Assembly (NCBI RefSeq): GCF_013266755.1
Contig: NZ_JABRWJ010000007.1
Coordinates: forward strand, 434,001-498,000
DNA length: 64,000 nucleotides
Reading direction: 5' to 3'
Source: Pseudaquabacterium terrae
Lineage (GTDB): Bacteria > Pseudomonadota > Gammaproteobacteria > Burkholderiales > Burkholderiaceae_C
Shown here: positions 1 through 64,000 of the stretch, in pieces
Numbering within the stretch: position 1 is the first letter of the stretch
How the letters are laid out: every line of letters begins with the position of its first letter
Program-made: the position numbers and the translations under genes
The notes under the pieces: generated by a model
Database searches by the model: none
What the model saw: only the letters and a program-made list of their open reading frames with translations
Told to the model about the DNA's origin: nothing

Positions 1-1021
1 GGCGCGACTTCGTCTTGGTCGCCGCGTAGGTGCCTTCGAAGAACACCTTGGCCATCTCACTGACCTGGTGTTCGCCATTGGCGGCGAACAGCAGCCGGTC
101 GGTCGGCACGGCGATCGTGCGGATCGCATTGCGGTTGTAGCCGTGCGCGCCGACACCATCGCCATTCGGGCCGTTGGTGCTGAACGGTACCAGGTTGCCG
201 TTGGCGTCGAACGTGCGGTTGCCGCCCTGGTAGAAGAAGCGGCCCTGCGGCGCGAAGCTCGAATAGAACGGCGTCAGGTTGACGAACAGGTCCGCCGGAT
301 CGCCGGTCAGCCCTTCGGCCTTCGAGAAGCCGTCGATCGCCGAGATCGAGCGATCGGCCGAGTACACCGGACCCTGCTTGGACACCGAGAAGTGGCCGAT
401 CATCTTGCTCTTGCCGTCGCTGGAATTGGCGCCGACGCTGGCGCTGAACTTGCGCAGCGTGTCGTCGCCTTCCTGGCTCTGGCCGACCTGGGCATCGAGC
501 AGGATGCCCTTGATGCTCTTCTTCAGGATGATGTTGACGACGCCGCCGACCGCATCCGAGCCATACAGCGCCGACGCGCCGCCGGTCAGGATCTCGACGC
601 GCTCGATGAGGTCCGTCGGGATCGTGTTCAGGTCGATCGCGGCCTGGCCCGATTGGCCGGCGACGTAGCGGCGGCCGTTGACCAGCACCAGCGTGCGCTC
701 CTCGCCGAGGTTGCGCAGGTCGATCGTCGAGACGCCGACGCTCGAGGTGATGAAGTTGGAGTTGGTGCGGCTGATGGTCGGCGTGCCGAACGCCGGGTTC
801 TTCAGGATGATTTCCTGCAGGTTCACCGAGCCGGACGCAGCGATGTCTGCAGCGGTCAGCACCTGAACCGGTGCGGGCGACGCCGCATTGGGCGACACGA
901 TGCGACTGCCGGTGATTTCAACGCGCTGGCCGGCTTCTTGAGCGATCGCAATGTGAGCAAACGCGCCCGCGCCGATGGCCAGAACCAAGCTGGTCGAAAG
1001 GCGGGTTCTCTGGAATGACAT
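1..1021 (-). CDS. TonB-dependent receptor, N-terminal 340 residues (3' end lies beyond the left window edge)
   Basis: Outer-membrane TonB-dependent receptor, read on the minus strand from ATG at 1021 with an AGGAG ribosome site just upstream. The N-terminus is a signal peptide (about residues 1-27, ending AHIAIAQ) followed by a TonB-box-like QRVEITGSRI. The plug domain follows, with the typical VLVNGRRYV, GGASALYGSDAVGGVVNIIL pattern, and then the start of the barrel. The frame is open to base 1, so the gene is cut by the window. It resembles the large receptors for peptides or oligosaccharides in Burkholderiales and Xanthomonadales; the substrate cannot be read from the sequence. It is co-oriented with, and downstream of, the Yej-like peptide importer but separated by 245 bp, so it may work with it without sharing a transcript. 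Confidence 0.9.
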   Translation of the reverse strand, partial: MSFQRTRLSTSLVLAIGAGAFAHIAIAQEAGQRVEITGSRIVSPNAASPAPVQVLTAADIAASGSVNLQEIILKNPAFGTPTISRTNSNFITSSVGVSTIDLRNLGEERTLVLVNGRRYVAGQSGQAAIDLNTIPTDLIERVEILTGGASALYGSDAVGGVVNIILKKSIKGILLDAQVGQSQEGDDTLRKFSASVGANSSDGKSKMIGHFSVSKQGPVYSADRSISAIDGFSKAEGLTGDPADLFVNLTPFYSSFAPQGRFFYQGGNRTFDANGNLVPFSTNGPNGDGVGAHGYNRNAIRTIAVPTDRLLFAANGEHQVSEMAKVFFEGTYAATKTKSR

Positions 1022-1266
1022 GGAGCTGATCTCCTGGAGGAAGGTGGGGTGATCGACAAGCCACGACCTGGGGCCGCTTGGCATGGGGACTGCGTCAACG
1101 ATTGTCAACAAAGGGTTGCGCGGCATGACCACGGGAGAGCCCTTGATTTGTTGTTTTCCCGCCTCGCTGCAACACCTGATTAGACAAGTGACTCTGCATT
1201 TCGCGCATCGGATGCGCGTCCCGCGCGCCAGAGGGCGCGGCGCAAGAGGGGAACGAGACCCGACTG
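1022..1266. other. Intergenic region: receptor promoter side and end of the Yej-like operon
   Basis: No gene seen. On the minus strand a TTGACA hexamer (1103-1108) is followed by a second TTGAC, as a possible -35 for the receptor, but no good -10 lies at the expected distance. Nearer the transporter, two GC-rich inverted repeats lie at about 1197-1250 (GCGCATCGGATGCGC and CGCGCGCC/GGGCGCGG). They could end the upstream operon but lack a T-run. Confidence 0.3.
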
Positions 1267-3084
1267 TTACAGCCGCGGCACCGCCGCCAGCAGCGTCTTC
1301 GTGTAGTCGTGCTGCGGTCGATTCAGCACCTCCGCCGCACGCCCACGCTCGACGATGCGCCCGGCCTGCATCACCGCCATCTCGTCGGCGATGTACTCGA
1401 CGACGCCGATGTTGTGCGTGATGAACAGGTACGAAACGCCGAGCTCGCGCTGCAGATCACGCAGCAAATTCAGTATTTGCGCTTGAACTGATACATCCAG
1501 CGCCGACGTCGGCTCGTCGCAGACGATCAGCTTGGGCTGCACCGCCAGCCCGCGGGCGATCGCGATGCGCTGGCGCTGGCCGCCGGAGAACTCGTGCGGG
1601 AAGCGCTCGAGCGCCTCCTGGCGCAGGCCAACCTGGTCGGCGATGCGCTTGATGCGCGTGCGCCGCTCCTCTGCGGCGATATCGGGCTGCAGCGCCTGCA
1701 GGCCCTCGTCCAGGATGTCGAACACCCGCATGCGCGGGTTCAGCGACGCGAACGGGTCCTGGAAGATGATCTGCACGTCGCGGCGCGCGCGGCGCAACGC
1801 CTCGCCCTGCAGCTCGAACAGGTTCTGCCCGTCCAGCCGCGCCTGGCCGCTGATGGTGGCGATGCGCCGCAGCAGCTGCACGATCGCCTTGCCGGTGGTC
1901 GTCTTGCCGCAGCCCGACTCTCCCACCAGCGCCAGCGTGCGCCCGGCCGGCACCTGGAACGAGACGCCGGCGACGGCGTCGAAATGCGCCCTGACCCGCT
2001 GCAGCAGGCCGCCGCGGATCGGAAAGCGCACGGTCAGGTCCTGCACGTCCAGCAGCGGTGCGCCGGCGGCCACCGTCGTCGTCGCCGGCACCTTGATCAC
2101 CAGCGGCACGCGCTCGACCAGCCCTGGGCCGCCCGGCTCCAGCAGCAGGCAGCGCACCTGGCCACCGTGCAGCGGTGTCAGCTCCGGCGGCGTCGTGTGG
2201 CAGTAGTCCAGCGCATAGGGGCAGCGCGGCGCGAAGCGGCAGCCGTCGAACTGCATCGTCAGCGGCGGCACGGTGCCGGGGATCGCCGCCAGCGTTTCGC
2301 TGCGCCGGCCGGCATCGGGCAGCGCTTTCAGCAGTGCGCGGGCGTACGGATGCTGGGGCGCGGCGAAGAACTGGTCGGCCTCGGCGACCTCGATGATCTG
2401 GCCGGCGTACATCAGCGCGACACGGTGCGCCATGCCCTTGACGACCGCCAGGTCATGCGTGATCAGCAGCAGGCCCATGCCCTGCTCGCGCTGCAGGTCC
2501 TTCAGCAGGTCGAGGATCTGCTTCTGGATCGTCACGTCGAGCGCGGTGGTCGGCTCGTCGGCCACCAGGTAGTCGGGCTCCGAGGCCAGCGTCATCGCGA
2601 TCATCACGCGCTGCTTCTGGCCGCCGCTCATGCGGAACGGGTAGTCGTCGATGCGGCGCTCGGGCTCGGGAATGCCGACGCGGCGCAGCCACTCGATGGC
2701 CTTCGCGCGGGCGGCATCGCCGCGCAGCGCGGTGTGGGCCTCGATCGCCTCGACGATCTGCTGGCCGACCTTCATCACCGGGTTCAGGCTGGTCGACGGC
2801 TCCTGGAAGATCATGCCGATGCGCCCGCCGCGCACGCCGCGCATCTGCGCCTCGGGCAGCTCGAGCACGTCGGTCTGGTCGATCATCACGCGGCCGCTGG
2901 TGACCTGGCCGTTGTCGGGCAACAGGCGCATCAGCGCCAGCGCGGTCATGCTCTTGCCGCAGCCGGACTCGCCGACGAGCGCAAAGGTCTCGCCGCGGCG
3001 GATCGCCAGCGCGAGACCGTCGATCGCGCGCACGATGCCGGATTCGGCGTCGAGCGCCACCTTGAGGTTGTCGATGGTCAACAT
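1267..3084 (-). CDS. yejF: YejF-like peptide ABC transporter ATPase with two fused nucleotide-binding domains
   Basis: Cytoplasmic ATPase of a peptide importer, 605 residues from ATG at 3084. The upstream extension of this frame overlaps the permease gene and is not real. It holds two complete ABC domains: Walker A GESGCGKS (residues 38-45) with signature SGGQKQR, then a linker with the cysteine-bearing oligopeptide-transporter C-terminal segment ([15 protein letters not shown]), then a second Walker [10 protein letters not shown] with signature SGGQRQR and Walker [13 protein letters not shown]. One polypeptide supplying both ATPase sites is the YejF arrangement, here longer than the about 530-residue E. 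coli protein. It starts 2 bp after the permease stop and is the last gene of a four-gene operon. Confidence 0.85.
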
Positions 3085-3086
3085 GG

Positions 3087-4541
3087 TCAGGCGGGCTCGG
3101 GGGTTTTCTTGCGCAGCGCCAGGCGCGGCCGCAGCGCGCGCGAACGCGGATCGAAGGCGTCGCGCACGCCGTCGGCGAACAGGTTGGCCGCCAGCACCAG
3201 CGCGACCATGAAGCCGAACGCGGCGGCGAACGACCACCAGACGACAGGGTCGCCGCTCATCTCGTTGCGCGCCAGGTTGATCATGCCGCCGAAGCTGCTG
3301 GTCGACGGGTCGACGCCGACGCCGACGTAGGTCAGCACCGCCTCGTAGAGGATCAGGTCGCTGAAGTTCAGCACCGTCGTGATCAGCACCAGGTGCACCA
3401 CGTTGGGCAGGATGTGGCGGCCCATGATGCGGGCATCGCCGACGCCGAAAGCCGTGGCGGCCTGCACGAAATCGAGCTCGCGCAGCTTCAGCGTCTCGGC
3501 CCGCACCAGGCGGCACAGCGTGGCCCAGCCGGTCAGCCCGAGGATCGCGCAGAGCATGAAGACCTTCAGGTCCGAGCGCTCGGCGCCGGTCTCGAACCAT
3601 TCCGGATGCTTGTCGAGCCCGACCTGCACCATCAGCACGCAGGCGGCGATCAGCAGCACGCTGGGCACCGACGACAGCGTCGTGTACAGGTACTGCACGA
3701 GCTCGTCGACCCAACCCCGGAAGTAGCCGGCCAGGATGCCGAGCGTGACGGCGATCGGCAGCGTCGCCAGGGTCGACAGCGTGCCGATGACGAAGGCCGT
3801 GCGCACGCTCTTGATCGCCTGCACCAGCACGTCGTTGCCGGTGCGATCGGTGCCGAAGACGTGGTAGTGGCCCATCAGCGCGCCGACCGCACCGCCCAGC
3901 ACGCAGATGACGGTCAAGGTCAGCAGCAGCGCGCGCAGCGGCAGGTGCGTGCGGTCCCGGCCCAAGTCACGCCAGGCCTGCAGCGTGCCGCCGTGGGAGC
4001 GCCGCAGCAGCCACGCGGTGCCCAGGCTGCACAGCAGCGCGACCGCCAGCCCGCCGATCGCGCCGCCGATGGCGCGACCGGTGACGTCGCCGCGCCAGTC
4101 GCGCGCCGGATCCAACAGGTGAGCGCCGCCGTGCTCGAGGCGCGGGTAGTCGCGCACCGGGTCGCCGTTGCGCATGAAGGTCTGCTTGATCGTCGCCAGG
4201 TAGGCCAGCGGCTGCGAGTAGGTGCTCTCGCGCATGCGGATCTGGCGCTCGAGCACCAGGTCGAGCAGCGATTCGGCGCGTGGGTCGTAGAACGACTTGT
4301 CGGCGGCCTGCCCCGCACTGGCCGCCAGCGCACGGCGGAAGTGCACGCTGTCGAGCGCGGTGACGCCGAGGAACAGCAGCAGCACCAGCGCGGAGCACAG
4401 CGCCGCCGGATCGCGCAGCACCTTCTCCCAGGTGGCGCGCAGGTGCGGCGCGCGCGTCACGCGAACGCCATAGCCGATCAGCGCCACGAACAGCGCCCAC
4501 AGCGCGACGTCGGTCCACAGCAGGACGAACTTGAAATCCAT
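3087..4541 (-). CDS. yejE: YejE-like peptide ABC transporter permease
   Basis: Inner-membrane permease, 484 residues. The N-terminal helix (LLWTDVALWALFVALIGYG) and a second helix are followed by a long hydrophilic segment containing SFYDPRAESLLDLVLERQ, as in YejE proteins. The DppC-like transmembrane core follows, with the ATPase-contacting EAA loop (ELDFVQAATAFGVGD...GRHILPN) near residue 360. It has 12 bp to the upstream yejB and 2 bp to the downstream yejF, so the genes are surely co-transcribed. It is clearly longer than typical DppC/OppC (about 300 residues), which supports the Yej subfamily. Substrate specificity is set mainly by the binding protein and is not visible here. Confidence 0.82.
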   Translation of the reverse strand: MDFKFVLLWTDVALWALFVALIGYGVRVTRAPHLRATWEKVLRDPAALCSALVLLLFLGVTALDSVHFRRALAASAGQAADKSFYDPRAESLLDLVLERQIRMRESTYSQPLAYLATIKQTFMRNGDPVRDYPRLEHGGAHLLDPARDWRGDVTGRAIGGAIGGLAVALLCSLGTAWLLRRSHGGTLQAWRDLGRDRTHLPLRALLLTLTVICVLGGAVGALMGHYHVFGTDRTGNDVLVQAIKSVRTAFVIGTLSTLATLPIAVTLGILAGYFRGWVDELVQYLYTTLSSVPSVLLIAACVLMVQVGLDKHPEWFETGAERSDLKVFMLCAILGLTGWATLCRLVRAETLKLRELDFVQAATAFGVGDARIMGRHILPNVVHLVLITTVLNFSDLILYEAVLTYVGVGVDPSTSSFGGMINLARNEMSGDPVVWWSFAAAFGFMVALVLAANLFADGVRDAFDPRSRALRPRLALRKKTPEPA

Positions 4542-4553
4542 GACAGCTTCCGG

Positions 4554-5537
4554 TCAGGCGAGTCGCACGCGCGGGTCGACCCAGGTGTAGGCGACGTCGA
4601 GCAGCACGTTGGTGGCGATGTAGAGCATCGAGCCGAGGAAGACCATCGAGCGCACGATCGCGAAGTCCTGGCCGCTGATGGCCTCGATCACGAAGGCGCC
4701 GAGCCCGGGGATGCCGAAGAAGCTCTCGAACACCAGGCTGCCGAGGAAGACGTACGGCAGGTACGAGCCGGCGCTGGTGATGATCGGGATCATCGCGTTG
4801 CGCAGCACGTGGCGGAACAGCACCACCTGCTCCGACAGGCCCTTGGCGCGCGCGGTGCGCACGTAGTCCTTGCCGATCTCCTCCAGGAACATCGCGCGAT
4901 AGAGCCGCGCCTCGCCGCCCATGCGCGACAGCAGCGACAGGATGATCGGCAGCGCCAGGAAGCGCACCGCATCGAGCCCCGGCGCATAACCCGAGATCGG
5001 CACCAGCCGCAGCACGCGCGAGAACAGGAACTGGCCGACGATGATGTAGAACAGGCTCGAGATCGACAGCATCAGCACGCACAGCACGACGCCCCAGAAG
5101 TCGATGCGCGAATGCCGGAAGAACACCAGCATCAGCGAGAACGCGATGCTGACGATCAGCTGCAGGATGAACAGCGGCACCGCGAGCTGCAGGCTGACCC
5201 CCATGCGCGTGGCGACCTCGTGGCCGATGTCGACCGAGCGTGCCGAGTCGCTGCGGCCGAAGTCGAGCACCATCAGCGAGACCGAACGCTCCCACAGCAC
5301 GGTGCGCGTGATCTTCGCGGCGCCCTCTTCCTGCTGATTCCAGTACAGCGGCCGGTCGTAGCCGCGCTCGCCCTTCCACTTGTCGATCTGCTCCTGCGTC
5401 ACCCGCTTGCCGCCGATGTTCAGGCGCGCCATGTCGTCGGGCGTGTTGACGGTGAAGAACAGGAAGAAGGTCAGCAGGTTGACGCCGACCAGGATCAGGA
5501 AGCCGTAGCCGAGACGGCGCAGGATGTAGTTGGCCAT
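4554..5537 (-). CDS. yejB: YejB-like peptide ABC transporter permease
   Basis: Inner-membrane permease, 327 residues, DppB/OppB fold. It begins MANYILRRLGYGFLILVGVN, the usual first helix, followed by a periplasmic segment and five further helices. The EAA loop (DYVRTARAKGLSEQVVLFRH) lies at about residue 225. Known YejB proteins pair with YejE as a heterodimer through which the peptide passes. The start at 5537 lies 6 bp after the stop of the binding-protein gene, so translation is probably coupled. Confidence 0.85.
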   Translation of the reverse strand: MANYILRRLGYGFLILVGVNLLTFFLFFTVNTPDDMARLNIGGKRVTQEQIDKWKGERGYDRPLYWNQQEEGAAKITRTVLWERSVSLMVLDFGRSDSARSVDIGHEVATRMGVSLQLAVPLFILQLIVSIAFSLMLVFFRHSRIDFWGVVLCVLMLSISSLFYIIVGQFLFSRVLRLVPISGYAPGLDAVRFLALPIILSLLSRMGGEARLYRAMFLEEIGKDYVRTARAKGLSEQVVLFRHVLRNAMIPIITSAGSYLPYVFLGSLVFESFFGIPGLGAFVIEAISGQDFAIVRSMVFLGSMLYIATNVLLDVAYTWVDPRVRLA

Positions 5538-5543
5538 GTCAGG

Positions 5544-7790
5544 TCAGGTCGTCGGCTCGGTGGCCGGCACGGCGGTGCCGCGCGCGGTCGCGGTCTCGCG
5601 CAGCTTGAAGCTGCGGCGGGCGATCCAGGCCAACGCCAGCGCGCCGATGGCCAGCAAAGCGAGCGGCCAGGCCACCGGCTTGTTCCACTCGGCCTGCTTC
5701 TGCGCGCGCGTGGCCGCGTCGATCCGGTAGTACTTGGCCATGTCGCGGATCATGATGCTCGGCTTGCCGTTGTGCACCCACTGCTGGAAGGCCAGGCCGC
5801 CCCACGGAAAGTAGCCGAAGCACCAGGGCGCGTCGTCCTGCAGCATCGTCACCATCTTGTCGATCACCGCCTGCTTCGGCGGCCCGTCGTCCAGCGTCTG
5901 CAGCTGCCGGTAGAGCTTGTCGTACTCGGGGTTGTCGTAGTTGGCGTAGTTGTCGCCCTGGCTCTTCGAGCGGCCGAGCGGGCCGTACAGCAGGAACAGG
6001 AAATTCTCGGCGTCGGGATAGTCGGCGAGCCAGCCGCCCCAGAAGATCTGGTGCTTGCCCTTGAGCGTCTTGTCCTGGTACTGGTTGAAGTCGGTGGCGC
6101 GGATCTCGAGCTGGATGCCGAGCTTGGCGAACTGCTTGACCATCCAGTCGTTCTCGCTCTTGAACTCCGGTGTGATCGCACGCTGGAAGTCGTAGTTCAG
6201 CACCAGCGGCTTGCCGGTGACCGCATCGCGGCCGTCGGGGTAGCCGGCCTCGGCGAGCAGCTTCTTCGCGTCCTCGATCGGCCGGCGCACCGAGCGGCCA
6301 TCCTTGCGCAAATGGGTCACCGGGTTGTGGAACTCGCCCTGCCCGTCGCGCGAGCCGAACAGGCCCGGCGGAATCGGCCCGTGCGCAGCGACGCCGCCCT
6401 TGTGCTTGAAGATGCGGCCGTAGCCTTCTTCCCAGTCGATCGCGATGCCGATGGCCTGGCGCAGCTTGCGGTTCTTCAGCTGCTGCTGCGGCGTGTCGCC
6501 GCGGCCGATCACCGGGTCGAGCATGTTGAAGCCGAGGTACCAGTTGCTGATGTCGGTCATCAGCGGCAGCTTGAAGCCGCGCTGTTCGAACATGCGCTTG
6601 GTGTCGTCGGAGTCGTCGGCGTCGCTGCGCAGCATCACGCCCCACTCGGGCCGCTCGATCTCGGGCACGTCGAGGAAGCCCTGGCGGAACTTCTCCTTGC
6701 GCGGCACCCGCTCCTTCTCGATCGTCACGTACAGCTTGTCGATGAAGGGCATCGTCTTGCCGCAGTCGTCGAGCAGACCCGCCGCCTTGTCCTCGGGCAT
6801 GCCCTCGCAGGGATAGGGCTCGCCGCGGAAGTTCGGATTGCGCTTGAGCACGTGGCGGCGGTCGCGGATGAACTCGGCCATCATGTAGGGGCCTGTGCCC
6901 ACCGGCCACTGGTGCAGCGACAGGCCGTTCTCGCTCATGCCCGGCTGGGCATAGAAGGCATCGGCCTCCCACGGGATCGGCGCCAGGAAGGGCATCGCCA
7001 TCCAGTAGCTCCACTGCGGATACTTGCCCTTGAGCCGGATGCGCCAGGTGTACTTGTCGGGCGCGGTGCTGCCGGCCAGCGGGTACTTGCGGAAATCGAG
7101 GAAGGGCTTGTCGCGCGCGTCCTCGGCCAGGCCCTTGGTCAGCTGGGCGTCCTCGCGCTTGATCAGCTCGACGTAGTCCTTCAGCCCGATCACGTAGTCG
7201 GCGAAGACCGCCAGCACCGGCGTCTCGACGCGCGTCGTCGCGTGGCGCTTGAGCGCATAGACGAAGTCCTCGGCCACCAGCTCGCGCGTGCCCTGGTGCT
7301 GGAAGTCCCAGGGCGAGAGCTTGTCGCCGAGCTCGCCCGGCTTCATCGCGTGATAGCGGTAAGCGCCCTTGTCGTCCTTCGCGAAGGCCGGATGCGGCGC
7401 ATAGCGGATGCCGGGCTGGATCTTGACGTCGTAGATGCTCTCGGCGATGGCGTCGGCCGGTGCGTCGTCGGGCAGCGGCTTGCCGTCCTTGTCGACGTAG
7501 TGCGGGCGGGCGACCTCGGTGGCGGCCTTCGGCGTCAGCACATAGGGCCGCTTCAGGTAGTGGTAGCCGTAGGCCGGCTCGTAGACCTGGAAGGTGTAGG
7601 CCGACTCGGGGTTCGAGTACGACTGCGTCGGATCGAGCGATCGCGGCGAGCGTTCGTCGAACGAGTAGAACATCGTGTTCTCGCGTTCGGCACCGGCCCA
7701 GTACGGGCTGTTGTTGCAGCCGGCGGTGATCACCGCTGCCGCAGCGGACAGCACGAAGCCGAGTCGGCGAATGAGGGATGTTCCGCGCAT
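5544..7790 (-). CDS. yejA: YejA-like extracellular peptide-binding protein, lipoprotein with a C-terminal membrane helix
   Basis: Solute-binding protein of the SBP_bac_5 family, 748 residues. The start at 7790 gives a short basic N-terminus, a hydrophobic stretch and a lipobox ending ITAGC (Cys 24), so it should be a lipoprotein. The fold carries family features such as GTGPYMMAEF and the C-lobe pattern LRQAIGIAIDWEEGY. After the binding domain an unusual hydrophobic helix (WPLALLAIGALALAWI) is followed by arginines, predicting a second, C-terminal anchor. It is longer than E. coli YejA (about 600). It is first in the operon yejA-yejB-yejE-yejF. Family members bind oligopeptides, microcin C or murein peptides; which applies here is inference. 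Confidence 0.8.
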   Translation of the reverse strand: MRGTSLIRRLGFVLSAAAAVITAGCNNSPYWAGAERENTMFYSFDERSPRSLDPTQSYSNPESAYTFQVYEPAYGYHYLKRPYVLTPKAATEVARPHYVDKDGKPLPDDAPADAIAESIYDVKIQPGIRYAPHPAFAKDDKGAYRYHAMKPGELGDKLSPWDFQHQGTRELVAEDFVYALKRHATTRVETPVLAVFADYVIGLKDYVELIKREDAQLTKGLAEDARDKPFLDFRKYPLAGSTAPDKYTWRIRLKGKYPQWSYWMAMPFLAPIPWEADAFYAQPGMSENGLSLHQWPVGTGPYMMAEFIRDRRHVLKRNPNFRGEPYPCEGMPEDKAAGLLDDCGKTMPFIDKLYVTIEKERVPRKEKFRQGFLDVPEIERPEWGVMLRSDADDSDDTKRMFEQRGFKLPLMTDISNWYLGFNMLDPVIGRGDTPQQQLKNRKLRQAIGIAIDWEEGYGRIFKHKGGVAAHGPIPPGLFGSRDGQGEFHNPVTHLRKDGRSVRRPIEDAKKLLAEAGYPDGRDAVTGKPLVLNYDFQRAITPEFKSENDWMVKQFAKLGIQLEIRATDFNQYQDKTLKGKHQIFWGGWLADYPDAENFLFLLYGPLGRSKSQGDNYANYDNPEYDKLYRQLQTLDDGPPKQAVIDKMVTMLQDDAPWCFGYFPWGGLAFQQWVHNGKPSIMIRDMAKYYRIDAATRAQKQAEWNKPVAWPLALLAIGALALAWIARRSFKLRETATARGTAVPATEPTT

Positions 7791-8004
7791 GCGGCACTCC
7801 TGGTACGAGGGCCGGCCCGGAGCGTGTTCACTTCGTGCCGGCGGAAAAAACGTCGCCTCGAGAGTGACCGGCTTGTGGCCAGCCCGTTCGAGGCGGTGCG
7901 CGATTCTAGATGTCTATGCAAGCTGCATGCCTTGGGGTTTCCATCCAAGGCAGCTGCTGCGTCTCCCCGCAGGCGCGGGGGGATGCCGCAAGCGCGGCGG
8001 GGCT
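7791..8004 (-). promoter_or_regulatory. Putative yejA promoter region and hairpins downstream of ldcA
   Basis: On the minus strand a good -10 hexamer TAGAAT lies at 7903-7908, but no convincing -35 is found 16-18 bp upstream. Just upstream are two dyads: ATGCAAGCTGCAT (about 7916-7928) and CCTTGG...CCAAGG (about 7931-7950). Closer to ldcA two perfect GC hairpins occur: CCCCGC-AGGC-GCGGGG (7965-7980) and GCCGC-AAGC-GCGGC (7985-7998). They could terminate ldcA or be REP-like repeats. The importer therefore may have its own promoter. Confidence 0.35.
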
Positions 8005-8904
8005 CTACCAGCCGATCAGCACGTCGCGGCCATCGACCAGCAGGTCGACTCGCGCGCCGATCGGCAGCGTCACCTTGGTCGGCACGTGGCCGAAGGGCAG
8101 GCCGGTGAGGACCGGCGTGCGGCACACGCTGCGCAGCTGCGCGATCACGTGCTTCATCGTGTAGCCGCGGTCGAGCGGCGACTTGCGGTAGTCGGTGAAG
8201 GCGCCGAGCAGCACCGCCTTCTGGGCAGCCAGCACGCCCGCCTGGTGCAGCTGCAGCAGCGTGCGCTCGATGCGGTACGGGTGCTCGTTGACGTCCTCGA
8301 CGAACAGGATGCCGCCCTTGACCTTCGGCCAGTGCGGCGTGCCGAGCAAGGATTGCAACACCGCGAGGTTGCCGCCCCACAACACGCCGCGACCCTGCAG
8401 GCCGTCGAAGCCGGCCTCGGTGCGAAAACCCACCGCCTCCAGCGCCCCGCTCATCGCCTCGTCGAAGCAGTCGCGCGTCACCTCGTCGACGCCGCCGGCC
8501 TCGTCGGTGCGGCCGAAATCGTCGCAGGCCATCGGCCCGTGCCAGCTGCGCGCGCCGGTGTGCGCGAGCAGGCCCAGCTGCAAGGCAGTCAGGTCGCTGT
8601 AGCCGACCCAGCGCGTGCCCTGCTCGACGCTGTTGGCGATCAGCTTCCAGTCGATGCCGTCGAGCATGCGCGTCAAGCCATAACCGCCGCGGCAGGCCAT
8701 GGCGATCGACGGCGCCGTGCGGGCGACGCGGTGCAGCGTGTCCAGCCGCGCCGCATCGTCGCCGGCGAAGCGCTGGTGGCGCGCACGCACGCTGGGATCG
8801 AGCGTCACGTCGTAGCCCAGCGCACCCAGGCGCTGCTTCGCCAGCTTCAGCGCCGGGGCGCGCAGTTCCACGCCCGCCGGGGCGAAGACGGTCATCGAGG
8901 TCAT
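8005..8904 (-). CDS. ldcA: Murein tetrapeptide LD-carboxypeptidase (peptidase family S66)
   Basis: Cytoplasmic serine peptidase, 299 residues from ATG at 8904 (a second ATG at 8895 is also possible). LdcA removes the terminal D-Ala from murein tetrapeptides during cell-wall recycling; the related MccF cleaves microcin C. The S66 triad is visible: nucleophile Ser 103 in GYSDLT, Glu 203 in ILFVEDVNE and His 273 in LPFGHVPTK, along with the CRGGYG motif at about residue 71. It begins 10 bp after tadA ends and precedes the Yej-like importer on the same strand. That context favours use on imported murein peptides. The family call is firm; the exact substrate is inferred. Confidence 0.88.
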   Translation of the reverse strand: MTSMTVFAPAGVELRAPALKLAKQRLGALGYDVTLDPSVRARHQRFAGDDAARLDTLHRVARTAPSIAMACRGGYGLTRMLDGIDWKLIANSVEQGTRWVGYSDLTALQLGLLAHTGARSWHGPMACDDFGRTDEAGGVDEVTRDCFDEAMSGALEAVGFRTEAGFDGLQGRGVLWGGNLAVLQSLLGTPHWPKVKGGILFVEDVNEHPYRIERTLLQLHQAGVLAAQKAVLLGAFTDYRKSPLDRGYTMKHVIAQLRSVCRTPVLTGLPFGHVPTKVTLPIGARVDLLVDGRDVLIGW

Positions 8905-8914
8905 CGTGTGGGGT

Positions 8915-9715
<801 letters not shown>

Positions 9716-10246
9716 TCAGGCGGCCAGCGGCCAGCGCGCCAGCGGCACGTGCGTCGAGCGCCCGACCAGGCTGTGCATCAGCACGAACTCGCGCACCGTC
9801 CAGCCGATCGGCTCGACCGGCCGCGCCGGCACGCGCTGGTCGTCGTACATCAGCGTCAGGTGCGGGGTGTAGGCGCGGTGCGCTTCGAAGGGCAGCCCGG
9901 CGGCCCGCAGCCGCGCCACCAACGTGTCGTGCAAGGGCGCGACCGGCTCCGCATCGGCCAAGAGCACCAGCGGCCGGTTCGCCGGCCGCCGGTCGAAGCT
10001 GGCGATGCGGTCGAAGCGCAGCTCGAACGGCGCGCAGCTGATGTGATTCGCCGCCTCGGCCAGCTGCTGCGCCAGCCCGGCCGGCAGCTCGGCAAACGTG
10101 CCGACGAAAAGCAGCGTCAGGTGGCAACGCTCGGTCGGAATCGGCTTGCCCTTCAGCCCGAGCTCGCGCCGCAGCGACTGCGTCAGCGCATCGATGCGCT
10201 GCGCGGCCGCAGCGTCCGGATGGGCGGCGAAGAACAAGCGGTCCAT
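9716..10246 (-). CDS. thpR: RNA 2',3'-cyclic phosphodiesterase (2'-5' RNA ligase family)
   Basis: A 176-residue 2H phosphoesterase. The two signature tetrapeptides are both present: HLTL at residues 42-45 and HLTL at 129-132, in a bilobed protein of normal family length. ThpR opens RNA 2',3'-cyclic phosphates and can join 2'-5' half-tRNAs in vitro; its cellular role is unsettled. It lies 15 bp downstream of guaA on the same strand and begins the thpR-small gene-tadA-ldcA series. Confidence 0.88.
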   Translation of the reverse strand: MDRLFFAAHPDAAAAQRIDALTQSLRRELGLKGKPIPTERCHLTLLFVGTFAELPAGLAQQLAEAANHISCAPFELRFDRIASFDRRPANRPLVLLADAEPVAPLHDTLVARLRAAGLPFEAHRAYTPHLTLMYDDQRVPARPVEPIGWTVREFVLMHSLVGRSTHVPLARWPLAA

Positions 10247-10261
10247 CGGTGCTGAGCGGGC

Positions 10262-11875
<1,614 letters not shown>

Positions 11876-11885
11876 ACGGAGGTGT

Positions 11886-13141
11886 TCACGCGGCGGCGGG
11901 ATGCAGCGCGCGGTGGCGGCGGAAGTGGCGGATCGCGAGCGTCGTGCCCAGCAGCTGCAGCGCGGCGCAGAAGTAGAACGGCAGGCCCATCAGGAAGTCG
12001 CCGGCCGGGCGGTGCGAGACGATGCCCAGCAGCGCCGCGCCGACCACCGGCGCGACCACCGCCATCAGGCTGTTCAGCGAGGCGACCGAGCCCATCGTCT
12101 GGCCCTGCGTGCGGGCGTCGGCGGCATTCGACACCACGCTCTGCAAGGCGCTCGCCGCCGCGTAGCCCAGGATGTTCAGGAAGATCACCCCGTACATCAT
12201 CCAGCCCTGCGTCGCGAGGCCCCAGCCCAGATAGGCGAGCGACGACGACACCAGCCCCATCACCGCCAGGCGCTGCGGCGAGAAGCGCGCCAGCAGGTGC
12301 TTCAGCAGCACGCCCTGCACCAGCGCCGTCATCAGGCCGACGGCGAACAGCGACCAGCCGTTTTCCGCCGGTCCCCAGCCGAACTTGAAGGACGTGTACA
12401 GCACCCAGGTGGTGTGCAGCGTGAACTGCGCCAGGCTCGCCAGGCCGATCACGACGACCAGCAGGCCGATGCCCTTGAGCTTCACCAGCCCGCTCAGCGC
12501 GCTGACCGGATTGGCGCGGCGCCACTCGAAGTTGCGGCGCTGCGTCGTCGGCAGCGACTCGGGCAGCACGAAGAAGCCGTAGATCCAGTTCAGCACCGCC
12601 ATCACGCCGGCGGCGATGAAGGGCCAGCGCACGTCGATGCCGCCGAGCAGCCCGCCGATCACCGGCCCGAGGATGAAGCCGACGCCGAAGGCCGCGCCGA
12701 GCAGGCCGAAGCGGCGGGCGCGGTCCTCGGGCGCCGTGATGTCGGCGACGTAGGCATTGGCGACCGCGGCATTGGCCTGCATCGCGCCGCTGAAGAGCCG
12801 CACGACGATCAGCATCCACAGCGCGGTGGCGACCGCCGTGACGAAGAAGCTCAGCGCCAGGCCGGCGATGCCGATCAGCAGCACCGGGCGGCGGCCGAAG
12901 CGGTCCGACAGGCCGCCGAGGATCGGCGCGCCGAAGAAGTTGGCGACGCCGAACGAGAAGGTCACGGCGCCGAACCAGAACGCCTGTTCGGCAGGCGCCG
13001 CGGTAAACGTTCCCACCAAATGGGGCAGGACAGGAATGATCAACCCGATCGAGATCATGTCGATCAAGACCGTGACCATGATGAACGACATGGCCGGCTG
13101 ACGCCGGCCATTCGCTGCCTCGATCTGCAGATCGGACACCG

Positions 13142-13145
<4 letters not shown>
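11886..13145 (-). CDS. TetA-like major facilitator exporter inside the gua operon
   Basis: Inner-membrane drug/H+ antiporter-type MFS protein, 419 residues and 12 predicted helices. Motif A is clear in the loop between helices 2 and 3 ([16 protein letters not shown]), and motif C-like glycines ([17 protein letters not shown]) lie in helix 5, a mark of exporters. The start at 13145 overlaps the guaB stop by 4 bp and the stop is 10 bp before guaA, so it must be expressed with GMP synthesis genes. The cargo is unknown; a purine-related compound is a guess from context only. Confidence 0.85.
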
Positions 13146-14611
<1,466 letters not shown>

Positions 14612-14632
14612 GGGGAATGCTCCAAAAAGCGG

Positions 14633-14638
14633 ATTATA
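14633..14638 (-). promoter_or_regulatory. Putative -10 box of guaB
   Basis: A perfect TATAAT on the minus strand, 22 bp upstream of the guaB ATG. It would give a leader of only about 15 nt that still contains the GGAG ribosome site. No recognisable -35 lies 16-18 bp upstream (the DNA there is GC-rich), so an activator or an extended contact may be needed. Confidence 0.5.
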
Positions 14639-14748
14639 GGGATGACCCTTGGCGCGGCGTGGCAGGGGTTCATCGCAACGCCTCGTAGCAGCCTCGAACC
14701 GACCGCGCCGGTACACTTCGGCGCTGACTGTTCGCTTGGGGATTGACG

Positions 14749-15246
14749 ATGCAATGGGACCGTGCTTTGTGGATCGCGACCGCCGCCTTGATGGTCGCGC
14801 TGCCGGTTCACGCCCAGTGGAAATGGAAGGACGGCAAGGGCCAGGTGCACATCAGCGACCTGCCGCCGCCGCGCGAGGTCCCGGAGAAGGACGTGCTGCA
14901 GCGCCCGAGCGAAGTCAAGCGCGCCCCGGCAGCGCCGGCGGCCTCCGCACCGGCAGCCGCGTCGGCCGCGGTCGCGCAGGCCAAGCCGCGTCTCGACCCC
15001 GAGCTCGAAGCGCGCCGCGCGCGCGCCGAGCAGGAGCAGAAGGCGCAAGCCAAGGCCCTGGAAGACAAGAATGCCGCGATCCGCGCCGACAATTGCCAGC
15101 GCGCGAAGCAGAACCTCGCCACCCTGGACAGCGGCATTCGGATCACACGGGTCAACGACAAGGGCGAGCGCGAATTCCTCGACGACAAGGCGCGTGCCGA
15201 AGAAGTGCAACGCGTGCGCCAGGTGATCCAGTCGGAATGCCGCTGA
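14749..15246 (+). CDS. DUF4124-type periplasmic protein
   Basis: A 165-residue secreted protein. The ATG at 14749 gives a signal peptide ([18 protein letters not shown]) followed directly by the DUF4124 pattern [18 protein letters not shown]. Next come an Ala/Pro-rich linker, a charged coiled-coil-like stretch ([20 protein letters not shown]) and a C-terminal segment with two cysteines ([14 protein letters not shown]). Such proteins are common in beta- and gammaproteobacteria and have no assigned function. It is divergent from guaB and convergent with rnfH. Confidence 0.8.
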
Positions 15247-15261
15247 GGTAACCGCCTCGGT

Positions 15262-15597
15262 TCAGCGCGGCGCACGCCGCACACCATCGCGCCGGTAACG
15301 CTGGCGCCGCGCCTCTTTCGGATCGACCTGCAGCGGCCGGTACAGCTCGATGCGGTCGCGCGCGCGCAGCAGCGCGCCGGGCTCGCAGCGATGGCCCCAG
15401 ATGCCCGGCTGCAGCGCATCGAACAGCGCCGGCCCGAAGCGCTCGCGCCAGCCGCTGAGCTTCAGCGCATCGTCGACCGTCGCGCCCGCGGGCAGGCGCA
15501 GCGTCAGCTGTTCGAGCGCATGCGGACCGGCCGCGTAGACCAGCTCGACCTCGATGGTCTGGTCGGTCGCCCCGCCGATCGATTCACCGGGCGCCAT
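15262..15597 (-). CDS. rnfH: RnfH/UPF0125 family protein
   Basis: A 111-residue ubiquitin-fold (MoaD-like) protein. The family pattern is visible: IEVELVYAAG at the start, GATVDDALKLSG in the middle and RDRIELYRPLQVDPKEARRQR near the end. The gene overlaps the end of ratA by 14 bp, the same ratA-rnfH pairing seen in E. coli and many proteobacteria. Its biochemical role is not established. Confidence 0.88.
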   Translation of the reverse strand: MAPGESIGGATDQTIEVELVYAAGPHALEQLTLRLPAGATVDDALKLSGWRERFGPALFDALQPGIWGHRCEPGALLRARDRIELYRPLQVDPKEARRQRYRRDGVRRAPR

Positions 15598-16033
15598 ACA
15601 CCTGCTCGGCGCGGTGCACGAACGAATCGACGAAGGTGTTGGCGACGCGGTCGAACACGGGGCTCAGCACGACCTCGAGCGCGCCGCTGGCAAATGCATA
15701 ACGCAGATCGAACTCGACGCGGCAGGCCGGCGCGCCGCTGGACGCGCCGATCGGCTTGAAGAGCCAGGTGCCGTCGAGCACCGAGAACGGTCCGTCGATC
15801 AGCTCGATCGTCACCGACTCGTTGCCCACATGCTGGTTGCGCGTCGTGAACGCATGGTGCAGGCCGGCGTAGGCCAGGTGCAGGCGGGCGGTCATGCCGG
15901 CCGCATCTTCCTCCAGCACCTCGGCGCGCTCGCACCACGGCAGGAAGGCCGGATAGGAGCGGCAATCGGTGACCAGCTCGTACATTTCCCGCGGTGAGTA
16001 CCAGAGCAGGACGGACTTCCGGACGTGCTTCAT
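15584..16033 (-). CDS. ratA: RatA/COQ10-like START-domain protein
   Basis: A 149-residue protein of the polyketide cyclase/COQ10 family, starting at ATG 16033 ([21 protein letters not shown]). The helix-grip fold is indicated by [16 protein letters not shown] and the C-terminal helix [22 protein letters not shown]. coli RatA was reported to block 70S ribosome assembly, while mitochondrial relatives bind coenzyme Q, so lipid binding is an alternative role. It is divergent from smpB, 61 bp apart, and overlaps rnfH: the conserved smpB-ratA-rnfH neighbourhood. Confidence 0.88.
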
Positions 16034-16094
16034 ACAATGCGAAATTCTAGGGGCCGCCTTGGGAACACCGAGGCGGCCCTCACTTCTTTCGCAC

Positions 16095-16571
16095 ATGTCC
16101 ACCGCCCCTGCCCCGATCGCCGAAAACCGCCGCGCCCGCTTCGACTATCACCTCGAAGAGTTCTACGAGGCCGGCGTCGTGCTCGAGGGCTGGGAGATCA
16201 AGGCCATCCGCGCCGGCCAGGTGCAGCTGACCGACGGCTACGTGCTGGTCAAGGACGGCGAGCTGTTCCTGATCGGCTGCCGCATCAACGCGCTGCGTTC
16301 GGCGTCGACCCATGTGCATCCGGAAGCCGACCGCACGAAGAAGCTGCTGATGCACAAGGACGAGATCAAGCGCCTGGTCGGCAAGGTCGAGCAGAAGGGC
16401 TTCACGCTGGTGCCGGTGAACCTGCACTACAAGGGCGGCCGCGTGAAGGCCGACATCGCGCTGGCCAAGGGCAAGGCGCAGCACGACAAGCGCGAGACCG
16501 AGAAGAAGAAGGACTGGGAACGCGAGAAGGGCCGCCTGATGCGGCACAAGGTGTCGTCAGCGAAGGAATAG
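16095..16571 (+). CDS. smpB: SsrA-binding protein (trans-translation)
   Basis: A 158-residue tmRNA-binding protein that, with tmRNA and EF-Tu, rescues stalled ribosomes. It starts at ATG 16095; the frame extends further upstream but that part runs into ratA's promoter region. Family features: [32 protein letters not shown], the [18 protein letters not shown] core and the basic C-terminal tail ([19 protein letters not shown]) that enters the mRNA channel. No tmRNA gene was found in the window. Confidence 0.96.
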
Positions 16572-16579
16572 CCGGAACG

Positions 16580-16936
16580 CTACTTCACTTCGAGCGTACC
16601 GCCCGCGACTCCATCGGGCCGGAAGACCTGGAACTTGCTGTCGCCCTCGCGCTTCACCGTGAAGCACATCTCCTGGCCGCCGCGCATACCCTTCCAGGTG
16701 GTGCAATAGCCTTGCTCCCAGGGCCGCCAGTTGCCGCTGTCCGGCAGGGCGCCGATCAGCAGCTTCGCGCTGCCGTCGGCATTCATCGTCATGATCACGC
16801 GCGCGCCGTTCGGCGCCCGGCCGACGATCTCCTTGCCGACCCATTGCTCCTGGATCTCCTTGCCGGTGACCTCCTGGGCGTGTGCGGCCTGCCCGACTGC
16901 AACGAGCATCACTGCGGCCGTCGCGTTCCACTTCAT
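16580..16936 (-). CDS. Small periplasmic protein of unknown function
   Basis: A 118-residue protein with a signal peptide ending AAHAQ. The mature part contains two cysteines flanking a hydrophilic loop (GYCTTWKGMRGGQEMCFTVK) that could form a disulfide. The pattern, with its YCTTW motif, recalls small DUF995-like periplasmic proteins, but I am not sure of that assignment. It is convergent with smpB (8 bp apart) and separate from the liv operon. Confidence 0.65.
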   Translation of the reverse strand: MKWNATAAVMLVAVGQAAHAQEVTGKEIQEQWVGKEIVGRAPNGARVIMTMNADGSAKLLIGALPDSGNWRPWEQGYCTTWKGMRGGQEMCFTVKREGDSKFQVFRPDGVAGGTLEVK

Positions 16937-17012
16937 CGCTGTTCTCCTTCATGGTCGGAGCCAGCAGCATGTCGTCCGGCGCGGCGCGCCGCATCCTTCA
17001 AACTGACGAACC

Positions 17013-17933
17013 CTACAGCGGCTTCTTCAACCAGGCCCCGAGCTCGCCGATCACGCCGCGGCGAAACGCCAGCACGCAGATCACGAAGATCACGCCCTGC
17101 ACGACGGTGACCCAGGCGCCGAGCTGGGCCAGGTAGTTCTGCATCGTGATGATCACCGCGGCGCCGACCACCGGCCCGAACAAGGTGCCCATGCCACCGA
17201 CCAGCGTCATCAGCACGACCTCGCCGGACATCGACCAGTGCACGTCGGTCAGCGACGCGAGCTGGAACACCAGCGACTTGGTCGCCCCCGCCAGGCCGGC
17301 CAATCCCGCGGACAGCACGAAGGCGATCAGCTTGTAGCGGTCGGTGTCGTAGCCCAGCGACAGCGCGCGGCTCTCGTTCTCGCGGATCGCCTTCAGCACC
17401 TGGCCGAAGGGCGAGTGCACGGTGCGCCAGACCAGCAGGAAGCCGCCAATGAAGATCGCGTAGACCAGCCCGTACATCGCCCAGACGTTCTTCAGGTCGA
17501 TCAAGCCGAAAAGCCGGCCGCGCGGCACCGCCTGGATGCCGTCTTCCCCGCCGGTGAACGGTGCCTGCAGGCAGAAGAAGTACACCATCTGCGCCAGCGC
17601 CAGCGTGATCATCGCGAAGTAGATGCCCTGGCGACGGATTGCCAGCAGGCCGGCACCGAAGCCGAGCACGACGGCGGTGGCGGTGCCGCACAGGATCGCC
17701 AGCTCCGGCGTCAGGCCCCAGATCTTCGCCGCATGCGCCGAGACGTAGCCCGCACTGCCGAGGAACATCGCGTGGCCGAAGGACAAGAGGCCGCCGAAGC
17801 CGATCAGCAGGTTGAACGCGCACGCGAAGAGCGCGAAACACATCAGCTTCATCATGAAGATCGGGTACACCAGCGCCGGTGCTGCGAGCAGCGCGAGGGC
17901 CATCACCGCGAAGGCGATCTGCTGCGCCCTCAT
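17013..17933 (-). CDS. livM: Branched-chain amino-acid-type ABC transporter permease LivM
   Basis: Inner-membrane permease, 306 residues from ATG 17933, which overlaps the livH stop (ATGA). About nine hydrophobic helices are seen, with the family signatures LLIGFGGLLSFGHAMFLGSA and the ATPase-contacting loop GQVLKAIRENESRALSLGYD. GGMGTLFGPVVGAA lies near the C-terminus. It is the last gene of livG-livF-livK-livH-livM. Family members carry leucine/isoleucine/valine, urea, amides or aromatic acids; the substrate is not readable here. Confidence 0.88.
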   Translation of the reverse strand: MRAQQIAFAVMALALLAAPALVYPIFMMKLMCFALFACAFNLLIGFGGLLSFGHAMFLGSAGYVSAHAAKIWGLTPELAILCGTATAVVLGFGAGLLAIRRQGIYFAMITLALAQMVYFFCLQAPFTGGEDGIQAVPRGRLFGLIDLKNVWAMYGLVYAIFIGGFLLVWRTVHSPFGQVLKAIRENESRALSLGYDTDRYKLIAFVLSAGLAGLAGATKSLVFQLASLTDVHWSMSGEVVLMTLVGGMGTLFGPVVGAAVIITMQNYLAQLGAWVTVVQGVIFVICVLAFRRGVIGELGAWLKKPL

Positions 17934-18814
17934 TTCTGCGTCCCGAAGAGGCCGGCCGGCTTCAGCAGCAGCACGATGGCCATGATGATGAAGATCACCG
18001 TGTTCGACGCCTCCGGATAGAACACCTTCGTCAGCCCCTCGATCAGCCCGAGACCGAAGCCGGTGAGGATGGCGCCGATGATCGAGCCCATGCCGCCGAT
18101 CACGACGACCGCGAAGACGACGATGATCAAGTCGGCCCCCATCTGCGGGCTGACCTGGTAGATCGGCGCCGCCATCACGCCGGCCAGCGCGGCCAGGCCG
18201 ACGCCGAAGCCATAGGTGAGCGTGATCATGCGCGGCACGTCGATGCCGAAGGCCTGCACCAGCTTCGGGTTCTCGGTGGCCGCTCGCAGATAGGCGCCGA
18301 GCTTGGTCCGCTCGATCACGAACCAGGTGCCCAGGCAGACGATCAAGGACGCGACGACGACCCAGGCGCGGTAGTTCGGCAGGAACATGAAGCCCAGGTT
18401 CTGGCCGCCCTGCAGCTCCGGCGGGATCGCGTAGGGCATGCCCGAGGAGCCGTACTCGTTGCGGAACAGCCCCTGGATGATCAGCGCGAGGCCGAAGGTC
18501 AGCAGCAGCCCGTACAGGTGATCGAGCTGGTACAGCCGCGCGAGCATCACGCGCTCGATCACCATGCCGGTGGCGCCCACCACCACCGGCGTGATCACCA
18601 GCGCCCACCAATAGCCGACGCCGAACTTGGTCATCAATAGCCAAGCGCAGAAGGCGCCCATCATGTATTGAGCGCCGTGCGTGAAGTTGATGATGTTCAG
18701 CAGGCCGAAGATGACGGCCAGGCCGAGCGACAGCAGCGCGTAGAACGAGCCGTTGATCAGCCCGATCAGCAACTGACCGAACAGCGCCTGACTCGGGATG
18801 CCGAAGATGTCCAT
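17930..18814 (-). CDS. livH: Branched-chain amino-acid-type ABC transporter permease LivH
   Basis: A 294-residue membrane protein, partner of LivM. It begins FGQLLIGLINGSFYALLSLG and continues with GLLNIINFTHGAQYMMGAF, a LivH hallmark. The coupling loop (GAYLRAATENPKLVQAFGID) is present, as is the late glycine-rich helix VVIGGMGSIIGAILTG. The four-base overlap with livM implies translational coupling. A GC-rich repeat of about 100 bp separates it from the binding-protein gene upstream. Confidence 0.88.
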   Translation of the reverse strand: MDIFGIPSQALFGQLLIGLINGSFYALLSLGLAVIFGLLNIINFTHGAQYMMGAFCAWLLMTKFGVGYWWALVITPVVVGATGMVIERVMLARLYQLDHLYGLLLTFGLALIIQGLFRNEYGSSGMPYAIPPELQGGQNLGFMFLPNYRAWVVVASLIVCLGTWFVIERTKLGAYLRAATENPKLVQAFGIDVPRMITLTYGFGVGLAALAGVMAAPIYQVSPQMGADLIIVVFAVVVIGGMGSIIGAILTGFGLGLIEGLTKVFYPEASNTVIFIIMAIVLLLKPAGLFGTQK

Positions 18815-18839
18815 GCGTTTCGACTGTTAGCCTAGTTGC

Positions 18840-18940
18840 CGCAAGCCGGGTCTTCCCAAGCGGCCGCCGCGGAACCGGCTTTGCCGGGCCGCTGGCGGCG
18901 CCCCCCTTGGGGGGAGGCGCCGGAGGCGCTCCGGGGGGGA
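18840..18940. repeat. GC-rich REP-like intergenic repeat between livH and the binding-protein gene
   Basis: A cluster of short dyads with the perfect palindrome CCCCCCTTGGGGGG at 18901-18914, followed by GGCGCCGGAGGCGC and a G-run. The composition and the C-run/G-run hairpin match other gaps in this window (25205-25262, 61680-61775) and a stretch inside the gene at 40505-41890. Lying inside the liv operon, it could stabilise the abundant binding-protein mRNA upstream. Confidence 0.5.
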
Positions 18941-18941
18941 G

Positions 18942-20168
18942 TCATTTCACGAGGGAACAGCCGCCGTCGGCGATCGGGCGGAACGCCTGATCGGTAGGAA
19001 TCGTCGCCCGCACGTGGTACAGATCCCATGGGCCCTTCGACTCGGACGGCTTCTTCACTTCGACCAGGTACGCCGGGTGCAGCTTGCGGCCGTCGGCGCG
19101 GATGGTGCCCTTGCCGAACAGCGGATCGTCGGTCGGCATCTTCTTCATCTGCTCGATGACCTTCGCGCCGTCGTCGGTCTTGATCGCCTCGATCGCCTTC
19201 AGGTAGTGCAGCACGGACGAGTAGACGCCGGCATGGATCATCGTCGGGTAGTTGTTGCGCGGCGCCTGCTCGGAGAAGCGCTTGGCGAAGGCGCGCGTGG
19301 CGTCGTTCTGGTCCCAGTAGAAGGTCTCGGTGAAGATCAGGCCCTGCGCGGTTGCCAGGCCGAGCGCCTTGACGTCGGTCAGGAAGACCAGCAGCCCCGC
19401 CAGGTTCTGCCCGCCCTTGACGATGCCGAACTCGGCCGCCTGCTTGATCGAATTGATCGTGTCGCCGCCGGCATTCGCCAGGCCGATGATCTTCGCCTTC
19501 GACGACTGCGCCTGCAAAAGGAACGACGAGAAGTCGGTGCCCGGGAACGGATGCCGCACCTTGCCCAGCACCTTGCCGCCGCTCTTCGTCACCACCGCCT
19601 CGGTGTCGCGTTCAAGCGCATGGCCGAAGGCGTAGTCGGCGGTCAGGAAGAACCAGGAATCGCCGCCGGTCTTGACGATCGCGCTGCCGGTGCCGTTGGC
19701 CAGCATCCAGGTGTCGTAGGTCCAGTGGATGGTGTTCGGCGAGCAGGCCTTGCCGGTCAGGTCGGACGATGCGGCGCCGGAGACCAGGAAGGCCTTGCCC
19801 TTCTCGCGCGTGATCTGGTTGACCGCCAGCGCCACCGATGAGGTCGGCACGTCGACGATCACGTCGACCTTGTCGGTGTCGTACCAGGTGCGCGCGATCG
19901 TCGAGCCGACATCGGGCTTGTTCTGGTGGTCGGCGCCGATCACCTCGACCTTCATGCCCTTCCTCGCGGCGCCGAAGTCCTCGATCGCCATCTTCGCGGC
20001 GACCACCGAGCCGGGGCCGGTCAGGTCGGCATAGAGGCCCGACATGTCGTTCAACACGCCGATCTTGATCACGTTGTCGGAGATCTGCGCCGCGGCACCG
20101 CCGGCAGCACATGCGGCGGCGGTGGCCACCAGGGTTCGCAGCAACGGGAGGGAACGCTTCGAATTCAT
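18942..20168 (-). CDS. LivK-like periplasmic substrate-binding protein
   Basis: A 408-residue type I periplasmic binding protein (Peripla_BP_6 family). A signal peptide ending GGAAAQ is followed by ISDNVIKIGVLNDMSGLYADLTGPG, the usual first strand and ligand-contact loop. Further family patterns are DVIVDVPTSSVALAVNQI and ADYAFGHALERDTEAVV. A C-terminal cysteine (GGCSLVK) may pair with the earlier Cys in KACSPNT, as in many members. It is located within the liv operon, with the ATPases upstream and the permeases downstream. Substrate unknown; relatives bind aliphatic amino acids, amides, urea or aromatic acids. Confidence 0.87.
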   Translation of the reverse strand: MNSKRSLPLLRTLVATAAACAAGGAAAQISDNVIKIGVLNDMSGLYADLTGPGSVVAAKMAIEDFGAARKGMKVEVIGADHQNKPDVGSTIARTWYDTDKVDVIVDVPTSSVALAVNQITREKGKAFLVSGAASSDLTGKACSPNTIHWTYDTWMLANGTGSAIVKTGGDSWFFLTADYAFGHALERDTEAVVTKSGGKVLGKVRHPFPGTDFSSFLLQAQSSKAKIIGLANAGGDTINSIKQAAEFGIVKGGQNLAGLLVFLTDVKALGLATAQGLIFTETFYWDQNDATRAFAKRFSEQAPRNNYPTMIHAGVYSSVLHYLKAIEAIKTDDGAKVIEQMKKMPTDDPLFGKGTIRADGRKLHPAYLVEVKKPSESKGPWDLYHVRATIPTDQAFRPIADGGCSLVK

Positions 20169-20201
20169 GTCAGCTCCAGGGTGTGGTGAGGGACTTCAGG
20201 A

Positions 20202-20906
20202 CTAGACGCCGAGCAGCTCGTGCAACAGCCCCATCTTCGATTCGAGCTCGGCCGCGGTGAAGCCTTCGATGATGCGGCCATGCTCCATCACGTACAAACG
20301 ATCGGCCAGCGGCGCGGCGAAGCGGAAGTTCTGCTCGACCATCACGATCGTCAGCCCCTTCTCGCGCAGCAGCCGGATGGCGCGGCCGAGCGCCTGCACG
20401 ATCACCGGCGCCAGGCCTTCGGAAATCTCGTCGAGCAGCAGCAGTTTCGCGCCGGTGCGCAGGATGCGGGCGACCGACAGCATCTGCTGCTCGCCGCCCG
20501 ACAGCCGCATGCCGGGACTCGTGCGCCGCTCCTTGAGGTTCGGGAACAGCGCATAGATCTCGTCGACGCTCAGGCCGCCCGCAGCCACCGCCGGCGGCAG
20601 CAGCAGGTTCTCCTCGCAATTGAGGCTCGCGAAGATGCCGCGTTCCTCGGGGCAATAGCCGATGCCGAGCCGCGCGATGCGGTGCGGCGGCAGCCCGATC
20701 GCCTCGACACCGTCGATGCGGATCGATCCGGTGCGCCGGCCCACGAGCCCGAGGATCGCCTTCAGCGTCGTCGTCCGCCCGGCGCCGTTGCGGCCGAGCA
20801 GGGTGACGACCTCGCCGCGGTGCACCTCGAGGTCGACGCCGTGCAGGATGTGCGATTCGCCGTAGAAGGCGTGCACGCCGGCGAGCTTGAGCAGCGCGTC
20901 AGCCAT
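20202..20906 (-). CDS. livF: LivF-type ABC transporter ATPase with Arg in the Walker A motif
   Basis: A 234-residue ATPase starting at ATG 20906 (MADALLKLAGVHAFYG), which overlaps livG's end by 8 bp; an earlier in-frame ATG at 20927 is less likely. Signature RLSGGEQQM and Walker B LLLLDEISEGLAP are intact. The Walker A reads GRNGAGRTT, with arginine where the phosphate-binding lysine normally stands; the codon is CGG at about 20785. LivF forms a heterodimer with LivG, so one altered site may still be functional, and this substitution may be shared by related LivF proteins. See findings. Confidence 0.88.
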   Translation of the reverse strand: MADALLKLAGVHAFYGESHILHGVDLEVHRGEVVTLLGRNGAGRTTTLKAILGLVGRRTGSIRIDGVEAIGLPPHRIARLGIGYCPEERGIFASLNCEENLLLPPAVAAGGLSVDEIYALFPNLKERRTSPGMRLSGGEQQMLSVARILRTGAKLLLLDEISEGLAPVIVQALGRAIRLLREKGLTIVMVEQNFRFAAPLADRLYVMEHGRIIEGFTAAELESKMGLLHELLGV

Positions 20907-21675
20907 GGGCACCCTGCAGTTCGGCATCCGCCGAGCCCATGTAGGCCTCGAGCACCTGCGGGTTCTTCGACACCACCGCGTACGGCCCTTCGGCGATCAC
21001 CTGGCCGCGCTGCAGCACGCTGATCGTGTCGGCGATGCTCGCGACGACGTTCATGTTGTGCTCGACCATCAGCACCGTGCGGTTCGCCGCGACGCGCTTG
21101 ATCAGTTGCGTCACGCGCTCGACATCTTCGTGCCCCATGCCCTGCGTCGGCTCGTCCAGCAGCATCAGCTTCGGGTCCAGCGCCAGCGTCGTCGCGATCT
21201 CCAGCGCACGCTTGCGGCCGTAGGGCAGCTCGACCGTCATCGCGCCGGCGAAGTCGCGCAGGCCGACGGTTTCGAGCAGCTCGATCGCGCGGCCGTTGAG
21301 CTGCTCGAGCGAGCGCTCCGAGCGCCAGAAGTGCATCGAGGTGCCGAGCTCGCGCTGCAGGCCGATGCGCACGTTCTCCAGCACCGTCAGGTGCGGGAAG
21401 GTGGCCGAGATCTGGAACGAGCGGATCACGCCGCGCCGCGCGATCTGCGCCGGCCGCTCCAGCGTGATGTCATGGCCCTCGAACAGGATGCGGCCGCGCG
21501 TGGGGATCAGGAACTTGGTCAGCAGGTTGAAGACCGTCGTCTTGCCGGCGCCGTTGGGCCCGATCAGCGCGTGGATCTGGCCGCGCTTGACGCGCAGGTT
21601 GACGCCGCTGACGGCGGCGAAGCCCTTGAATTCCTTGACCAGGTCCTGGGTCTCGAGGATGACGTCGGAATCCAT
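20899..21675 (-). CDS. livG: LivG-type ABC transporter ATPase
   Basis: A 258-residue ATPase with a standard Walker A (GPNGAGKTT), a signature region reading LPYGRKRALEIATTLAL, Walker B KLMLLDEPTQGMGHEDV and H-loop VEHNMNVV. The signature is YGRKR rather than the textbook SGGQ; LivG proteins commonly have YGxQRxLEIA here. It is the first gene of the liv operon and lies 16 bp downstream of the FtsX-like permease gene, so the operon could be longer. Confidence 0.9.
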   Translation of the reverse strand: MDSDVILETQDLVKEFKGFAAVSGVNLRVKRGQIHALIGPNGAGKTTVFNLLTKFLIPTRGRILFEGHDITLERPAQIARRGVIRSFQISATFPHLTVLENVRIGLQRELGTSMHFWRSERSLEQLNGRAIELLETVGLRDFAGAMTVELPYGRKRALEIATTLALDPKLMLLDEPTQGMGHEDVERVTQLIKRVAANRTVLMVEHNMNVVASIADTISVLQRGQVIAEGPYAVVSKNPQVLEAYMGSADAELQGAHG

Positions 21676-21691
21676 CTGTCCTTGTTGTCGG

Positions 21692-24262
21692 TTATTCGGC
21701 TGCCCGCCGCAGTGTCTCCATCACCGGCCGCCGCAGCACTTCGCGCAAACCCCACCACCCTGCCGTCAGCGCCAGCAGCGCGCCGACCGCGGTGCCCGCC
21801 AGCGGCACCCAGGGCGACGGTGCCCAGGTGAATTCGAAGACCTGCCGCGCCATCACGCCGCCGACCGTGATCGCCGCGATCGACGCCAGCAAGCCGGCCA
21901 GCGCGCCGACACCGAGCAGCTCGGCGCGCTGCATCTGCCGCAGCAGCGCGCTGCCGGCACCCACCGCGCGCATCACCGCGTACTCGCGCGCGCGGCTCTC
22001 GCGCGTCGAGGCGACCGCCGCGAACAGCACCACCAGCCCGGCCGCCAGCGTGAAGCCGAACAGGAACTCGACCGCGCGGATCACCTGGTCCAGCACCTGC
22101 TGCACCTGGGCCAGCGAGACCGAGACGTCGACGTTGGTGATGTTGGGGAATTGCCGCGACAGCGCGCTGTCGAAGCCCGGCGTCTGAGGCGCGCGAAAGG
22201 CGCTGATGTAGCTGATCGGCACGTCGTCCAGGCGCGACTGCGGAAAGATGACGAAGAAGTTGACGCGCATCGAACCCCAGTCGACCTTGCGCAGGCTGGT
22301 GATGCGGCCCTCCTTCTGAATGCCGCCGATGTCGAAGCGCAGCCGGTCGCCGAGCTTGATCTTCAGCGTCTGCGCCAGGCCCTCCTCGACGCTCAGGCCC
22401 TCGGCCTCGTCGGCCGTCCAGGCGCCGGCGCTGACGCTGTTGTGCCCCGGCAGCGCCGCGGCGTGGCTGACGTTGAACTCGCGCTCGACCAGCCGCCGCG
22501 CGCGGTCCTCGGTGTACTGCGCGGGGCCTACCTCCTGCCCGTTCACCGCCACCAGCCGGGCGCGGATCATCGGGTACCAGTCATAACGCGCAATGCCAGC
22601 GGCCTTGAGCATCGCCTGGAACGGCTCGCCCTGCTCGGGCTGCAGGTTGATGACGAAGCGGTTCGGCGCATCCTTGGGCGTCGCCTGGCGCCAGGCGGCG
22701 ATCAGGTCGGTGCGCAGCAGCACCAGCAGCACCAGCGCGAGCAGGCCGACCGCCAGCGCCGAGACCTGCAACACCGCGAAGGCCGGCCGTGCAGCGAGCT
22801 GGCGCGTCGCCAGAACAAGCCAACGCGGGGCACGCGTTTCGGGCACCGCGCGCTTGAGCAGCATCACCGCACCCCAGGCCAGCACGGCAAAGACGGCGAT
22901 CGCCGCGGCGAATCCGCCGACCGCGATCAAGCCGAGCATCAGGTCCGACGACGCCGCCACCAGCAGCGCCGCGAAGCCGGCGCTGCCGGCCAGCAGCACA
23001 CCGACCGAGGCCGCCTTCACCCCGCCGACATCGCGCCGGATCACGCGCAGCGGCGGCACGCGCGCGAGTTGCAGCACCGGCGGCAAGCCGAAGGCGACCA
23101 GCAGCGTCAGCCCGACACCGATGCCGAAGGCGGCCGGCGCGAGCGTGGGCGCCGGCAGCGCGGCTTCCAGCAGGTTCGCAAGCAGCCGGACGAAGATGAA
23201 GTGCACCGCAAAGCCGAGCGCAACGCCAAGCAGGCTGGCCAGCAGCCCGATGGCGCCGAATTCCAGCGCATAGGCGCCGGCGATCGCCCGCTGCGGTGCG
23301 CCCAGCACGCGCAGCATCGCGCAGTCGTCGAGGTGGCGCTGCGCAAAATCACGTGCGGCGATCGCCACCGCCACCGCCGACAGCAGCGCAGCGAGCAGCG
23401 CGACCAGGTTCAGGAAGCGCTGCGCGCGATCGAGCGTCTGGCGCATCTCCGGCCGCCCCGATTCGAGCGACTCGGTGCGCAGGCCGCGCAGCTTCGCCTC
23501 GGCGATGTGGGCTTCGGCCCAGCGCACGAACTCGCGCACCTGCCGTTCGTCGGTGGGGCGGCCCTCGGGCGCGGCCACCGCCAGCCGGTAGGTCACGCGG
23601 CTGGCCGGCTGGATCAGCCCGGTCGACGCCAGGTCGCCGGCATGGAGCATCACGCGCGGCGCGAAGCTCATGAAGCCGGCGCCGCGGTCAGGCTCGAGCA
23701 CGATCACGCGGTGAATCGTCAGGCGCTGCTCGCCGAGCATCAGGCCGTCGCCGACCTGCAGCTGCAGCGCTTCGAGCAGCGCGGCGTCGGCCCACACCCC
23801 GCCGCGCGGCGGCCCGGTGCTGAGCTTTTCTTCCGCCGCCGCGGGCCCGGCCTTGACGCGCATCGTGCCGCGCAGCGGATAACCCTCCGTCACGGCCTTC
23901 AGCGCCACCAGCCGCGATTCGCCGCCCTTGTCGTCGGGGGCGCGCGCCATGCTCGGGAAGGTCGCGCTGCTGACGACGCGCAAGCCCAGCGCACGCGCCT
24001 TGTCGGCGAAGGCGGGCGGCGCCGGCTGGTCGCTGGCGACCACCGCGTCGCCGCCGAGCAGCGCGCGGGCGTCGCGGGCGAGCGCCGCCTCGAGCCGGCT
24101 GGCGAAGAAGCCGACCGCCGTCAGCGCGGCCACCGCCAGCATCACCGCGACCATCAGCAGCCGCAGTTCGCCGGCGCGGAAGTCGCGCCAGCCCTGGCGC
24201 CAGGCCAGCCCCAGCGCCGAGACCGGCAGCCGGGCCGCCGGCGCGTCGAGTGTTCGATCCAT
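21692..24262 (-). CDS. FtsX/MacB-superfamily ABC permease (YbbP-like) without a neighbouring ATPase
   Basis: A large inner-membrane protein, 856 residues from ATG 24262. It begins with one helix after a basic WRQGWRDFRAGELRLL segment, followed by a large periplasmic domain. Two FtsX-type three-helix modules follow (FLNLVALLAALLSAVAVAIA..., FLFGFTLAAGLVVLFAAVAS...), as in E. coli YbbP (about 800 residues). YbbP works with the ATPase YbbA, probably in lipoprotein or lysophospholipid handling, but no ybbA-like gene adjoins here. The DNA upstream is shared with the divergent dioxygenase gene, 86 bp away. Confidence 0.82.
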   Translation of the reverse strand: MDRTLDAPAARLPVSALGLAWRQGWRDFRAGELRLLMVAVMLAVAALTAVGFFASRLEAALARDARALLGGDAVVASDQPAPPAFADKARALGLRVVSSATFPSMARAPDDKGGESRLVALKAVTEGYPLRGTMRVKAGPAAAEEKLSTGPPRGGVWADAALLEALQLQVGDGLMLGEQRLTIHRVIVLEPDRGAGFMSFAPRVMLHAGDLASTGLIQPASRVTYRLAVAAPEGRPTDERQVREFVRWAEAHIAEAKLRGLRTESLESGRPEMRQTLDRAQRFLNLVALLAALLSAVAVAIAARDFAQRHLDDCAMLRVLGAPQRAIAGAYALEFGAIGLLASLLGVALGFAVHFIFVRLLANLLEAALPAPTLAPAAFGIGVGLTLLVAFGLPPVLQLARVPPLRVIRRDVGGVKAASVGVLLAGSAGFAALLVAASSDLMLGLIAVGGFAAAIAVFAVLAWGAVMLLKRAVPETRAPRWLVLATRQLAARPAFAVLQVSALAVGLLALVLLVLLRTDLIAAWRQATPKDAPNRFVINLQPEQGEPFQAMLKAAGIARYDWYPMIRARLVAVNGQEVGPAQYTEDRARRLVEREFNVSHAAALPGHNSVSAGAWTADEAEGLSVEEGLAQTLKIKLGDRLRFDIGGIQKEGRITSLRKVDWGSMRVNFFVIFPQSRLDDVPISYISAFRAPQTPGFDSALSRQFPNITNVDVSVSLAQVQQVLDQVIRAVEFLFGFTLAAGLVVLFAAVASTRESRAREYAVMRAVGAGSALLRQMQRAELLGVGALAGLLASIAAITVGGVMARQVFEFTWAPSPWVPLAGTAVGALLALTAGWWGLREVLRRPVMETLRRAAE

Positions 24263-24348
24263 GGGGCGCGACGGTACACCAAGCCTCGTGAAACCAGCGT
24301 GCAAGAGGGTCGAACGGTCGCGGGCACGCCCGCTGCTCCAATGCCGGG

Positions 24349-25203
24349 ATGGACATCACCTTGCTGCCGCCCGTCTTCGTCTCGCACGGTTCGCCGATGA
24401 CGGCGCTGGAGCCCGGCGAGACCGGCCCGTTCTGGGGCCGCCTCGGCGCGGCCATCGATGCGCTGGCCGGGCGGCCGCGGGCGATCCTCGCGGTCTCGGC
24501 GCATTCGCTGGCGCGCGAGCCGGTGCTGCTGGCCGCGGCCGAGCATCCGACGGTGCACGATTTCGGCGGTTTCCCCGACGCGCTGTACCAGCTGCGCTAC
24601 GACACCGCCGGCGCGCCCGCGCTGGCGACGCAGGTCGCCGCGCAGCTGGCCGAGTCCGGATTGCCGGTCCAGCGTGTCGACGAAGGGGGCCTCGACCACG
24701 GCATCTGGACGCCGCTGCGCTTCGTCTACCCGCCAGCCGACATCCCCGTGCTGCCGCTGGCCTTTCCGCCGGACTGGACGCCGGCGCAGCTGTTCACGCT
24801 CGGCGAAGCGCTGGCCCCGCTGGCCGCCGAGGGCGTCTGGGTGCTCGCCACCGGCAGCATCACGCACAACCTGCGCCTGCTGTTCGGCGCGCAGCGGCCG
24901 CCGCTCGACGCGCCGGAGATTCCGCCAAGCGCCGCCTTCCGCCGCTGGTTCGTCGAGCGCAGCGCGGCGCGCGACTGGGAGGCGCTGTTCAACTACCGCG
25001 CGCAGGCGCCGCACGCCGCGCTGATGCACCCGAGCGACGAGCACCTGCTGCCCTGGTACGTCGCCGCCGGCGCCGGCGGCCGCGATGCCGCGGCTGTGCG
25101 CGTGCACGACGCGCTGACCTACGGCTGCCTTGGCATGGACGCCTACGCCTTCGGCCCCGAGGGGGGTAGCCTGGCGCGCGCGCTGGAGCCGCCGACGATC
25201 TGA
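24349..25203 (+). CDS. ygiD: Extradiol ring-cleavage dioxygenase, DODA/YgiD type
   Basis: A 284-residue member of the class III extradiol dioxygenases, which includes E. coli YgiD and plant DOPA 4,5-dioxygenase. The metal-site motifs are seen in order: FVSHGSP near residue 13, SAHS near 50 (usually SAHW), GLDHGIWTPL near 118 and MHPSDEHLLPW near 230. Relatives use a single Zn or Fe and open catechol-type rings. The natural substrate is not known from sequence. Confidence 0.85.
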   Translation: MDITLLPPVFVSHGSPMTALEPGETGPFWGRLGAAIDALAGRPRAILAVSAHSLAREPVLLAAAEHPTVHDFGGFPDALYQLRYDTAGAPALATQVAAQLAESGLPVQRVDEGGLDHGIWTPLRFVYPPADIPVLPLAFPPDWTPAQLFTLGEALAPLAAEGVWVLATGSITHNLRLLFGAQRPPLDAPEIPPSAAFRRWFVERSAARDWEALFNYRAQAPHAALMHPSDEHLLPWYVAAGAGGRDAAAVRVHDALTYGCLGMDAYAFGPEGGSLARALEPPTI

Positions 25204-25204
25204 A

Positions 25205-25262
25205 GGTGAGCCGACCCCCAAGACGCCTTCGGCGTCGCCCCCCGAGGGGGAGTCAGCCGACC
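25205..25262. repeat. GC-rich REP-like repeat between the dioxygenase and acetyltransferase genes
   Basis: Two nested dyads: GACGCC-TTC-GGCGTC (25222-25236), and C-run/G-run arms (CCCCC before it, CCCCCCGAGGGGG after it). The style is the same as the other repeats in this window. It may act as a weak terminator for the dioxygenase gene but has no T-run. Confidence 0.5.
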
Positions 25263-25303
25263 GGGAGACCCGGATCGGCTGAGCGCCCCTAAACTGCGGG
25301 GCA

Positions 25304-25900
25304 ATGTGCGCGGCCCCCCTGCAGCTCTCCACCGACCGGCTCGAACTGGTCGCCACCGATCCGTCGCTGGCGGAAGCCGTCGCCGACTTCTACCTGCGCA
25401 ATGCCGCTCACTTCGCGCGCTGGGACCCGCCGCTGCCGCCGGACCATGCCAGCGTGCAGCGCGTGCGCGAATCGCTGACCGAGGGCGAAGCGGCCTTCGA
25501 GCAGGGCCGCAGCCTGCGTTGGTGGCTCAAGCCGCGGGCCAAGCCGGCCTGGGTCATCGGCTCGGTGCACCTGTCGAGCATCGTGCGCGGCCCGTTCCAG
25601 AGCTGCACGCTGGGCTACGCGCTCGACGTGCAGCACACCGGCCGCGGCCTGATGCACGAAGCGCTGAGCGCGGTGATCGCCGAGGCCTTCGCGCCGGCGA
25701 TCAACCTGCACCGCATCCAGGCCGCCGTGCGGCCGGAAAACGCACCCAGCCTGGGCGTCGTGCAACGGCTGGGCTTCGTCGAGGAAGGCCTGGCGCGCGA
25801 CTACCTGTACATCGACGGCGCCTGGCGCGACCACCGCATCTTCACGCTGCTGAATCCCCACTTCGCGCGGCCGCAGAGCTGGCCGCGCAGCCTGGGCTGA
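25304..25900 (+). CDS. GNAT-family N-acetyltransferase (RimJ/RimL-like)
   Basis: A 198-residue acetyltransferase of the Acetyltransf_3 group. It begins LSTDRLELVATDPSLAEAVADF, has the acetyl-CoA-binding core (LDVQHTGRGLMHEALSAVI) at about residues 106-124, and the typical INLHRIQAAVRPENAPSLGVVQRLGFVEEG near the C-terminus. RimJ-like proteins acetylate protein N-termini or small amines; the target cannot be told. It is a single gene between a repeat and a convergent BMP-family gene. Confidence 0.87.
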   Translation: MCAAPLQLSTDRLELVATDPSLAEAVADFYLRNAAHFARWDPPLPPDHASVQRVRESLTEGEAAFEQGRSLRWWLKPRAKPAWVIGSVHLSSIVRGPFQSCTLGYALDVQHTGRGLMHEALSAVIAEAFAPAINLHRIQAAVRPENAPSLGVVQRLGFVEEGLARDYLYIDGAWRDHRIFTLLNPHFARPQSWPRSLG

Positions 25901-25915
25901 TCCGGCCTCGGCTGA

Positions 25916-26989
25916 TCAGCGCGCCGACGGCAACGCGCCGCTGACGCCCTGCACCAGCCAGTCCATCGCCGCGATCTGCGCATCGTCGAGCGCGCCCTGC
26001 GCCAGCCGCTCGCGGCCGGTGTTGTCGACCAGCCGGCCGCTGAAGGGCCTGAAGCGGCCGCTGGTGATCGCTTGCCGGCGCGCCTCGACATCGGCCTTCA
26101 GCCCCGGCGGCAGCGCCGGGTTCAGCGCCGACAGCTGCACGAAGCCGTCCTTCATGCTGCCCCAGACCGGCTGCGCCTTCCACTGCCCGGCGATCACGGC
26201 CCTGGCGACCTGCGTGTAGTAGCCGCCCCAGTGGTGCGTTACCGCGGCGAGCTGCGCCTTCGGCGCAAACCTGCTCATGTCGCTCTGGTAGGCCAGCACC
26301 GCGACGCCCTTCTCCTCGGCCGTCTGCGGCACCGCGGGCGAGCCGCTGTGGTTGGTCAGCACGTCGGCGCCCTGGTTGATCAGCGCCAGCGCCGCTTCGC
26401 GCTCCTTCGCGGGGTCGAACCAGGTGTTCAGCCACAGTAGCTTGAGCTGGGCTGAAAGGTTGGCCGCCTGCATGCCGAGCGCGAAGGCGTTGATGCCCTG
26501 CACCACCTCGGGCACCGGGAAGCCGGCGACGTAGCCGGCAATGCCCGTCTTGCTGTGCTTGCCGGCCAGGTAACCGGCAAGCCAGCGCGCCTCGTAATAG
26601 CGCGCGTTGTACGTGGTCAAGTTCGACGCGGTCTTGTAGCCGCCGGCATGCTCGAACTTGACGCCCGGAAACTCGGCCGCCACGCGCAGCGCGGGCTCGA
26701 GGTAGCCGAAGCTGGTGGCGAAGATCAGGCCGCAGCCTTCGCGCGCCAGGTCGCGCATCACGCGCTCGCTGTCCGGCCCTTCGGCCACCGCTTCGACGAA
26801 ACGGGTCCTGACCTCGCCGCCGAGCGCTTTCTCCATCGCCTGGCGGCCGAGGTCGTGCTGGTAGCTCCAGCCGGCCTGGCCGACCGGGCTGACGTAGACG
26901 AAGCAGGCTTGCAGCGGAGCGGCCTGGGCGGTGAATCCGGCCATGACAAACACGCCGGCGAATGCGGCGCGCTTGAGGTTTTTGTGCAT
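25916..26989 (-). CDS. BMP/PnrA-family substrate-binding lipoprotein-like protein (orphan)
   Basis: A 357-residue periplasmic protein with a signal peptide ending TAQA. It has the basic-membrane-protein pattern: GWSYQHDLGRQAMEKALGG, then GLIFATSFGYLEPALRVAAEFPGVKFEHAGG and GADVLTNHSGSPAVPQTAEEKGV. Characterised relatives bind purine nucleosides for ABC importers. No lipobox cysteine is seen, and no ATPase or permease of the matching class adjoins. The start at 26989 has GAGG upstream; a start at 27004 (MSRTT) is an alternative. It is divergent from the dipeptide operon. Confidence 0.82.
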   Translation of the reverse strand: MHKNLKRAAFAGVFVMAGFTAQAAPLQACFVYVSPVGQAGWSYQHDLGRQAMEKALGGEVRTRFVEAVAEGPDSERVMRDLAREGCGLIFATSFGYLEPALRVAAEFPGVKFEHAGGYKTASNLTTYNARYYEARWLAGYLAGKHSKTGIAGYVAGFPVPEVVQGINAFALGMQAANLSAQLKLLWLNTWFDPAKEREAALALINQGADVLTNHSGSPAVPQTAEEKGVAVLAYQSDMSRFAPKAQLAAVTHHWGGYYTQVARAVIAGQWKAQPVWGSMKDGFVQLSALNPALPPGLKADVEARRQAITSGRFRPFSGRLVDNTGRERLAQGALDDAQIAAMDWLVQGVSGALPSAR

Positions 26990-27134
26990 GGTTGTCCTCG
27001 ACATGGCCCCGACATGGGGCGGCGGCATTCTCTCAAATCGGGGTTGTCCCTCGGGGGGAAAGTCCGGGTGTGGCGCGGTCCTTGCTGCACTGCCGCACGA
27101 CTTAGCATGTCGCTCACACCAAAAGGAGGACCGC
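26990..27134. other. Divergent intergenic region between the BMP-family gene and the dipeptide-transporter operon
   Basis: Contains the strong ribosome site AAGGAGG (27123-27129) of the downstream binding-protein gene. No convincing paired -35/-10 boxes are seen on either strand. Confidence 0.4.
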
Positions 27135-28769
27135 ATGCCCATCGTCACGCCCTCTCGCCGCGCGCACCTCGCCACCACCCTCGGCCTGGCCTGCGCGGCG
27201 GTATTCGCTGCCCTGGCACCCCAGGCCGCTGTCGCGAAAACCTTCGTGTACTGCTCCGAAGGCTCGCCCGAGAACTTCACGCCGGCGCTGAACACCACCG
27301 GCACCAGTTTCGACGCCGCACGCCCCGTCTACGACCGGCTGACGCACTTCAGCCGCGGCTCGACGCAGGTCGAGCCCGGGCTCGCCGAGAGCTGGACCGT
27401 CTCTGCCGACGGCAAGGTCTTCACCTTCAAGCTGCGCAAGAACGTCAAGTTCCATTCGGGTGTCGGCGGCTTCAAGCCGACGCGCGACTTCAGCGCCGAC
27501 GACGTGCTGTTCTCGTTCGAGCGCCAATGGAAGCCCGAACATCCGTACCACAAGGTCTCCGGCGGCAAGTACGACTACTTCGCCGACATGGGCCTGCCCG
27601 AGGACCTGCAGTCGATCGAGAAGATCGATCCGCACACGCTGCGCATCACGCTGAAGCGCGCCAACGTGACGATGCTGGCCAACCTGGCGATGGACTTCGC
27701 GTCGATCCACTCGGCCGAGTACGCCGACTTCCTCGCCAAGCAGAACAAGAAGGAGCAGTTCGACCAGGTGCCGGTCGGCACGGGCCCGTTCTCGTTCGTC
27801 ACCTACCAGAAGGATGCGGTGATCCGCTTCAAGGCCAACAAGGACTACTGGGCGCCCGCCGGCGAGAAGGCGCAGGTCGACGACCTGGTGTTCGCCATCA
27901 CACCCGATCCGACCGCGCGTTATTCGAAGCTGAAGGCCGGCGAATGCCACTTCGTCATCGCGCCGCGGCCGGCCGACCTGCCCGAGATGCAGAAGGACCC
28001 GAAGCTGCAGGTGATCAACCAGCCCGGGCTGAACATCGCCTACTGGGCCTTCAACACGCAAAAGCCGCCGTTCGACAAGAAGGAAGTGCGCCAGGCCTTC
28101 AGCATGGCGATCGACCGCGCGGCGATCATCAAGGATGTCTACCTCGGTGCCGGCCAGCCGGCGAAGAACCTGATCCCGCCGACCTTGTGGTCCTACAACG
28201 ACAAGGTCGCGCCGCTTCCGCACGATGCGACGCAGGCCAAGGCGCTGCTGGCCAAGGCCGGCGTCAAGACGCCGCTCGACGTCGACCTCTGGTACATGCC
28301 GGTGCAGCGCCCGTACAACCCGAACGCCAAGCGCATCGCCGAGATGATGCAGGCCGACCTGGCGAAGATCGGCGTCAACGCCAAGCTGGTGACCTACGAA
28401 TGGGGCGAGTACCGCAAGCGCATGCAGCAGGGTGAGCACCTGACGGGGCTGCTCGGCTGGACCGGCGACAACGGTGACCCCGACAACTTCTTCTTCCTGC
28501 ACGGCTGCGATGCCGCGCGGCCGGGCGGGCAGAACCTGTCGAAGTGGTGCAACAAGGAATTCGACGGCCGGCTCGAGAAGGCGCGCGCGCTGTCCGACAC
28601 GAAGGAGCGCACCCGGCTGTACCAGGAGATGCAGCAGATCGAGGCCGACGAGGTGCCGGATTTCAAGATCGCGCATTCGGTGGTCTACGAGGTGATGCGC
28701 AAGGAGGTCAGCGGCTACAAGCAGAGCCCGTTCGGCTCGCACCAGTTCAATGGAGTCACGCTGAAGTAG
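27135..28769 (+). CDS. dppA: Dipeptide/oligopeptide ABC transporter substrate-binding protein
   Basis: A 544-residue periplasmic protein of the SBP_bac_5 family. The start at 27135 is fixed by AAGGAGG 5 bp upstream, and gives a signal peptide ending AAVAK at about residue 35. The mature start (FVYCSEGSPENFTPALNTTGTSFDA) strongly resembles E. coli DppA. Other patterns are FSADDVLFSFERQWKPEHPYH, VGTGPFSFVTYQKD and LLGWTGDNGDPDNFFF. DppA binds dipeptides, and relatives bind haem or murein peptides. It is the first gene of a complete five-gene importer operon. Confidence 0.9.
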   Translation: MPIVTPSRRAHLATTLGLACAAVFAALAPQAAVAKTFVYCSEGSPENFTPALNTTGTSFDAARPVYDRLTHFSRGSTQVEPGLAESWTVSADGKVFTFKLRKNVKFHSGVGGFKPTRDFSADDVLFSFERQWKPEHPYHKVSGGKYDYFADMGLPEDLQSIEKIDPHTLRITLKRANVTMLANLAMDFASIHSAEYADFLAKQNKKEQFDQVPVGTGPFSFVTYQKDAVIRFKANKDYWAPAGEKAQVDDLVFAITPDPTARYSKLKAGECHFVIAPRPADLPEMQKDPKLQVINQPGLNIAYWAFNTQKPPFDKKEVRQAFSMAIDRAAIIKDVYLGAGQPAKNLIPPTLWSYNDKVAPLPHDATQAKALLAKAGVKTPLDVDLWYMPVQRPYNPNAKRIAEMMQADLAKIGVNAKLVTYEWGEYRKRMQQGEHLTGLLGWTGDNGDPDNFFFLHGCDAARPGGQNLSKWCNKEFDGRLEKARALSDTKERTRLYQEMQQIEADEVPDFKIAHSVVYEVMRKEVSGYKQSPFGSHQFNGVTLK

Positions 28770-28828
28770 CCACGGACTCGCCAGCACGCGCCGGCTGATG
28801 TCGGCGCGCGTATGGCTGCTCCACTCCC

Positions 28829-29839
28829 ATGCTCCGTTTCCTGCTGCGCCGCCTGGCGCTGACGCTGCCGACCTTCGTCGCGCTGATGTTCGTCACCTTC
28901 GTCGCGATTCGCCTGGTACCGGGCGATCCGGTCGAGGTGCGCGTCGGCGAGCGCGGCATCAGCGCGGAGCGGCTGGCGAAGTTCCGCCATGAGCTCGGGC
29001 TCGACCAGCCGGTGTGGAAGCAGTTCGTCGACTACATGGCGCAGCTGCTGCAGGGCGACTTCGGCACCTCGCTGGCGACCAACCAGAAGGTGCTGACCGA
29101 GTTCGCCGCGCTATTCCCCGCCACGCTCGAGCTCGGCCTGGCCGGCATGCTGCTCGCCGTGTTGCTCGGCCTGCCCGCCGGCACCATCGCCGCCGCGCGC
29201 CGCGGCACCTGGTTCGACCAGGCGCTGATGGGCTTGTCAGTGACCGGCTACTCGATGCCGATCTTCTGGTGGGGCCTGCTGCTGATCATGTTCGTCGCCG
29301 AGGCCTGGGGGCTGACGCCGGTGTCGGGCCGCATCGACCTGATCAGGCACTACATCGAGCCGGTCACCGGCTTCATGGTCATCGACGCCTGGCTGTCGGG
29401 CCAGGACGGCGCGGTGCTCGACGCGCTGCACCACCTGGTGCTGCCGGCAATCGTGCTCGGCACGATCCCGCTGGCGGTGATCGCGCGCATGACGCGCTCG
29501 GCGATGCTCGAGGTGCTGAACGAGGATTACGTGCGCACCGCGCGCGCCAAGGGCCTGCCGCCGTGGCGCGTGATCGGCCTGCATGCGCTGCGCAATGCGT
29601 TGATCCCGGTGGTGACGATCATCGGGCTGCAGGTCGGCACGCTGATGGCCGGCGCCGTGCTGACCGAGACGATCTTCTCGTGGCCCGGCGTCGGCAAGTG
29701 GCTGATCGAATCGATCTCGCGCCGCGACTACCCTGCCCTGCAAGGCGGCGTGATGCTGATCTCGTCGATCGTGATCGTCGTCAACCTGCTGGTCGACCTG
29801 ACGTATGGCCTGATCAACCCGCGCATCCGCCATGGCTGA
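28829..29839 (+). CDS. dppB: Dipeptide-type ABC transporter permease DppB
   Basis: A 336-residue inner-membrane permease. It begins MLRFLLRRLALTLPTFVAL, the standard DppB start, has GLDQPVWKQFVDYMAQLLQGDFGTSL in the periplasmic segment, and the EAA loop (EDYVRTARAKGLPPWRVIGLHALRN) near residue 230. The end is LLVDLTYGLINPRIRHG, as in the family. It overlaps dppC by 8 bp. Confidence 0.92.
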   Translation: MLRFLLRRLALTLPTFVALMFVTFVAIRLVPGDPVEVRVGERGISAERLAKFRHELGLDQPVWKQFVDYMAQLLQGDFGTSLATNQKVLTEFAALFPATLELGLAGMLLAVLLGLPAGTIAAARRGTWFDQALMGLSVTGYSMPIFWWGLLLIMFVAEAWGLTPVSGRIDLIRHYIEPVTGFMVIDAWLSGQDGAVLDALHHLVLPAIVLGTIPLAVIARMTRSAMLEVLNEDYVRTARAKGLPPWRVIGLHALRNALIPVVTIIGLQVGTLMAGAVLTETIFSWPGVGKWLIESISRRDYPALQGGVMLISSIVIVVNLLVDLTYGLINPRIRHG

Positions 29840-30731
29840 CGCAGCGCCGCCGCCCGAGCCCGGTCCTTGGCGCGCCTTCTGGCACGCCTTTCGCGACAAC
29901 CGCGGCGCGCTGGCCGGCTTCATCGTCGTGCTGGGGGTGATCACGATCGCGCTGCTCGCCGACATGATCGCGCCGCACTCGCCGACCGAGCAGTTCCGCG
30001 ATGCCGTGCGCGCCGCGCCGATGTGGGCCGAAGGCGGCTCCGCGCGCTTCGTGCTCGGCACCGACAGCCTCGGGCGCGACATGCTGTCGCGGCTGATCCA
30101 CGGCGCGCGCATCTCGCTGTTCATCGGCCTGGCGGTGATGGGCGTGTCCTTCATCCTCGGCGTGCTGATGGGGCTGGCCTGCGTCGCCTCGCCGGGGCCG
30201 CTCGGCCAGGCGGTCGACGTGGTGATCACGCGGCTGATGGACCTGATCATGGCGGTGCCGAGCCTGGTGCTGGCGATCCTGGTCGTCGCAGTGCTGGGGC
30301 CGAGCCTGACCAACACCATCATCGCGGTGACCATCGTCTACCTGCCGCGCTACGTGCGGCTGGTGCGCGCGTCGGCGCTGGGCGAGCTGGGCAAGGACTA
30401 CGTGGTTGCCGCGCGCGTCGCCGGCGTCGCCCGCACGCGGCTCTTGTTCTTCACGGTGCTGCCGAACTGCCTGTCGCCGCTGATCGTGCAGGCCGCGCTC
30501 GGCGTGTCCGATGCGATCCTCGAAGCGGCCGCGCTCGGCTTCCTCGGCCTCGGCGCGCAGCCGCCGACCGCCGAGTGGGGCACGATGCTGGCCGATGCGC
30601 GCGAGTTCATTCGCTCGAACCCCTGGCTGGTGACGCTGCCGGGCATCGCGATCCTGGTCACCGTGGTGTCGATCAACCTCGCCGGCGACGGGCTTCGCGA
30701 CGCACTCGACCCCAAGATGAGGCGCTCGTGA
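29832..30731 (+). CDS. dppC: Dipeptide-type ABC transporter permease DppC
   Basis: A 299-residue permease. It starts with a short cytoplasmic segment, then FWHAFRDNRGALAGFIVVLGV. Next come the conserved FVLGTDSLGRDMLSRLIHGARISL and the coupling loop ELGKDYVVAARVAGVARTRLL, ending NLAGDGLRDALDPKMR. The start lies inside the dppB end and the stop overlaps the GTG start of dppD, so the operon is tightly coupled. Confidence 0.92.
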   Translation: MADAAPPPEPGPWRAFWHAFRDNRGALAGFIVVLGVITIALLADMIAPHSPTEQFRDAVRAAPMWAEGGSARFVLGTDSLGRDMLSRLIHGARISLFIGLAVMGVSFILGVLMGLACVASPGPLGQAVDVVITRLMDLIMAVPSLVLAILVVAVLGPSLTNTIIAVTIVYLPRYVRLVRASALGELGKDYVVAARVAGVARTRLLFFTVLPNCLSPLIVQAALGVSDAILEAAALGFLGLGAQPPTAEWGTMLADAREFIRSNPWLVTLPGIAILVTVVSINLAGDGLRDALDPKMRRS

Positions 30732-31711
30732 AGCCGCTGCTCGAAGTGCGCGGCCTGACGGTGCGCTTCGCGACGCGCCACGGCGCGTTCACCGCCGTTG
30801 ACGGCGTCGACATCGTGGTCGAGCGCGACGAGGTGCTGGCGATCGTCGGCGAATCCGGCTCCGGCAAGTCGGTCGCGATGCTGGCGATCATGGGGTTGCT
30901 GCCGTGGACCGCGCAGGTCGAGGCCGAGCGCATGGCCTTCGACGGGCGCGAGCTGCAGACGCTGACGCCCAAGGAACGCCGCGGCCTGGTCGGCAAGGAC
31001 CTGGCGATGGTGTTCCAGGAGCCGATGTCGTCGCTGAATCCGTGCTTCACCATCGGTTGGCAGGTCGGCGAGGCGCTGGCGATCCATCTGAAGCTCGACC
31101 GCGCCGCGCGCAAGCGCCGCGTCATCGAGCTGCTCGAACAGGTCGGCATCCCCGATGCCGCGCGACGCGCCGGCGCCTTTCCGCACCAGCTCTCCGGCGG
31201 CATGTGCCAGCGCGTGATGATCGCGATGGCGCTGACCTGCCGGCCGCGCCTGCTGATCGCCGACGAGCCGACCACCGCGCTCGACGTCACGATCCAGGCC
31301 CAGATCCTCGACCTGCTGCTCGGCCTGCAGCGCGACAACGGCATGGCGCTGGTGCTGATCACGCACGACCTGGGCGTCGTCGCCGAGACCGCCGACCGCG
31401 TGATCGTGCAGTACGCCGGCCGGCAGGTCGAATCGGGCGCGGCCGAGACGCTGTTCAGCGACCCGCACCACCCGTACACCGCGGCGCTGCTCGACGCGCT
31501 GCCCGAGCGCGCGACCGGGCGGCGGCTGGCAGCCATCCCTGGCCTGGTGCCGGGCGCGCACGACCGGCCCGAGGGCTGCTTGTTCTCGCCCCGCTGCGCC
31601 TTCGTGCAGCCGCTGTGCCGGCAGCGGCCGTTGCCGGCCGGCGACGCGCTGGGCCGCGCGCTGTGCCACACGCCTTTGCTGCACGGAACGCCGTTGGAGC
31701 CGCAGCGGTGA
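30728..31711 (+). CDS. dppD: Dipeptide-type ABC transporter ATPase DppD
   Basis: A 327-residue ATPase starting at GTG 30728, which shares GTGA with the dppC stop; no ATG lies nearer the conserved start KPLLEVRGLTVRF. It has Walker A GESGSGKS, signature LSGGMCQRVMIAMAL, Walker [15 protein letters not shown] and the C-terminal oligopeptide-transporter cysteine segment (GCLFSPRCAFVQPLCRQ) that in this family can hold an iron-sulfur cluster. It pairs with DppF. Confidence 0.9.
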   Translation: MKPLLEVRGLTVRFATRHGAFTAVDGVDIVVERDEVLAIVGESGSGKSVAMLAIMGLLPWTAQVEAERMAFDGRELQTLTPKERRGLVGKDLAMVFQEPMSSLNPCFTIGWQVGEALAIHLKLDRAARKRRVIELLEQVGIPDAARRAGAFPHQLSGGMCQRVMIAMALTCRPRLLIADEPTTALDVTIQAQILDLLLGLQRDNGMALVLITHDLGVVAETADRVIVQYAGRQVESGAAETLFSDPHHPYTAALLDALPERATGRRLAAIPGLVPGAHDRPEGCLFSPRCAFVQPLCRQRPLPAGDALGRALCHTPLLHGTPLEPQR

Positions 31712-32700
31712 GTGCAGCGACCGCGCACGTGCTGCAGGCCGAGGATTTGACGCGCGACTACGCCGTGCGCCGCGGCCCCTTCCGCGCCCCGGCCACCGTG
31801 CACGCGCTGGCCGGCGTCTCGTTCACGCTCGCGGCCGGCCGCACGCTGGCGGTCGTCGGCGAATCGGGCTGCGGCAAGAGCACGCTGGCGCGCCTGCTGA
31901 CGATGGTCGAGCCGCCGAGCGGGGGCCGGCTGCTGGTCGACGGCATCGACGTCGCCGACGCCACGCTGCGCGATGCCGCACAGCGCCGGCAGCTGCGCCG
32001 CGCGGTGCAGATCGTGTTCCAGAACCCCTACGGCTCGCTGAACCCGCGCCAGACCGTCGGCGCCGCGCTGATGGAGCCGCTGCTGGTCAACGGCGAGCGC
32101 GATGCCGGCAAGCGCGAGGACGCGGCGCGCGCGATGCTGCGCCGCGTCGGCCTGCGTGACGAGCATTTCACACGTTATCCGCACATGTTCTCCGGCGGCC
32201 AGCGCCAGCGCATCGCGATCGCCCGGGCGCTGATGCTGCAGCCGCGGGTGCTGGTGCTCGACGAGCCGGTGTCGGCGCTCGACGTCTCGATCCGCGCGCA
32301 GGTGCTGAACCTGCTGGTCGAGCTGCAGCAGGCCTTCGGCGTGGCCTATGTCTTCATCTCGCACGACCTGGGTGTCGTGCGCCACGTCGCCGACGAGGTG
32401 GCGGTGATGTACCTCGGCCGCATCGTCGAGCAGGGCACGCGCGATGCGCTGTTCGGCGATCCGCAGCATCCGTACACGCAGGCGCTGCTGTCGGCGACGC
32501 CGACGGTGGATGCCGCGGCGCGCCGCCAGCGCATCCTGCTGCGCGGCGAGCTGCCCTCGCCGCTGGCCCCGCCGAGCGGCTGTGCCTTCCATACGCGCTG
32601 CCCGATCGCCATCGAGCGCTGCCGCGGCGAACTGCCGCTGCTGGCACCAGCGCTCAGCGACCCGGCGCTGCGGGTCGCCTGCCTGCTGCGTCAACGCTGA
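31708..32700 (+). CDS. dppF: Dipeptide-type ABC transporter ATPase DppF
   Basis: A 330-residue ATPase starting at GTG 31708, overlapping the dppD stop by 4 bp. It has Walker [10 protein letters not shown], signature [15 protein letters not shown], Walker B VLVLDEPVSALDVS, and the C-terminal segment GCAFHTRCPIAIERCRGELP. The protein begins VLQAEDLTRDYAVRRG. It ends the operon; a strong hairpin follows at 32731-32771. Confidence 0.92.
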   Translation: MSAATAHVLQAEDLTRDYAVRRGPFRAPATVHALAGVSFTLAAGRTLAVVGESGCGKSTLARLLTMVEPPSGGRLLVDGIDVADATLRDAAQRRQLRRAVQIVFQNPYGSLNPRQTVGAALMEPLLVNGERDAGKREDAARAMLRRVGLRDEHFTRYPHMFSGGQRQRIAIARALMLQPRVLVLDEPVSALDVSIRAQVLNLLVELQQAFGVAYVFISHDLGVVRHVADEVAVMYLGRIVEQGTRDALFGDPQHPYTQALLSATPTVDAAARRQRILLRGELPSPLAPPSGCAFHTRCPIAIERCRGELPLLAPALSDPALRVACLLRQR

Positions 32701-32730
32701 GATGTCAGCCCCCAGCTCACTTGGTTCGCG

Positions 32731-32771
32731 GCCCCTGGGATCGGAAGGATCCCTTGCGGGATCCTAGGGGC
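32731..32771. terminator. Nested hairpin between two convergent genes (probable two-way terminator or REP)
   Basis: Inner perfect stem AGGATCCC-TTGC-GGGATCCT (32746-32765) inside outer arms GCCCCT/AGGGGC (32731-32736 and 32766-32771). It sits exactly between dppF and the convergent MFS gene. No T-run on either strand, so factor-independent termination is uncertain. Confidence 0.45.
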
Positions 32772-34010
32772 TCAGCCGGCTTGGGAGCGGCCCGGCGCCG
32801 GCTGCGGCCGCAGCCCCCGCAGCGCCAGCGGAACGCCGACCAGCGTCAACACCGCGCTGCACCAAGCGGCGGCCGGCCAGCCCCAGCGTTCGACGCCGGC
32901 GGCCATCAGCGGCGGGCCGATCAGCGCGCCGCCGGCACCGAACTGCGCCAGCAGGCCGTTGGCCCGCACCATGCCGGCCGCGCCGCCGGCGGCGGCCGGC
33001 AGCGCCGCAAACGCCAGGCTGAAATAGACGCCGTAGATGGCGTTCAGCAGCGTCGCCAGGAGCGCACTGCGCAACAGCAGCGGCGCCTCGACGAAGACGC
33101 CGAACATCAGCAGCGCCGGCAGCGCCATCGATGCCACCACCGGCCCCCGCGGATCGACACCGCGCCGCAGCAGCAGCGCCGCGACCAGGCTGCCGGCCAC
33201 CGCGGCGATCGAGGCGACACCGGTCCAGCTGGCGGCGACGGTCTGCGCCGCGCCGGCCTGGCCGACCAGAAAGCTCGGCAGCAGCGCCAGCAGGCCGACC
33301 TCGGCCAAGGTGCAGCAGCCGAACGAGGCCGCGAGGCACCACACGGCGGCACCGCCGCCGTTCCGGAGGTCGGCGGCACCGCCGCCGTTCGGCAGACCGG
33401 CGGCACCGGTGCCGGCGGATCGATCGTGTGCCGCGGCGTGCGCCACCGGCACCGGCCCGCGGGCCTGCGCGAACGCACAGGCGCCCAGCGCCAGCAAGGC
33501 CAGCCCACCGGCCACCATCAGCGCCGGACGCCAGCCGAATTGCGCCGCCAGCGCCGCCCACAGCCACGCCCCCAGCGCCAGCCCGACCGGCACGAAGCTG
33601 CTCCACAGCGCCAGCGCCACGCCGATCACCGGGCCGGCGACCGAGGCAATCAGCACCGGCGCGGTGACGATCACGCCGAGGAAGCCGATCGCCTCGACCA
33701 GCCGCCACGCCAGCAGCGACACCGCGCCCTGCGCGAAGCCGGCGCCGCCGCCGCCGAGCGCCAGGCAGGCCAGCCCGCCGAGCAGCGTGCGCTTCAGCCC
33801 GATGCGCTGCGCCAGCAGGCCGGCCACCGCGCCGAGCGTCGCGCCGCCGACTTCCAGCAGCGAGACCGCCGCCGCCGCGGTCGTCAGCGACAGCCCGAGC
33901 TCGGCGGCGATCTGCGGCGCCAGCGCCGACAGCTTGCCCATCTGCGCCGCGCCGAGCACGCCGATCAGGTAGTAGCCGAGAATCGCCGGCCAGGGCGAGC
34001 CTCGACTCAT
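32772..34010 (-). CDS. Major facilitator superfamily transporter with a Gly/Ala-rich central loop
   Basis: A 412-residue membrane protein with about 12 helices. The first half reads ILGYYLIGVLGAAQMGKLSALAPQI and has a degenerate motif A (AGLLAQRIGLKRTLLGG). The cytoplasmic loop between helices 6 and 7 carries two 9-residue copies of a GGGAA(D/G)L(R/P)N unit, encoded by a 27-bp tandem repeat at 33344-33407. The closest subfamily is not clear (CynX/YbfB-like carriers are possible); substrate unknown. It is divergent from the XRE regulator gene, 29 bp away, which may control it. Confidence 0.78.
   Translation of the reverse strand: MSRGSPWPAILGYYLIGVLGAAQMGKLSALAPQIAAELGLSLTTAAAAVSLLEVGGATLGAVAGLLAQRIGLKRTLLGGLACLALGGGGAGFAQGAVSLLAWRLVEAIGFLGVIVTAPVLIASVAGPVIGVALALWSSFVPVGLALGAWLWAALAAQFGWRPALMVAGGLALLALGACAFAQARGPVPVAHAAAHDRSAGTGAAGLPNGGGAADLRNGGGAAVWCLAASFGCCTLAEVGLLALLPSFLVGQAGAAQTVAASWTGVASIAAVAGSLVAALLLRRGVDPRGPVVASMALPALLMFGVFVEAPLLLRSALLATLLNAIYGVYFSLAFAALPAAAGGAAGMVRANGLLAQFGAGGALIGPPLMAAGVERWGWPAAAWCSAVLTLVGVPLALRGLRPQPAPGRSQAG
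33344..33407. repeat. 27-bp tandem repeat (two and a half copies) within the MFS gene
   Basis: Two units at 33344-33370 and 33371-33397 begin with the same 20 bases (CGGCGGCACCGCCGCCGTTC) and differ in the last seven; a third partial unit ends at 33407. Each adds nine residues to a cytoplasmic loop and keeps the frame. Confidence 0.75.
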
Positions 34011-34039
34011 CGCCGCCCTGTCCTGCCGGATCGACGACG

Positions 34040-34639
34040 ATGACCCTGCACATCCACTGCGGCGACGCGCGCCAGCTCGGGGCTGCGCTGCGGCGCTGGC
34101 GTGCGCTGCGCCGCATCAAGCAGGACCATGCCGGTGCGCTGCTCGGCGTGTCGCAGGCCACCGTCTCGCGCTGGGAGAACGGGCGGCAGGCGCCCGATCC
34201 GGACGAACAGACGCGGCTGCGCACGCTGATGCAGGCGCGGCTCGACAGCGCTGCCGACCGCGAACTGGCGCGCCTGGTCGAGCACTCGCAGCGCCCGGTG
34301 CACCTGGTGTGCGACCTGACGCACCGCTTGCTCGCGCTGTCGCCGGCGCGCCAACGCCAGTGCCGGCTGCCGCGCGCCGAGCTGCTCGGCCGCTCGCTGT
34401 GGCGCTATGCCAGCGCCGAGATCATCGAAGCCGAAAGCCGGCTGGCAGCGCTCGACTGGTTCGGCCCGGCCGCACCGGCGCTCGAGATCCGCACCGGCGC
34501 CAACGACGATCGTGCAGCGGTGTCGATCGAGCCGAGCCGCTGCCGCTGGGTGCGCTTCCAGCTGGCCGACGGCAGCTTCGCGCGGCTGGTCGAGACGCTG
34601 GACGGCTATACCAGTGAATCCAGCCACGGCACCAACTGA
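34040..34639 (+). CDS. XRE-family helix-turn-helix transcriptional regulator
   Basis: A 199-residue protein. The N-terminal helix-turn-helix (about residues 12-65) reads LGAALRRWRALRRIKQDHAGALLGVSQATVSRWENG, a Cro/C1-type domain. The C-terminal 110 residues look like a small PAS-like sensing domain (PVHLVCDLTHRLLALSPARQ... FGPAAPALEIRTGAN). The start of this gene and of the MFS gene face each other over 29 bp, so it probably regulates that transporter and itself. Its last 34 bp overlap the convergent HAD gene. Confidence 0.8.
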   Translation: MTLHIHCGDARQLGAALRRWRALRRIKQDHAGALLGVSQATVSRWENGRQAPDPDEQTRLRTLMQARLDSAADRELARLVEHSQRPVHLVCDLTHRLLALSPARQRQCRLPRAELLGRSLWRYASAEIIEAESRLAALDWFGPAAPALEIRTGANDDRAAVSIEPSRCRWVRFQLADGSFARLVETLDGYTSESSHGTN

Positions 34640-35304
34640 GCCAAGGTGTCGAACTGACGGAAGCGCGGGTGCGCGTGCGGCGCCTCGGCCGCCTCGTGCG
34701 CCCAGACCAGCGGATACGGAATCAGCGCCGCGTGCGCGCCCGCCTCGAGCGCCGGAAGGATGTCCGAGCGCACCGAGTTGCCGGCCATCAGCGCTTCCTC
34801 GGGCGGTGTGCCGTGGCGGCGGAAGGCGCGGCGGTAGGTGTCGGCGGTCTTCTCGCTGACGATCTCGACGCCGGCGAACAGGTCGCCCAGGCCCGACGCG
34901 GCGAGTTTCGACTCCTGGTGGAACAGGTCGCCCTTGGTGATCAGGAGCAGTGGCGCGCGCTGCGCGAGCTGTTCCAGCGCGTCGCGCACGCCGGGCAAGG
35001 GATCGATCGGGTGCGTCATCAGCTCGCGACCGGCGGCGAGGATTTCGCCCAGCACGCCGGCGGGCGCGTTGCCGCCGCTCAGCTCGACGGCAGTCTCGAG
35101 CATCGACAAGGTGAAGCCCTTGGCCCCGTAGCCGTAGACCTTCAGGTTGCGCCGCTCCACCGCGGCCAGGTGCTCTTCGACCTGCGGCGCATCGGCATAC
35201 GCCGCCAGCAGTTCGTTGAAGCGCTGGTGGGTCAGCCGGAACAGCGTCTCGTTGTGCCAGAGCGTGTCGTCGGCATCGAGGCCGATCAGCGTGGGACGGG
35301 TCAT
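34606..35304 (-). CDS. HAD-superfamily hydrolase
   Basis: A 232-residue phosphatase-type protein from ATG 35304. Motif I is LIGLDADDTLWHNE (nucleophile Asp 8, acid Asp 10), motif II is LLLITKGD, and motif III/IV is EIVSEKT...MAGNSVRSDI. The cap between motif I and II is helical (FNELLAAYADAPQVEEHLAAVE), as in phosphoglycolate phosphatase and YjjG-like enzymes. The substrate is unknown; such enzymes often clean up sugar phosphates or nucleotides. It is convergent with and overlapping the XRE regulator gene. Confidence 0.85.
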   Translation of the reverse strand: MTRPTLIGLDADDTLWHNETLFRLTHQRFNELLAAYADAPQVEEHLAAVERRNLKVYGYGAKGFTLSMLETAVELSGGNAPAGVLGEILAAGRELMTHPIDPLPGVRDALEQLAQRAPLLLITKGDLFHQESKLAASGLGDLFAGVEIVSEKTADTYRRAFRRHGTPPEEALMAGNSVRSDILPALEAGAHAALIPYPLVWAHEAAEAPHAHPRFRQFDTLAQLVPWLDSLV

Positions 35305-35360
35305 GGTCCGGCGAGCATACCGAGGCAACGGCCCGCGGCCGGCGCGCGGCGGTGAATGAT

Positions 35361-35600
35361 TTATTCAGCGCCGGGTTCGGCGTCCGGCGGCTGCAGCCGG
35401 ATCCGCGTGCCGGTCACGCCGACCACCTGGCCGGCGCGCAGCTTCGCGGTCTTGCGCAATTCCTCGCGGCCGTCGACCTGCACCTTGCCCTCGGCGATCA
35501 GCAACTTGGCCTGCGCGCCGCTCGGCACCACCCCGGTCGCCTTGAGCAGCTTGTCCAGGGTGATGAATTCGCCGCGCAGCGTGAAGTCGATTTTTTGCAT
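35361..35600 (-). CDS. S4-domain RNA-binding protein (YbcJ-like)
   Basis: A 79-residue protein starting at ATG 35600 (MQKIDFTLRGEFITLDKLLKA). The S4 fold is shown by ITLDKLLKATGVVPSGAQAKLLIAEGKVQVDG, followed by a short basic end. Single S4-domain proteins like YbcJ bind RNA, perhaps in ribosome biogenesis. It is divergent from the GlcNAc operon, 254 bp apart. Confidence 0.85.
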   Translation of the reverse strand: MQKIDFTLRGEFITLDKLLKATGVVPSGAQAKLLIAEGKVQVDGREELRKTAKLRAGQVVGVTGTRIRLQPPDAEPGAE

Positions 35601-35801
35601 GGGATGATCTGCTCGGCTGGGAGCCCGGCATTGTGCTGCGCCCGTGGCCGCCGAACTGGTACTAACAATGGTCATCGAGCGGTGCGCTCGACCGCCCCCC
35701 CGCCCACCGAGACCCCGGAGCCCCGGTAGATTTCCCTACATCGTCGAGGAGAAGCACCGGTCGGCAGGGTTTCTCCGGAGCGGCCCCGGCCGACCGTTGG
35801 A

Positions 35802-35829
35802 TTGACCGGCTGGTCTTGTGTGGTACTAT
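35802..35829 (+). promoter_or_regulatory. Putative sigma-70-type promoter of the nagK operon
   Basis: -35 TTGACC (35802-35807), 16-bp spacer, -10 TACTAT (35824-35829). The start of transcription would lie around 35836, about 19 nt before the nagK ATG. The -10 box lies inside the proposed GntR operator, which would give simple repression. Confidence 0.6.
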
Positions 35830-35838
35830 ATTGGTATT
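35821..35838 (+). promoter_or_regulatory. Proposed GntR (NagR/NagQ-like) operator at nagK
   Basis: TGGTACTATATTGGTATT: half-site TGGTA repeated 11 bp apart, also readable as an imperfect TAC-N7-GTA inverted repeat. Near-identical 18-bp sites stand before both GntR genes and both downstream TonB receptor genes, and this one overlaps the promoter -10. Confidence 0.6.
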
Positions 35839-35854
35839 GTTCGTCACACCACCT

Positions 35855-36754
35855 ATGCGCCTCCAGTCCCTGCCCTCCGCCCAGCCCCGTTTCTTCATCG
35901 GCGTCGATGGCGGCGGCAGCGGCACGCGGGTGCGGCTGGTCGATGACCGCGGCCGCGCGCTCGGCCAGGGTGAAGCCGGTCCGTCCGCGCTCGGCCAGGG
36001 CATCGAGCAGGCCTGGGAGCACGTGCAGCTGGCAATCGAGCGCGCCTTTGCGCAGGCCGGGCTGCCGCTGGCGGCAGCGGCCGACTGCGCGCTCGGTCTC
36101 GGCCTCGCCGGCGCGCACACGCCGGCGCGCTGCGACCGTTTCATGGCCGCCGCGCCGGCCTATGCCCGCGTCGCGCTGGACACCGATGCCGGCACCGCGC
36201 TGCGCGGCGCCCATCGCGGCGCGCCGGGCTCGATCGTCGCCGCCGGCACCGGTAGCGTCGGCGAGGCACTGCGCTGCGATGGCCGGCGCGTGTCGGTCGG
36301 CGGCTGGGGCTTCGGCATCGGTGACGAAGGCTCCGGCGGCTGGCTCGGCCTGGCGTCGGTGCGCATCGCCCAACGCGCGCTCGATGGCCGCGCCAGCGCC
36401 GGCCCGCTGGCGCGCGCGGTGTGGCGGGTGGCCGGCGGCCAGCGCGATGCGTTGCTCGACTGGGCGGCGGTGGCCGGCCAGCATGGTTTTGCCCGGCTCG
36501 CGCCGCTGGTCTTCGACAGCGCCGACGCCGACCCGGCGGCACGCCGATTGCTCGACGAAGCAGCACACGCGCTGGTCGAAATGGCGGCGGCGCTGGACCC
36601 GGCGGCCGAATTGCCGCTGGTACTGATCGGCAGCATCGCAAAGCGGCTCGCGCCGCGGCTGCCGAAGGAATGGCTGGCGCTGGTTGTCGCGCCCCATGGT
36701 GATGCGATCGATGGCGCGCTGTTGCTGGCGCGCGAACCACGGGTTCTCGCCTGA
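35855..36754 (+). CDS. nagK: N-acetylglucosamine kinase, BadF/BadG family
   Basis: A 299-residue ASKHA-fold kinase starting at ATG 35855. The phosphate-1 motif is GVDGGGSGTR (residues 16-25), and the second phosphate loop is IVAAGTGSVGEAL, followed by GGWGFGIGDEGSGGWLG, which is typical of GlcNAc/glucosamine kinases. It converts imported or released GlcNAc to GlcNAc-6-phosphate for NagA. It is the first gene of the operon, and its stop overlaps the nagA start by one base. Confidence 0.85.
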   Translation: MRLQSLPSAQPRFFIGVDGGGSGTRVRLVDDRGRALGQGEAGPSALGQGIEQAWEHVQLAIERAFAQAGLPLAAAADCALGLGLAGAHTPARCDRFMAAAPAYARVALDTDAGTALRGAHRGAPGSIVAAGTGSVGEALRCDGRRVSVGGWGFGIGDEGSGGWLGLASVRIAQRALDGRASAGPLARAVWRVAGGQRDALLDWAAVAGQHGFARLAPLVFDSADADPAARRLLDEAAHALVEMAAALDPAAELPLVLIGSIAKRLAPRLPKEWLALVVAPHGDAIDGALLLAREPRVLA

Positions 36755-37923
36755 TGCTCTCTCCCGCGAACCGGCTCCCCGCCGACGGCCCCGCCGCCCG
36801 GCGACTGGACGGCCACATCCTGACCCCCCGCGGCTTCGTGCGCGGCCACCTGTTGATCGGCGACGACGGCCGCATCGCCACGGTCCACGGCGAGCCGCGC
36901 GACGAATACGCGGTGCGCCACGAAGGCCTGCCGATCCTGCTGCCCGGCTTCATCGACCTGCACGTGCACGGCGGCGGCGGCAGCGACACGATGGAAGGCG
37001 GCGATTCGGTCGAGCGCATTTCCCGCCTGCACGCCACCTACGGCACCACCTCGCTGCTGGCGACGACGATGACCGCGCCGCACGAAGAGCTGGTCAACGC
37101 ACTGTCGGCGATGGGCCGCATCTGCGCCGAGCGCTCCGCCGGCGGCGCGCGTGTGCTCGGCGTGCACCTCGAGGGCCCGTACATCAATGCCGGCAAGCTC
37201 GGTGCACAGCCGGACTTCGTGCGCGCGGTGTCGATCGATGAGTTGCAGGAGCTGCACGCGCTGGCGCCGATCCGGCTGATCACGCTGGCGCCCGAGCTGC
37301 CGCACAACCTCGAGGTGATCGAGCCGCTGGTCGCTGCCGGCTTTCGCGTGCAACTCGGCCACTCGGCCGGCAGCTACGAGGACGGCGTCGCGGCACTGCA
37401 GCGCGGCGCGGGCGGTTTCACGCACCTGTTCAACGCGATGACCGGGCTGCACCACCGCGCGCCCGGCATGGTCGGCGCGGCGCTGGCGCATGCGCGTTAC
37501 GCCGAGATCATCCCTGACCTGCTGCACGTGCACCCGGGCGCGATCCGCGCCGCGCTGCGCGCCATTCCCTGCCTGTACTGCGTCACCGATTCGACCGCCG
37601 CCGCCGGCATGCCCGACGGCGACTACAAGCTCGGCAGCCACACCGTCACCAAATGCCTGGGCGGTGTGCGGCTCGAGGACGGCACGCTCGCCGGCAGCAC
37701 GCTGACCATGGACCAGGCGCTGCGCAACCTCGTCGGCCTGGGCCTGGAATTGGAAGAAGCGGCCCGCCGCACCTCGACCCACGCCGCCGACTACATGGGC
37801 CTGCATGACCGCGGCCGACTCGAACCCGGCGCCTGGGCCGACATCGTCGTGCTCGACCGCACGCTGCAACTGCAACAAGTGATCATCGAAGGAGAAGCGA
37901 TTGAGCTCGCGGACGTCCACTGA
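36754..37923 (+). CDS. nagA: N-acetylglucosamine-6-phosphate deacetylase
   Basis: A 389-residue amidohydrolase that yields glucosamine-6-phosphate and acetate. The metal site is visible: GFIDLHVHGGGG (His 70, His 72), Glu 140 in VHLEGPYIN, the QLGHS and THLFNAM histidines, and the catalytic Asp in YCVTDSTAAAG. The C-terminal GRLEPGAWADIVVLD is also typical. It overlaps nagK by 1 bp and the next gene by 23 bp. Confidence 0.95.
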   Translation: MLSPANRLPADGPAARRLDGHILTPRGFVRGHLLIGDDGRIATVHGEPRDEYAVRHEGLPILLPGFIDLHVHGGGGSDTMEGGDSVERISRLHATYGTTSLLATTMTAPHEELVNALSAMGRICAERSAGGARVLGVHLEGPYINAGKLGAQPDFVRAVSIDELQELHALAPIRLITLAPELPHNLEVIEPLVAAGFRVQLGHSAGSYEDGVAALQRGAGGFTHLFNAMTGLHHRAPGMVGAALAHARYAEIIPDLLHVHPGAIRAALRAIPCLYCVTDSTAAAGMPDGDYKLGSHTVTKCLGGVRLEDGTLAGSTLTMDQALRNLVGLGLELEEAARRTSTHAADYMGLHDRGRLEPGAWADIVVLDRTLQLQQVIIEGEAIELADVH

Positions 37924-38962
37924 CGCGCCCCATGACGTACCGGTTTCGCGCATGCTGAGCGAGGCGCGCGAAGCGCCGGCAGCGATCGCCCGCGCACTGG
38001 CGGCCGACGGGGAGACGCTGGCCGCGCTGGGCCGCGTGCTGCGCGCCGAACCGCCGTCGGCGGTGCTGACGGTCGCCCGCGGCAGCTCCGACCATGCCGC
38101 TCACTTCATGGCCTATCTGGTGATGGCGCGTTTGGGGCGGCTGGTCACATCGCTGCCGATGTCGCTGGTCACGCTGTATTCGTCGCGGCTGCAGTGCGAG
38201 GGCCTGTTGTCGCTGGCCTTCTCGCAATCCGGCCAGAGCCCGGACCTGGTCGCGCCGCAGCGCTTCTTCCGCGCCGGCGGCGCGCGCACGGTGGCCGTCG
38301 TCAACGACCCGGCATCGCCGCTGGCCGAGGCTGCGCAATGGGTGCTGCCGCTGCACGCCGGCGCCGAACGCAGCGTCGCGGCGACCAAGAGCTACATCGC
38401 GCAGCTCGTCGCCGGCGCGCGCTTCGTCGCGCAGTGGCAGGGCGATGCGACCCTGCAGTCGGCACTCGAGGCCCTGCCCGAGGCGCTGGAATCGGCGGCC
38501 TACGCCGACTGGACGCCGCTGGCCGAGACGCTGATCGATGCCGACCGGCTCTTCGTCATCGGCCGCGGCCTGAGCCTGGCGGTGGCGATGGAAGCGGCGC
38601 TGAAATTCAAGGAGGTCTGCGGCATCCAGGCCGAGGCCTTCTCCGGCGCCGAGGTCAAGCACGGCCCGATGGCACTGATCGACGAGGGCTATCCGATGCT
38701 GGTCTTCGCACCGCGTGGCCCGGCGCAGGCCGGCCTGCTGGCGCTGGCCGACGAGATGCGCCAGCGTGGCGCGCGCGTGCTGCTGGCCGCGCCCGCCGGC
38801 ACGCCCGGTGCCGAGCTGCCGCTGATCGCCACCGCCAACGAAGACCTCGATGCGATCAGCGCGATCCAGAGTTTCTATCCCGCCGTGGAAGCGCTGGCGC
38901 GCGCGCGTGGCCTCGACCCGGACGCGCCGCGTCACCTGAGCAAGGTCACGAGAACCCACTGA
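37901..38962 (+). CDS. nagB: SIS-domain glucosamine-6-phosphate deaminase (NagB-II type)
   Basis: A 353-residue protein with two SIS domains: ARGSSDHAAHFMAYL (about 59-73) and VIGRGLSLAVAMEAALKFKEV (about 218-238), followed by AEAFSGAEVKHGPMALI. It resembles the isomerase half of GlmS without the glutaminase; in NAG operons such proteins replace NagB and form fructose-6-phosphate and ammonia. The TTG start at 37901 has GAAGGAG 6 bp upstream inside nagA. An ATG at 37952 (MLSEAREAP) is the alternative start and still leaves both domains whole. Confidence 0.87.
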   Translation: MSSRTSTDAPHDVPVSRMLSEAREAPAAIARALAADGETLAALGRVLRAEPPSAVLTVARGSSDHAAHFMAYLVMARLGRLVTSLPMSLVTLYSSRLQCEGLLSLAFSQSGQSPDLVAPQRFFRAGGARTVAVVNDPASPLAEAAQWVLPLHAGAERSVAATKSYIAQLVAGARFVAQWQGDATLQSALEALPEALESAAYADWTPLAETLIDADRLFVIGRGLSLAVAMEAALKFKEVCGIQAEAFSGAEVKHGPMALIDEGYPMLVFAPRGPAQAGLLALADEMRQRGARVLLAAPAGTPGAELPLIATANEDLDAISAIQSFYPAVEALARARGLDPDAPRHLSKVTRTH

Positions 38963-38967
38963 ATCCG

Positions 38968-40470
38968 ATGAGCCACCCCGATTTCCACCCCGGCCACCTG
39001 GTGATGGTCGACCTGCCGGGCACCTCGCTCGACACCGAGTCCGCCACCTTCCTGCGTCGCCACCACATCCGTGCGATCTGCCTGTTCCGCAAGAACCTCG
39101 GCAGCGAGGACGAGGTGCGGCGCCTGATCACCGAGCTGCGCGAGGTGCTCGGCCCCGAGGCGCTGATCGGCATGGACCAGGAAGGCGGCTCGGTCGTGCG
39201 CGCAACCTTCCTGCCGCAGGCACCGGCTGCGATGGCGCTCGGCGCGGCCGACGACGAAGCGCTGGCCGAAGCCGTCGGCGCGGCGGTGGCGCGCGGCCTG
39301 CGCTCGCTGGGCATCAACTGGAACTTCGCGCCGGTGCTCGATGTCAACAACAACCCGGCGAACCCGGTGATTGCCGAGCGCAGCTTCGGCGCCGACCCGG
39401 AGCGCGTCACGCGGCTGGCCGCGGCGTGGATGCGCGGCTCGCTGCGCGAAGGCGTGGCCTGCTGCGCGAAGCACTTTCCCGGCCACGGCGACACGCATGT
39501 CGATTCGCACCACGCACTGCCGACGGTCGACAAATCGCTCGAAGAGCTCGAGGCGCTGGAGCTGATCCCGTTCCGCGCGCTGGCGCACGGCCCCGATGCG
39601 GCGCCGGCGCTGATGACCGCGCACATCGTCTACCCGCAGATCGACGCGGCCCATCCGGCGACGCTGTCGCGCCCGGTGCTGACCGGCCTGCTGCGCGAAC
39701 GCATCGGCTACGACGGCGTCGTGATCACCGATGCCCTCTTCATGAAGGCCGTGCACGAGCGCTACGGCCATGCCCGTGGCGCCGTGATGGCGCTGCAGGC
39801 CGGCGCCGACATGCCGCTGGCGCAGGGCAGCGTGCAGGAGCAGTCCGACACCGTGCAGGCGATCGAGGAAGCGCTGCGCGAAGGCGAGTTGCTGCCGCAG
39901 CAGGCGCAACGCGCCGCGCAGCGGCTGGCGCGCCTGGCGCAGGCGTATCCGGCCACGCCGCGGGTCTACGACGAGGCGCAGCGCGCCCACGACGACGCGC
40001 TGATGCATCGCGCCTGGGCGCGCGGGCTGACGGCGCTGGGCGGCGCGCTGCCACCGCCGCGCGGCGCGGCGCTGCGCGTGTTGACGCAGGCATCCGTCGC
40101 CAGCGATGGCGTCTCCGAAGCCGGCCTGCCGGCCGCGAAGGTGCGCGAGCTCTTCGCCGGTTTCGACAATGTCGAGTTCATCACGCTGCCGGATCTGCAG
40201 GCGATCAACGCCACGAGCTTGCCGCGCGATGGCCGCGTCAATCTGCTGGTATCGAACCAGCGCACGCGCTACCCCGGCACCGCCGCCGCGGCGCGCCCCG
40301 ACCTGCACCTGGCGCTGTGGAACCCGTTCCAGGTGCTCGACATCGCCGCGCCGGCTCTCGTCAGCTGGGGCTACGCCGACGGCGCGCTCGCGGCTGTGCG
40401 CGCCTGGCTCGAAGGCGCCGCCGATGCGCCCGGCCGTGCGCCGGTGGCGCTGGCGCCGCTGTCCGCCTGA
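38968..40470 (+). CDS. nagZ: GH3 beta-N-acetylhexosaminidase (NagZ-like), cytoplasmic
   Basis: A 500-residue glycoside hydrolase family 3 enzyme without signal peptide. NagZ hallmarks: IGMDQEGGSVVR, the general-acid loop KHFPGHGDTHVDSHHALP (Asp-His pair), and the nucleophile Asp in GVVITDALFMKAV. The last 150 residues form an extra domain absent from the about 340-residue E. coli NagZ. NagZ enzymes remove GlcNAc from anhydromuropeptides or chitobiose in the cytoplasm. It lies 5 bp after the deaminase gene and before an AmpG-like permease, suggesting it cleaves what that permease brings in. Confidence 0.9.
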   Translation: MSHPDFHPGHLVMVDLPGTSLDTESATFLRRHHIRAICLFRKNLGSEDEVRRLITELREVLGPEALIGMDQEGGSVVRATFLPQAPAAMALGAADDEALAEAVGAAVARGLRSLGINWNFAPVLDVNNNPANPVIAERSFGADPERVTRLAAAWMRGSLREGVACCAKHFPGHGDTHVDSHHALPTVDKSLEELEALELIPFRALAHGPDAAPALMTAHIVYPQIDAAHPATLSRPVLTGLLRERIGYDGVVITDALFMKAVHERYGHARGAVMALQAGADMPLAQGSVQEQSDTVQAIEEALREGELLPQQAQRAAQRLARLAQAYPATPRVYDEAQRAHDDALMHRAWARGLTALGGALPPPRGAALRVLTQASVASDGVSEAGLPAAKVRELFAGFDNVEFITLPDLQAINATSLPRDGRVNLLVSNQRTRYPGTAAAARPDLHLALWNPFQVLDIAAPALVSWGYADGALAAVRAWLEGAADAPGRAPVALAPLSA

Positions 40471-40504
40471 TCCGCCCCCGCTGCACACGAAGAGGCTCCC
40501 GCCG

Positions 40505-41890
40505 ATGACACCGTCCACGACCGCTTCAGGCGCGCCGCCGTCCGCCGGCAGCGCACCGGCCCGCTCGCCGATCACCTGGGTGCCGAGCCTGTACTTCGTG
40601 CAGGGCCTGCAGTTCTTCGTCGTCATGCTGATAGCCGGCCTGATGTTCAAGAAGATGGGCGTGCCGAACGACCAGATCGCGCGCTGGACCGGCGTGCTCG
40701 GCCTGGCCTGGGCCTTCAAGCCGCTGTGGAGCCCGTTCCTCGAGATGGCGCGCAGCAAGAAGCTGCTGGTGGTGGTGTTCCAGTTCACCGGCGCGGTCGG
40801 CCTCGCGCTGCTGGCGCTGGCGATCCAACTGCCGATGTTCTTCGCCGCCAGCATCGCGGTACTGTTCCTGCTGGCCTACTCGTCGGCGACGCACGACATC
40901 GCCTGCGACGGCCTGTACATGGCGAGCTTGAGCCCGAAGCAGCAGGCCGCCTACGCCGGCTGGCAGGGCGCGTTCTTCAATGCCTCGAAGTTCCTGACGC
41001 TGGGCGGGCTGCTGGTGCTCGCCGGGCACCTCGAGAAAAGCATCGGCGTGCACCACGCCTGGTCGCTGATCTTCGCCTTCCTGGCGCTGCTGCTGGCCGC
41101 GCTGGCCGCGTACAACGCCTGGGCGCTGCCCGGCGGGACATGGGCCCCCAGGTCTCGGCTGCGCCAAGCCCGCCCCCCGGGGGGGTCGAGCGAAGCGGCA
41201 GAGCCGCATTCGCTCGGCGCCGAAGCCCTGCCCCTAAGCATGGACAGCGTACTGAGCACGCTGCGCGAGGTGCTGAAGGACTTCTTCGCCAAGCCGGGCA
41301 TCGGCATGGCGTTTCTCTTCATCATCCTGTTCCGTCTCGCTGAAGGCCAGGTGCAGACGATCGGCCCGCTCTTCCTGATCGAGCCGCGCGACAAGGGTGG
41401 GCTCGGGCTGACCACGGAACAGGTCGGCGGCATCTACGGCACCGCCGGCACCGCGGCCTTCCTGGTCGGCAGCATCCTCGGCGGCTACTTCACGTCGTGG
41501 CTGGGGCTCAAGCGCGCGATGCCGATCCTGATCCTCGCGATGGCGGTGCCGAACGTCGTCTTCTGGTACCTCAGCCTCACGCTGCCGACCGACCTGATCC
41601 ACACCGGCGTCGCGATCAGCGTCGAGATGGCCGGCTACGGCTTCGGCTTCGTCGGCATGATCCTGTACATCATGCAGGCAGTCGCGCCGGGCAAGTACCA
41701 GACGGCCCACTACGCGCTCGGCACCGGCGTGATGCAGCTGGGGTTCATCCTGTCGAAGACGATCAGCGGCGACATCCAGGTCGCGCTCGGCTACCAGAGC
41801 TTCTTCCTGTGGACCATCGCCTGCGGCGTTCCGGCCTTCCTGCTGCTGTTCTTCGTGCGCATCCCGGCGCCGGAGCGTTCCGACCGATGA
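40505..41890 (+). CDS. AmpG-like MFS permease of the GlcNAc operon, with a repeat-derived loop
   Basis: A 461-residue membrane protein of the AmpG/PAT group: VPSLYFVQGLQFFVVMLIAGLMFKKMGV in helix 1, SSATHDIACDGLYM in helix 4-5, and YGFGFVGMILYIMQAVAPGKYQTAHYALGTGVMQLGF late in the second half. AmpG carries GlcNAc-anhydromuropeptides; relatives in chitin-utilisation loci carry chito-oligosaccharides. Between helices 6 and 7 a hydrophilic segment (about residues 212-246) is encoded by DNA like the intergenic REP repeats. The stop overlaps the GH16 start (ATGA). Confidence 0.82.
   Translation: MTPSTTASGAPPSAGSAPARSPITWVPSLYFVQGLQFFVVMLIAGLMFKKMGVPNDQIARWTGVLGLAWAFKPLWSPFLEMARSKKLLVVVFQFTGAVGLALLALAIQLPMFFAASIAVLFLLAYSSATHDIACDGLYMASLSPKQQAAYAGWQGAFFNASKFLTLGGLLVLAGHLEKSIGVHHAWSLIFAFLALLLAALAAYNAWALPGGTWAPRSRLRQARPPGGSSEAAEPHSLGAEALPLSMDSVLSTLREVLKDFFAKPGIGMAFLFIILFRLAEGQVQTIGPLFLIEPRDKGGLGLTTEQVGGIYGTAGTAAFLVGSILGGYFTSWLGLKRAMPILILAMAVPNVVFWYLSLTLPTDLIHTGVAISVEMAGYGFGFVGMILYIMQAVAPGKYQTAHYALGTGVMQLGFILSKTISGDIQVALGYQSFFLWTIACGVPAFLLLFFVRIPAPERSDR
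41139..41240. repeat. REP-like GC-rich repeat inserted in frame in the AmpG-like permease gene
   Basis: This stretch looks like the intergenic repeats rather than MFS sequence. It has CCCCCCGGGGGGG near 41173-41185, a GGGCCCCCAGGTCTCGGCTG start and a CGAGCGAAGCGGCAGAGCCG dyad. It translates to a low-complexity, Arg/Pro/Ser-rich cytoplasmic loop and keeps the reading frame. The exact borders are approximate. Confidence 0.55.
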
Positions 41891-42792
41891 CTCGCTATCA
41901 CGCATTCGGCGCGGCCCTGCTGCTCGCGCCGACCCTGGCCGTGGCCGCTGCGGCCCCGATCTTCTTCGACGACTTCAGCGATGCCGACACCAGCACGCTG
42001 CCCGCCGCCGGTTGGCAATTGCGCAGCGCCGCCGGCCACCCCGGCGTGCCGGGCGGCCAGTGGCGGCCGGACGCGCTGTCCCTGGTGGACGACCCCGCGC
42101 AGCGCGGCAACCGGCTGCTGCGCCTGAGCGCGCGCACCGATGGCACCGGCGAGGGCACCGTGCAGGCGCAGCTCTGCCACCAGCGCAAGCTGCTGCACGG
42201 CACCTACGCCGCGCGGCTGCGTTTCTCGGACGCGCCGACCGCGGGCATCGACGGCGACCCGGTGATCCAGACCTTCTACGCCGTCGCGCCGCTGAAGCAT
42301 GCCTTCGATCCGCAGTTCAGCGAGGTCGACTGGGAGTACCTGCCCAACGGCGGCTGGGGCAGCGACAAGACGCGGCTCTACGGCATCTCGTGGCAGACGG
42401 TGCAGGTGGAGCCCTGGGAGGCGCACAACAGTGCGCACGAGGAGTTCCGCTCCTTCGACGGCTGGCACGTGCTGCTGATGCAGGTCGAGCCGGCGCAGGT
42501 GCGGCTCTTCGTCGACGGCAAGCAGGTCGCCCGCCACGCGGGCCGCAACGTGCCGGTGGTGCCGATGGCGGTGAGCTTCAACCTGTGGTTCTCGCCCGGC
42601 GGCCTGCTGCCGAAAAGTGCCGAGCCGCGCGCCTACACGCAGGACGTCGACTGGGTCTTCCACGCCGCTGGCCGCACGCTGAGCCCGGCGCAGGTGGCCG
42701 CCGAGGTCCAGCGCCTGCGCCGCAAAGGCACGGCGCGCATCGACACCGTGCCGGCGCCTCAGCCCCCTCTCGAGAGCCGCTGTGATTTTTAG
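41887..42792 (+). CDS. Secreted glycoside hydrolase family 16-like protein
   Basis: A 301-residue protein with a signal peptide ending AVAAAA, followed by FFDDFSDADTSTLPAAGWQ. The GH16 catalytic motif ExDxE is present as EVDWE (Glu 146, Asp 148, Glu 150), and the later strands VRLFVDGKQVARHAG and MAVSFNLWFSPGG fit the jelly-roll fold. GH16 enzymes cut beta-1,3-glucan, mixed-linkage glucan, agar or keratan sulfate; which one is unknown. The start overlaps the permease stop, so it is co-expressed with GlcNAc catabolism. It is the last gene of the operon. Confidence 0.75.
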   Translation: MTRYHAFGAALLLAPTLAVAAAAPIFFDDFSDADTSTLPAAGWQLRSAAGHPGVPGGQWRPDALSLVDDPAQRGNRLLRLSARTDGTGEGTVQAQLCHQRKLLHGTYAARLRFSDAPTAGIDGDPVIQTFYAVAPLKHAFDPQFSEVDWEYLPNGGWGSDKTRLYGISWQTVQVEPWEAHNSAHEEFRSFDGWHVLLMQVEPAQVRLFVDGKQVARHAGRNVPVVPMAVSFNLWFSPGGLLPKSAEPRAYTQDVDWVFHAAGRTLSPAQVAAEVQRLRRKGTARIDTVPAPQPPLESRCDF

Positions 42793-42804
42793 CCGTCAGC
42801 GCCG

Positions 42805-43566
42805 CTAGATCGCATTCAGCTCGGCCACGAAGTCGTAGGTGTCGCCGCGGTAGATCGACTGCGACAGCTCGATCGCCCGCCCGTCGCGCAGATAACCCAG
42901 CCGCTCGACCAGCAGCCCCGCATCGCGCGGCTTGGCCTCCAGCAGCTTGGCCTGCTCGTCGTTGAGCAGCAGCGCGTGCAAGCGCTGCAGCGCCCGCACG
43001 GGCCGATGCCCGGCGCGGTCCAGCGCTTCGTAGAGCGACGTATCGACCGCCTCCAGCGACGGCAGCGCAAACGCCGCGATCGTCGCCGTCTCGATCGACA
43101 TCGGCGCGTCGTCGGCATAGCGCAGCCGGTTGAAGCGGTAGACGGTGGTGCCCGGGCTCATCGCCAGCTTCAGCGCCTCTTCCGGCGTCACCGTGCCCTC
43201 GGCCTTCTTCAGCCAGACGCTGCGCGGATTGCGGCCGCGCGCGCGCATGTCCTCGGAGAACGAGGTCAGCTTCGAGAAGTTCTTGTCGATGCGCGTGCAG
43301 ACGAAGTTGCCGGCGCCCTGGCGGCGCTCGAGCAGGCCTTCGTCGGCCAGGCCATCGATCGCCTTGCGCACGGTGATGCGCGAGACGTTCAGATCGGCGG
43401 CGAGCTGGCGCTCCGACGGCAGCGCGTCATCGGGGCCGAGGATGCGCTTCTCGATCGCCTCGCGCAGCGCCTGCTGCAACTGCAAATACAGCGGCTGGTT
43501 GTTGCTCGGGTCCAGCGTGCGCAGGATCTGCGTCAGCGCCGCCGGATGGTGGGCTTCACTCCTCAT
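42805..43566 (-). CDS. GntR/HutC-family transcriptional regulator, copy 1 (NagR/NagQ-like)
   Basis: A 253-residue regulator. The N-terminal winged helix (about 24-90) reads YLQLQQALREAIEKRILGPDDALPSERQLAADLNVSRITVRKAI, and the UTRA ligand domain fills about 100-245 (GTTVYRFNRLRYADDAPMSIETA). HutC-type regulators next to nag genes usually sense GlcNAc-6-phosphate or glucosamine-6-phosphate. An operator-like 18-mer lies 30 bp upstream of its start, suggesting autoregulation. It is convergent with the GlcNAc operon and divergent from a TonB receptor. The protein is identical to the one at 47361-48122. Confidence 0.9.
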   Translation of the reverse strand: MRSEAHHPAALTQILRTLDPSNNQPLYLQLQQALREAIEKRILGPDDALPSERQLAADLNVSRITVRKAIDGLADEGLLERRQGAGNFVCTRIDKNFSKLTSFSEDMRARGRNPRSVWLKKAEGTVTPEEALKLAMSPGTTVYRFNRLRYADDAPMSIETATIAAFALPSLEAVDTSLYEALDRAGHRPVRALQRLHALLLNDEQAKLLEAKPRDAGLLVERLGYLRDGRAIELSQSIYRGDTYDFVAELNAI

Positions 43567-43595
43567 CGCCGGTCTCTTTGCCTCGCCGTTGCTTA

Positions 43596-43613
43596 AGTAC
43601 CACTATCGTACCA
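43596..43613 (-). promoter_or_regulatory. Proposed GntR operator before regulator copy 1
   Basis: Read on the minus strand: TGGTACGATAGTGGTACT, with TGGTA half-sites 11 bp apart as at nagK. It ends 30 bp upstream of the regulator start and contains a possible -10 (TACGAT), so it fits negative autoregulation. Confidence 0.55.
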
Positions 43614-43746
43614 GAAGCGATTGACGTGGCTCCTCGCGCTTGTACTAGGTGGGTGGTGGCACCGCTGCTGCGCAGCCTGCGCCTCGGTACTGGACTGCAT
43701 TTGTAAGCACCGGATTCGGGTAAACGGCTAGACCGGTCCCACAAAG

Positions 43747-43764
43747 TGGTAGTACATTGGTACG
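43747..43764 (+). promoter_or_regulatory. Proposed GntR operator before TonB receptor 1
   Basis: TGGTAGTACATTGGTACG, with the same 11-bp half-site spacing. It includes a possible -10 (TACATT, 43753-43758) with a poor -35 (TAGACC) 18 bp upstream. It lies 71 bp before the receptor ATG. Confidence 0.55.
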
Positions 43765-43834
43765 CATCCACTTTAGACCAAGCGCCCCGGCGCGCAACCC
43801 CACCTCACCCGCCACCCATCTGTACGAGGAGCAC

Positions 43835-46567
43835 ATGAAGGCAACTTTGACACCCATCGCATCGGCCGTCGCGTTCGCGCTGATCGGCACGGTCGCGCAA
43901 GCGCAGCAGCAGACCCAGCAGGACGACAAGAAGGCGCAGCAGGTGGCTCAGGCGCCGCAGGCTCCCGCAGCACCGGCGGCACCGGTCACTGCGCCGATCC
44001 AGCTGGCGCAGGCGCAGACCGCGGGGCCCCAAGCCGGCACCACGCCGCCGCCGACGGTCATCGAGGTCAAGGGCATCCGCGCCTCGCTTGAATCGGCCGT
44101 GAGCGTCAAGCGCAATGCCACCGCCGTGGTGGACGCCGTTTCCGCCGAAGACGTGGGCAAGCTGCCGGATTCCGACGTCGGCGAAGCCATGGGCCGCATC
44201 CCGGGCGTTTCGGTGGGTCGCGATTTCGGCCAAGGCGCTTCGGTATCCATCCGCGGCACCGACCCGCAGATGACCTACACGACGCTGAATGGTCAAACGG
44301 TGGCCTCCACCGGCTGGTATGACCAGAAGGCGATCGACCGCTCGTTCAACTACTCCCTGCTGCCGCCCGAGCTGATCGGTGGCCTGGAGGTCTACAAGTC
44401 GTCCCAGGCCGACCTGACCGAAGGCGGCATCGGCGGCACCGTGATCGTCAAGACGCGCAAGCCGCTGGATCTGGCTGCCAACACTGCCTTTGCGAGCCTC
44501 AAGTTCGGCAAGGGCAGCATCAGCGATTCGAACCGTGAAGGCTCCGCCCTCTACAGCTTCAGGAACGACAGCAGGACGTTCGGCGTGCTGATCGCCGGCG
44601 CGCTCGAAAAGGGCGACTACATCCGCCGCGGCGTCGAATCCGACATGCGCTGGTCCGGCGACGTGGCCCCGACCTCGTTCGTGCAGGAGCGCGAGCGCAG
44701 GGCCCTGGGCCTGACGCTGCAGGCCCGTCCGGCGCAGGGCGTCGACATCAGCCTGAACTACCTGAAGCTCGAACTGGATGCCAACAACTCCAACAGCAGC
44801 CACTACATCTTCACGGGCAACTCCGGCAACTGCGCGCAGACCAATGCGGCCGGCCTGTGCGTGCTGCACACCCGCGCAGCGGGCAACCCGGCCACGGACA
44901 ACGTGTTCCTGCAGAACTGGGTGCGGTCTTCCTCGATGTCTTCGGACAGCCTGGTGCTGGACGGCTCCTTCAAGACCGACGGCTTCAAGCTGTCGGGCGT
45001 GGTGGGCTCGACCAAGGCCGATGGCGGCACCAACCAGACGGCCAATTTCGCCTATGGTCAATGGGCTCCGTTGACCAGCGCGCCGCAGCTGCCCCTCTGG
45101 ACGGGCACGATCGATGCCACCGGCCACCAGATTTCCGTCAAGCCGTCGTCCAACCAGACCATCGGCGTCGGCAACCTCCCTGCCACCTCGTCGCCCGAAA
45201 CCTGGGCCTCCGGCCGCGGCCCCAACGCGGACAAGGAAAACTTCGTCCAAGCCGACGCGACCATCGATCTGAACTGGGGCGGGTTGACGGCGTTCAAGAC
45301 CGGTGCGCGTGCCTCCGAGCACACGTTCACGCGCACCGGGGCGCGTGGCGTGCATGCCGCGACTGCCGTTCCGGGCGCCACGCCGAGCCTGCACGACGGC
45401 ACCCTGGAGGTTGTGGGCGGCTGGAGCATTCCGCGGCCGAACATCGACGCCATGCTGGCCCTGGCCTCGGCCAACATCACCAACTGGGTTGAAGACCGCT
45501 CGGCATACGGGCAGCTGAAGGAGAAGAACAAGGCCTTGTACGGCATGGTCGAGTTCGAGAAGGACGCGCTGCGCGGCAACGCCGGCCTGCGCTACATCCG
45601 CACCAACGTCTCGGCCACCGGCTACAACTTCGACGGCACCCCGACGACCGATGTGGGCCAGAACAACGGCTGGAGCAAGAGCAAGGTCACGCGGCAGACG
45701 AGCTACGACGATGTCCTGCCGAGCATGAACCTCGTCTACTCGCTGAACCAGAACATGATGCTGCGCGTGGCCGCTGCCAAGGCGATCACCCGCCCGAACT
45801 TCGACAACATGTTCCTCACGACGGTGGTCGGTTTCGACGACACCAACGCGCAGAACGACGCGTTCACCTACGGCACGCCGGACCTGAAGCCGCAGAAGTC
45901 CACGCAGTTCGACCTCAGCTTCGAGTACTACTACGGGCGTGGTCGCGGCAACCTGTTGTCGGCTGCGATCTTCCACAAGAAGATCGACAACTTCGTCACC
46001 ACGCAGACCCAGCTGAACCAGCGCGTCGGCACGGTGAGCCCGGACACCGGCCTGGACAACTGGACGATCAACCGCTACGTCAACGCCGGCGGCGGCAGGA
46101 TCAACGGGGTGGAAGTGCAGGCCAACCATGCCTTCGGCAACGGCTTCGGCATGACAGGCAACTACACGTACGCCGATGCCAAGGCACCCGCCACCAGCTA
46201 CCTCGACGAGCTCAACCTCTTCACGCTGTCTTCGCGCCACACCGCCAACCTGGTCGGCTACTTCGAGACCGACGTGTACTCGGCCCGTCTGGCCTACAGC
46301 TGGCGCTCCAAGTACATGGTTCGCGAGAACGGCTGGTACGGCAATCGATTTCACGACGCCATCGGCAGCCTGGACCTGAGCCTGGGCTGGAACATCACCA
46401 AGAACCTGCGGCTGACGTTCGAAGCGCTCAACCTGACGAAGGAAGACGACGTGCAGTACGGCGCAGGCAACGCCGCCAAGCAGCGCGCCTCGCTGCAAAA
46501 TGGCTTCCCGACGTGGTCGTTCAAGGGTGAAACGACTTACCAGGTCGGCCTGAGCGCAAAATTCTGA
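43835..46567 (+). CDS. TonB-dependent receptor 1 of the GlcNAc locus (Xanthomonas/Caulobacter type)
   Basis: A 910-residue outer-membrane receptor from ATG 43835 with GAGGAG just upstream. A signal peptide ending AQAQ is followed by a Gln/Ala/Pro-rich periplasmic linker to about residue 70, then the TonB box TVIEVKGIRAS. The plug contains DVGKLPDSDVGEAMGRIPGV and SIRGTDPQMTYTTLNG, and the barrel ends ETTYQVGLSAKF with a terminal Phe as required for insertion. The DDVLPSMNLVYSLNQNMMLR stretch marks the carbohydrate-type subfamily. With the nag operon next door, uptake of GlcNAc-containing oligosaccharides is likely. A good terminator follows. Confidence 0.9.
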   Translation: MKATLTPIASAVAFALIGTVAQAQQQTQQDDKKAQQVAQAPQAPAAPAAPVTAPIQLAQAQTAGPQAGTTPPPTVIEVKGIRASLESAVSVKRNATAVVDAVSAEDVGKLPDSDVGEAMGRIPGVSVGRDFGQGASVSIRGTDPQMTYTTLNGQTVASTGWYDQKAIDRSFNYSLLPPELIGGLEVYKSSQADLTEGGIGGTVIVKTRKPLDLAANTAFASLKFGKGSISDSNREGSALYSFRNDSRTFGVLIAGALEKGDYIRRGVESDMRWSGDVAPTSFVQERERRALGLTLQARPAQGVDISLNYLKLELDANNSNSSHYIFTGNSGNCAQTNAAGLCVLHTRAAGNPATDNVFLQNWVRSSSMSSDSLVLDGSFKTDGFKLSGVVGSTKADGGTNQTANFAYGQWAPLTSAPQLPLWTGTIDATGHQISVKPSSNQTIGVGNLPATSSPETWASGRGPNADKENFVQADATIDLNWGGLTAFKTGARASEHTFTRTGARGVHAATAVPGATPSLHDGTLEVVGGWSIPRPNIDAMLALASANITNWVEDRSAYGQLKEKNKALYGMVEFEKDALRGNAGLRYIRTNVSATGYNFDGTPTTDVGQNNGWSKSKVTRQTSYDDVLPSMNLVYSLNQNMMLRVAAAKAITRPNFDNMFLTTVVGFDDTNAQNDAFTYGTPDLKPQKSTQFDLSFEYYYGRGRGNLLSAAIFHKKIDNFVTTQTQLNQRVGTVSPDTGLDNWTINRYVNAGGGRINGVEVQANHAFGNGFGMTGNYTYADAKAPATSYLDELNLFTLSSRHTANLVGYFETDVYSARLAYSWRSKYMVRENGWYGNRFHDAIGSLDLSLGWNITKNLRLTFEALNLTKEDDVQYGAGNAAKQRASLQNGFPTWSFKGETTYQVGLSAKF

Positions 46568-46596
46568 GGGCCCGAAGGCTACGGCCCGTCTCCCGC

Positions 46597-46624
46597 AAAG
46601 CCCGGCTCAGGCCGGGCTTTTTTA
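46597..46624 (+). terminator. Rho-independent terminator after TonB receptor 1
   Basis: Perfect 10-bp stem AAAGCCCGGC / GCCGGGCTTT with TCAG loop, followed by TTTA to make a six-T run. It ends 11 bp before the next gene, so that gene needs read-through or its own promoter. Confidence 0.85.
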
Positions 46625-46634
46625 TCCTTGCGCC

Positions 46635-47342
46635 ATGAGTCCACCCGTCACGATACGCATGCCACCCGACATCCAAAGCGTGGACATCGGCGGGCACAGC
46701 ATCGTCTTCATCGACAACTTTTTGCAGGACCCGCAGGCCTTGGTGGAGGCAGCCGCCCAAAGCCCCTTCGAGCGGCCAGCGACGCTGGACGAACTCAAGG
46801 GCTACCCGGGCCTGCGCGCGCCCGCGCCGGCGGCCTACACGCAAACGCTCACGGAGTTGCTGGACCCGCTCATCAAGGTCAATTTCCAGGTACCCGAACA
46901 CCTGGGCGTCAAAGTGGGACTGAGCGCGTTCTCCCTCACCACCGTTCAGCCTGAACAACTGGGGCCCCTGCAGCGCACACCCCACTTCGACGCCAGCACG
47001 CCGTACTACATGGCCGCCTTGCTCTGGCTGTGCGACGAGAGCCATGGCGGCACCGGCTTCTACCGGCACAACGCCACGGGCTGCCAGCGCATCACTGCCG
47101 GGAACCGCGAGCGCTACCTCGACGTTTACAACGAGGAAGTCAATCGCCGCCGCCCGCCGCCGCGCTACTTCGACCGTTCAGACGAACAGTTCACCTTCCT
47201 GGGCATGATGCCCGCCCGCTTCAACCGCCTGGTGGTATATCCCGGCAGCTTGTTGCACAGCGCGTGCATCAACCCCGCCCGCAGCTTGAACAGCGACCCG
47301 CGCAAGGGCCGCCTGACGGTCAACACTTTCTACGATTTCTGA
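46635..47342 (+). CDS. DUF6445-like putative 2-oxoglutarate/Fe(II) oxygenase-fold protein
   Basis: A 235-residue protein without signal peptide. A jelly-roll iron site can be proposed: His 117 and Asp 119 in RTPHFDAS, His 208 in PGSLLHSAC and Arg 226 in GRLTVNTF. This is the H-x-D...H...R pattern of 2OG oxygenases. The overall pattern (FIDNFLQDPQALVEAA, GGTGFYRHNATG, RLVVYPGSLLHSA) fits the DUF6445 family often found next to TonB receptors in Xanthomonas and Caulobacter relatives. Its role is unproven. It is sandwiched between receptor 1 and repeat copy 2. Confidence 0.7.
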   Translation: MSPPVTIRMPPDIQSVDIGGHSIVFIDNFLQDPQALVEAAAQSPFERPATLDELKGYPGLRAPAPAAYTQTLTELLDPLIKVNFQVPEHLGVKVGLSAFSLTTVQPEQLGPLQRTPHFDASTPYYMAALLWLCDESHGGTGFYRHNATGCQRITAGNRERYLDVYNEEVNRRRPPPRYFDRSDEQFTFLGMMPARFNRLVVYPGSLLHSACINPARSLNSDPRKGRLTVNTFYDF

Positions 47343-47360
47343 AAATCCCGGCATGTGCCG

Positions 47361-48122
47361 CTAGATCGCATTCAGCTCGGCCACGAAGTCGTAGGTGTCG
47401 CCGCGGTAGATCGACTGCGACAGCTCGATCGCCCGCCCGTCGCGCAGATAGCCCAGCCGTTCGACCAGCAGCCCCGCATCGCGCGGCTTGGCCTCCAGCA
47501 GCTTGGCCTGCTCGTCGTTCAGCAGCAGCGCGTGCAACCGCTGCAGCGCCCGCACGGGACGATGGCCCGCGCGGTCCAGCGCTTCGTAGAGCGACGTATC
47601 GACCGCCTCCAGCGACGGCAGCGCAAACGCCGCGATCGTCGCCGTCTCGATCGACATCGGCGCGTCATCCGCATACCGCAGCCGGTTGAAGCGGTAGACG
47701 GTGGTGCCGGGGCTCATCGCCAGCTTCAGCGCCTCTTCCGGCGTCACCGTGCCCTCGGCCTTCTTCAGCCAGACGCTGCGCGGATTGCGGCCGCGCGCGC
47801 GCATGTCCTCGGAGAACGAGGTCAGCTTCGAGAAGTTCTTGTCGATGCGCGTGCAGACGAAGTTGCCGGCGCCCTGGCGGCGCTCGAGCAGGCCTTCGTC
47901 GGCCAGGCCATCGATCGCCTTGCGCACGGTGATGCGCGAGACGTTCAAGTCGGCGGCGAGCTGGCGCTCCGACGGCAGCGCGTCGTCGGGGCCGAGGATG
48001 CGCTTCTCGATCGCCTCGCGCAGCGCCTGCTGCAACTGCAAATACAGCGGCTGGTTGTTGCTCGGGTCCAGCGTGCGCAGGATCTGCGTCAGCGCCGCCG
48101 GATGGTGGGCTTCACTCCTCAT
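47361..48122 (-). CDS. GntR/HutC-family transcriptional regulator, copy 2
   Basis: A 253-residue protein identical, residue for residue, to the regulator at 42805-43566, with the same winged-helix and UTRA domains. About a dozen base differences between the genes are all silent (for example in the codons near 47451-47455, 47668-47676 and 47947). It is divergent from TonB receptor 2 and convergent with the oxygenase-like gene. Since both proteins must bind the same operators, the second copy may alter dosage rather than specificity. Confidence 0.9.
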   Translation of the reverse strand: MRSEAHHPAALTQILRTLDPSNNQPLYLQLQQALREAIEKRILGPDDALPSERQLAADLNVSRITVRKAIDGLADEGLLERRQGAGNFVCTRIDKNFSKLTSFSEDMRARGRNPRSVWLKKAEGTVTPEEALKLAMSPGTTVYRFNRLRYADDAPMSIETATIAAFALPSLEAVDTSLYEALDRAGHRPVRALQRLHALLLNDEQAKLLEAKPRDAGLLVERLGYLRDGRAIELSQSIYRGDTYDFVAELNAI

Positions 48123-48151
48123 CGCCGGTCTCTTTGCCTCGCCGTTGCTTA

Positions 48152-48169
48152 AGTACCACTATCGTACCA
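48152..48169 (-). promoter_or_regulatory. Proposed GntR operator before regulator copy 2
   Basis: Minus-strand TGGTACGATAGTGGTACT, identical to the site at 43596-43613 and again 30 bp from the regulator start. Confidence 0.55.
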
Positions 48170-48293
48170 GAAGCGATTGACGTGGCTCCTCGCGCTTGTA
48201 CTAGGTGGATGGTGGCACCGCTCCTGCGCCCCGGTACTGGACTGCATTTGTAAGCACCGGATTCGGGTAAACGGCTAGACCGAGCCCCTAAAG

Positions 48294-48311
48294 TGGTAGT
48301 ACATTGGTACG
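48294..48311 (+). promoter_or_regulatory. Proposed GntR operator before TonB receptor 2
   Basis: TGGTAGTACATTGGTACG, identical to 43747-43764 and 71 bp before the receptor start, so the two receptors should respond together. Confidence 0.55.
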
Positions 48312-48381
48312 CATCCACTTTAGGCTAAGCGCCCCGGCGCGCAACCCCACCTCACCCGCCACCCATCTGTACGAGGAGCAC

Positions 48382-51252
48382 ATGAAGGCAACTTTGACAC
48401 CCATCGCATCGGCCGTCGCGTTCGCGCTGATCGGCACGGTCGCGCACGCGCAGCAGCAGACCCAGCAGGACGACAAGAAGCCGCAGGCGCAACAGGTGGC
48501 TCAGGCGCCGCAGGCTCCGGCAGCGCCGGCGGCGGCGGCCTCCGCCCCGCAGGCACAACAGGTCGCGCAAGCCCCGGCCCAGCCGCAGGCGCCCCGCGCC
48601 GGCACGCCGGCGCCCGAGACCATCGTCATCACCGGCATCCGCGGCTCGCTGCAGCAATCGCTGAACCAGAAGCGCGCCGCCGACAGCCACACCGAGGTCA
48701 TCACCGCCGAGGACATCGGCAAGATGCCTGACAAGAACGTCGCCGACTCGCTGCAGCGCGTGCCCGGCGTGACGATCAGCTCGGCGGGCGCCACCGAAGG
48801 CGGCTTCGACGAGAACGACCGCGTCTCGATGCGCGGCACCAACCCCAGCCTGACGCAGACGCTGATCAACGGCCACCCGGTCTCGTCCGGCGACTGGTTC
48901 GTGCTGAACCAGAGCGACAACGCCGGCCGCAGCGTCAGCTACACGCTGCTGCCGTCGGAACTGGTCAGCCGCGTCGTCGTGCACAAGAGCTCGGAGGCCA
49001 GCCTGATCGAAGGCGGCGTCGCCGGCTCGGTGAACATCATCACCCGCAAGCCGCTCGAGTTCCGCCAGCAGCTGACGCTCGAAGCCGCGCTCGGCGCCGT
49101 GCACGCCACGCTGCCGAAGAAGACCGACCCGCAGTTCAATGCGCTGGTCAACTTCAAGAACGATTCCAGCACCGCCGGCGTGATGCTGCAGGTCTTCTCC
49201 GAGAAGCGGCATCTGCGCCGCGACGGCGTCGAGATCCTCGGCTACAACCAGATCTCCCCGACCAGCGATGTCGTACTCGGCAATGCCACCAAGGGCATTG
49301 CACCTCACCCGGACCTCGCCAACGTCTACTACCCGCGCTCGACCGGTGCGGCGTTGTTCGAGCAGGTGCGCAAGCGCGAAGGCGGGTTGCTCGAGGTGCA
49401 GGTTAAGCCGATGGCCAACCTGACCCTCGACGCCTCGGCCTTCGCGTCGAAGATGGACGCGTCGAACTACAACCGCAACTACCTCGTGCACGCGCCGTTC
49501 TTCTTGAACGAAGGCCGCGGGCAGGCGCCCGATCCGGGCTATGTCGTGCGCAACCAGACGCTGGTGAAGGCGAAGTTCAGCCCGATTCCGAATGCCGATG
49601 GGTCGCCCTCGACACAGGCTTATGGCGTCTACGACCAGATCGCGCGCCCCGACGAATCGGCCGAGACGACGTTCTTCAACTTCGATGCCAACTGGCGTGC
49701 CAGCGATGCGTTGACGCTGAACTTCAAGGCCGGCACGTCGACCGGCAAGGGCAAGACGCCAACGCAGAACGTCGCCGAATGGGACGTAGGCAAAGGCACC
49801 GGAGCGTCGTGGAATCTCAATGGCGTCGACAGCGCTCCCGACTTTTCGCTGCACACGCCCGCCAACGTACCCGGAGGCGATGCCACGCGCTCGCTCGACT
49901 GGATCTTCGGCTACCAGAACGTCAACATCAAGGACAAGGACGACTGGGCGCAGATCGACGGCGAGTTCGCACTCGACGCCGGCATGTTGTCGACGCTGAA
50001 GTTCGGGGTCCGCGCAGCCAAGCACACGCGTGACTCGCTGGGCGTCATCGCGCAGGGCCCTGGCCCAGGCGCTTTCGACCTGACCAAGTGGCCGAGCACC
50101 TTCGCCAACTATCCCGGCAACTTCGGCTCGGGGCTGGGTGGCACGTTCGCCCGCGACATCTGGTACTACACGTACGAGCAGATGAACGCGGTGGCCCCGG
50201 GCTTGTCGAACCGCGACCCGAAGATCCGCGCCTATCCGCTGGCCGATTTCGAGCTCGAGGAGAAGGCCAACGCCGGCTACGTGCAGGCCAACCTCGAGGG
50301 CAAGGGCTGGCGCGGCAATGTCGGCGTGCGCTTCGTGCAGACCAAGGAGCACGTGATCAAGTTCATCAACGTGCCCGAGACGGCGCCCGGGGCCATCATC
50401 GGATCGGCCTTCGGCGCTTTCCTGCCGGTGGTGACCGACCACAGCTACAACGACGTGCTGCCGAGCCTGAACCTGCGCGTCGACGTCGCCAAGGACATGG
50501 TGGCGCGCTTCGCGGTGTCGAAGACCATGACCCGGCCCGACTATTCGGCACTGGCGGGCGCGTTGAACCTGGCGCCGCCGGCCAACCAGGGTGACATCGG
50601 TCGCGGTAACGGCTCGAACCCCGACCTGAAGCCGGTGCGTTCGACCAACGTCGACGCCGCGCTCGAGTGGTACTACGCGCCGCGCGCGCTGGTCTCGGCC
50701 GGTGCCTTCTACATGGACCTGCGCAGCTACGTCGGCCTCGGCAAGGTGCGCCGCCAGTACATCACCTTCGATCAGGCGCACCCGAACGGCTACATGGCCG
50801 ACTACGACCTCGACGTGCCGATCAACAGCAGCGGCAAGATCAAGGGCCTGGAGCTGGCGATCGAGCAGCCGTTCGGCAACTTCGGCATTTCGGCCAACTA
50901 CACCTACACCGATGCGAAGGAAAAGGGCGGCGGCCCGATCGTCGGCGCCTCGCGCAACATCTACAACCTGGTCGGCTACTACGAGGACGACCGCTTCAAT
51001 GCGCGCGTCGCCTACAACTTCCGCTCGCACTTCTACAGCGGCCTGGATCGTTCGACAGCGTTCAGCCAGGACGACACCGCGTCGCTGGCCGCATCGCTGG
51101 GCGTGAAGATCAGCGACAAGCTGAGCGTCTCGCTCGACGGCATGAACCTGAACAACCCGAAGCTGAAGTACTACGCGCTGAACGGCGATCAGCCGCGATC
51201 GATCTACCAGAACGGCCGGCAGTTCTACCTGACGCTGCGCGCCAAGCTCTGA
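48382..51252 (+). CDS. TonB-dependent receptor 2 of the GlcNAc locus
   Basis: A 956-residue outer-membrane receptor from ATG 48382. The signal peptide and start of the linker match receptor 1 almost exactly. The linker is longer, with repeated AQQVAQAP units, and leads to the TonB box ETIVITGIRGS. Plug and barrel then differ strongly from receptor 1: DIGKMPDKNVADSLQRVPGV, SMRGTNPSLTQTLINGHPV, NDVLPSLNLRVDVAKDMVAR. The C-terminus is YLTLRAKL, ending in Leu rather than the classical Phe. It belongs to the same carbohydrate-type subfamily and probably takes a related but different oligosaccharide. A terminator follows at 51292. Confidence 0.9.
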   Translation: MKATLTPIASAVAFALIGTVAHAQQQTQQDDKKPQAQQVAQAPQAPAAPAAAASAPQAQQVAQAPAQPQAPRAGTPAPETIVITGIRGSLQQSLNQKRAADSHTEVITAEDIGKMPDKNVADSLQRVPGVTISSAGATEGGFDENDRVSMRGTNPSLTQTLINGHPVSSGDWFVLNQSDNAGRSVSYTLLPSELVSRVVVHKSSEASLIEGGVAGSVNIITRKPLEFRQQLTLEAALGAVHATLPKKTDPQFNALVNFKNDSSTAGVMLQVFSEKRHLRRDGVEILGYNQISPTSDVVLGNATKGIAPHPDLANVYYPRSTGAALFEQVRKREGGLLEVQVKPMANLTLDASAFASKMDASNYNRNYLVHAPFFLNEGRGQAPDPGYVVRNQTLVKAKFSPIPNADGSPSTQAYGVYDQIARPDESAETTFFNFDANWRASDALTLNFKAGTSTGKGKTPTQNVAEWDVGKGTGASWNLNGVDSAPDFSLHTPANVPGGDATRSLDWIFGYQNVNIKDKDDWAQIDGEFALDAGMLSTLKFGVRAAKHTRDSLGVIAQGPGPGAFDLTKWPSTFANYPGNFGSGLGGTFARDIWYYTYEQMNAVAPGLSNRDPKIRAYPLADFELEEKANAGYVQANLEGKGWRGNVGVRFVQTKEHVIKFINVPETAPGAIIGSAFGAFLPVVTDHSYNDVLPSLNLRVDVAKDMVARFAVSKTMTRPDYSALAGALNLAPPANQGDIGRGNGSNPDLKPVRSTNVDAALEWYYAPRALVSAGAFYMDLRSYVGLGKVRRQYITFDQAHPNGYMADYDLDVPINSSGKIKGLELAIEQPFGNFGISANYTYTDAKEKGGGPIVGASRNIYNLVGYYEDDRFNARVAYNFRSHFYSGLDRSTAFSQDDTASLAASLGVKISDKLSVSLDGMNLNNPKLKYYALNGDQPRSIYQNGRQFYLTLRAKL

Positions 51253-51291
51253 CTCAGAGTCTTCATCCCCGAAAGTCTCCTCGGGTTCGTA

Positions 51292-51324
51292 GGGCGGTCC
51301 GGCGCAAGCCGGCCGCCCTTTTTT
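51292..51324 (+). terminator. Rho-independent terminator after TonB receptor 2
   Basis: Stem GGGCGG(T)CCGGC / GCCGGCCGCCC with one bulged T and a GCAA loop, followed by six T. A second short GCCGCCCTTTTTG follows directly. Confidence 0.8.
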
Positions 51325-51356
51325 GCCGCCCTTTTTGCATCTATGCTCGGCGCCCG

Positions 51357-51641
51357 ATGGAGTATCAGATGCACGTGCTGCCCGCTGACCAGCGCATGGC
51401 GGTCAGCGCCGATCAAACCCTGCTGCAGGCGGCACTGCACGCCGGCCTGCGCCTGCCCCACTCCTGCCGCAACGGCACCTGCCGCAGCTGCATGTGCCGG
51501 CTCATCGACGGCCGCATCGGCTACCGCATCGCCTGGCCCGGACTGCTGGCCGAAGAGAAGGTCGAAGGCTGGATCCTTCCCTGCGTCGCCTACCCCGAGA
51601 CCGATGTGGTCATCGACGCGCCCGCGGCCTCGGCGGCCTGA
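51357..51641 (+). CDS. Small 2Fe-2S plant-type ferredoxin
   Basis: A 94-residue ferredoxin. Four cysteines follow the plant-type order C-x4-C-x2-C...C: SCRNGTCRSCMC near residues 36-45 and LPCVAYP near 75. The preceding TLLQAALHAGLRLPHS is the usual lead into the cluster loop. It lacks a reductase domain, so it is a free electron carrier for an unknown partner. It stands alone between receptor 2 and a DUF3016 gene. Confidence 0.88.
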   Translation: MEYQMHVLPADQRMAVSADQTLLQAALHAGLRLPHSCRNGTCRSCMCRLIDGRIGYRIAWPGLLAEEKVEGWILPCVAYPETDVVIDAPAASAA

Positions 51642-51717
51642 CAGCAATCATTCTTTGCACTGCGGCGCCGGCCGTCTGGCACGATGGCGTTGCAAGCTTC
51701 GCTGATGGAGGTACGCC

Positions 51718-52218
51718 ATGCGAGCCCTGTCGATCAGACCCATCGTCTCCGTGCTGGCCGCGGCGTCCTGCCTGGCTTCGACCGCGGCGCTCGCCGGCAC
51801 GGTCGAGGTGCAGTTCGTCGAACCGGACAAGTACGCCGACGCGCGCGACGGCCTGCACCGCCGCGAAGACGTCATGAAGGCGTTCGCCGATCGGCTGAAG
51901 CAGCTCGGCGAGAAGCGCCTGCCGCCATCGCAGTCGCTGCGCATCGAGGTGCTCGACATCGACCTGGCGGGCGACGCGTTCCCACGCGTCGCGCTGCGCG
52001 ACACCCGTGTGCTGCGCGGGCGCGCCGACTGGCCGCGCATGCACCTGCGCTACACGCTGCGCGAGGGCGACAAGGTGCTGAAGAACGGCGAGGAGCACAT
52101 CTCCGACATGAACTACCTGATGAGCACGCGCCTGTGGAAGGACGAGCCCTTCCCGTACGAGAAGCGCATGCTCGACCAGTGGTTCAGCGAGCGTATCGCA
52201 GCCGCACCGGCACGCTGA
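51718..52218 (+). CDS. DUF3016 periplasmic protein
   Basis: A 166-residue protein with a signal peptide ending AALAG, then TVEVQFVEPDKYADARDGL, the DUF3016 beginning, and EHISDMNYL and the RMLDQWF end, also typical. Function unknown. The start at 51718 has GGAGG about 8 bp upstream. Confidence 0.82.
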   Translation: MRALSIRPIVSVLAAASCLASTAALAGTVEVQFVEPDKYADARDGLHRREDVMKAFADRLKQLGEKRLPPSQSLRIEVLDIDLAGDAFPRVALRDTRVLRGRADWPRMHLRYTLREGDKVLKNGEEHISDMNYLMSTRLWKDEPFPYEKRMLDQWFSERIAAAPAR

Positions 52219-52231
52219 CCCTGCTTCGTTC

Positions 52232-53029
52232 TCAGCGCCGGCGCGCCTTGCGCCCTTCGGCCGCCGGCGCCAGCGCGTCGTGCAGCGCGACGTATTCCTG
52301 CGTCAGCTTGTGCTTCGCATCCAGGTGCACCAGCGGCGTCGCGCTCTCGTGTGATTCCTTGACGCGCACGCTCGCGCTCAGGTAGGGCGCCAGCACCGGC
52401 AACCCCTCGTCGACCAGCTCCTGCACCAGGCGCTGCGGCAGCTTGGCGCGCGGCTGGAACTGGTTGACGACGATGCCGGTCACCTGCAGCCCGCGGTTGT
52501 GGTCGGACTGGATCTCCTGCACGCTCTCGAGCAGCGAGTACAGCGCGCGGCGCGAGAAGTCGTCGCAATCGAACGGGATCAGGCAGCCTTCGGCCGCGAT
52601 CAGCGCCGAGCGGGTGTAGAAGTTCAATGCCGGCGGCGTGTCGATGTAGATGCGGTCATAACTGCCATTGAGCTCGGCCAGGGCATCGCGCAGCTTGTAG
52701 ATCTTGTAGCGCGATTCGAGCTTGCCGTGCAGCTCGTCGAGCAGCGGGCTCGACGGCAGCACGTGCAGCTGCTCGAAGCGCGTCTCGGCGATGAAGTCGG
52801 TGGTCGACTTGCTGCGCAGGCTGAACTTCAGCGTCTGGTCGAAGAATTCGGCCAGCGTGTCGCGCGGCGCATCGGTGGCGTCGCCGAGCAGGTAGCGCGT
52901 CGAATTGCCCTGGGCATCGAGGTCGATGACCAGCGTGCGCAGGCCCTGGCTGGCGCTGATGGCCGCGAGGTTGCAGGTGATCGTCGACTTGCCGACGCCG
53001 CCCTTCTGGTTGAACACGACGATGCGCAT
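52232..53029 (-). CDS. ParA/MinD-family ATPase, orphan
   Basis: A 265-residue deviant Walker ATPase: NQKGGVGKST at residues 7-16 with the extra lysine (Lys 9), LVIDLDAQGNST as Walker A', and YIDTPPALNF as Walker B. The C-terminal part follows the ParA/Soj pattern (IVVNQFQPRAKLPQRLVQEL) and ends in a basic tail. No parB or parS partner is seen, and the gene lies far from replication genes. It may position a chemotaxis, secretion or other cargo rather than the chromosome. Confidence 0.85.
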   Translation of the reverse strand: MRIVVFNQKGGVGKSTITCNLAAISASQGLRTLVIDLDAQGNSTRYLLGDATDAPRDTLAEFFDQTLKFSLRSKSTTDFIAETRFEQLHVLPSSPLLDELHGKLESRYKIYKLRDALAELNGSYDRIYIDTPPALNFYTRSALIAAEGCLIPFDCDDFSRRALYSLLESVQEIQSDHNRGLQVTGIVVNQFQPRAKLPQRLVQELVDEGLPVLAPYLSASVRVKESHESATPLVHLDAKHKLTQEYVALHDALAPAAEGRKARRR

Positions 53030-53162
53030 GCCGGTGCCTTGGGTCCTTCGGTGGTGCGCGCGATTATGCTGCGGCGCAGCACCAGCGAGGATGCCTTATG
53101 CTCCGTGGAGGGCAGCGGCACGCGAATGGCGCGAAGCCGGCCAACACAGGAGGACGACCACT

Positions 53163-53348
53163 TTGGCGACCCCCAATTACTCGTACGAGAAACGCCAGCG
53201 CGAGCTGGCCAAGAAGCGCAAGGCCGAAGAGAAGCGGCAGAAAAAGGTCCACAAGCCTGGGGAGGGCCCGGCGGACGACGCCGCCTCCGGCCCACCCTCC
53301 GAGCCGGGCCAGAGCCCGGCGAACCCGCCTGCGCCCTCGGGCGAGTAA
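53163..53348 (+). CDS. Small basic protein of unknown function, TTG start
   Basis: A 61-residue protein too short for standard gene finders. It is supported by AGGAGG (53148-53153) 9 bp before TTG 53163 and by a terminator right after the stop. The first half is highly charged (SYEKRQRELAKKRKAEEKRQ) and helical; the second half is Pro/Gly-rich and probably disordered. Similar small proteins are common in Burkholderiales. A nucleic-acid or ribosome role is possible from the charge but unproven. Confidence 0.7.
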   Translation: MATPNYSYEKRQRELAKKRKAEEKRQKKVHKPGEGPADDAASGPPSEPGQSPANPPAPSGE

Positions 53349-53365
53349 TCAGCAGCACAAACAAA

Positions 53366-53396
53366 AACCGCGGCCTGGGGCCGCGGTTCTGCTTTT
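53366..53396. terminator. Bidirectional terminator between the small basic gene and the cold-shock gene
   Basis: Perfect 10-bp stem AACCGCGGCC-TGG-GGCCGCGGTT. On the plus strand it is followed by CTGCTTTT, on the minus strand by TTTTTGTTTG. It fits both convergent genes. Confidence 0.85.
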
Positions 53397-53417
53397 GGCG
53401 TGGTCGCCGAAAGTCGG

Positions 53418-53633
53418 TCAGAGGACCTTGATGTTCGCGGCCTGCAGGCCCTTCGGGCCTTGCTTGACTTCGAACTCGACGCGCTGGTTCTCTTGCAGGC
53501 TGCGGAAACCGCCGCCGTTGCGGATCTCGCTGAAGTGGGCGAACAGGTCGCTGCCACCGTTCTCAGGAGTGATGAAGCCGAAGCCCTTGCCGTCGTTGAA
53601 CCATTTGACGACGCCGGTCTGCGTGGTGCTCAT
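53418..53633 (-). CDS. Cold-shock domain protein (CspA family)
   Basis: A 71-residue OB-fold RNA chaperone starting at ATG 53633 ([21 protein letters not shown]). RNP1 is KGFGFI, RNP2 is DLFAHF, and the end is [14 protein letters not shown]. Length and sequence are typical of CspA-type proteins, which melt mRNA structure. A long 5' leader with a strong hairpin precedes it. Confidence 0.95.
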
Positions 53634-53720
53634 GTACTGTGTTGCCTTACGAATGGACTGGAAAAACATCGCGGCCGGCAAACCGCCGGCCGCTGATGCC
53701 CGCCGAATGTAGCAGCAACT
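53634..53720 (-). promoter_or_regulatory. Cold-shock gene leader with a strong hairpin
   Basis: On the transcript a perfect 9-bp stem GCGGCCGGC/GCCGGCCGC (53671-53693) lies about 40-60 nt upstream of the start codon. A possible -10 (TACATT) lies near 53708. Leaders of csp mRNAs are known to fold in a temperature-dependent way; that this one does is inference. Confidence 0.35.
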
Positions 53721-53881
53721 GAATGACGCTCCCTTTGCGTGCCTCACCCTGCTGCATCCGCCATGCGGTCTTACCCGTAGCGCTGCTAGAGGCGGCCCCC
53801 GACACTAAGGGCATGCGCACCTCGCGGCGGCCGAGGGGCCGTCGATATGATGAATCGAGACCCGACGGAGACAACAAGACC

Positions 53882-55510
53882 ATGTTCGACTACGTAGTGA
53901 TCGGTGGCGGATCGGCCGGCTCGGTGCTGGCCTCGCGCCTGAGTGAAGACCCGGCCGTGAAGGTCTGCCTGCTCGAAGCAGGCGGCGTCGACAAGAGCGT
54001 GCTGATCCACTGCCCGGCCGGCCTGGCGGTGCTGGCCAAGAACGGCCACGCGAACTGGGCCTTCGAGACGGTGCCCCAGGCCGGCTTGAACGGCCGCCGC
54101 GGCTACCAGCCGCGCGGCAAGGTGCTGGGCGGCTCGAGCTCGGTCAACGCGATGGTCTACATCCGCGGCCAGCGCGAGGACTACGACGGCTGGGCCGCCG
54201 AAGGCAATGCCGGCTGGTCCTACGAGGACCTGCTGCCGTATTTCAAGCGCGCCGAGCACAACGAGCGCGGCGCCGATGCATGGCACGGCAGCGGCGGTCC
54301 GCTGAACGTGATGGACCTGCGCAGCCCGAACCGGCACGGCCCGAACTTCGTGCAGGCCGGCCAGCAGGCGGGCCTGGCGCTGAACCGCGACTTCAACGGC
54401 GCGACGCAGGAAGGGGTCGGTCCCTACCAGGTCACGCACCGCAACGGCGAGCGCTGCAGCGCTGCCAAGGCCTACCTCACCGCGCACCTCGGCCGGCCGA
54501 ACCTGCAGGTGATCACCGATGCGCACACGACGCGGCTGCTGTTCGAAGGCAAGCGCGCGGTCGGCGTCGAATACCTCCACGGCGGCGCACTGCGCCAGGT
54601 GCATGCGCAGCGCGAGGTGCTGCTGTGCGCCGGCGCGCTGCAGTCGCCGCAGATCCTGATGCTGAGCGGCGTCGGCCCGGCCGAGCACCTGCAGCAGCAC
54701 GGCATCCGCACGCTGCTGGACCAGCCCGGCGTCGGCGCGCAGCTGCACGACCACGTCGACGTCGTGCTGGGCGTCGACGCGCCGCACCTGAAGGACCTGT
54801 TCGGCCTGTCGGCCAGCGGCCTGTGGCAGGCGCTCGGCGCCATGCGCGAATGGAAGCGCCACCGCAGCGGCCCGCTGACGACCAACTTCGCCGAAGCCGG
54901 CGCCTTCCTGAAGAGCAGCCCGGATGTCGCGACGCCGGACCTGCAGCTGCACTTCGTGATCGGCAAGCTGGTCGACCACGGCCGCAAGACGGTGTTCGGC
55001 CACGGTTATTCCTGCCACGTCTGCCTGCTGCATCCGAAGAGCCGCGGCAGCCTGCGCCTGGCCAGTGCCGATCCGCGCGCCGCCCCGCTGATCGATCCGA
55101 ACTTCTTCGGCCATCCCGAGGACATGCCGCGCCTGGTGCGCGGCGTCAAGCTGATGCGCCACATCCTCGCGCAGCCGGCGCTCGCCGGGCTGGGTGGGCG
55201 CGAGATGGCCGCGTCGGCCAGCGCCCGGACCGACGCCGAGATCGAGGCCTTCATCCGCCAGTACGCGGACACGATCTACCACCCGGTCGGCACCTGCCGC
55301 ATGGGTCCCGGTGCGAACGATGTCGTCGACAACGAGCTGCGGGTGCGCGGACTGCAGGGCCTGCGCGTCGTCGATGCGTCGATCATGCCGAGCATCGTCA
55401 GCGGCAACACCAACGCGCCGGTGATCGCGGTGGCCGAGAAGGCCGCCGACCTGATCAAGGCCGCCGCGCGGCGCGGCGTCGAGGCGCCGGCGGCGGTCGC
55501 CGCGGCCTGA
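53882..55510 (+). CDS. GMC-family FAD oxidoreductase (choline/alcohol dehydrogenase-like)
   Basis: A 542-residue flavoenzyme from ATG 53882. The FAD-binding start is DYVVIGGGSAGSVLASRL, the GMC signature 1 is PRGKVLGGSSSVNAMVYIRG, and signature 2 is GALQSPQILMLSGVGP. The catalytic His region is YHPVGTCRMG, with the second active-site part GNTNAPVIAVAEKAADLI. It resembles BetA, but many such enzymes oxidise other alcohols, and no betB or betT lies nearby. Cytoplasmic; single gene. Confidence 0.9.
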   Translation: MFDYVVIGGGSAGSVLASRLSEDPAVKVCLLEAGGVDKSVLIHCPAGLAVLAKNGHANWAFETVPQAGLNGRRGYQPRGKVLGGSSSVNAMVYIRGQREDYDGWAAEGNAGWSYEDLLPYFKRAEHNERGADAWHGSGGPLNVMDLRSPNRHGPNFVQAGQQAGLALNRDFNGATQEGVGPYQVTHRNGERCSAAKAYLTAHLGRPNLQVITDAHTTRLLFEGKRAVGVEYLHGGALRQVHAQREVLLCAGALQSPQILMLSGVGPAEHLQQHGIRTLLDQPGVGAQLHDHVDVVLGVDAPHLKDLFGLSASGLWQALGAMREWKRHRSGPLTTNFAEAGAFLKSSPDVATPDLQLHFVIGKLVDHGRKTVFGHGYSCHVCLLHPKSRGSLRLASADPRAAPLIDPNFFGHPEDMPRLVRGVKLMRHILAQPALAGLGGREMAASASARTDAEIEAFIRQYADTIYHPVGTCRMGPGANDVVDNELRVRGLQGLRVVDASIMPSIVSGNTNAPVIAVAEKAADLIKAAARRGVEAPAAVAAA

Positions 55511-55524
55511 ACGGGAGAAGGGCC

Positions 55525-55548
55525 GGCACCTGCGGGTGCCGCGTCCTT
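55525..55548 (+). terminator. Weak terminator-like hairpin after the GMC oxidoreductase gene
   Basis: Stem GGCACC-TGCG-GGTGCC (55525-55540), followed by GCGTCCTTT. It lies between convergent genes. The T-run is short. Confidence 0.35.
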
Positions 55549-55554
55549 TGAAAC

Positions 55555-56478
55555 CTAGGCTGCGGGCGCCTCCAGCCCGCGGCCCTGCAGCACCGGCACC
55601 GCGCGCAGGCGCTCGGCGGCAAAACCGACGAAGGCCCGCACCTTGGCCGCCGCCATGCGGCCGGCCGGGTAGACCAGGTGCACCGGCACCGGCGGCGGCT
55701 CGTGCGCTTCGAGCACCACTTGCAGCCGGCCGTCGCGCACTTCGTCGGTCACCTGGTAGGCCAGCGCCCGCGCGAGGCCGAAACCGGCGCAGGCGGCGGC
55801 CACCTTCAGCTCGACGGCGTTGACGACCAGGCGCTGCTGCGGCGCGCCCGCCTCGCGCGGATCACCGAAATGCCAGGGCTGGGCGCCCTGCCCGTCGAAG
55901 CTGAAGCCGATCGCCTGGTGCAGCGTCAGGTCGGCGGGCCGCCTCGGCACGCCATGCGCCTGCAGGTACGCGGGCGATGCAACGACGACGCGCCGCAGAT
56001 GGCCGACCGGCAGCGCCGTCAGGCTCGAGTCCGGCAGATGCGCGATGCGCAGCGCGACGTCGTAGCCCTCGTCGATCAGGTGCACGACGCGGTCGGCGAA
56101 GAATGAGCGCACGCCGAGCGCCGGCTGCGTGGCGAGGAATTGAAGCAGCAGCGGCGCGATGTGGCGGCGGCCGAACAGCGCCGGGGCCGTCACCGCGAGC
56201 ACGCCGCGCGGTTCGTCGCGCTGGCCGCTGACGGCGGCTTCCGCGTCGTCGAGCTCGCCGAGGATGCGCCGGCAGTCGGCGACGAAGGCCTCGCCGGCTT
56301 CGGTCAGGCGCAGGCTGCGCGTGCTGCGGTGAAGCAGCGGCGTGCCGAGCCGGCGCTCGAGCGCGGCGATCGCCCGCGTCACCGCGGGTGCCGACGCGCC
56401 GCGCTGGCGCGCGGCCTTGGCGAAACCGCCGCTGTCGGCGACGGCGACGAAGATGCGCAGGCTCTCGAGATGGTCCAT
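55555..56478 (-). CDS. LysR-family transcriptional regulator
   Basis: A 307-residue regulator starting at ATG 56478 (MDHLESLRIFVAVADSGGFAKAARQRGASAPAVTRAIAALE), the LysR helix-turn-helix. A type 2 periplasmic-binding-protein fold follows for effector binding. The C-terminal half resembles the CrgA/AaeR-like subgroup (GFGLARALAYQV, RLQVVLEAHEPPPVPVHLVYP). It is divergent from the GST gene, 107 bp apart, and probably regulates the GST-PNPOx pair. Confidence 0.9.
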   Translation of the reverse strand: MDHLESLRIFVAVADSGGFAKAARQRGASAPAVTRAIAALERRLGTPLLHRSTRSLRLTEAGEAFVADCRRILGELDDAEAAVSGQRDEPRGVLAVTAPALFGRRHIAPLLLQFLATQPALGVRSFFADRVVHLIDEGYDVALRIAHLPDSSLTALPVGHLRRVVVASPAYLQAHGVPRRPADLTLHQAIGFSFDGQGAQPWHFGDPREAGAPQQRLVVNAVELKVAAACAGFGLARALAYQVTDEVRDGRLQVVLEAHEPPPVPVHLVYPAGRMAAAKVRAFVGFAAERLRAVPVLQGRGLEAPAA

Positions 56479-56585
56479 CCCGCCATTACGCCAAATGGAA
56501 TTCTCAAATGTCAATCAGGCGGATTCATATCGGAGAACGCAATGGCTACGCTGCGGCCTTTCCACCATCAGAACGAAGGATCGCG
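56479..56585. promoter_or_regulatory. Divergent region between the LysR regulator and the GST gene
   Basis: Relatively AT-rich for this window. The hexamer CAAATG occurs twice flanking GAATTCT (about 56491-56509), a small dyad that could be part of a LysR site. Promoter boxes are not clear. Confidence 0.35.
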
Positions 56586-57206
56586 ATGCCCCGCCCTGCC
56601 CAGCCGATCACGCTGTACCGCTTCACGCTCTCCGGCCACGCGCACCGCGCACAGCTGATGCTGTCGCTGCTCGACCTACCGTACCGGCTGGTCGACATCG
56701 ACCTGATGAGAGGTGAGCAGAAGGCCGCCAGCTTCGTCGAGCGCAACCTGTTCGGGCAAGTGCCGGTGATCGAGGACGGCGACTTCACGCTCGCCGACAG
56801 CAACGCGATCCTGATCTACCTGGCGCTGGCCTACGACGCCGACCGGCGCTGGCTGCCGGCGGACGTGCGCGTGCAGGCCGAGGTGCAGCGCTGGCTCGGC
56901 GCGGCGGCCGGGCCGCTGGTGCGCGGGCCCGCGGTCGCGCGCTGGCAGCGGATATCGGGCCAGGGTGACGGCGTGGCGCTGCACGCCGCGAGCCACCAGC
57001 TCTTCGCCCGGCTCGAAGGCCATCTGCAGCAGCGCGACTGGTTCGTCGGCGAGGCGCCGACGATCGCCGATGTCGCGCTGTACAGCTACACCGCACGGGC
57101 GCCGGAGGGCGGCATACCGCTCGACGACTATCCGCGGCTTCGCGCGTGGCTCGCGCGTGTCGAGGCGCTGCCGGGCTTCGTCGCGATGCCGGTGGCCGCG
57201 CCATGA
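56586..57206 (+). CDS. Glutathione S-transferase
   Basis: A 206-residue GST. The N-terminal thioredoxin-like domain starts ITLYRFTLSGHAHRAQLMLSLLDLPYRLV, with the glutathione-binding PVIEDGDFTLADSNAILIYLA. The helical C-terminal domain carries FVGEAPTIADVALYSYTA, the N-capping box of GSTs. The substrate is not known. The start at 56586 follows GGATCGCG; the stop overlaps the next gene's ATG (ATGA). Confidence 0.9.
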   Translation: MPRPAQPITLYRFTLSGHAHRAQLMLSLLDLPYRLVDIDLMRGEQKAASFVERNLFGQVPVIEDGDFTLADSNAILIYLALAYDADRRWLPADVRVQAEVQRWLGAAAGPLVRGPAVARWQRISGQGDGVALHAASHQLFARLEGHLQQRDWFVGEAPTIADVALYSYTARAPEGGIPLDDYPRLRAWLARVEALPGFVAMPVAAP

Positions 57207-58186
57207 ACGCCGCGCCGGACGACGCGCCGTTCCATGCCGGCGAGGTCGCGCTGCAGGCGCGACTCGGCATGCACGAGCGACTGGCCCAGGTCGGCCGCAA
57301 CATCATCCGCGACCACATGCCGGAGCAGCATCGCGAGCTCTTCGAAAAGCTGCCGACGCTGCTGGTCGGCGCGCTCGACGACGACGGCCAGCCGTGGGCC
57401 ACGATGCTGCATGGCGCAACGGGCTTCGTGCGCACGCCGGACGCAGGCACGATGACGATCGCCGCGCTGCCGGCCGCTGCCGATCCGGTCGCCGCGCTGA
57501 TCCGCTCGGGTGCGGCAGTCGGCCTGCTCGGCCTCGAGCCGCACACGCGGCGCCGCAACCGGATGAACGGCCGCGTGCTCGTCGCCGACGATCGTGGCTT
57601 CAGCGTCGAGGTGACGCAAAGCTTCGGCAACTGCCCGAAGTACATCCAGGCACGCGAGCCCGAGCGTGTCGAGCGCCACGCGGCGCCGGCGCTGACCGAG
57701 GGCCCGTCACTCAGCGCCGCGGCGCGTGCGCTGGTCACACGCGCCGACACCTTGTTCATCGCCTCGGCCAGCGGCGCGCGCATCGGCCCGGCGCGCGCCG
57801 AGGGCGTCGACGTTTCGCACCGCGGCGGCCTGCCCGGCTTCGTGCAGATCGAAGACCACGACGGCGCCTGCACGCTGACGCTGCCCGACTACAGCGGCAA
57901 TTTCCTCTTCAACACGCTCGGCAACCTGCAGCAGTGGCCGCGCGCGGGGCTGCTGTTCATCGACCATCACTCGGGCGACCTGCTGCAGATCGCCGTCGAG
58001 ACGCGGATCACGCACGAAGGCCCGGCGCTGGCGCGCTGGCCGGGCGCGCAGCGGCTGCTTCATGCACGCGTGCAGCGAGGCGTCTGGCGCGCAGGCGCCC
58101 TGCCGTTGCGCTGGACCGCGCCGGCCTTCGCGCCGCAGTTCGAGGCCATGGCGCGCGAGTTTTCGGGAAAACCCGTGCAGGTTTGA
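57203..58186 (+). CDS. Pyridoxamine 5'-phosphate oxidase-like FMN-binding protein
   Basis: A 327-residue protein with two split-barrel-like parts. The first has MPEQHRELFEKLPTLLVGALDDDGQPWATMLHGATGF, and the second ADTLFIASASG...VDVSHRGGLPGFVQIED and SGNFLFNTLGNLQQWPRAGLLFID. This double-domain form is usually annotated as a PNPOx-related flavoprotein, often paired with a GST gene as here. Reduction or detoxification of an electrophile is a reasonable guess from the pairing but unproven. Confidence 0.83.
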   Translation: MNAAPDDAPFHAGEVALQARLGMHERLAQVGRNIIRDHMPEQHRELFEKLPTLLVGALDDDGQPWATMLHGATGFVRTPDAGTMTIAALPAAADPVAALIRSGAAVGLLGLEPHTRRRNRMNGRVLVADDRGFSVEVTQSFGNCPKYIQAREPERVERHAAPALTEGPSLSAAARALVTRADTLFIASASGARIGPARAEGVDVSHRGGLPGFVQIEDHDGACTLTLPDYSGNFLFNTLGNLQQWPRAGLLFIDHHSGDLLQIAVETRITHEGPALARWPGAQRLLHARVQRGVWRAGALPLRWTAPAFAPQFEAMAREFSGKPVQV

Positions 58187-58498
58187 AATCGCTGTGCCAC
58201 AATCGCGGGCTTCGCCGATCGGGACATTCCGATGACCTGATCGGCGATTCTTCGTTCATCTCCCTGACCCTCATCGAGCCGGGCTCCGCCACCAGTGCGG
58301 GGAACTTCAAGCCGTGTCTCGAGGCCTGGTTGGCGGCGATGCCGTCGCTCCAGACGTTCGGGCCCGCCGGCGCACCCTTCGCGCCGTCATTCCCTTGCTT
58401 GGCGACTTCACCTGCGGTGAGCACTGCGTGCCGCCGCGGCCGTGCCTCGTCGTGGCTTCGTTGGCCACCGGGCATGGCTCGCTCGATGAAAGTGTTCC
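58187..58498 (+). promoter_or_regulatory. Long leader region of the DEAD-box helicase gene
   Basis: 312 bp without a convincing gene. An 8-bp inverted repeat CGCCGATC (58213-58220) / GATCGGCG (58239-58246) encloses 18 nt. The rest has C/T-rich tracts and no obvious promoter boxes. RNA-helicase genes often have structured leaders, so this may carry post-transcriptional control. Confidence 0.4.
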
Positions 58499-59938
<1,440 letters not shown>

Positions 59939-59954
59939 ACCCCCACGGCGTGTC

Positions 59955-60689
59955 CTAACACGCCAACTGCACGGCCTGCAGCGGCAGGCCACTGCGCTGG
60001 TCGGTCACGACCAGCAGCAGGCGCGCCGGCCGGCCGCCCTCGCCTTGACGCGGTGCGGCCACGCTCCACTGCTGTGGCGCGGCACCGCGCCAGGCCGGCT
60101 GCCGGCCGTACGCGCGCACGACGTGGTCGTGGCGCAGCATGGCTCCGCGGTTCTCGCCGGCCTTCACCGCGCTGCCGTGGTCGTCCTCGAGCAGCGCCCA
60201 CCGGGCGGTGAGCGCCTGCGGTGCGCCGGGCAACGCGGTGACTTCCACCTGCACGCGCAGCGCATCCTCGCGCTGCAGGCGGATCTGTACCGGCGCCGCC
60301 GCCTCCGCTGGCGGCAGCGCGGGCCAGCGTCGCCAGTCGCGCCCATTGACCAGCACCTGCGGCGTGTAGCTGAAGCGCGCACCGCTGCCCGGGACGACCT
60401 GTGCCTGCCGAGCGCTGTGCGCCGGATCGCCGAAGCGATCCTTCCAGCCCAACGAATCCCAGTAGTCGACATGGAAGGCCGCCGCGAGCACGTCGCTGCG
60501 ACCCTTCAGCGTCGACAGCCAACGGTCGGCCGGCGGGCAGGAGTCGCAGCCTTCGGAGGTGTACAGCTCGACCAGGTGGGTCTGCCGGGCACCGGATGAC
60601 GCTTCGCAGCGCCCGGGCTGCGCGACCGCGGCAGTCAGCGCCCCGGACAACGCCGCGGCCAACAGGCCATGGTGGAGAGAAATCGTCAT
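59955..60689 (-). CDS. DUF1223 secreted thioredoxin-like protein
   Basis: A 244-residue protein from ATG 60689 with a signal peptide ending AAVAQ. The DUF1223 core reads VELYTSEGCDSCPPADRWLSTL, with a CxxC pair (Cys-Asp-Ser-Cys) in a thioredoxin-like position, then AFHVDYWDSLGWKDRF and SYTPQVLVNG. A periplasmic redox role is possible. It is convergent with the helicase gene and divergent from the PPC-domain gene. Confidence 0.85.
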   Translation of the reverse strand: MTISLHHGLLAAALSGALTAAVAQPGRCEASSGARQTHLVELYTSEGCDSCPPADRWLSTLKGRSDVLAAAFHVDYWDSLGWKDRFGDPAHSARQAQVVPGSGARFSYTPQVLVNGRDWRRWPALPPAEAAAPVQIRLQREDALRVQVEVTALPGAPQALTARWALLEDDHGSAVKAGENRGAMLRHDHVVRAYGRQPAWRGAAPQQWSVAAPRQGEGGRPARLLLVVTDQRSGLPLQAVQLAC

Positions 60690-60747
60690 GCCCGTTCGGT
60701 CGAGTGAGGATCCACGGACCTTACGCTCGGGGCGTGAGAATCCGCGC

Positions 60748-61134
60748 ATGGATGTTTTGCCGCTGCGCCTGCCAACCGGCGCCGACCTGCGAATGGCGCT
60801 GCAACAGGCGGCGCCTGCGGCGGCCTTCGTGCTCGCCGGCATCGGCAGCTTGTCGGTGCTGAAGCTGCGGCTCGCCGGCGCCGCCGATCCGACCGAGTGG
60901 CAGGGTGACTTCGAGCTGCTGACCTTGTGCGGCTCGCTGTCACCGGACGGCCCACACCTGCACGCGAGCGTCGCCGACGCCGAGGGCCGCGTCTTCGGCG
61001 GCCATGTCGCCGCCGGCTGCATCGTGCGCACGACGGCTGAAGTGCTGATCGCCGTCCTGGCGGACTGGCAGTTCAACCGCGCCACCGATCCGGCGACGGG
61101 TTACGCCGAGCTGATCACGCAGCGGCTGCGCTGA
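60748..61134 (+). CDS. PPC/DUF296-domain putative DNA-binding protein
   Basis: A 128-residue protein (start ATG 60748) formed by a single PPC domain: LPLRLPTGADLRMALQQAAPAAAFVLAGIGSLSVLKLR, then ELLTLCGSLSPDGPHLHASVADAEGRVFGGHVAAGCIV. The histidines of HLH and GGH are family-conserved and may bind a metal. In plants this domain sits in AT-hook proteins; in bacteria its job is unknown. Confidence 0.85.
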   Translation: MDVLPLRLPTGADLRMALQQAAPAAAFVLAGIGSLSVLKLRLAGAADPTEWQGDFELLTLCGSLSPDGPHLHASVADAEGRVFGGHVAAGCIVRTTAEVLIAVLADWQFNRATDPATGYAELITQRLR

Positions 61135-61223
61135 TCGCCCTCCGGCAGCCCCGGCCGCTTGGCGCCGCCGCGCTATGCTTGCCGCCCCCTGGCGATCGTT
61201 CGCCGCAGTCCACTTTCCCCCGC

Positions 61224-61679
61224 ATGGCCGGCATCCACATCACCGACATCGAATCGGCCATCAACTGGTGGCGCGAGCGCTCGCCCTCGCCCGACGGCAT
61301 CACCGCCTGCGCACAGGTGCGCGCGCTGGCCGAGGTCTATGCGCTGATGGTGTACTACCGCGAGCCGCTCGCCGACGAACACTCGATGCCGCCGGCCGCG
61401 CGCGAGGCCTGGCTCGGCTGGTACGCGCAGACGCCCGACGCGCCGTGCATCGCGATCTGCTCGACCGCCCAGGGCGACGCCGTCTGCAAGGGCTGCGGCC
61501 GCACCGAGGACGAGGTGCAGCACTGGCCGGTGTTGAGCCCGGCCGAGAAGCGGCTGGTCTGGCGCCGCATCACGCAGCAGGGCACGGCGTGGCGCTTCAA
61601 CCGCTATGCCGAGCGCGCCCGCCTCGCCAATGGCGCCGACCATCCGGCGCCCGACAGCTTCAGCCCGCCGAATAGATGA
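61224..61679 (+). CDS. Fusion of DUF3717 and DUF1289 domains
   Basis: A 151-residue protein. The first 52 residues match the DUF3717 pattern (ITDIESAINWWRERSPS...VRALAEVYALMVYYRE). Residues about 75-105 match DUF1289 (PCIAICSTAQGDAVCKGCGRTEDEVQHW), with four cysteines that could bind zinc or an Fe-S cluster. The two are usually separate small genes. The start at 61224 is preceded by C-rich DNA without a strong ribosome site. Confidence 0.75.
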   Translation: MAGIHITDIESAINWWRERSPSPDGITACAQVRALAEVYALMVYYREPLADEHSMPPAAREAWLGWYAQTPDAPCIAICSTAQGDAVCKGCGRTEDEVQHWPVLSPAEKRLVWRRITQQGTAWRFNRYAERARLANGADHPAPDSFSPPNR

Positions 61680-61775
61680 GCCCCGCCCGGCCGCCTCGGG
61701 CCACGAAGAGGCCCCCTTCGGGTCTCGGGGGCTCGCTCCCGCTTGGCGGGACCGGCCGCAGGCCGTAGGGTGCAC
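61680..61775. repeat. GC-rich REP-like repeat before the MATE gene
   Basis: Dyads include GAGGCCCCCTTCGGG...CTCGGGGGCTC (about 61709-61735) and CGGCCGCAGGCCG (about 61753-61765). It matches the style of the other repeats listed and may affect expression of the gene that starts at its right edge. Confidence 0.5.
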
Positions 61776-61777
61776 CA

Positions 61778-63178
61778 TTGACCCCGGCGGGCTTTGCCGC
61801 CAGCGTTCGGCGCATCGTGCCGCTCGCCTGGCCGGTCTTCGTCGGCCAGCTCGCGGTGCTCGGCTTCTCGACCGTCGACACGGTGCTGGTCGCGCGCCAC
61901 TCGGCAACCGACCTGGCGGCGCTGGCGGTCGGCTCGGCCGCCTACGTCACGGTGTTCATCGGGCTGATGGGCGTCGTGCTGGCGCTGAGCCCGATCGTCG
62001 GCCAGCTCTTCGGCGCACGAAAACTGGCCGAAGCCGGCGCCCAGCTGCACCAGGCGGTGTGGCTCGCGCTCGGGCTGTCGCTGCTCGGCAGCGCGGTGCT
62101 GCTGTTCCCCGCGCCCTTTCTCGCGCTGTCGCAGGCGAGCCCGGAAGTAGCGTCCAAAGTACGCGGCTACCTGCTGGCGCTGGCTTTCTCGCTGCCGGCG
62201 TCGCTGCTGTTCACCGCCTTCCGCGGCTTCAACGTCGCGGTGTCGCGGCCGAAGGCGGTGATGGCGCTGCAGCTGGGCGGCCTGGCGCTGAAGATCCCGC
62301 TGTCGGCGACGCTGGTGGTCGGCGCGCCCGGGCTCGGCCTGCCCGCGCTCGGCGTCGAAGGCTGCGGCATCGCCACGCTGGTGGCGATGTGGGCGCAGGC
62401 GATCGCCGCCTGGATCCTGCTGCGGCGCGACCCGTTCTACGCGTCGTTCGGATTGCGCGGCCATGGCCTGGACCGGCCGCACGGGCCGTCGCTGAAGGCG
62501 CTGCTGAAGCTCGGCGTGCCGATGGGGCTGTCGATCCTGATCGAGGTGACCGGCTTCTCGTTCATGGCGATCTTCATCGCCCGCCTCGGCGAGACGCCGG
62601 TGGCCGGGCACCAGATCGCCGCCAACCTGGTCGCGCTGCTGTTCATGATGCCGCTCGGCTTGTCCAACGCCACCGGCACGCTGGTCGCGCAGCGCATCGG
62701 CGCGGCCGATCTGCACGACGCCCGCCGCCTCGGCTGGCACGGCATGCAGCTGACGCTGCTGGTGGCGCTGGTGATGGGCGGCGGCGTCTACCTGGCACGC
62801 GGCGCCGTCGTGCGGCTGTACACCGACAACCCGACCGTGATTGCCGCCGCGTTGCCGCTGGTGGCCTGGGTGGCACTGTTCCATGCCGCCGATGCCGTGC
62901 AGACGGTCGCCGCCTTCGTGCTGCGCGCCTGGCGCATCGCGACCGTGCCGCTGGTGATCTATGCGGTCGCGCTGTGGGGCGTCGGCCTCGGCGGTGGCTT
63001 CATGCTGGCTTTCGATGACGGTACGCGCTTCCCCGCAGCATGGCGCGGCGCGCCGGGCTTCTGGATCGCCGCGACCGCCGGCCTGGCGGTCGCCGCCGCG
63101 GGCCTGAGCCTGTTCTTGCTGTTCGTGTACCGCACCAAGGAGCGCGAAGCGCACACCGCCGTGGCCGCCACCGACTGA
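61778..63178 (+). CDS. MATE-family multidrug efflux protein
   Basis: A 466-residue inner-membrane antiporter with 12 helices. It begins IVPLAWPVFVGQLAVLGFSTVDTVLVARHS, a clear NorM-type start, with SPIVGQLFGARK and LKLGVPMGLSILIEV in the second half. MATE proteins use a Na+ or H+ gradient to expel cationic compounds. TTG at 61778 is the only start that keeps the whole first helix; the ribosome site is weak, so the start is uncertain. It is convergent with the histidine kinase (1-bp gap). Confidence 0.85.
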   Translation: MTPAGFAASVRRIVPLAWPVFVGQLAVLGFSTVDTVLVARHSATDLAALAVGSAAYVTVFIGLMGVVLALSPIVGQLFGARKLAEAGAQLHQAVWLALGLSLLGSAVLLFPAPFLALSQASPEVASKVRGYLLALAFSLPASLLFTAFRGFNVAVSRPKAVMALQLGGLALKIPLSATLVVGAPGLGLPALGVEGCGIATLVAMWAQAIAAWILLRRDPFYASFGLRGHGLDRPHGPSLKALLKLGVPMGLSILIEVTGFSFMAIFIARLGETPVAGHQIAANLVALLFMMPLGLSNATGTLVAQRIGAADLHDARRLGWHGMQLTLLVALVMGGGVYLARGAVVRLYTDNPTVIAAALPLVAWVALFHAADAVQTVAAFVLRAWRIATVPLVIYAVALWGVGLGGGFMLAFDDGTRFPAAWRGAPGFWIAATAGLAVAAAGLSLFLLFVYRTKEREAHTAVAATD

Positions 63179-63179
63179 A

Positions 63180-64000
63180 TCAGACGGCCGGCAACGCGAG
63201 CACGAAGCAGCTGCCGCCGCCCTCGCGCGGCTCGCAGCGCACGCTGCCGCCATGGTGCTCTGCTATCTGGCGCACCAGGCTCAGGCCGAGGCCGACGCCG
63301 CCTTCGCGCTCGGCATGGCCGGGCAAGCGGAAGAACGGCTCGAAGATGCGCTCGCGGTAGGCCGCCGGCACGCCGGGGCCGCGATCGCTGACGCGCGCTT
63401 CGGCACCGCCATCCGGGCGACGGAAGATCTCGGCTTCGACCTCCGCGCCGCCGTAGCGCCGCGCGTTTTCCAGCAGATTGCGCAACGCGCGCCGCAGCAG
63501 GCGTTCGCTGCCGCGCACCGTCACCGCCGCGCCGGCAGCCTGCGCGCCGACGCGAGCGGCCTCCTCCGCGGCCAGGCCGAGCAGCTCGACCGGCTCGCTG
63601 CGCTCGATCGCCTCGGCCGTGTCGAGCCGGCTGGCCAGCAGCACCTCCTCGACCAGCGCGTCGAGCTCGGCGACGTTGGTCTCGATCTCCTTGCGCAGTG
63701 CCGGCCGCTGGGGCTCCGCAGCGTCGGTGTACAGCGCGACCGCCATCTTCAGCCGCGCCAGCGGCGAGCGCAGCTCGTGGCTGGCGTTGGCCAGCAGGTT
63801 CTGGTGCGATCGCACCAGCGTTTCGATGCGTTCGGCCGCGCGGTTGAAGGTGTTGGCGACCGCGGCGACCTCGTCGCTGCCCGAATCGTCGACGCGCTGG
63901 GCGAGCCGGCCGGCGCCGAAGGCTTCGACGCCCTGCTTGAGCGTTTCGAGCCGCCGCGTCAGCCGGCGCACCACCGGGTAGGCGCCCGCGGCGACCGCCA
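63180..64000 (-). CDS. Sensor histidine kinase, C-terminal part (start lies beyond the right window edge)
   Basis: About 270 residues are visible and the frame is open to the window edge. Reading inward: the end of a transmembrane helix (AVAAGAYPVV), a HAMP linker, the phospho-acceptor H-box NASHELRSPLARLK, the N-box NLLENARRYGG, the G1 motif DRGPGVP, and the G2 motif GVGLGLSLVRQI. The response regulator is probably further right. The stimulus is unknown. The low-residue end SCFVLALPAV is normal for the family. Confidence 0.92.
   Translation of the reverse strand, partial: AVAAGAYPVVRRLTRRLETLKQGVEAFGAGRLAQRVDDSGSDEVAAVANTFNRAAERIETLVRSHQNLLANASHELRSPLARLKMAVALYTDAAEPQRPALRKEIETNVAELDALVEEVLLASRLDTAEAIERSEPVELLGLAAEEAARVGAQAAGAAVTVRGSERLLRRALRNLLENARRYGGAEVEAEIFRRPDGGAEARVSDRGPGVPAAYRERIFEPFFRLPGHAEREGGVGLGLSLVRQIAEHHGGSVRCEPREGGGSCFVLALPAV

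Follow-up and report, generated by a model that had tools for sequence, protein, structure and literature searches.

Outer-membrane importers act as feeding organs and as entry points for phages and bacteriocins, so that bacteria can gain by changing them. In Xanthomonas and Caulobacter, carbohydrate utilisation loci bring a TonB-dependent transporter, a regulator and catabolic genes together. For two Xanthomonas species, one report describes control of nagA, nagB and nagP by the regulator NagQ and control of TonB receptors by a second regulator, NagR (PMC5343134). The SusC/SusD nutrient-receptor shufflons of Bacteroides switch reversibly through DNA inversion within one genome (PMC12548429, PMC11868660).

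Here, we analysed a stretch of 64,000 nucleotides from Pseudaquabacterium terrae (the window), which contains a NagQ-type N-acetylglucosamine locus with two different TonB-dependent receptors. We consider it likely, with a probability of about 75%, that at this N-acetylglucosamine/chitin-sugar locus a NagQ-type socket stays fixed and the mature receptor is swapped by recombination, two such sockets being present here.

The locus and its duplicated cassette

The locus comprises the following genes and sites, with the strand in brackets:

35821..35836 (+): predicted NagQ-type operator TGGTA-N6-TGGTA, 18 nt 5' of the nagK ATG (motif search)
35855..36754 (+): nagK-like N-acetylglucosamine kinase, BadF/BadG ATPase family (NF046058, 170.4 bits, under the cut-off of 370)
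36754..37923 (+): nagA, N-acetylglucosamine-6-phosphate deacetylase (TIGR00221, 266.7 bits, cut-off 225.65)
37901..38962 (+): nagB-II-like SIS-domain deaminase (NF046059, 273 bits, under the cut-off of 430)
38968..40470 (+): GH3 beta-N-acetylhexosaminidase, NagZ-like (NF003740, 220.1 bits, cut-off 207)
40568..41890 (+): MFS transporter, AmpG-like (score under the model cut-off; start not fixed)
41890..42792 (+): GH16-like protein (weak Pfam match of 20 bits, under the gathering score of 22)
42801..43982 (no strand): cassette copy A, with GntR gene, promoter, signal peptide and initial linker (repeat alignment)
42805..43566 (-): GntR/UTRA regulator copy 1 (NagQ-like)
43598..43613 (-): predicted operator 1A (motif search)
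43747..43762 (+): predicted operator 2A (motif search)
43835..46567 (+): receptor T1, TonB-dependent, TonB-Xanth-Caul; its signal peptide and linker start are those of the cassette
44054..47343 (+): putative transplanted block of T1 mature receptor and DUF6445 (84% nucleotide identity to loci L207 and L039)
46635..47342 (+): DUF6445 protein
47357..48535 (no strand): cassette copy B (repeat alignment)
47361..48122 (-): GntR/UTRA regulator copy 2, protein identical to copy 1
48154..48169 (-): predicted operator 1B (motif search)
48294..48309 (+): predicted operator 2B (motif search)
48382..51252 (+): receptor T2, TonB-dependent, TonB-Xanth-Caul
51357..51641 (+): 2Fe-2S ferredoxin, downstream flank common to Aquabacterium humicola

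As described for the NagQ regulon (GntR family, HutC subfamily; PMC5343134, PMC4494728), a regulator with GntR and UTRA domains adjoins nagK-nagA-nagB-II, and the operator consists of tandem TGGTA direct repeats, the published repeat being TGGTATT (PMC4494728). Pfam recognised a GntR winged-helix domain (70.1 bits) and a UTRA effector domain (124.7 bits) in the regulator, and the closest solved structures are YvoA and DasR. The protein matched 24 NCBIfam models, none of them at its cut-off and none named NagQ, which bears on naming only.

Our operator search asked for TGGTA only and not for the full published repeat. The pattern TGGTA-N6-TGGTA predicted five sites in the 8.04-Mb genome, all at this locus: one before nagK and two in each cassette, where two operator-like sites had already been suspected. 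For the window, with its five exact matches, chance would predict 0.15 even when one mismatch is allowed, and a reversed control pattern matched once in the genome. The exact motif occurs in 35 of the 50 intergenic regions examined, counting both window copies and leaving out two loci with intergenic regions above 700 nt. The predicted operator stands directly 5' of the nagK-nagA-nagB-II genes. Since these genes and the NagZ-like GH3 gene adjoin behind the same operator, N-acetylglucosamine or its oligomers are very probably the sugar concerned. The effector of the GntR protein would be a phosphorylated amino sugar, as judged from the homologues YvoA/NagR and DasR. Both receptors lie behind the same socket, so they should receive the same export signal and be induced jointly when GntR binds its effector; the sugar would thus switch on both.

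The initial annotation had proposed two nearly identical repeats in the same orientation, each with the GntR gene, the divergent intergenic region and the start of a receptor, and the alignment confirmed this: the direct repeats at 42801-43982 and 47357-48535 differ by 28 substitutions and 15 gap columns in 1188 aligned columns. Each copy encodes the same GntR protein, followed by the divergent promoter and a signal peptide with linker of about 49 codons, close to the 45 first estimated. The match starts 4 nt past the GntR stop codon, and its right edge is the P/A/Q-rich linker 3' of the signal peptide, where similarity drops. Counted from the ATG, similarity is 99% for nt 0-75, 93% for 75-150, 65% for 150-225 and 56% for 225-300. 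The probable receptor starts (ATG 43835 and ATG 48382) each have GAGGAG just upstream, and in the sister species the receptor starts at the equivalent place, likewise after GAGGAG. The two 253-aa regulator proteins are identical, and the 14 codons that differ between their genes are all synonymous.

In the whole genome, full-length cassette matches occur at these two places only, the other 13 of 15 matches being pieces of 26-129 nt. Among 399 family genomes searched, a sample of a larger group, two regulator copies were found in this genome only. Neither a tRNA as integration site in the window nor a sharp island edge by composition was detected (GC 62.6-71.7% in 1-kb windows, 40-53 kb).

Receptor bodies in the window and in relatives

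Both receptors exceed the TIGR01782 cut-off of 310 (T1 565.3 bits, T2 583.9 bits), and each has a Plug and a barrel domain according to Pfam. The barrels are 31% identical, as expected from the earlier description of strongly differing receptors, and high similarity stops in the linker. The receptors thus lack the full-length resemblance that the initial annotation had named as grounds for refuting its idea. In the first 60 residues of T1, 54 of 60 aligned residues match T2, whereas only 20 of 39 do so for the T1 receptor of Rivibacter; the T1 body is 78% identical to that of Rivibacter and 31% to T2. Solved structures matched T1 and T2 (E up to 1e-5) in the N-terminal plug part only and therefore give no clue to their substrate.

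From the linker to the DUF6445 stop codon, T1 and DUF6445 form one uninterrupted 3.3-kb block, with a DNA identity of 83.7% to L207 of genome G407 (44061-47343) and 83.9% to L039 of Rivibacter (44054-47342). The GntR DNA is 77-79% identical to these two loci, below the value of the block, and the window promoter and signal peptide gave no BLAST match to them. The dS of the T1 block was lower than that of three flanking genes in three of six comparisons (window-L207, window-L039 and L207-L039) and not clearly lower in the three with L031, so a recent transfer of T1 is only partly supported. A plasmid carrier of T1 was rejected, as 72,556 plasmid records gave two matches, both about 30% identical. 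The term DUF6445 was found in no paper of the open literature searched.

The module occurs with other receptors in several relatives. In the sister genome A. humicola (L009), GntR is 99% identical, the signal peptide 92% and the flanks 80-88% at the nucleotide level, and the receptor is of a third type, T3, with 43% identity to T2 in the barrel. Three further groups combine the same regulator with different receptors. Genus g96 (GntR 95%, signal peptide 76-84%, barrels 29-41%) has T1, T2 and T3 across three species. Genus g139 (GntR 98-99%, signal peptide 79-96%) has two receptor types with barrels 41-43% identical between them, the DNA profiles covering three of the four between-type pairs. 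In the sister pair L012/G013, T3 is found in L012 and T2 in G013. Since G013, of the same genus, also has the T2 type, this genus could have acquired T2 earlier than our reading assumes.

The histories of cassette and receptors are incongruent. In the GntR tree as well as in that of nagB-II+GH3, the closest partner of the window is A. humicola (SH-aLRT 93-94 and 99), and receptor-body trees place the window receptors elsewhere. AU tests on quick trees rejected two groupings, that of T2 with the A. humicola receptor (p 7e-6) and that of the GntR from the window with those of the T1 holders (p 1e-107). Sequence, relatives and trees together support the original idea of one control-and-export module joined to two receptor bodies.

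For the wider comparison, 66 of 91 regulator loci were taken (L064-L088 unused; 3 without start codon, 11 without divergent receptor), and L214 and L217 were left out because they repeat L019 and L020. From these, 27 receptors were chosen as betaproteobacterial or near, of which the incomplete L216 fell out. In the 325 pairs that the remaining 26 receptors form, the correlation of the signal peptide with the regulator is only modest, at rho 0.38, and with the barrel it is 0.21; 15 hand-picked, non-independent pairs from this set gave a Mann-Whitney p of 0.0017 for the signal peptide.

Origin of the two-socket arrangement

In the reading we prefer, the regulator gene, the divergent two-operator promoter and the receptor signal peptide/linker would form a conserved socket, and the mature TonB-dependent receptor would be exchanged by recombination with breakpoints in the linker or soon after. 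The resident receptor T3, the type of the sister species, would have been replaced by T2 in this lineage, and T1 with its partner gene DUF6445 would have been attached to another copy of this socket. The two-copy state may thus be an intermediate of receptor exchange, resolvable by recombination between the direct repeats.

More tentatively, and with some doubt, the two-socket state could be a snapshot of a general way to change receptors while control is retained. A new receptor body would arrive joined to a second socket copy, the cell would hold both receptors, and a direct-repeat crossover would then delete one of them, leaving one intact socket with the other body. If so, the single-copy loci of g96, g139, L012/G013 and A. 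humicola would be completed exchanges, and Burkholderiales NagQ loci would be sites of receptor exchange. The proposal of the initial annotation that new importers are added under an existing switch can be refined: relatives do carry the module with other receptors, but with one regulator copy each. As this genome alone of the 399 family genomes searched had two copies, body exchange is the recurrent event and receptor addition via doubling of the whole cassette a rare one.

It is unlikely that a whole GntR-T1-DUF6445 unit inserted beside GntR-T2 and that gene conversion from the resident copy later replaced its regulator, promoter and leader. Such units exist at the same locus in Rivibacter (L039), L031 and G407 (L207), and NagQ adjoins T1 at three of 30 loci (window, G407 and Rivibacter), whose T1 receptors are also the most alike, which fits transfer of the whole unit as well. 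The A-B differences in GntR show a somewhat uneven distribution (p 0.049 for the longest identical run, p 0.057 for the halves), so gene conversion may have contributed, and the dS between the GntR copies, 0.073, is one third of that to A. humicola (0.23). However, the conversion would have to cover the entire regulator, promoter and leader, ending a few nt from the regulator stop and in the linker, and the single-copy loci of g96, g139 and A. humicola, for which no second near-identical copy was found as a source of conversion, show the pattern of one socket with different bodies, so that every such case would require a double state that later disappeared.

Slightly less probable still is an ancestor with several receptors, each behind a homogenised socket or leader, of which the relatives kept one each and this genome two. 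Of 23 loci, 5 do have a second receptor of these types close to the socket (L018, L019, L211, L213 and L216), at L018 it is T1 with DUF6445 and a leader resembling that of its neighbour, and one Rhizomicrobium contig has two GntR copies with 79% identity. Against such losses, the regulator is present as a single copy in 18 of the 19 family genomes that carry it, homogenisation of leaders would have to recur in every genus, and the window genome yielded no close relative of T3 (best matches 46% and 39%, E up to 1e-100).

Plain tandem duplication of one GntR-receptor unit, with fast divergence of the receptors and constraint on the regulator part, would suit two TonB-Xanth-Caul receptors in tandem and the purely synonymous GntR changes, but is rejected on the receptor relatives and trees: T1 and T2 are up to 83% and 67% identical to receptors of other genera and hence split long before the cassette copies, DUF6445 adjoins receptors of the T1 type at other loci too (22 of 30, counting that of the window) and, among 21 genomes of the genus, was found in one, and beyond the leader, with similarity ending in the linker, the two receptors are too distant.

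Significance and comparison with known systems

The locus shows a possible route to change or add a receptor with induction and export kept intact. With one kind of socket and three receptor types, a natural series is available, on which two ideas can be tested: that the choice of receptor at a sugar locus evolves apart from regulation, and that direct-repeat sockets make receptor exchange faster. A search of the open literature (titles and abstract beginnings, with most subscription papers outside its scope) did not bring up a paper that describes this pattern in sugar receptors.

Like the carbohydrate utilisation loci of Xanthomonas and Caulobacter, the locus combines TonB receptor, regulator and catabolic genes; to our knowledge, those loci have not been described as exchanging receptor bodies while the leader stays fixed. 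Unlike in the NagQ regulon as described (PMC5343134, PMC4494728), the NagQ-like gene itself stands opposite a TonB receptor, and two different receptors each come with a copy of regulator, promoter and leader. A shufflon was considered for the window and rejected: between 42700 and 48700, repeats of at least 20 nt relate the copies as direct repeats only, the sole inverted pair being a palindrome inside GntR copy 1. A Pfam scan detected no recombinase among the 17 proteins of 32.8-56.5 kb. The locus resembles the Bacteroides SusC/SusD shufflons (PMC12548429, PMC11868660) in that differing outer-membrane receptors stand behind one control element, and it differs from them in that the copies are direct repeats and the exchange is observed between species.

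Layout of the locus and the repeated cassette

The genome (8.04 Mb) belongs to a genus that also includes Aquabacterium humicola RJY3 (G001). In the window, amino-sugar genes are followed by two regulator-receptor units:

35.8-42.8 kb: nagK-like kinase, nagA, nagB-II-like deaminase, GH3 hexosaminidase, AmpG-like MFS transporter and GH16-like protein
42805..43566 (-): GntR copy 1, NagQ-like
43835..46567 (+): TonB-dependent receptor, type T1
46635..47342 (+): DUF6445 gene
47361..48122 (-): GntR copy 2, NagQ-like
48382..51252 (+): TonB-dependent receptor, type T2
thereafter: ferredoxin

The GH16-like protein (41890-42792), with a Pfam match slightly under the gathering score, is kept next to the nag genes in many relatives and is perhaps its own kind of amino-sugar enzyme.

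The initial annotation had described a duplicated cassette of regulator, promoter and signal peptide. This repeat is confirmed, the two copies differing by 28 substitutions over 1188 aligned columns, 15 of which contain gaps; the substance of the interpretation, one control-and-export module joined to two receptor bodies, held as well. The two GntR proteins are identical, all 14 codon changes being synonymous (chance of no amino-acid change about 9e-9, assuming that changes hit all sites alike), so both copies were kept by selection or made alike through conversion. GntR dS is 0.073 between the copies versus 0.23 to A. humicola, and flanking genes lie at 0.37-0.44; the second cassette arose, or was homogenised for the last time, after this species and A. 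humicola had separated.

At E up to 1e-80, 19 of 399 family genomes carry this regulator; two copies occur only in the window's genome. Second GntR-type matches in 8 of 92 fetched loci are all diverged (45-57% within the pair). A possible older case of a double cassette is the Rhizomicrobium MAG contig JANWJQ010000046.1 (L055 and L058), where two NagQ-like GntR genes, 79% identical, lie roughly 15-16 kb apart. In seven loci (L031, L039, L207, L208, L209, L210, L215) a second GntR-type gene lies upstream of nagB-II, at the opposite end of the run of nag genes; it shares 44-46% identity with the NagQ-like regulator.

Receptor bodies and their junctions

Three receptor types occur opposite this GntR gene:

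T1: window, Rivibacter (L039), L031, G407
T2: window, G215, G013, Ideonella (L016), others
T3: A. humicola (L009), G012, G007, G010, G085, G115

A search at E up to 1e-200 recovered T1-type receptors from 32 of the 399 family genomes, and 22 of the 30 loci fetched have DUF6445 within their 1.5-kb flanks. NagQ adjoins T1 in three of the 30 (window, G407, Rivibacter), and the same three are most alike. At E up to 1e-20, DUF6445 turned up in only one of 21 genomes of the genus, that of the window. Beside NagQ it lies downstream of the receptor on the same strand; at many of the T1-type loci that lack NagQ (L155-L180) the two genes are convergent. The window genome contains no close relative of T3; the best matches to T3 there stand at 46% and 39%. 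At E up to 1e-100, G115 (L211 and contig C21) has four T3/T2-like receptors, of which two adjoin GntR.

In quick trees, on which the AU tests also rest, window and A. humicola paired for GntR and, separately, for nagB-II plus GH3. In the receptor-body tree, T1 grouped with L207 (the G407 locus), L039 and L031 (SH-aLRT 100) and T2 with L208 (SH-aLRT 88). AU tests rejected grouping T2 with the A. humicola receptor (p 7e-6), the window GntR with T1 holders (p 1e-107) and three receptors of genus g96 as one group (p 2e-41).

The locus of the sister genome, A. humicola, is syntenic (flanks 80-88% nt, GntR 99% identical) with T3 instead, and receptor bodies at these loci do not follow the regulator. 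Compared with L207 or L039, copy A shows 77-79% in GntR, 41-72% per bin in a forced alignment of promoter, signal peptide and linker, and 73-93% from nt 225 past the ATG onward; the matching T1 block (44061-47343, 83.7%, L207; 44054-47342, 83.9%, L039) ends at the DUF6445 stop. Against A. humicola the trend is opposite: identity is 88-100% in the 75-nt bins of GntR, 73-89% in the promoter and 92% in the signal peptide, and then drops to 49-72%. Because copy A resembles A. humicola before it and L207/L039 after it, the T1 junction is placed at about 43983-44053. For T2 the A. humicola match reaches somewhat further (still 88% over nt 225-300), and only beyond that is G215, another T2 holder, nearer, so the T2 junction lies at roughly 48540-48680.

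Receptor exchange in relatives

The receptors are chimaeras with a fixed cassette, and receptor exchange has occurred repeatedly. In genus g96 (G407, G215, G115), GntR is 95% identical and signal peptides 76-84%, with T1, T2 and T3 barrels at 29-41%. In genus g139, L018 and L020 versus L019 and L213 share GntR at 98-99% and signal peptides at 79-96%, with barrels at 41-43% between and 76-78% inside the pairs; the final 150 nt upstream of the start are 96-99% identical (three between-type pairs profiled). L012 and G013 are sisters in the regulator (100) and operon (99) trees and carry T3 and T2, respectively. L018 has a second, downstream T1-type receptor with DUF6445 (L018:15780-18540, with the locus oriented to place GntR on the minus strand), whose leader matches that of the neighbouring receptor (about 230 nt, 184 bits). 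Neither a second GntR in L018 nor an operator in the 900 nt upstream of this receptor was found. This is an independent joining of the local leader to a T1 body.

In the window genome, the second cassette would have arrived together with T1-DUF6445; both receptors would be induced together, and crossover between the direct repeats could delete one of them. The main rival here is that the resident cassette converted an incoming GntR-T1-DUF6445 unit, which covers single-copy relatives only via a lost double state and in effect likewise passes through two cassettes. Differential loss from an ancestor with several receptors predicts second receptors near the cassette, as seen in 5 of 23 loci. A neat cassette picture is also opposed by signal-peptide similarity over all 325 pairs, which correlates modestly with the regulator (rho 0.38) versus 0.21 with the barrel. 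On the exchange reading, NagQ-type loci are, in these Burkholderiales, sites where receptor bodies are exchanged; the window genome displays a two-receptor state.

Operators and regulator

Each cassette contains two TGGTA-N6-TGGTA sites, one per strand, and a fifth operator-like site lies 18 nt upstream of the nagK start. These five exact matches are the only ones in the genome (reversed control pattern, one), so the operators are confined to this nag/GntR/receptor locus. The exact motif recurs in 35 of 50 divergent regions, both window copies included. Tandem TGGTATT repeats have been reported for NagQ, which controls GlcNAc genes and is of the GntR/HutC type (PMC4494728, PMC5343134). The solved structures nearest to the window GntR are YvoA and DasR. 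YvoA regulates amino-sugar use. The same role is described for DasR (PMC4494728). Because both regulate amino-sugar use, the effector of the window GntR is probably a phosphorylated amino sugar.
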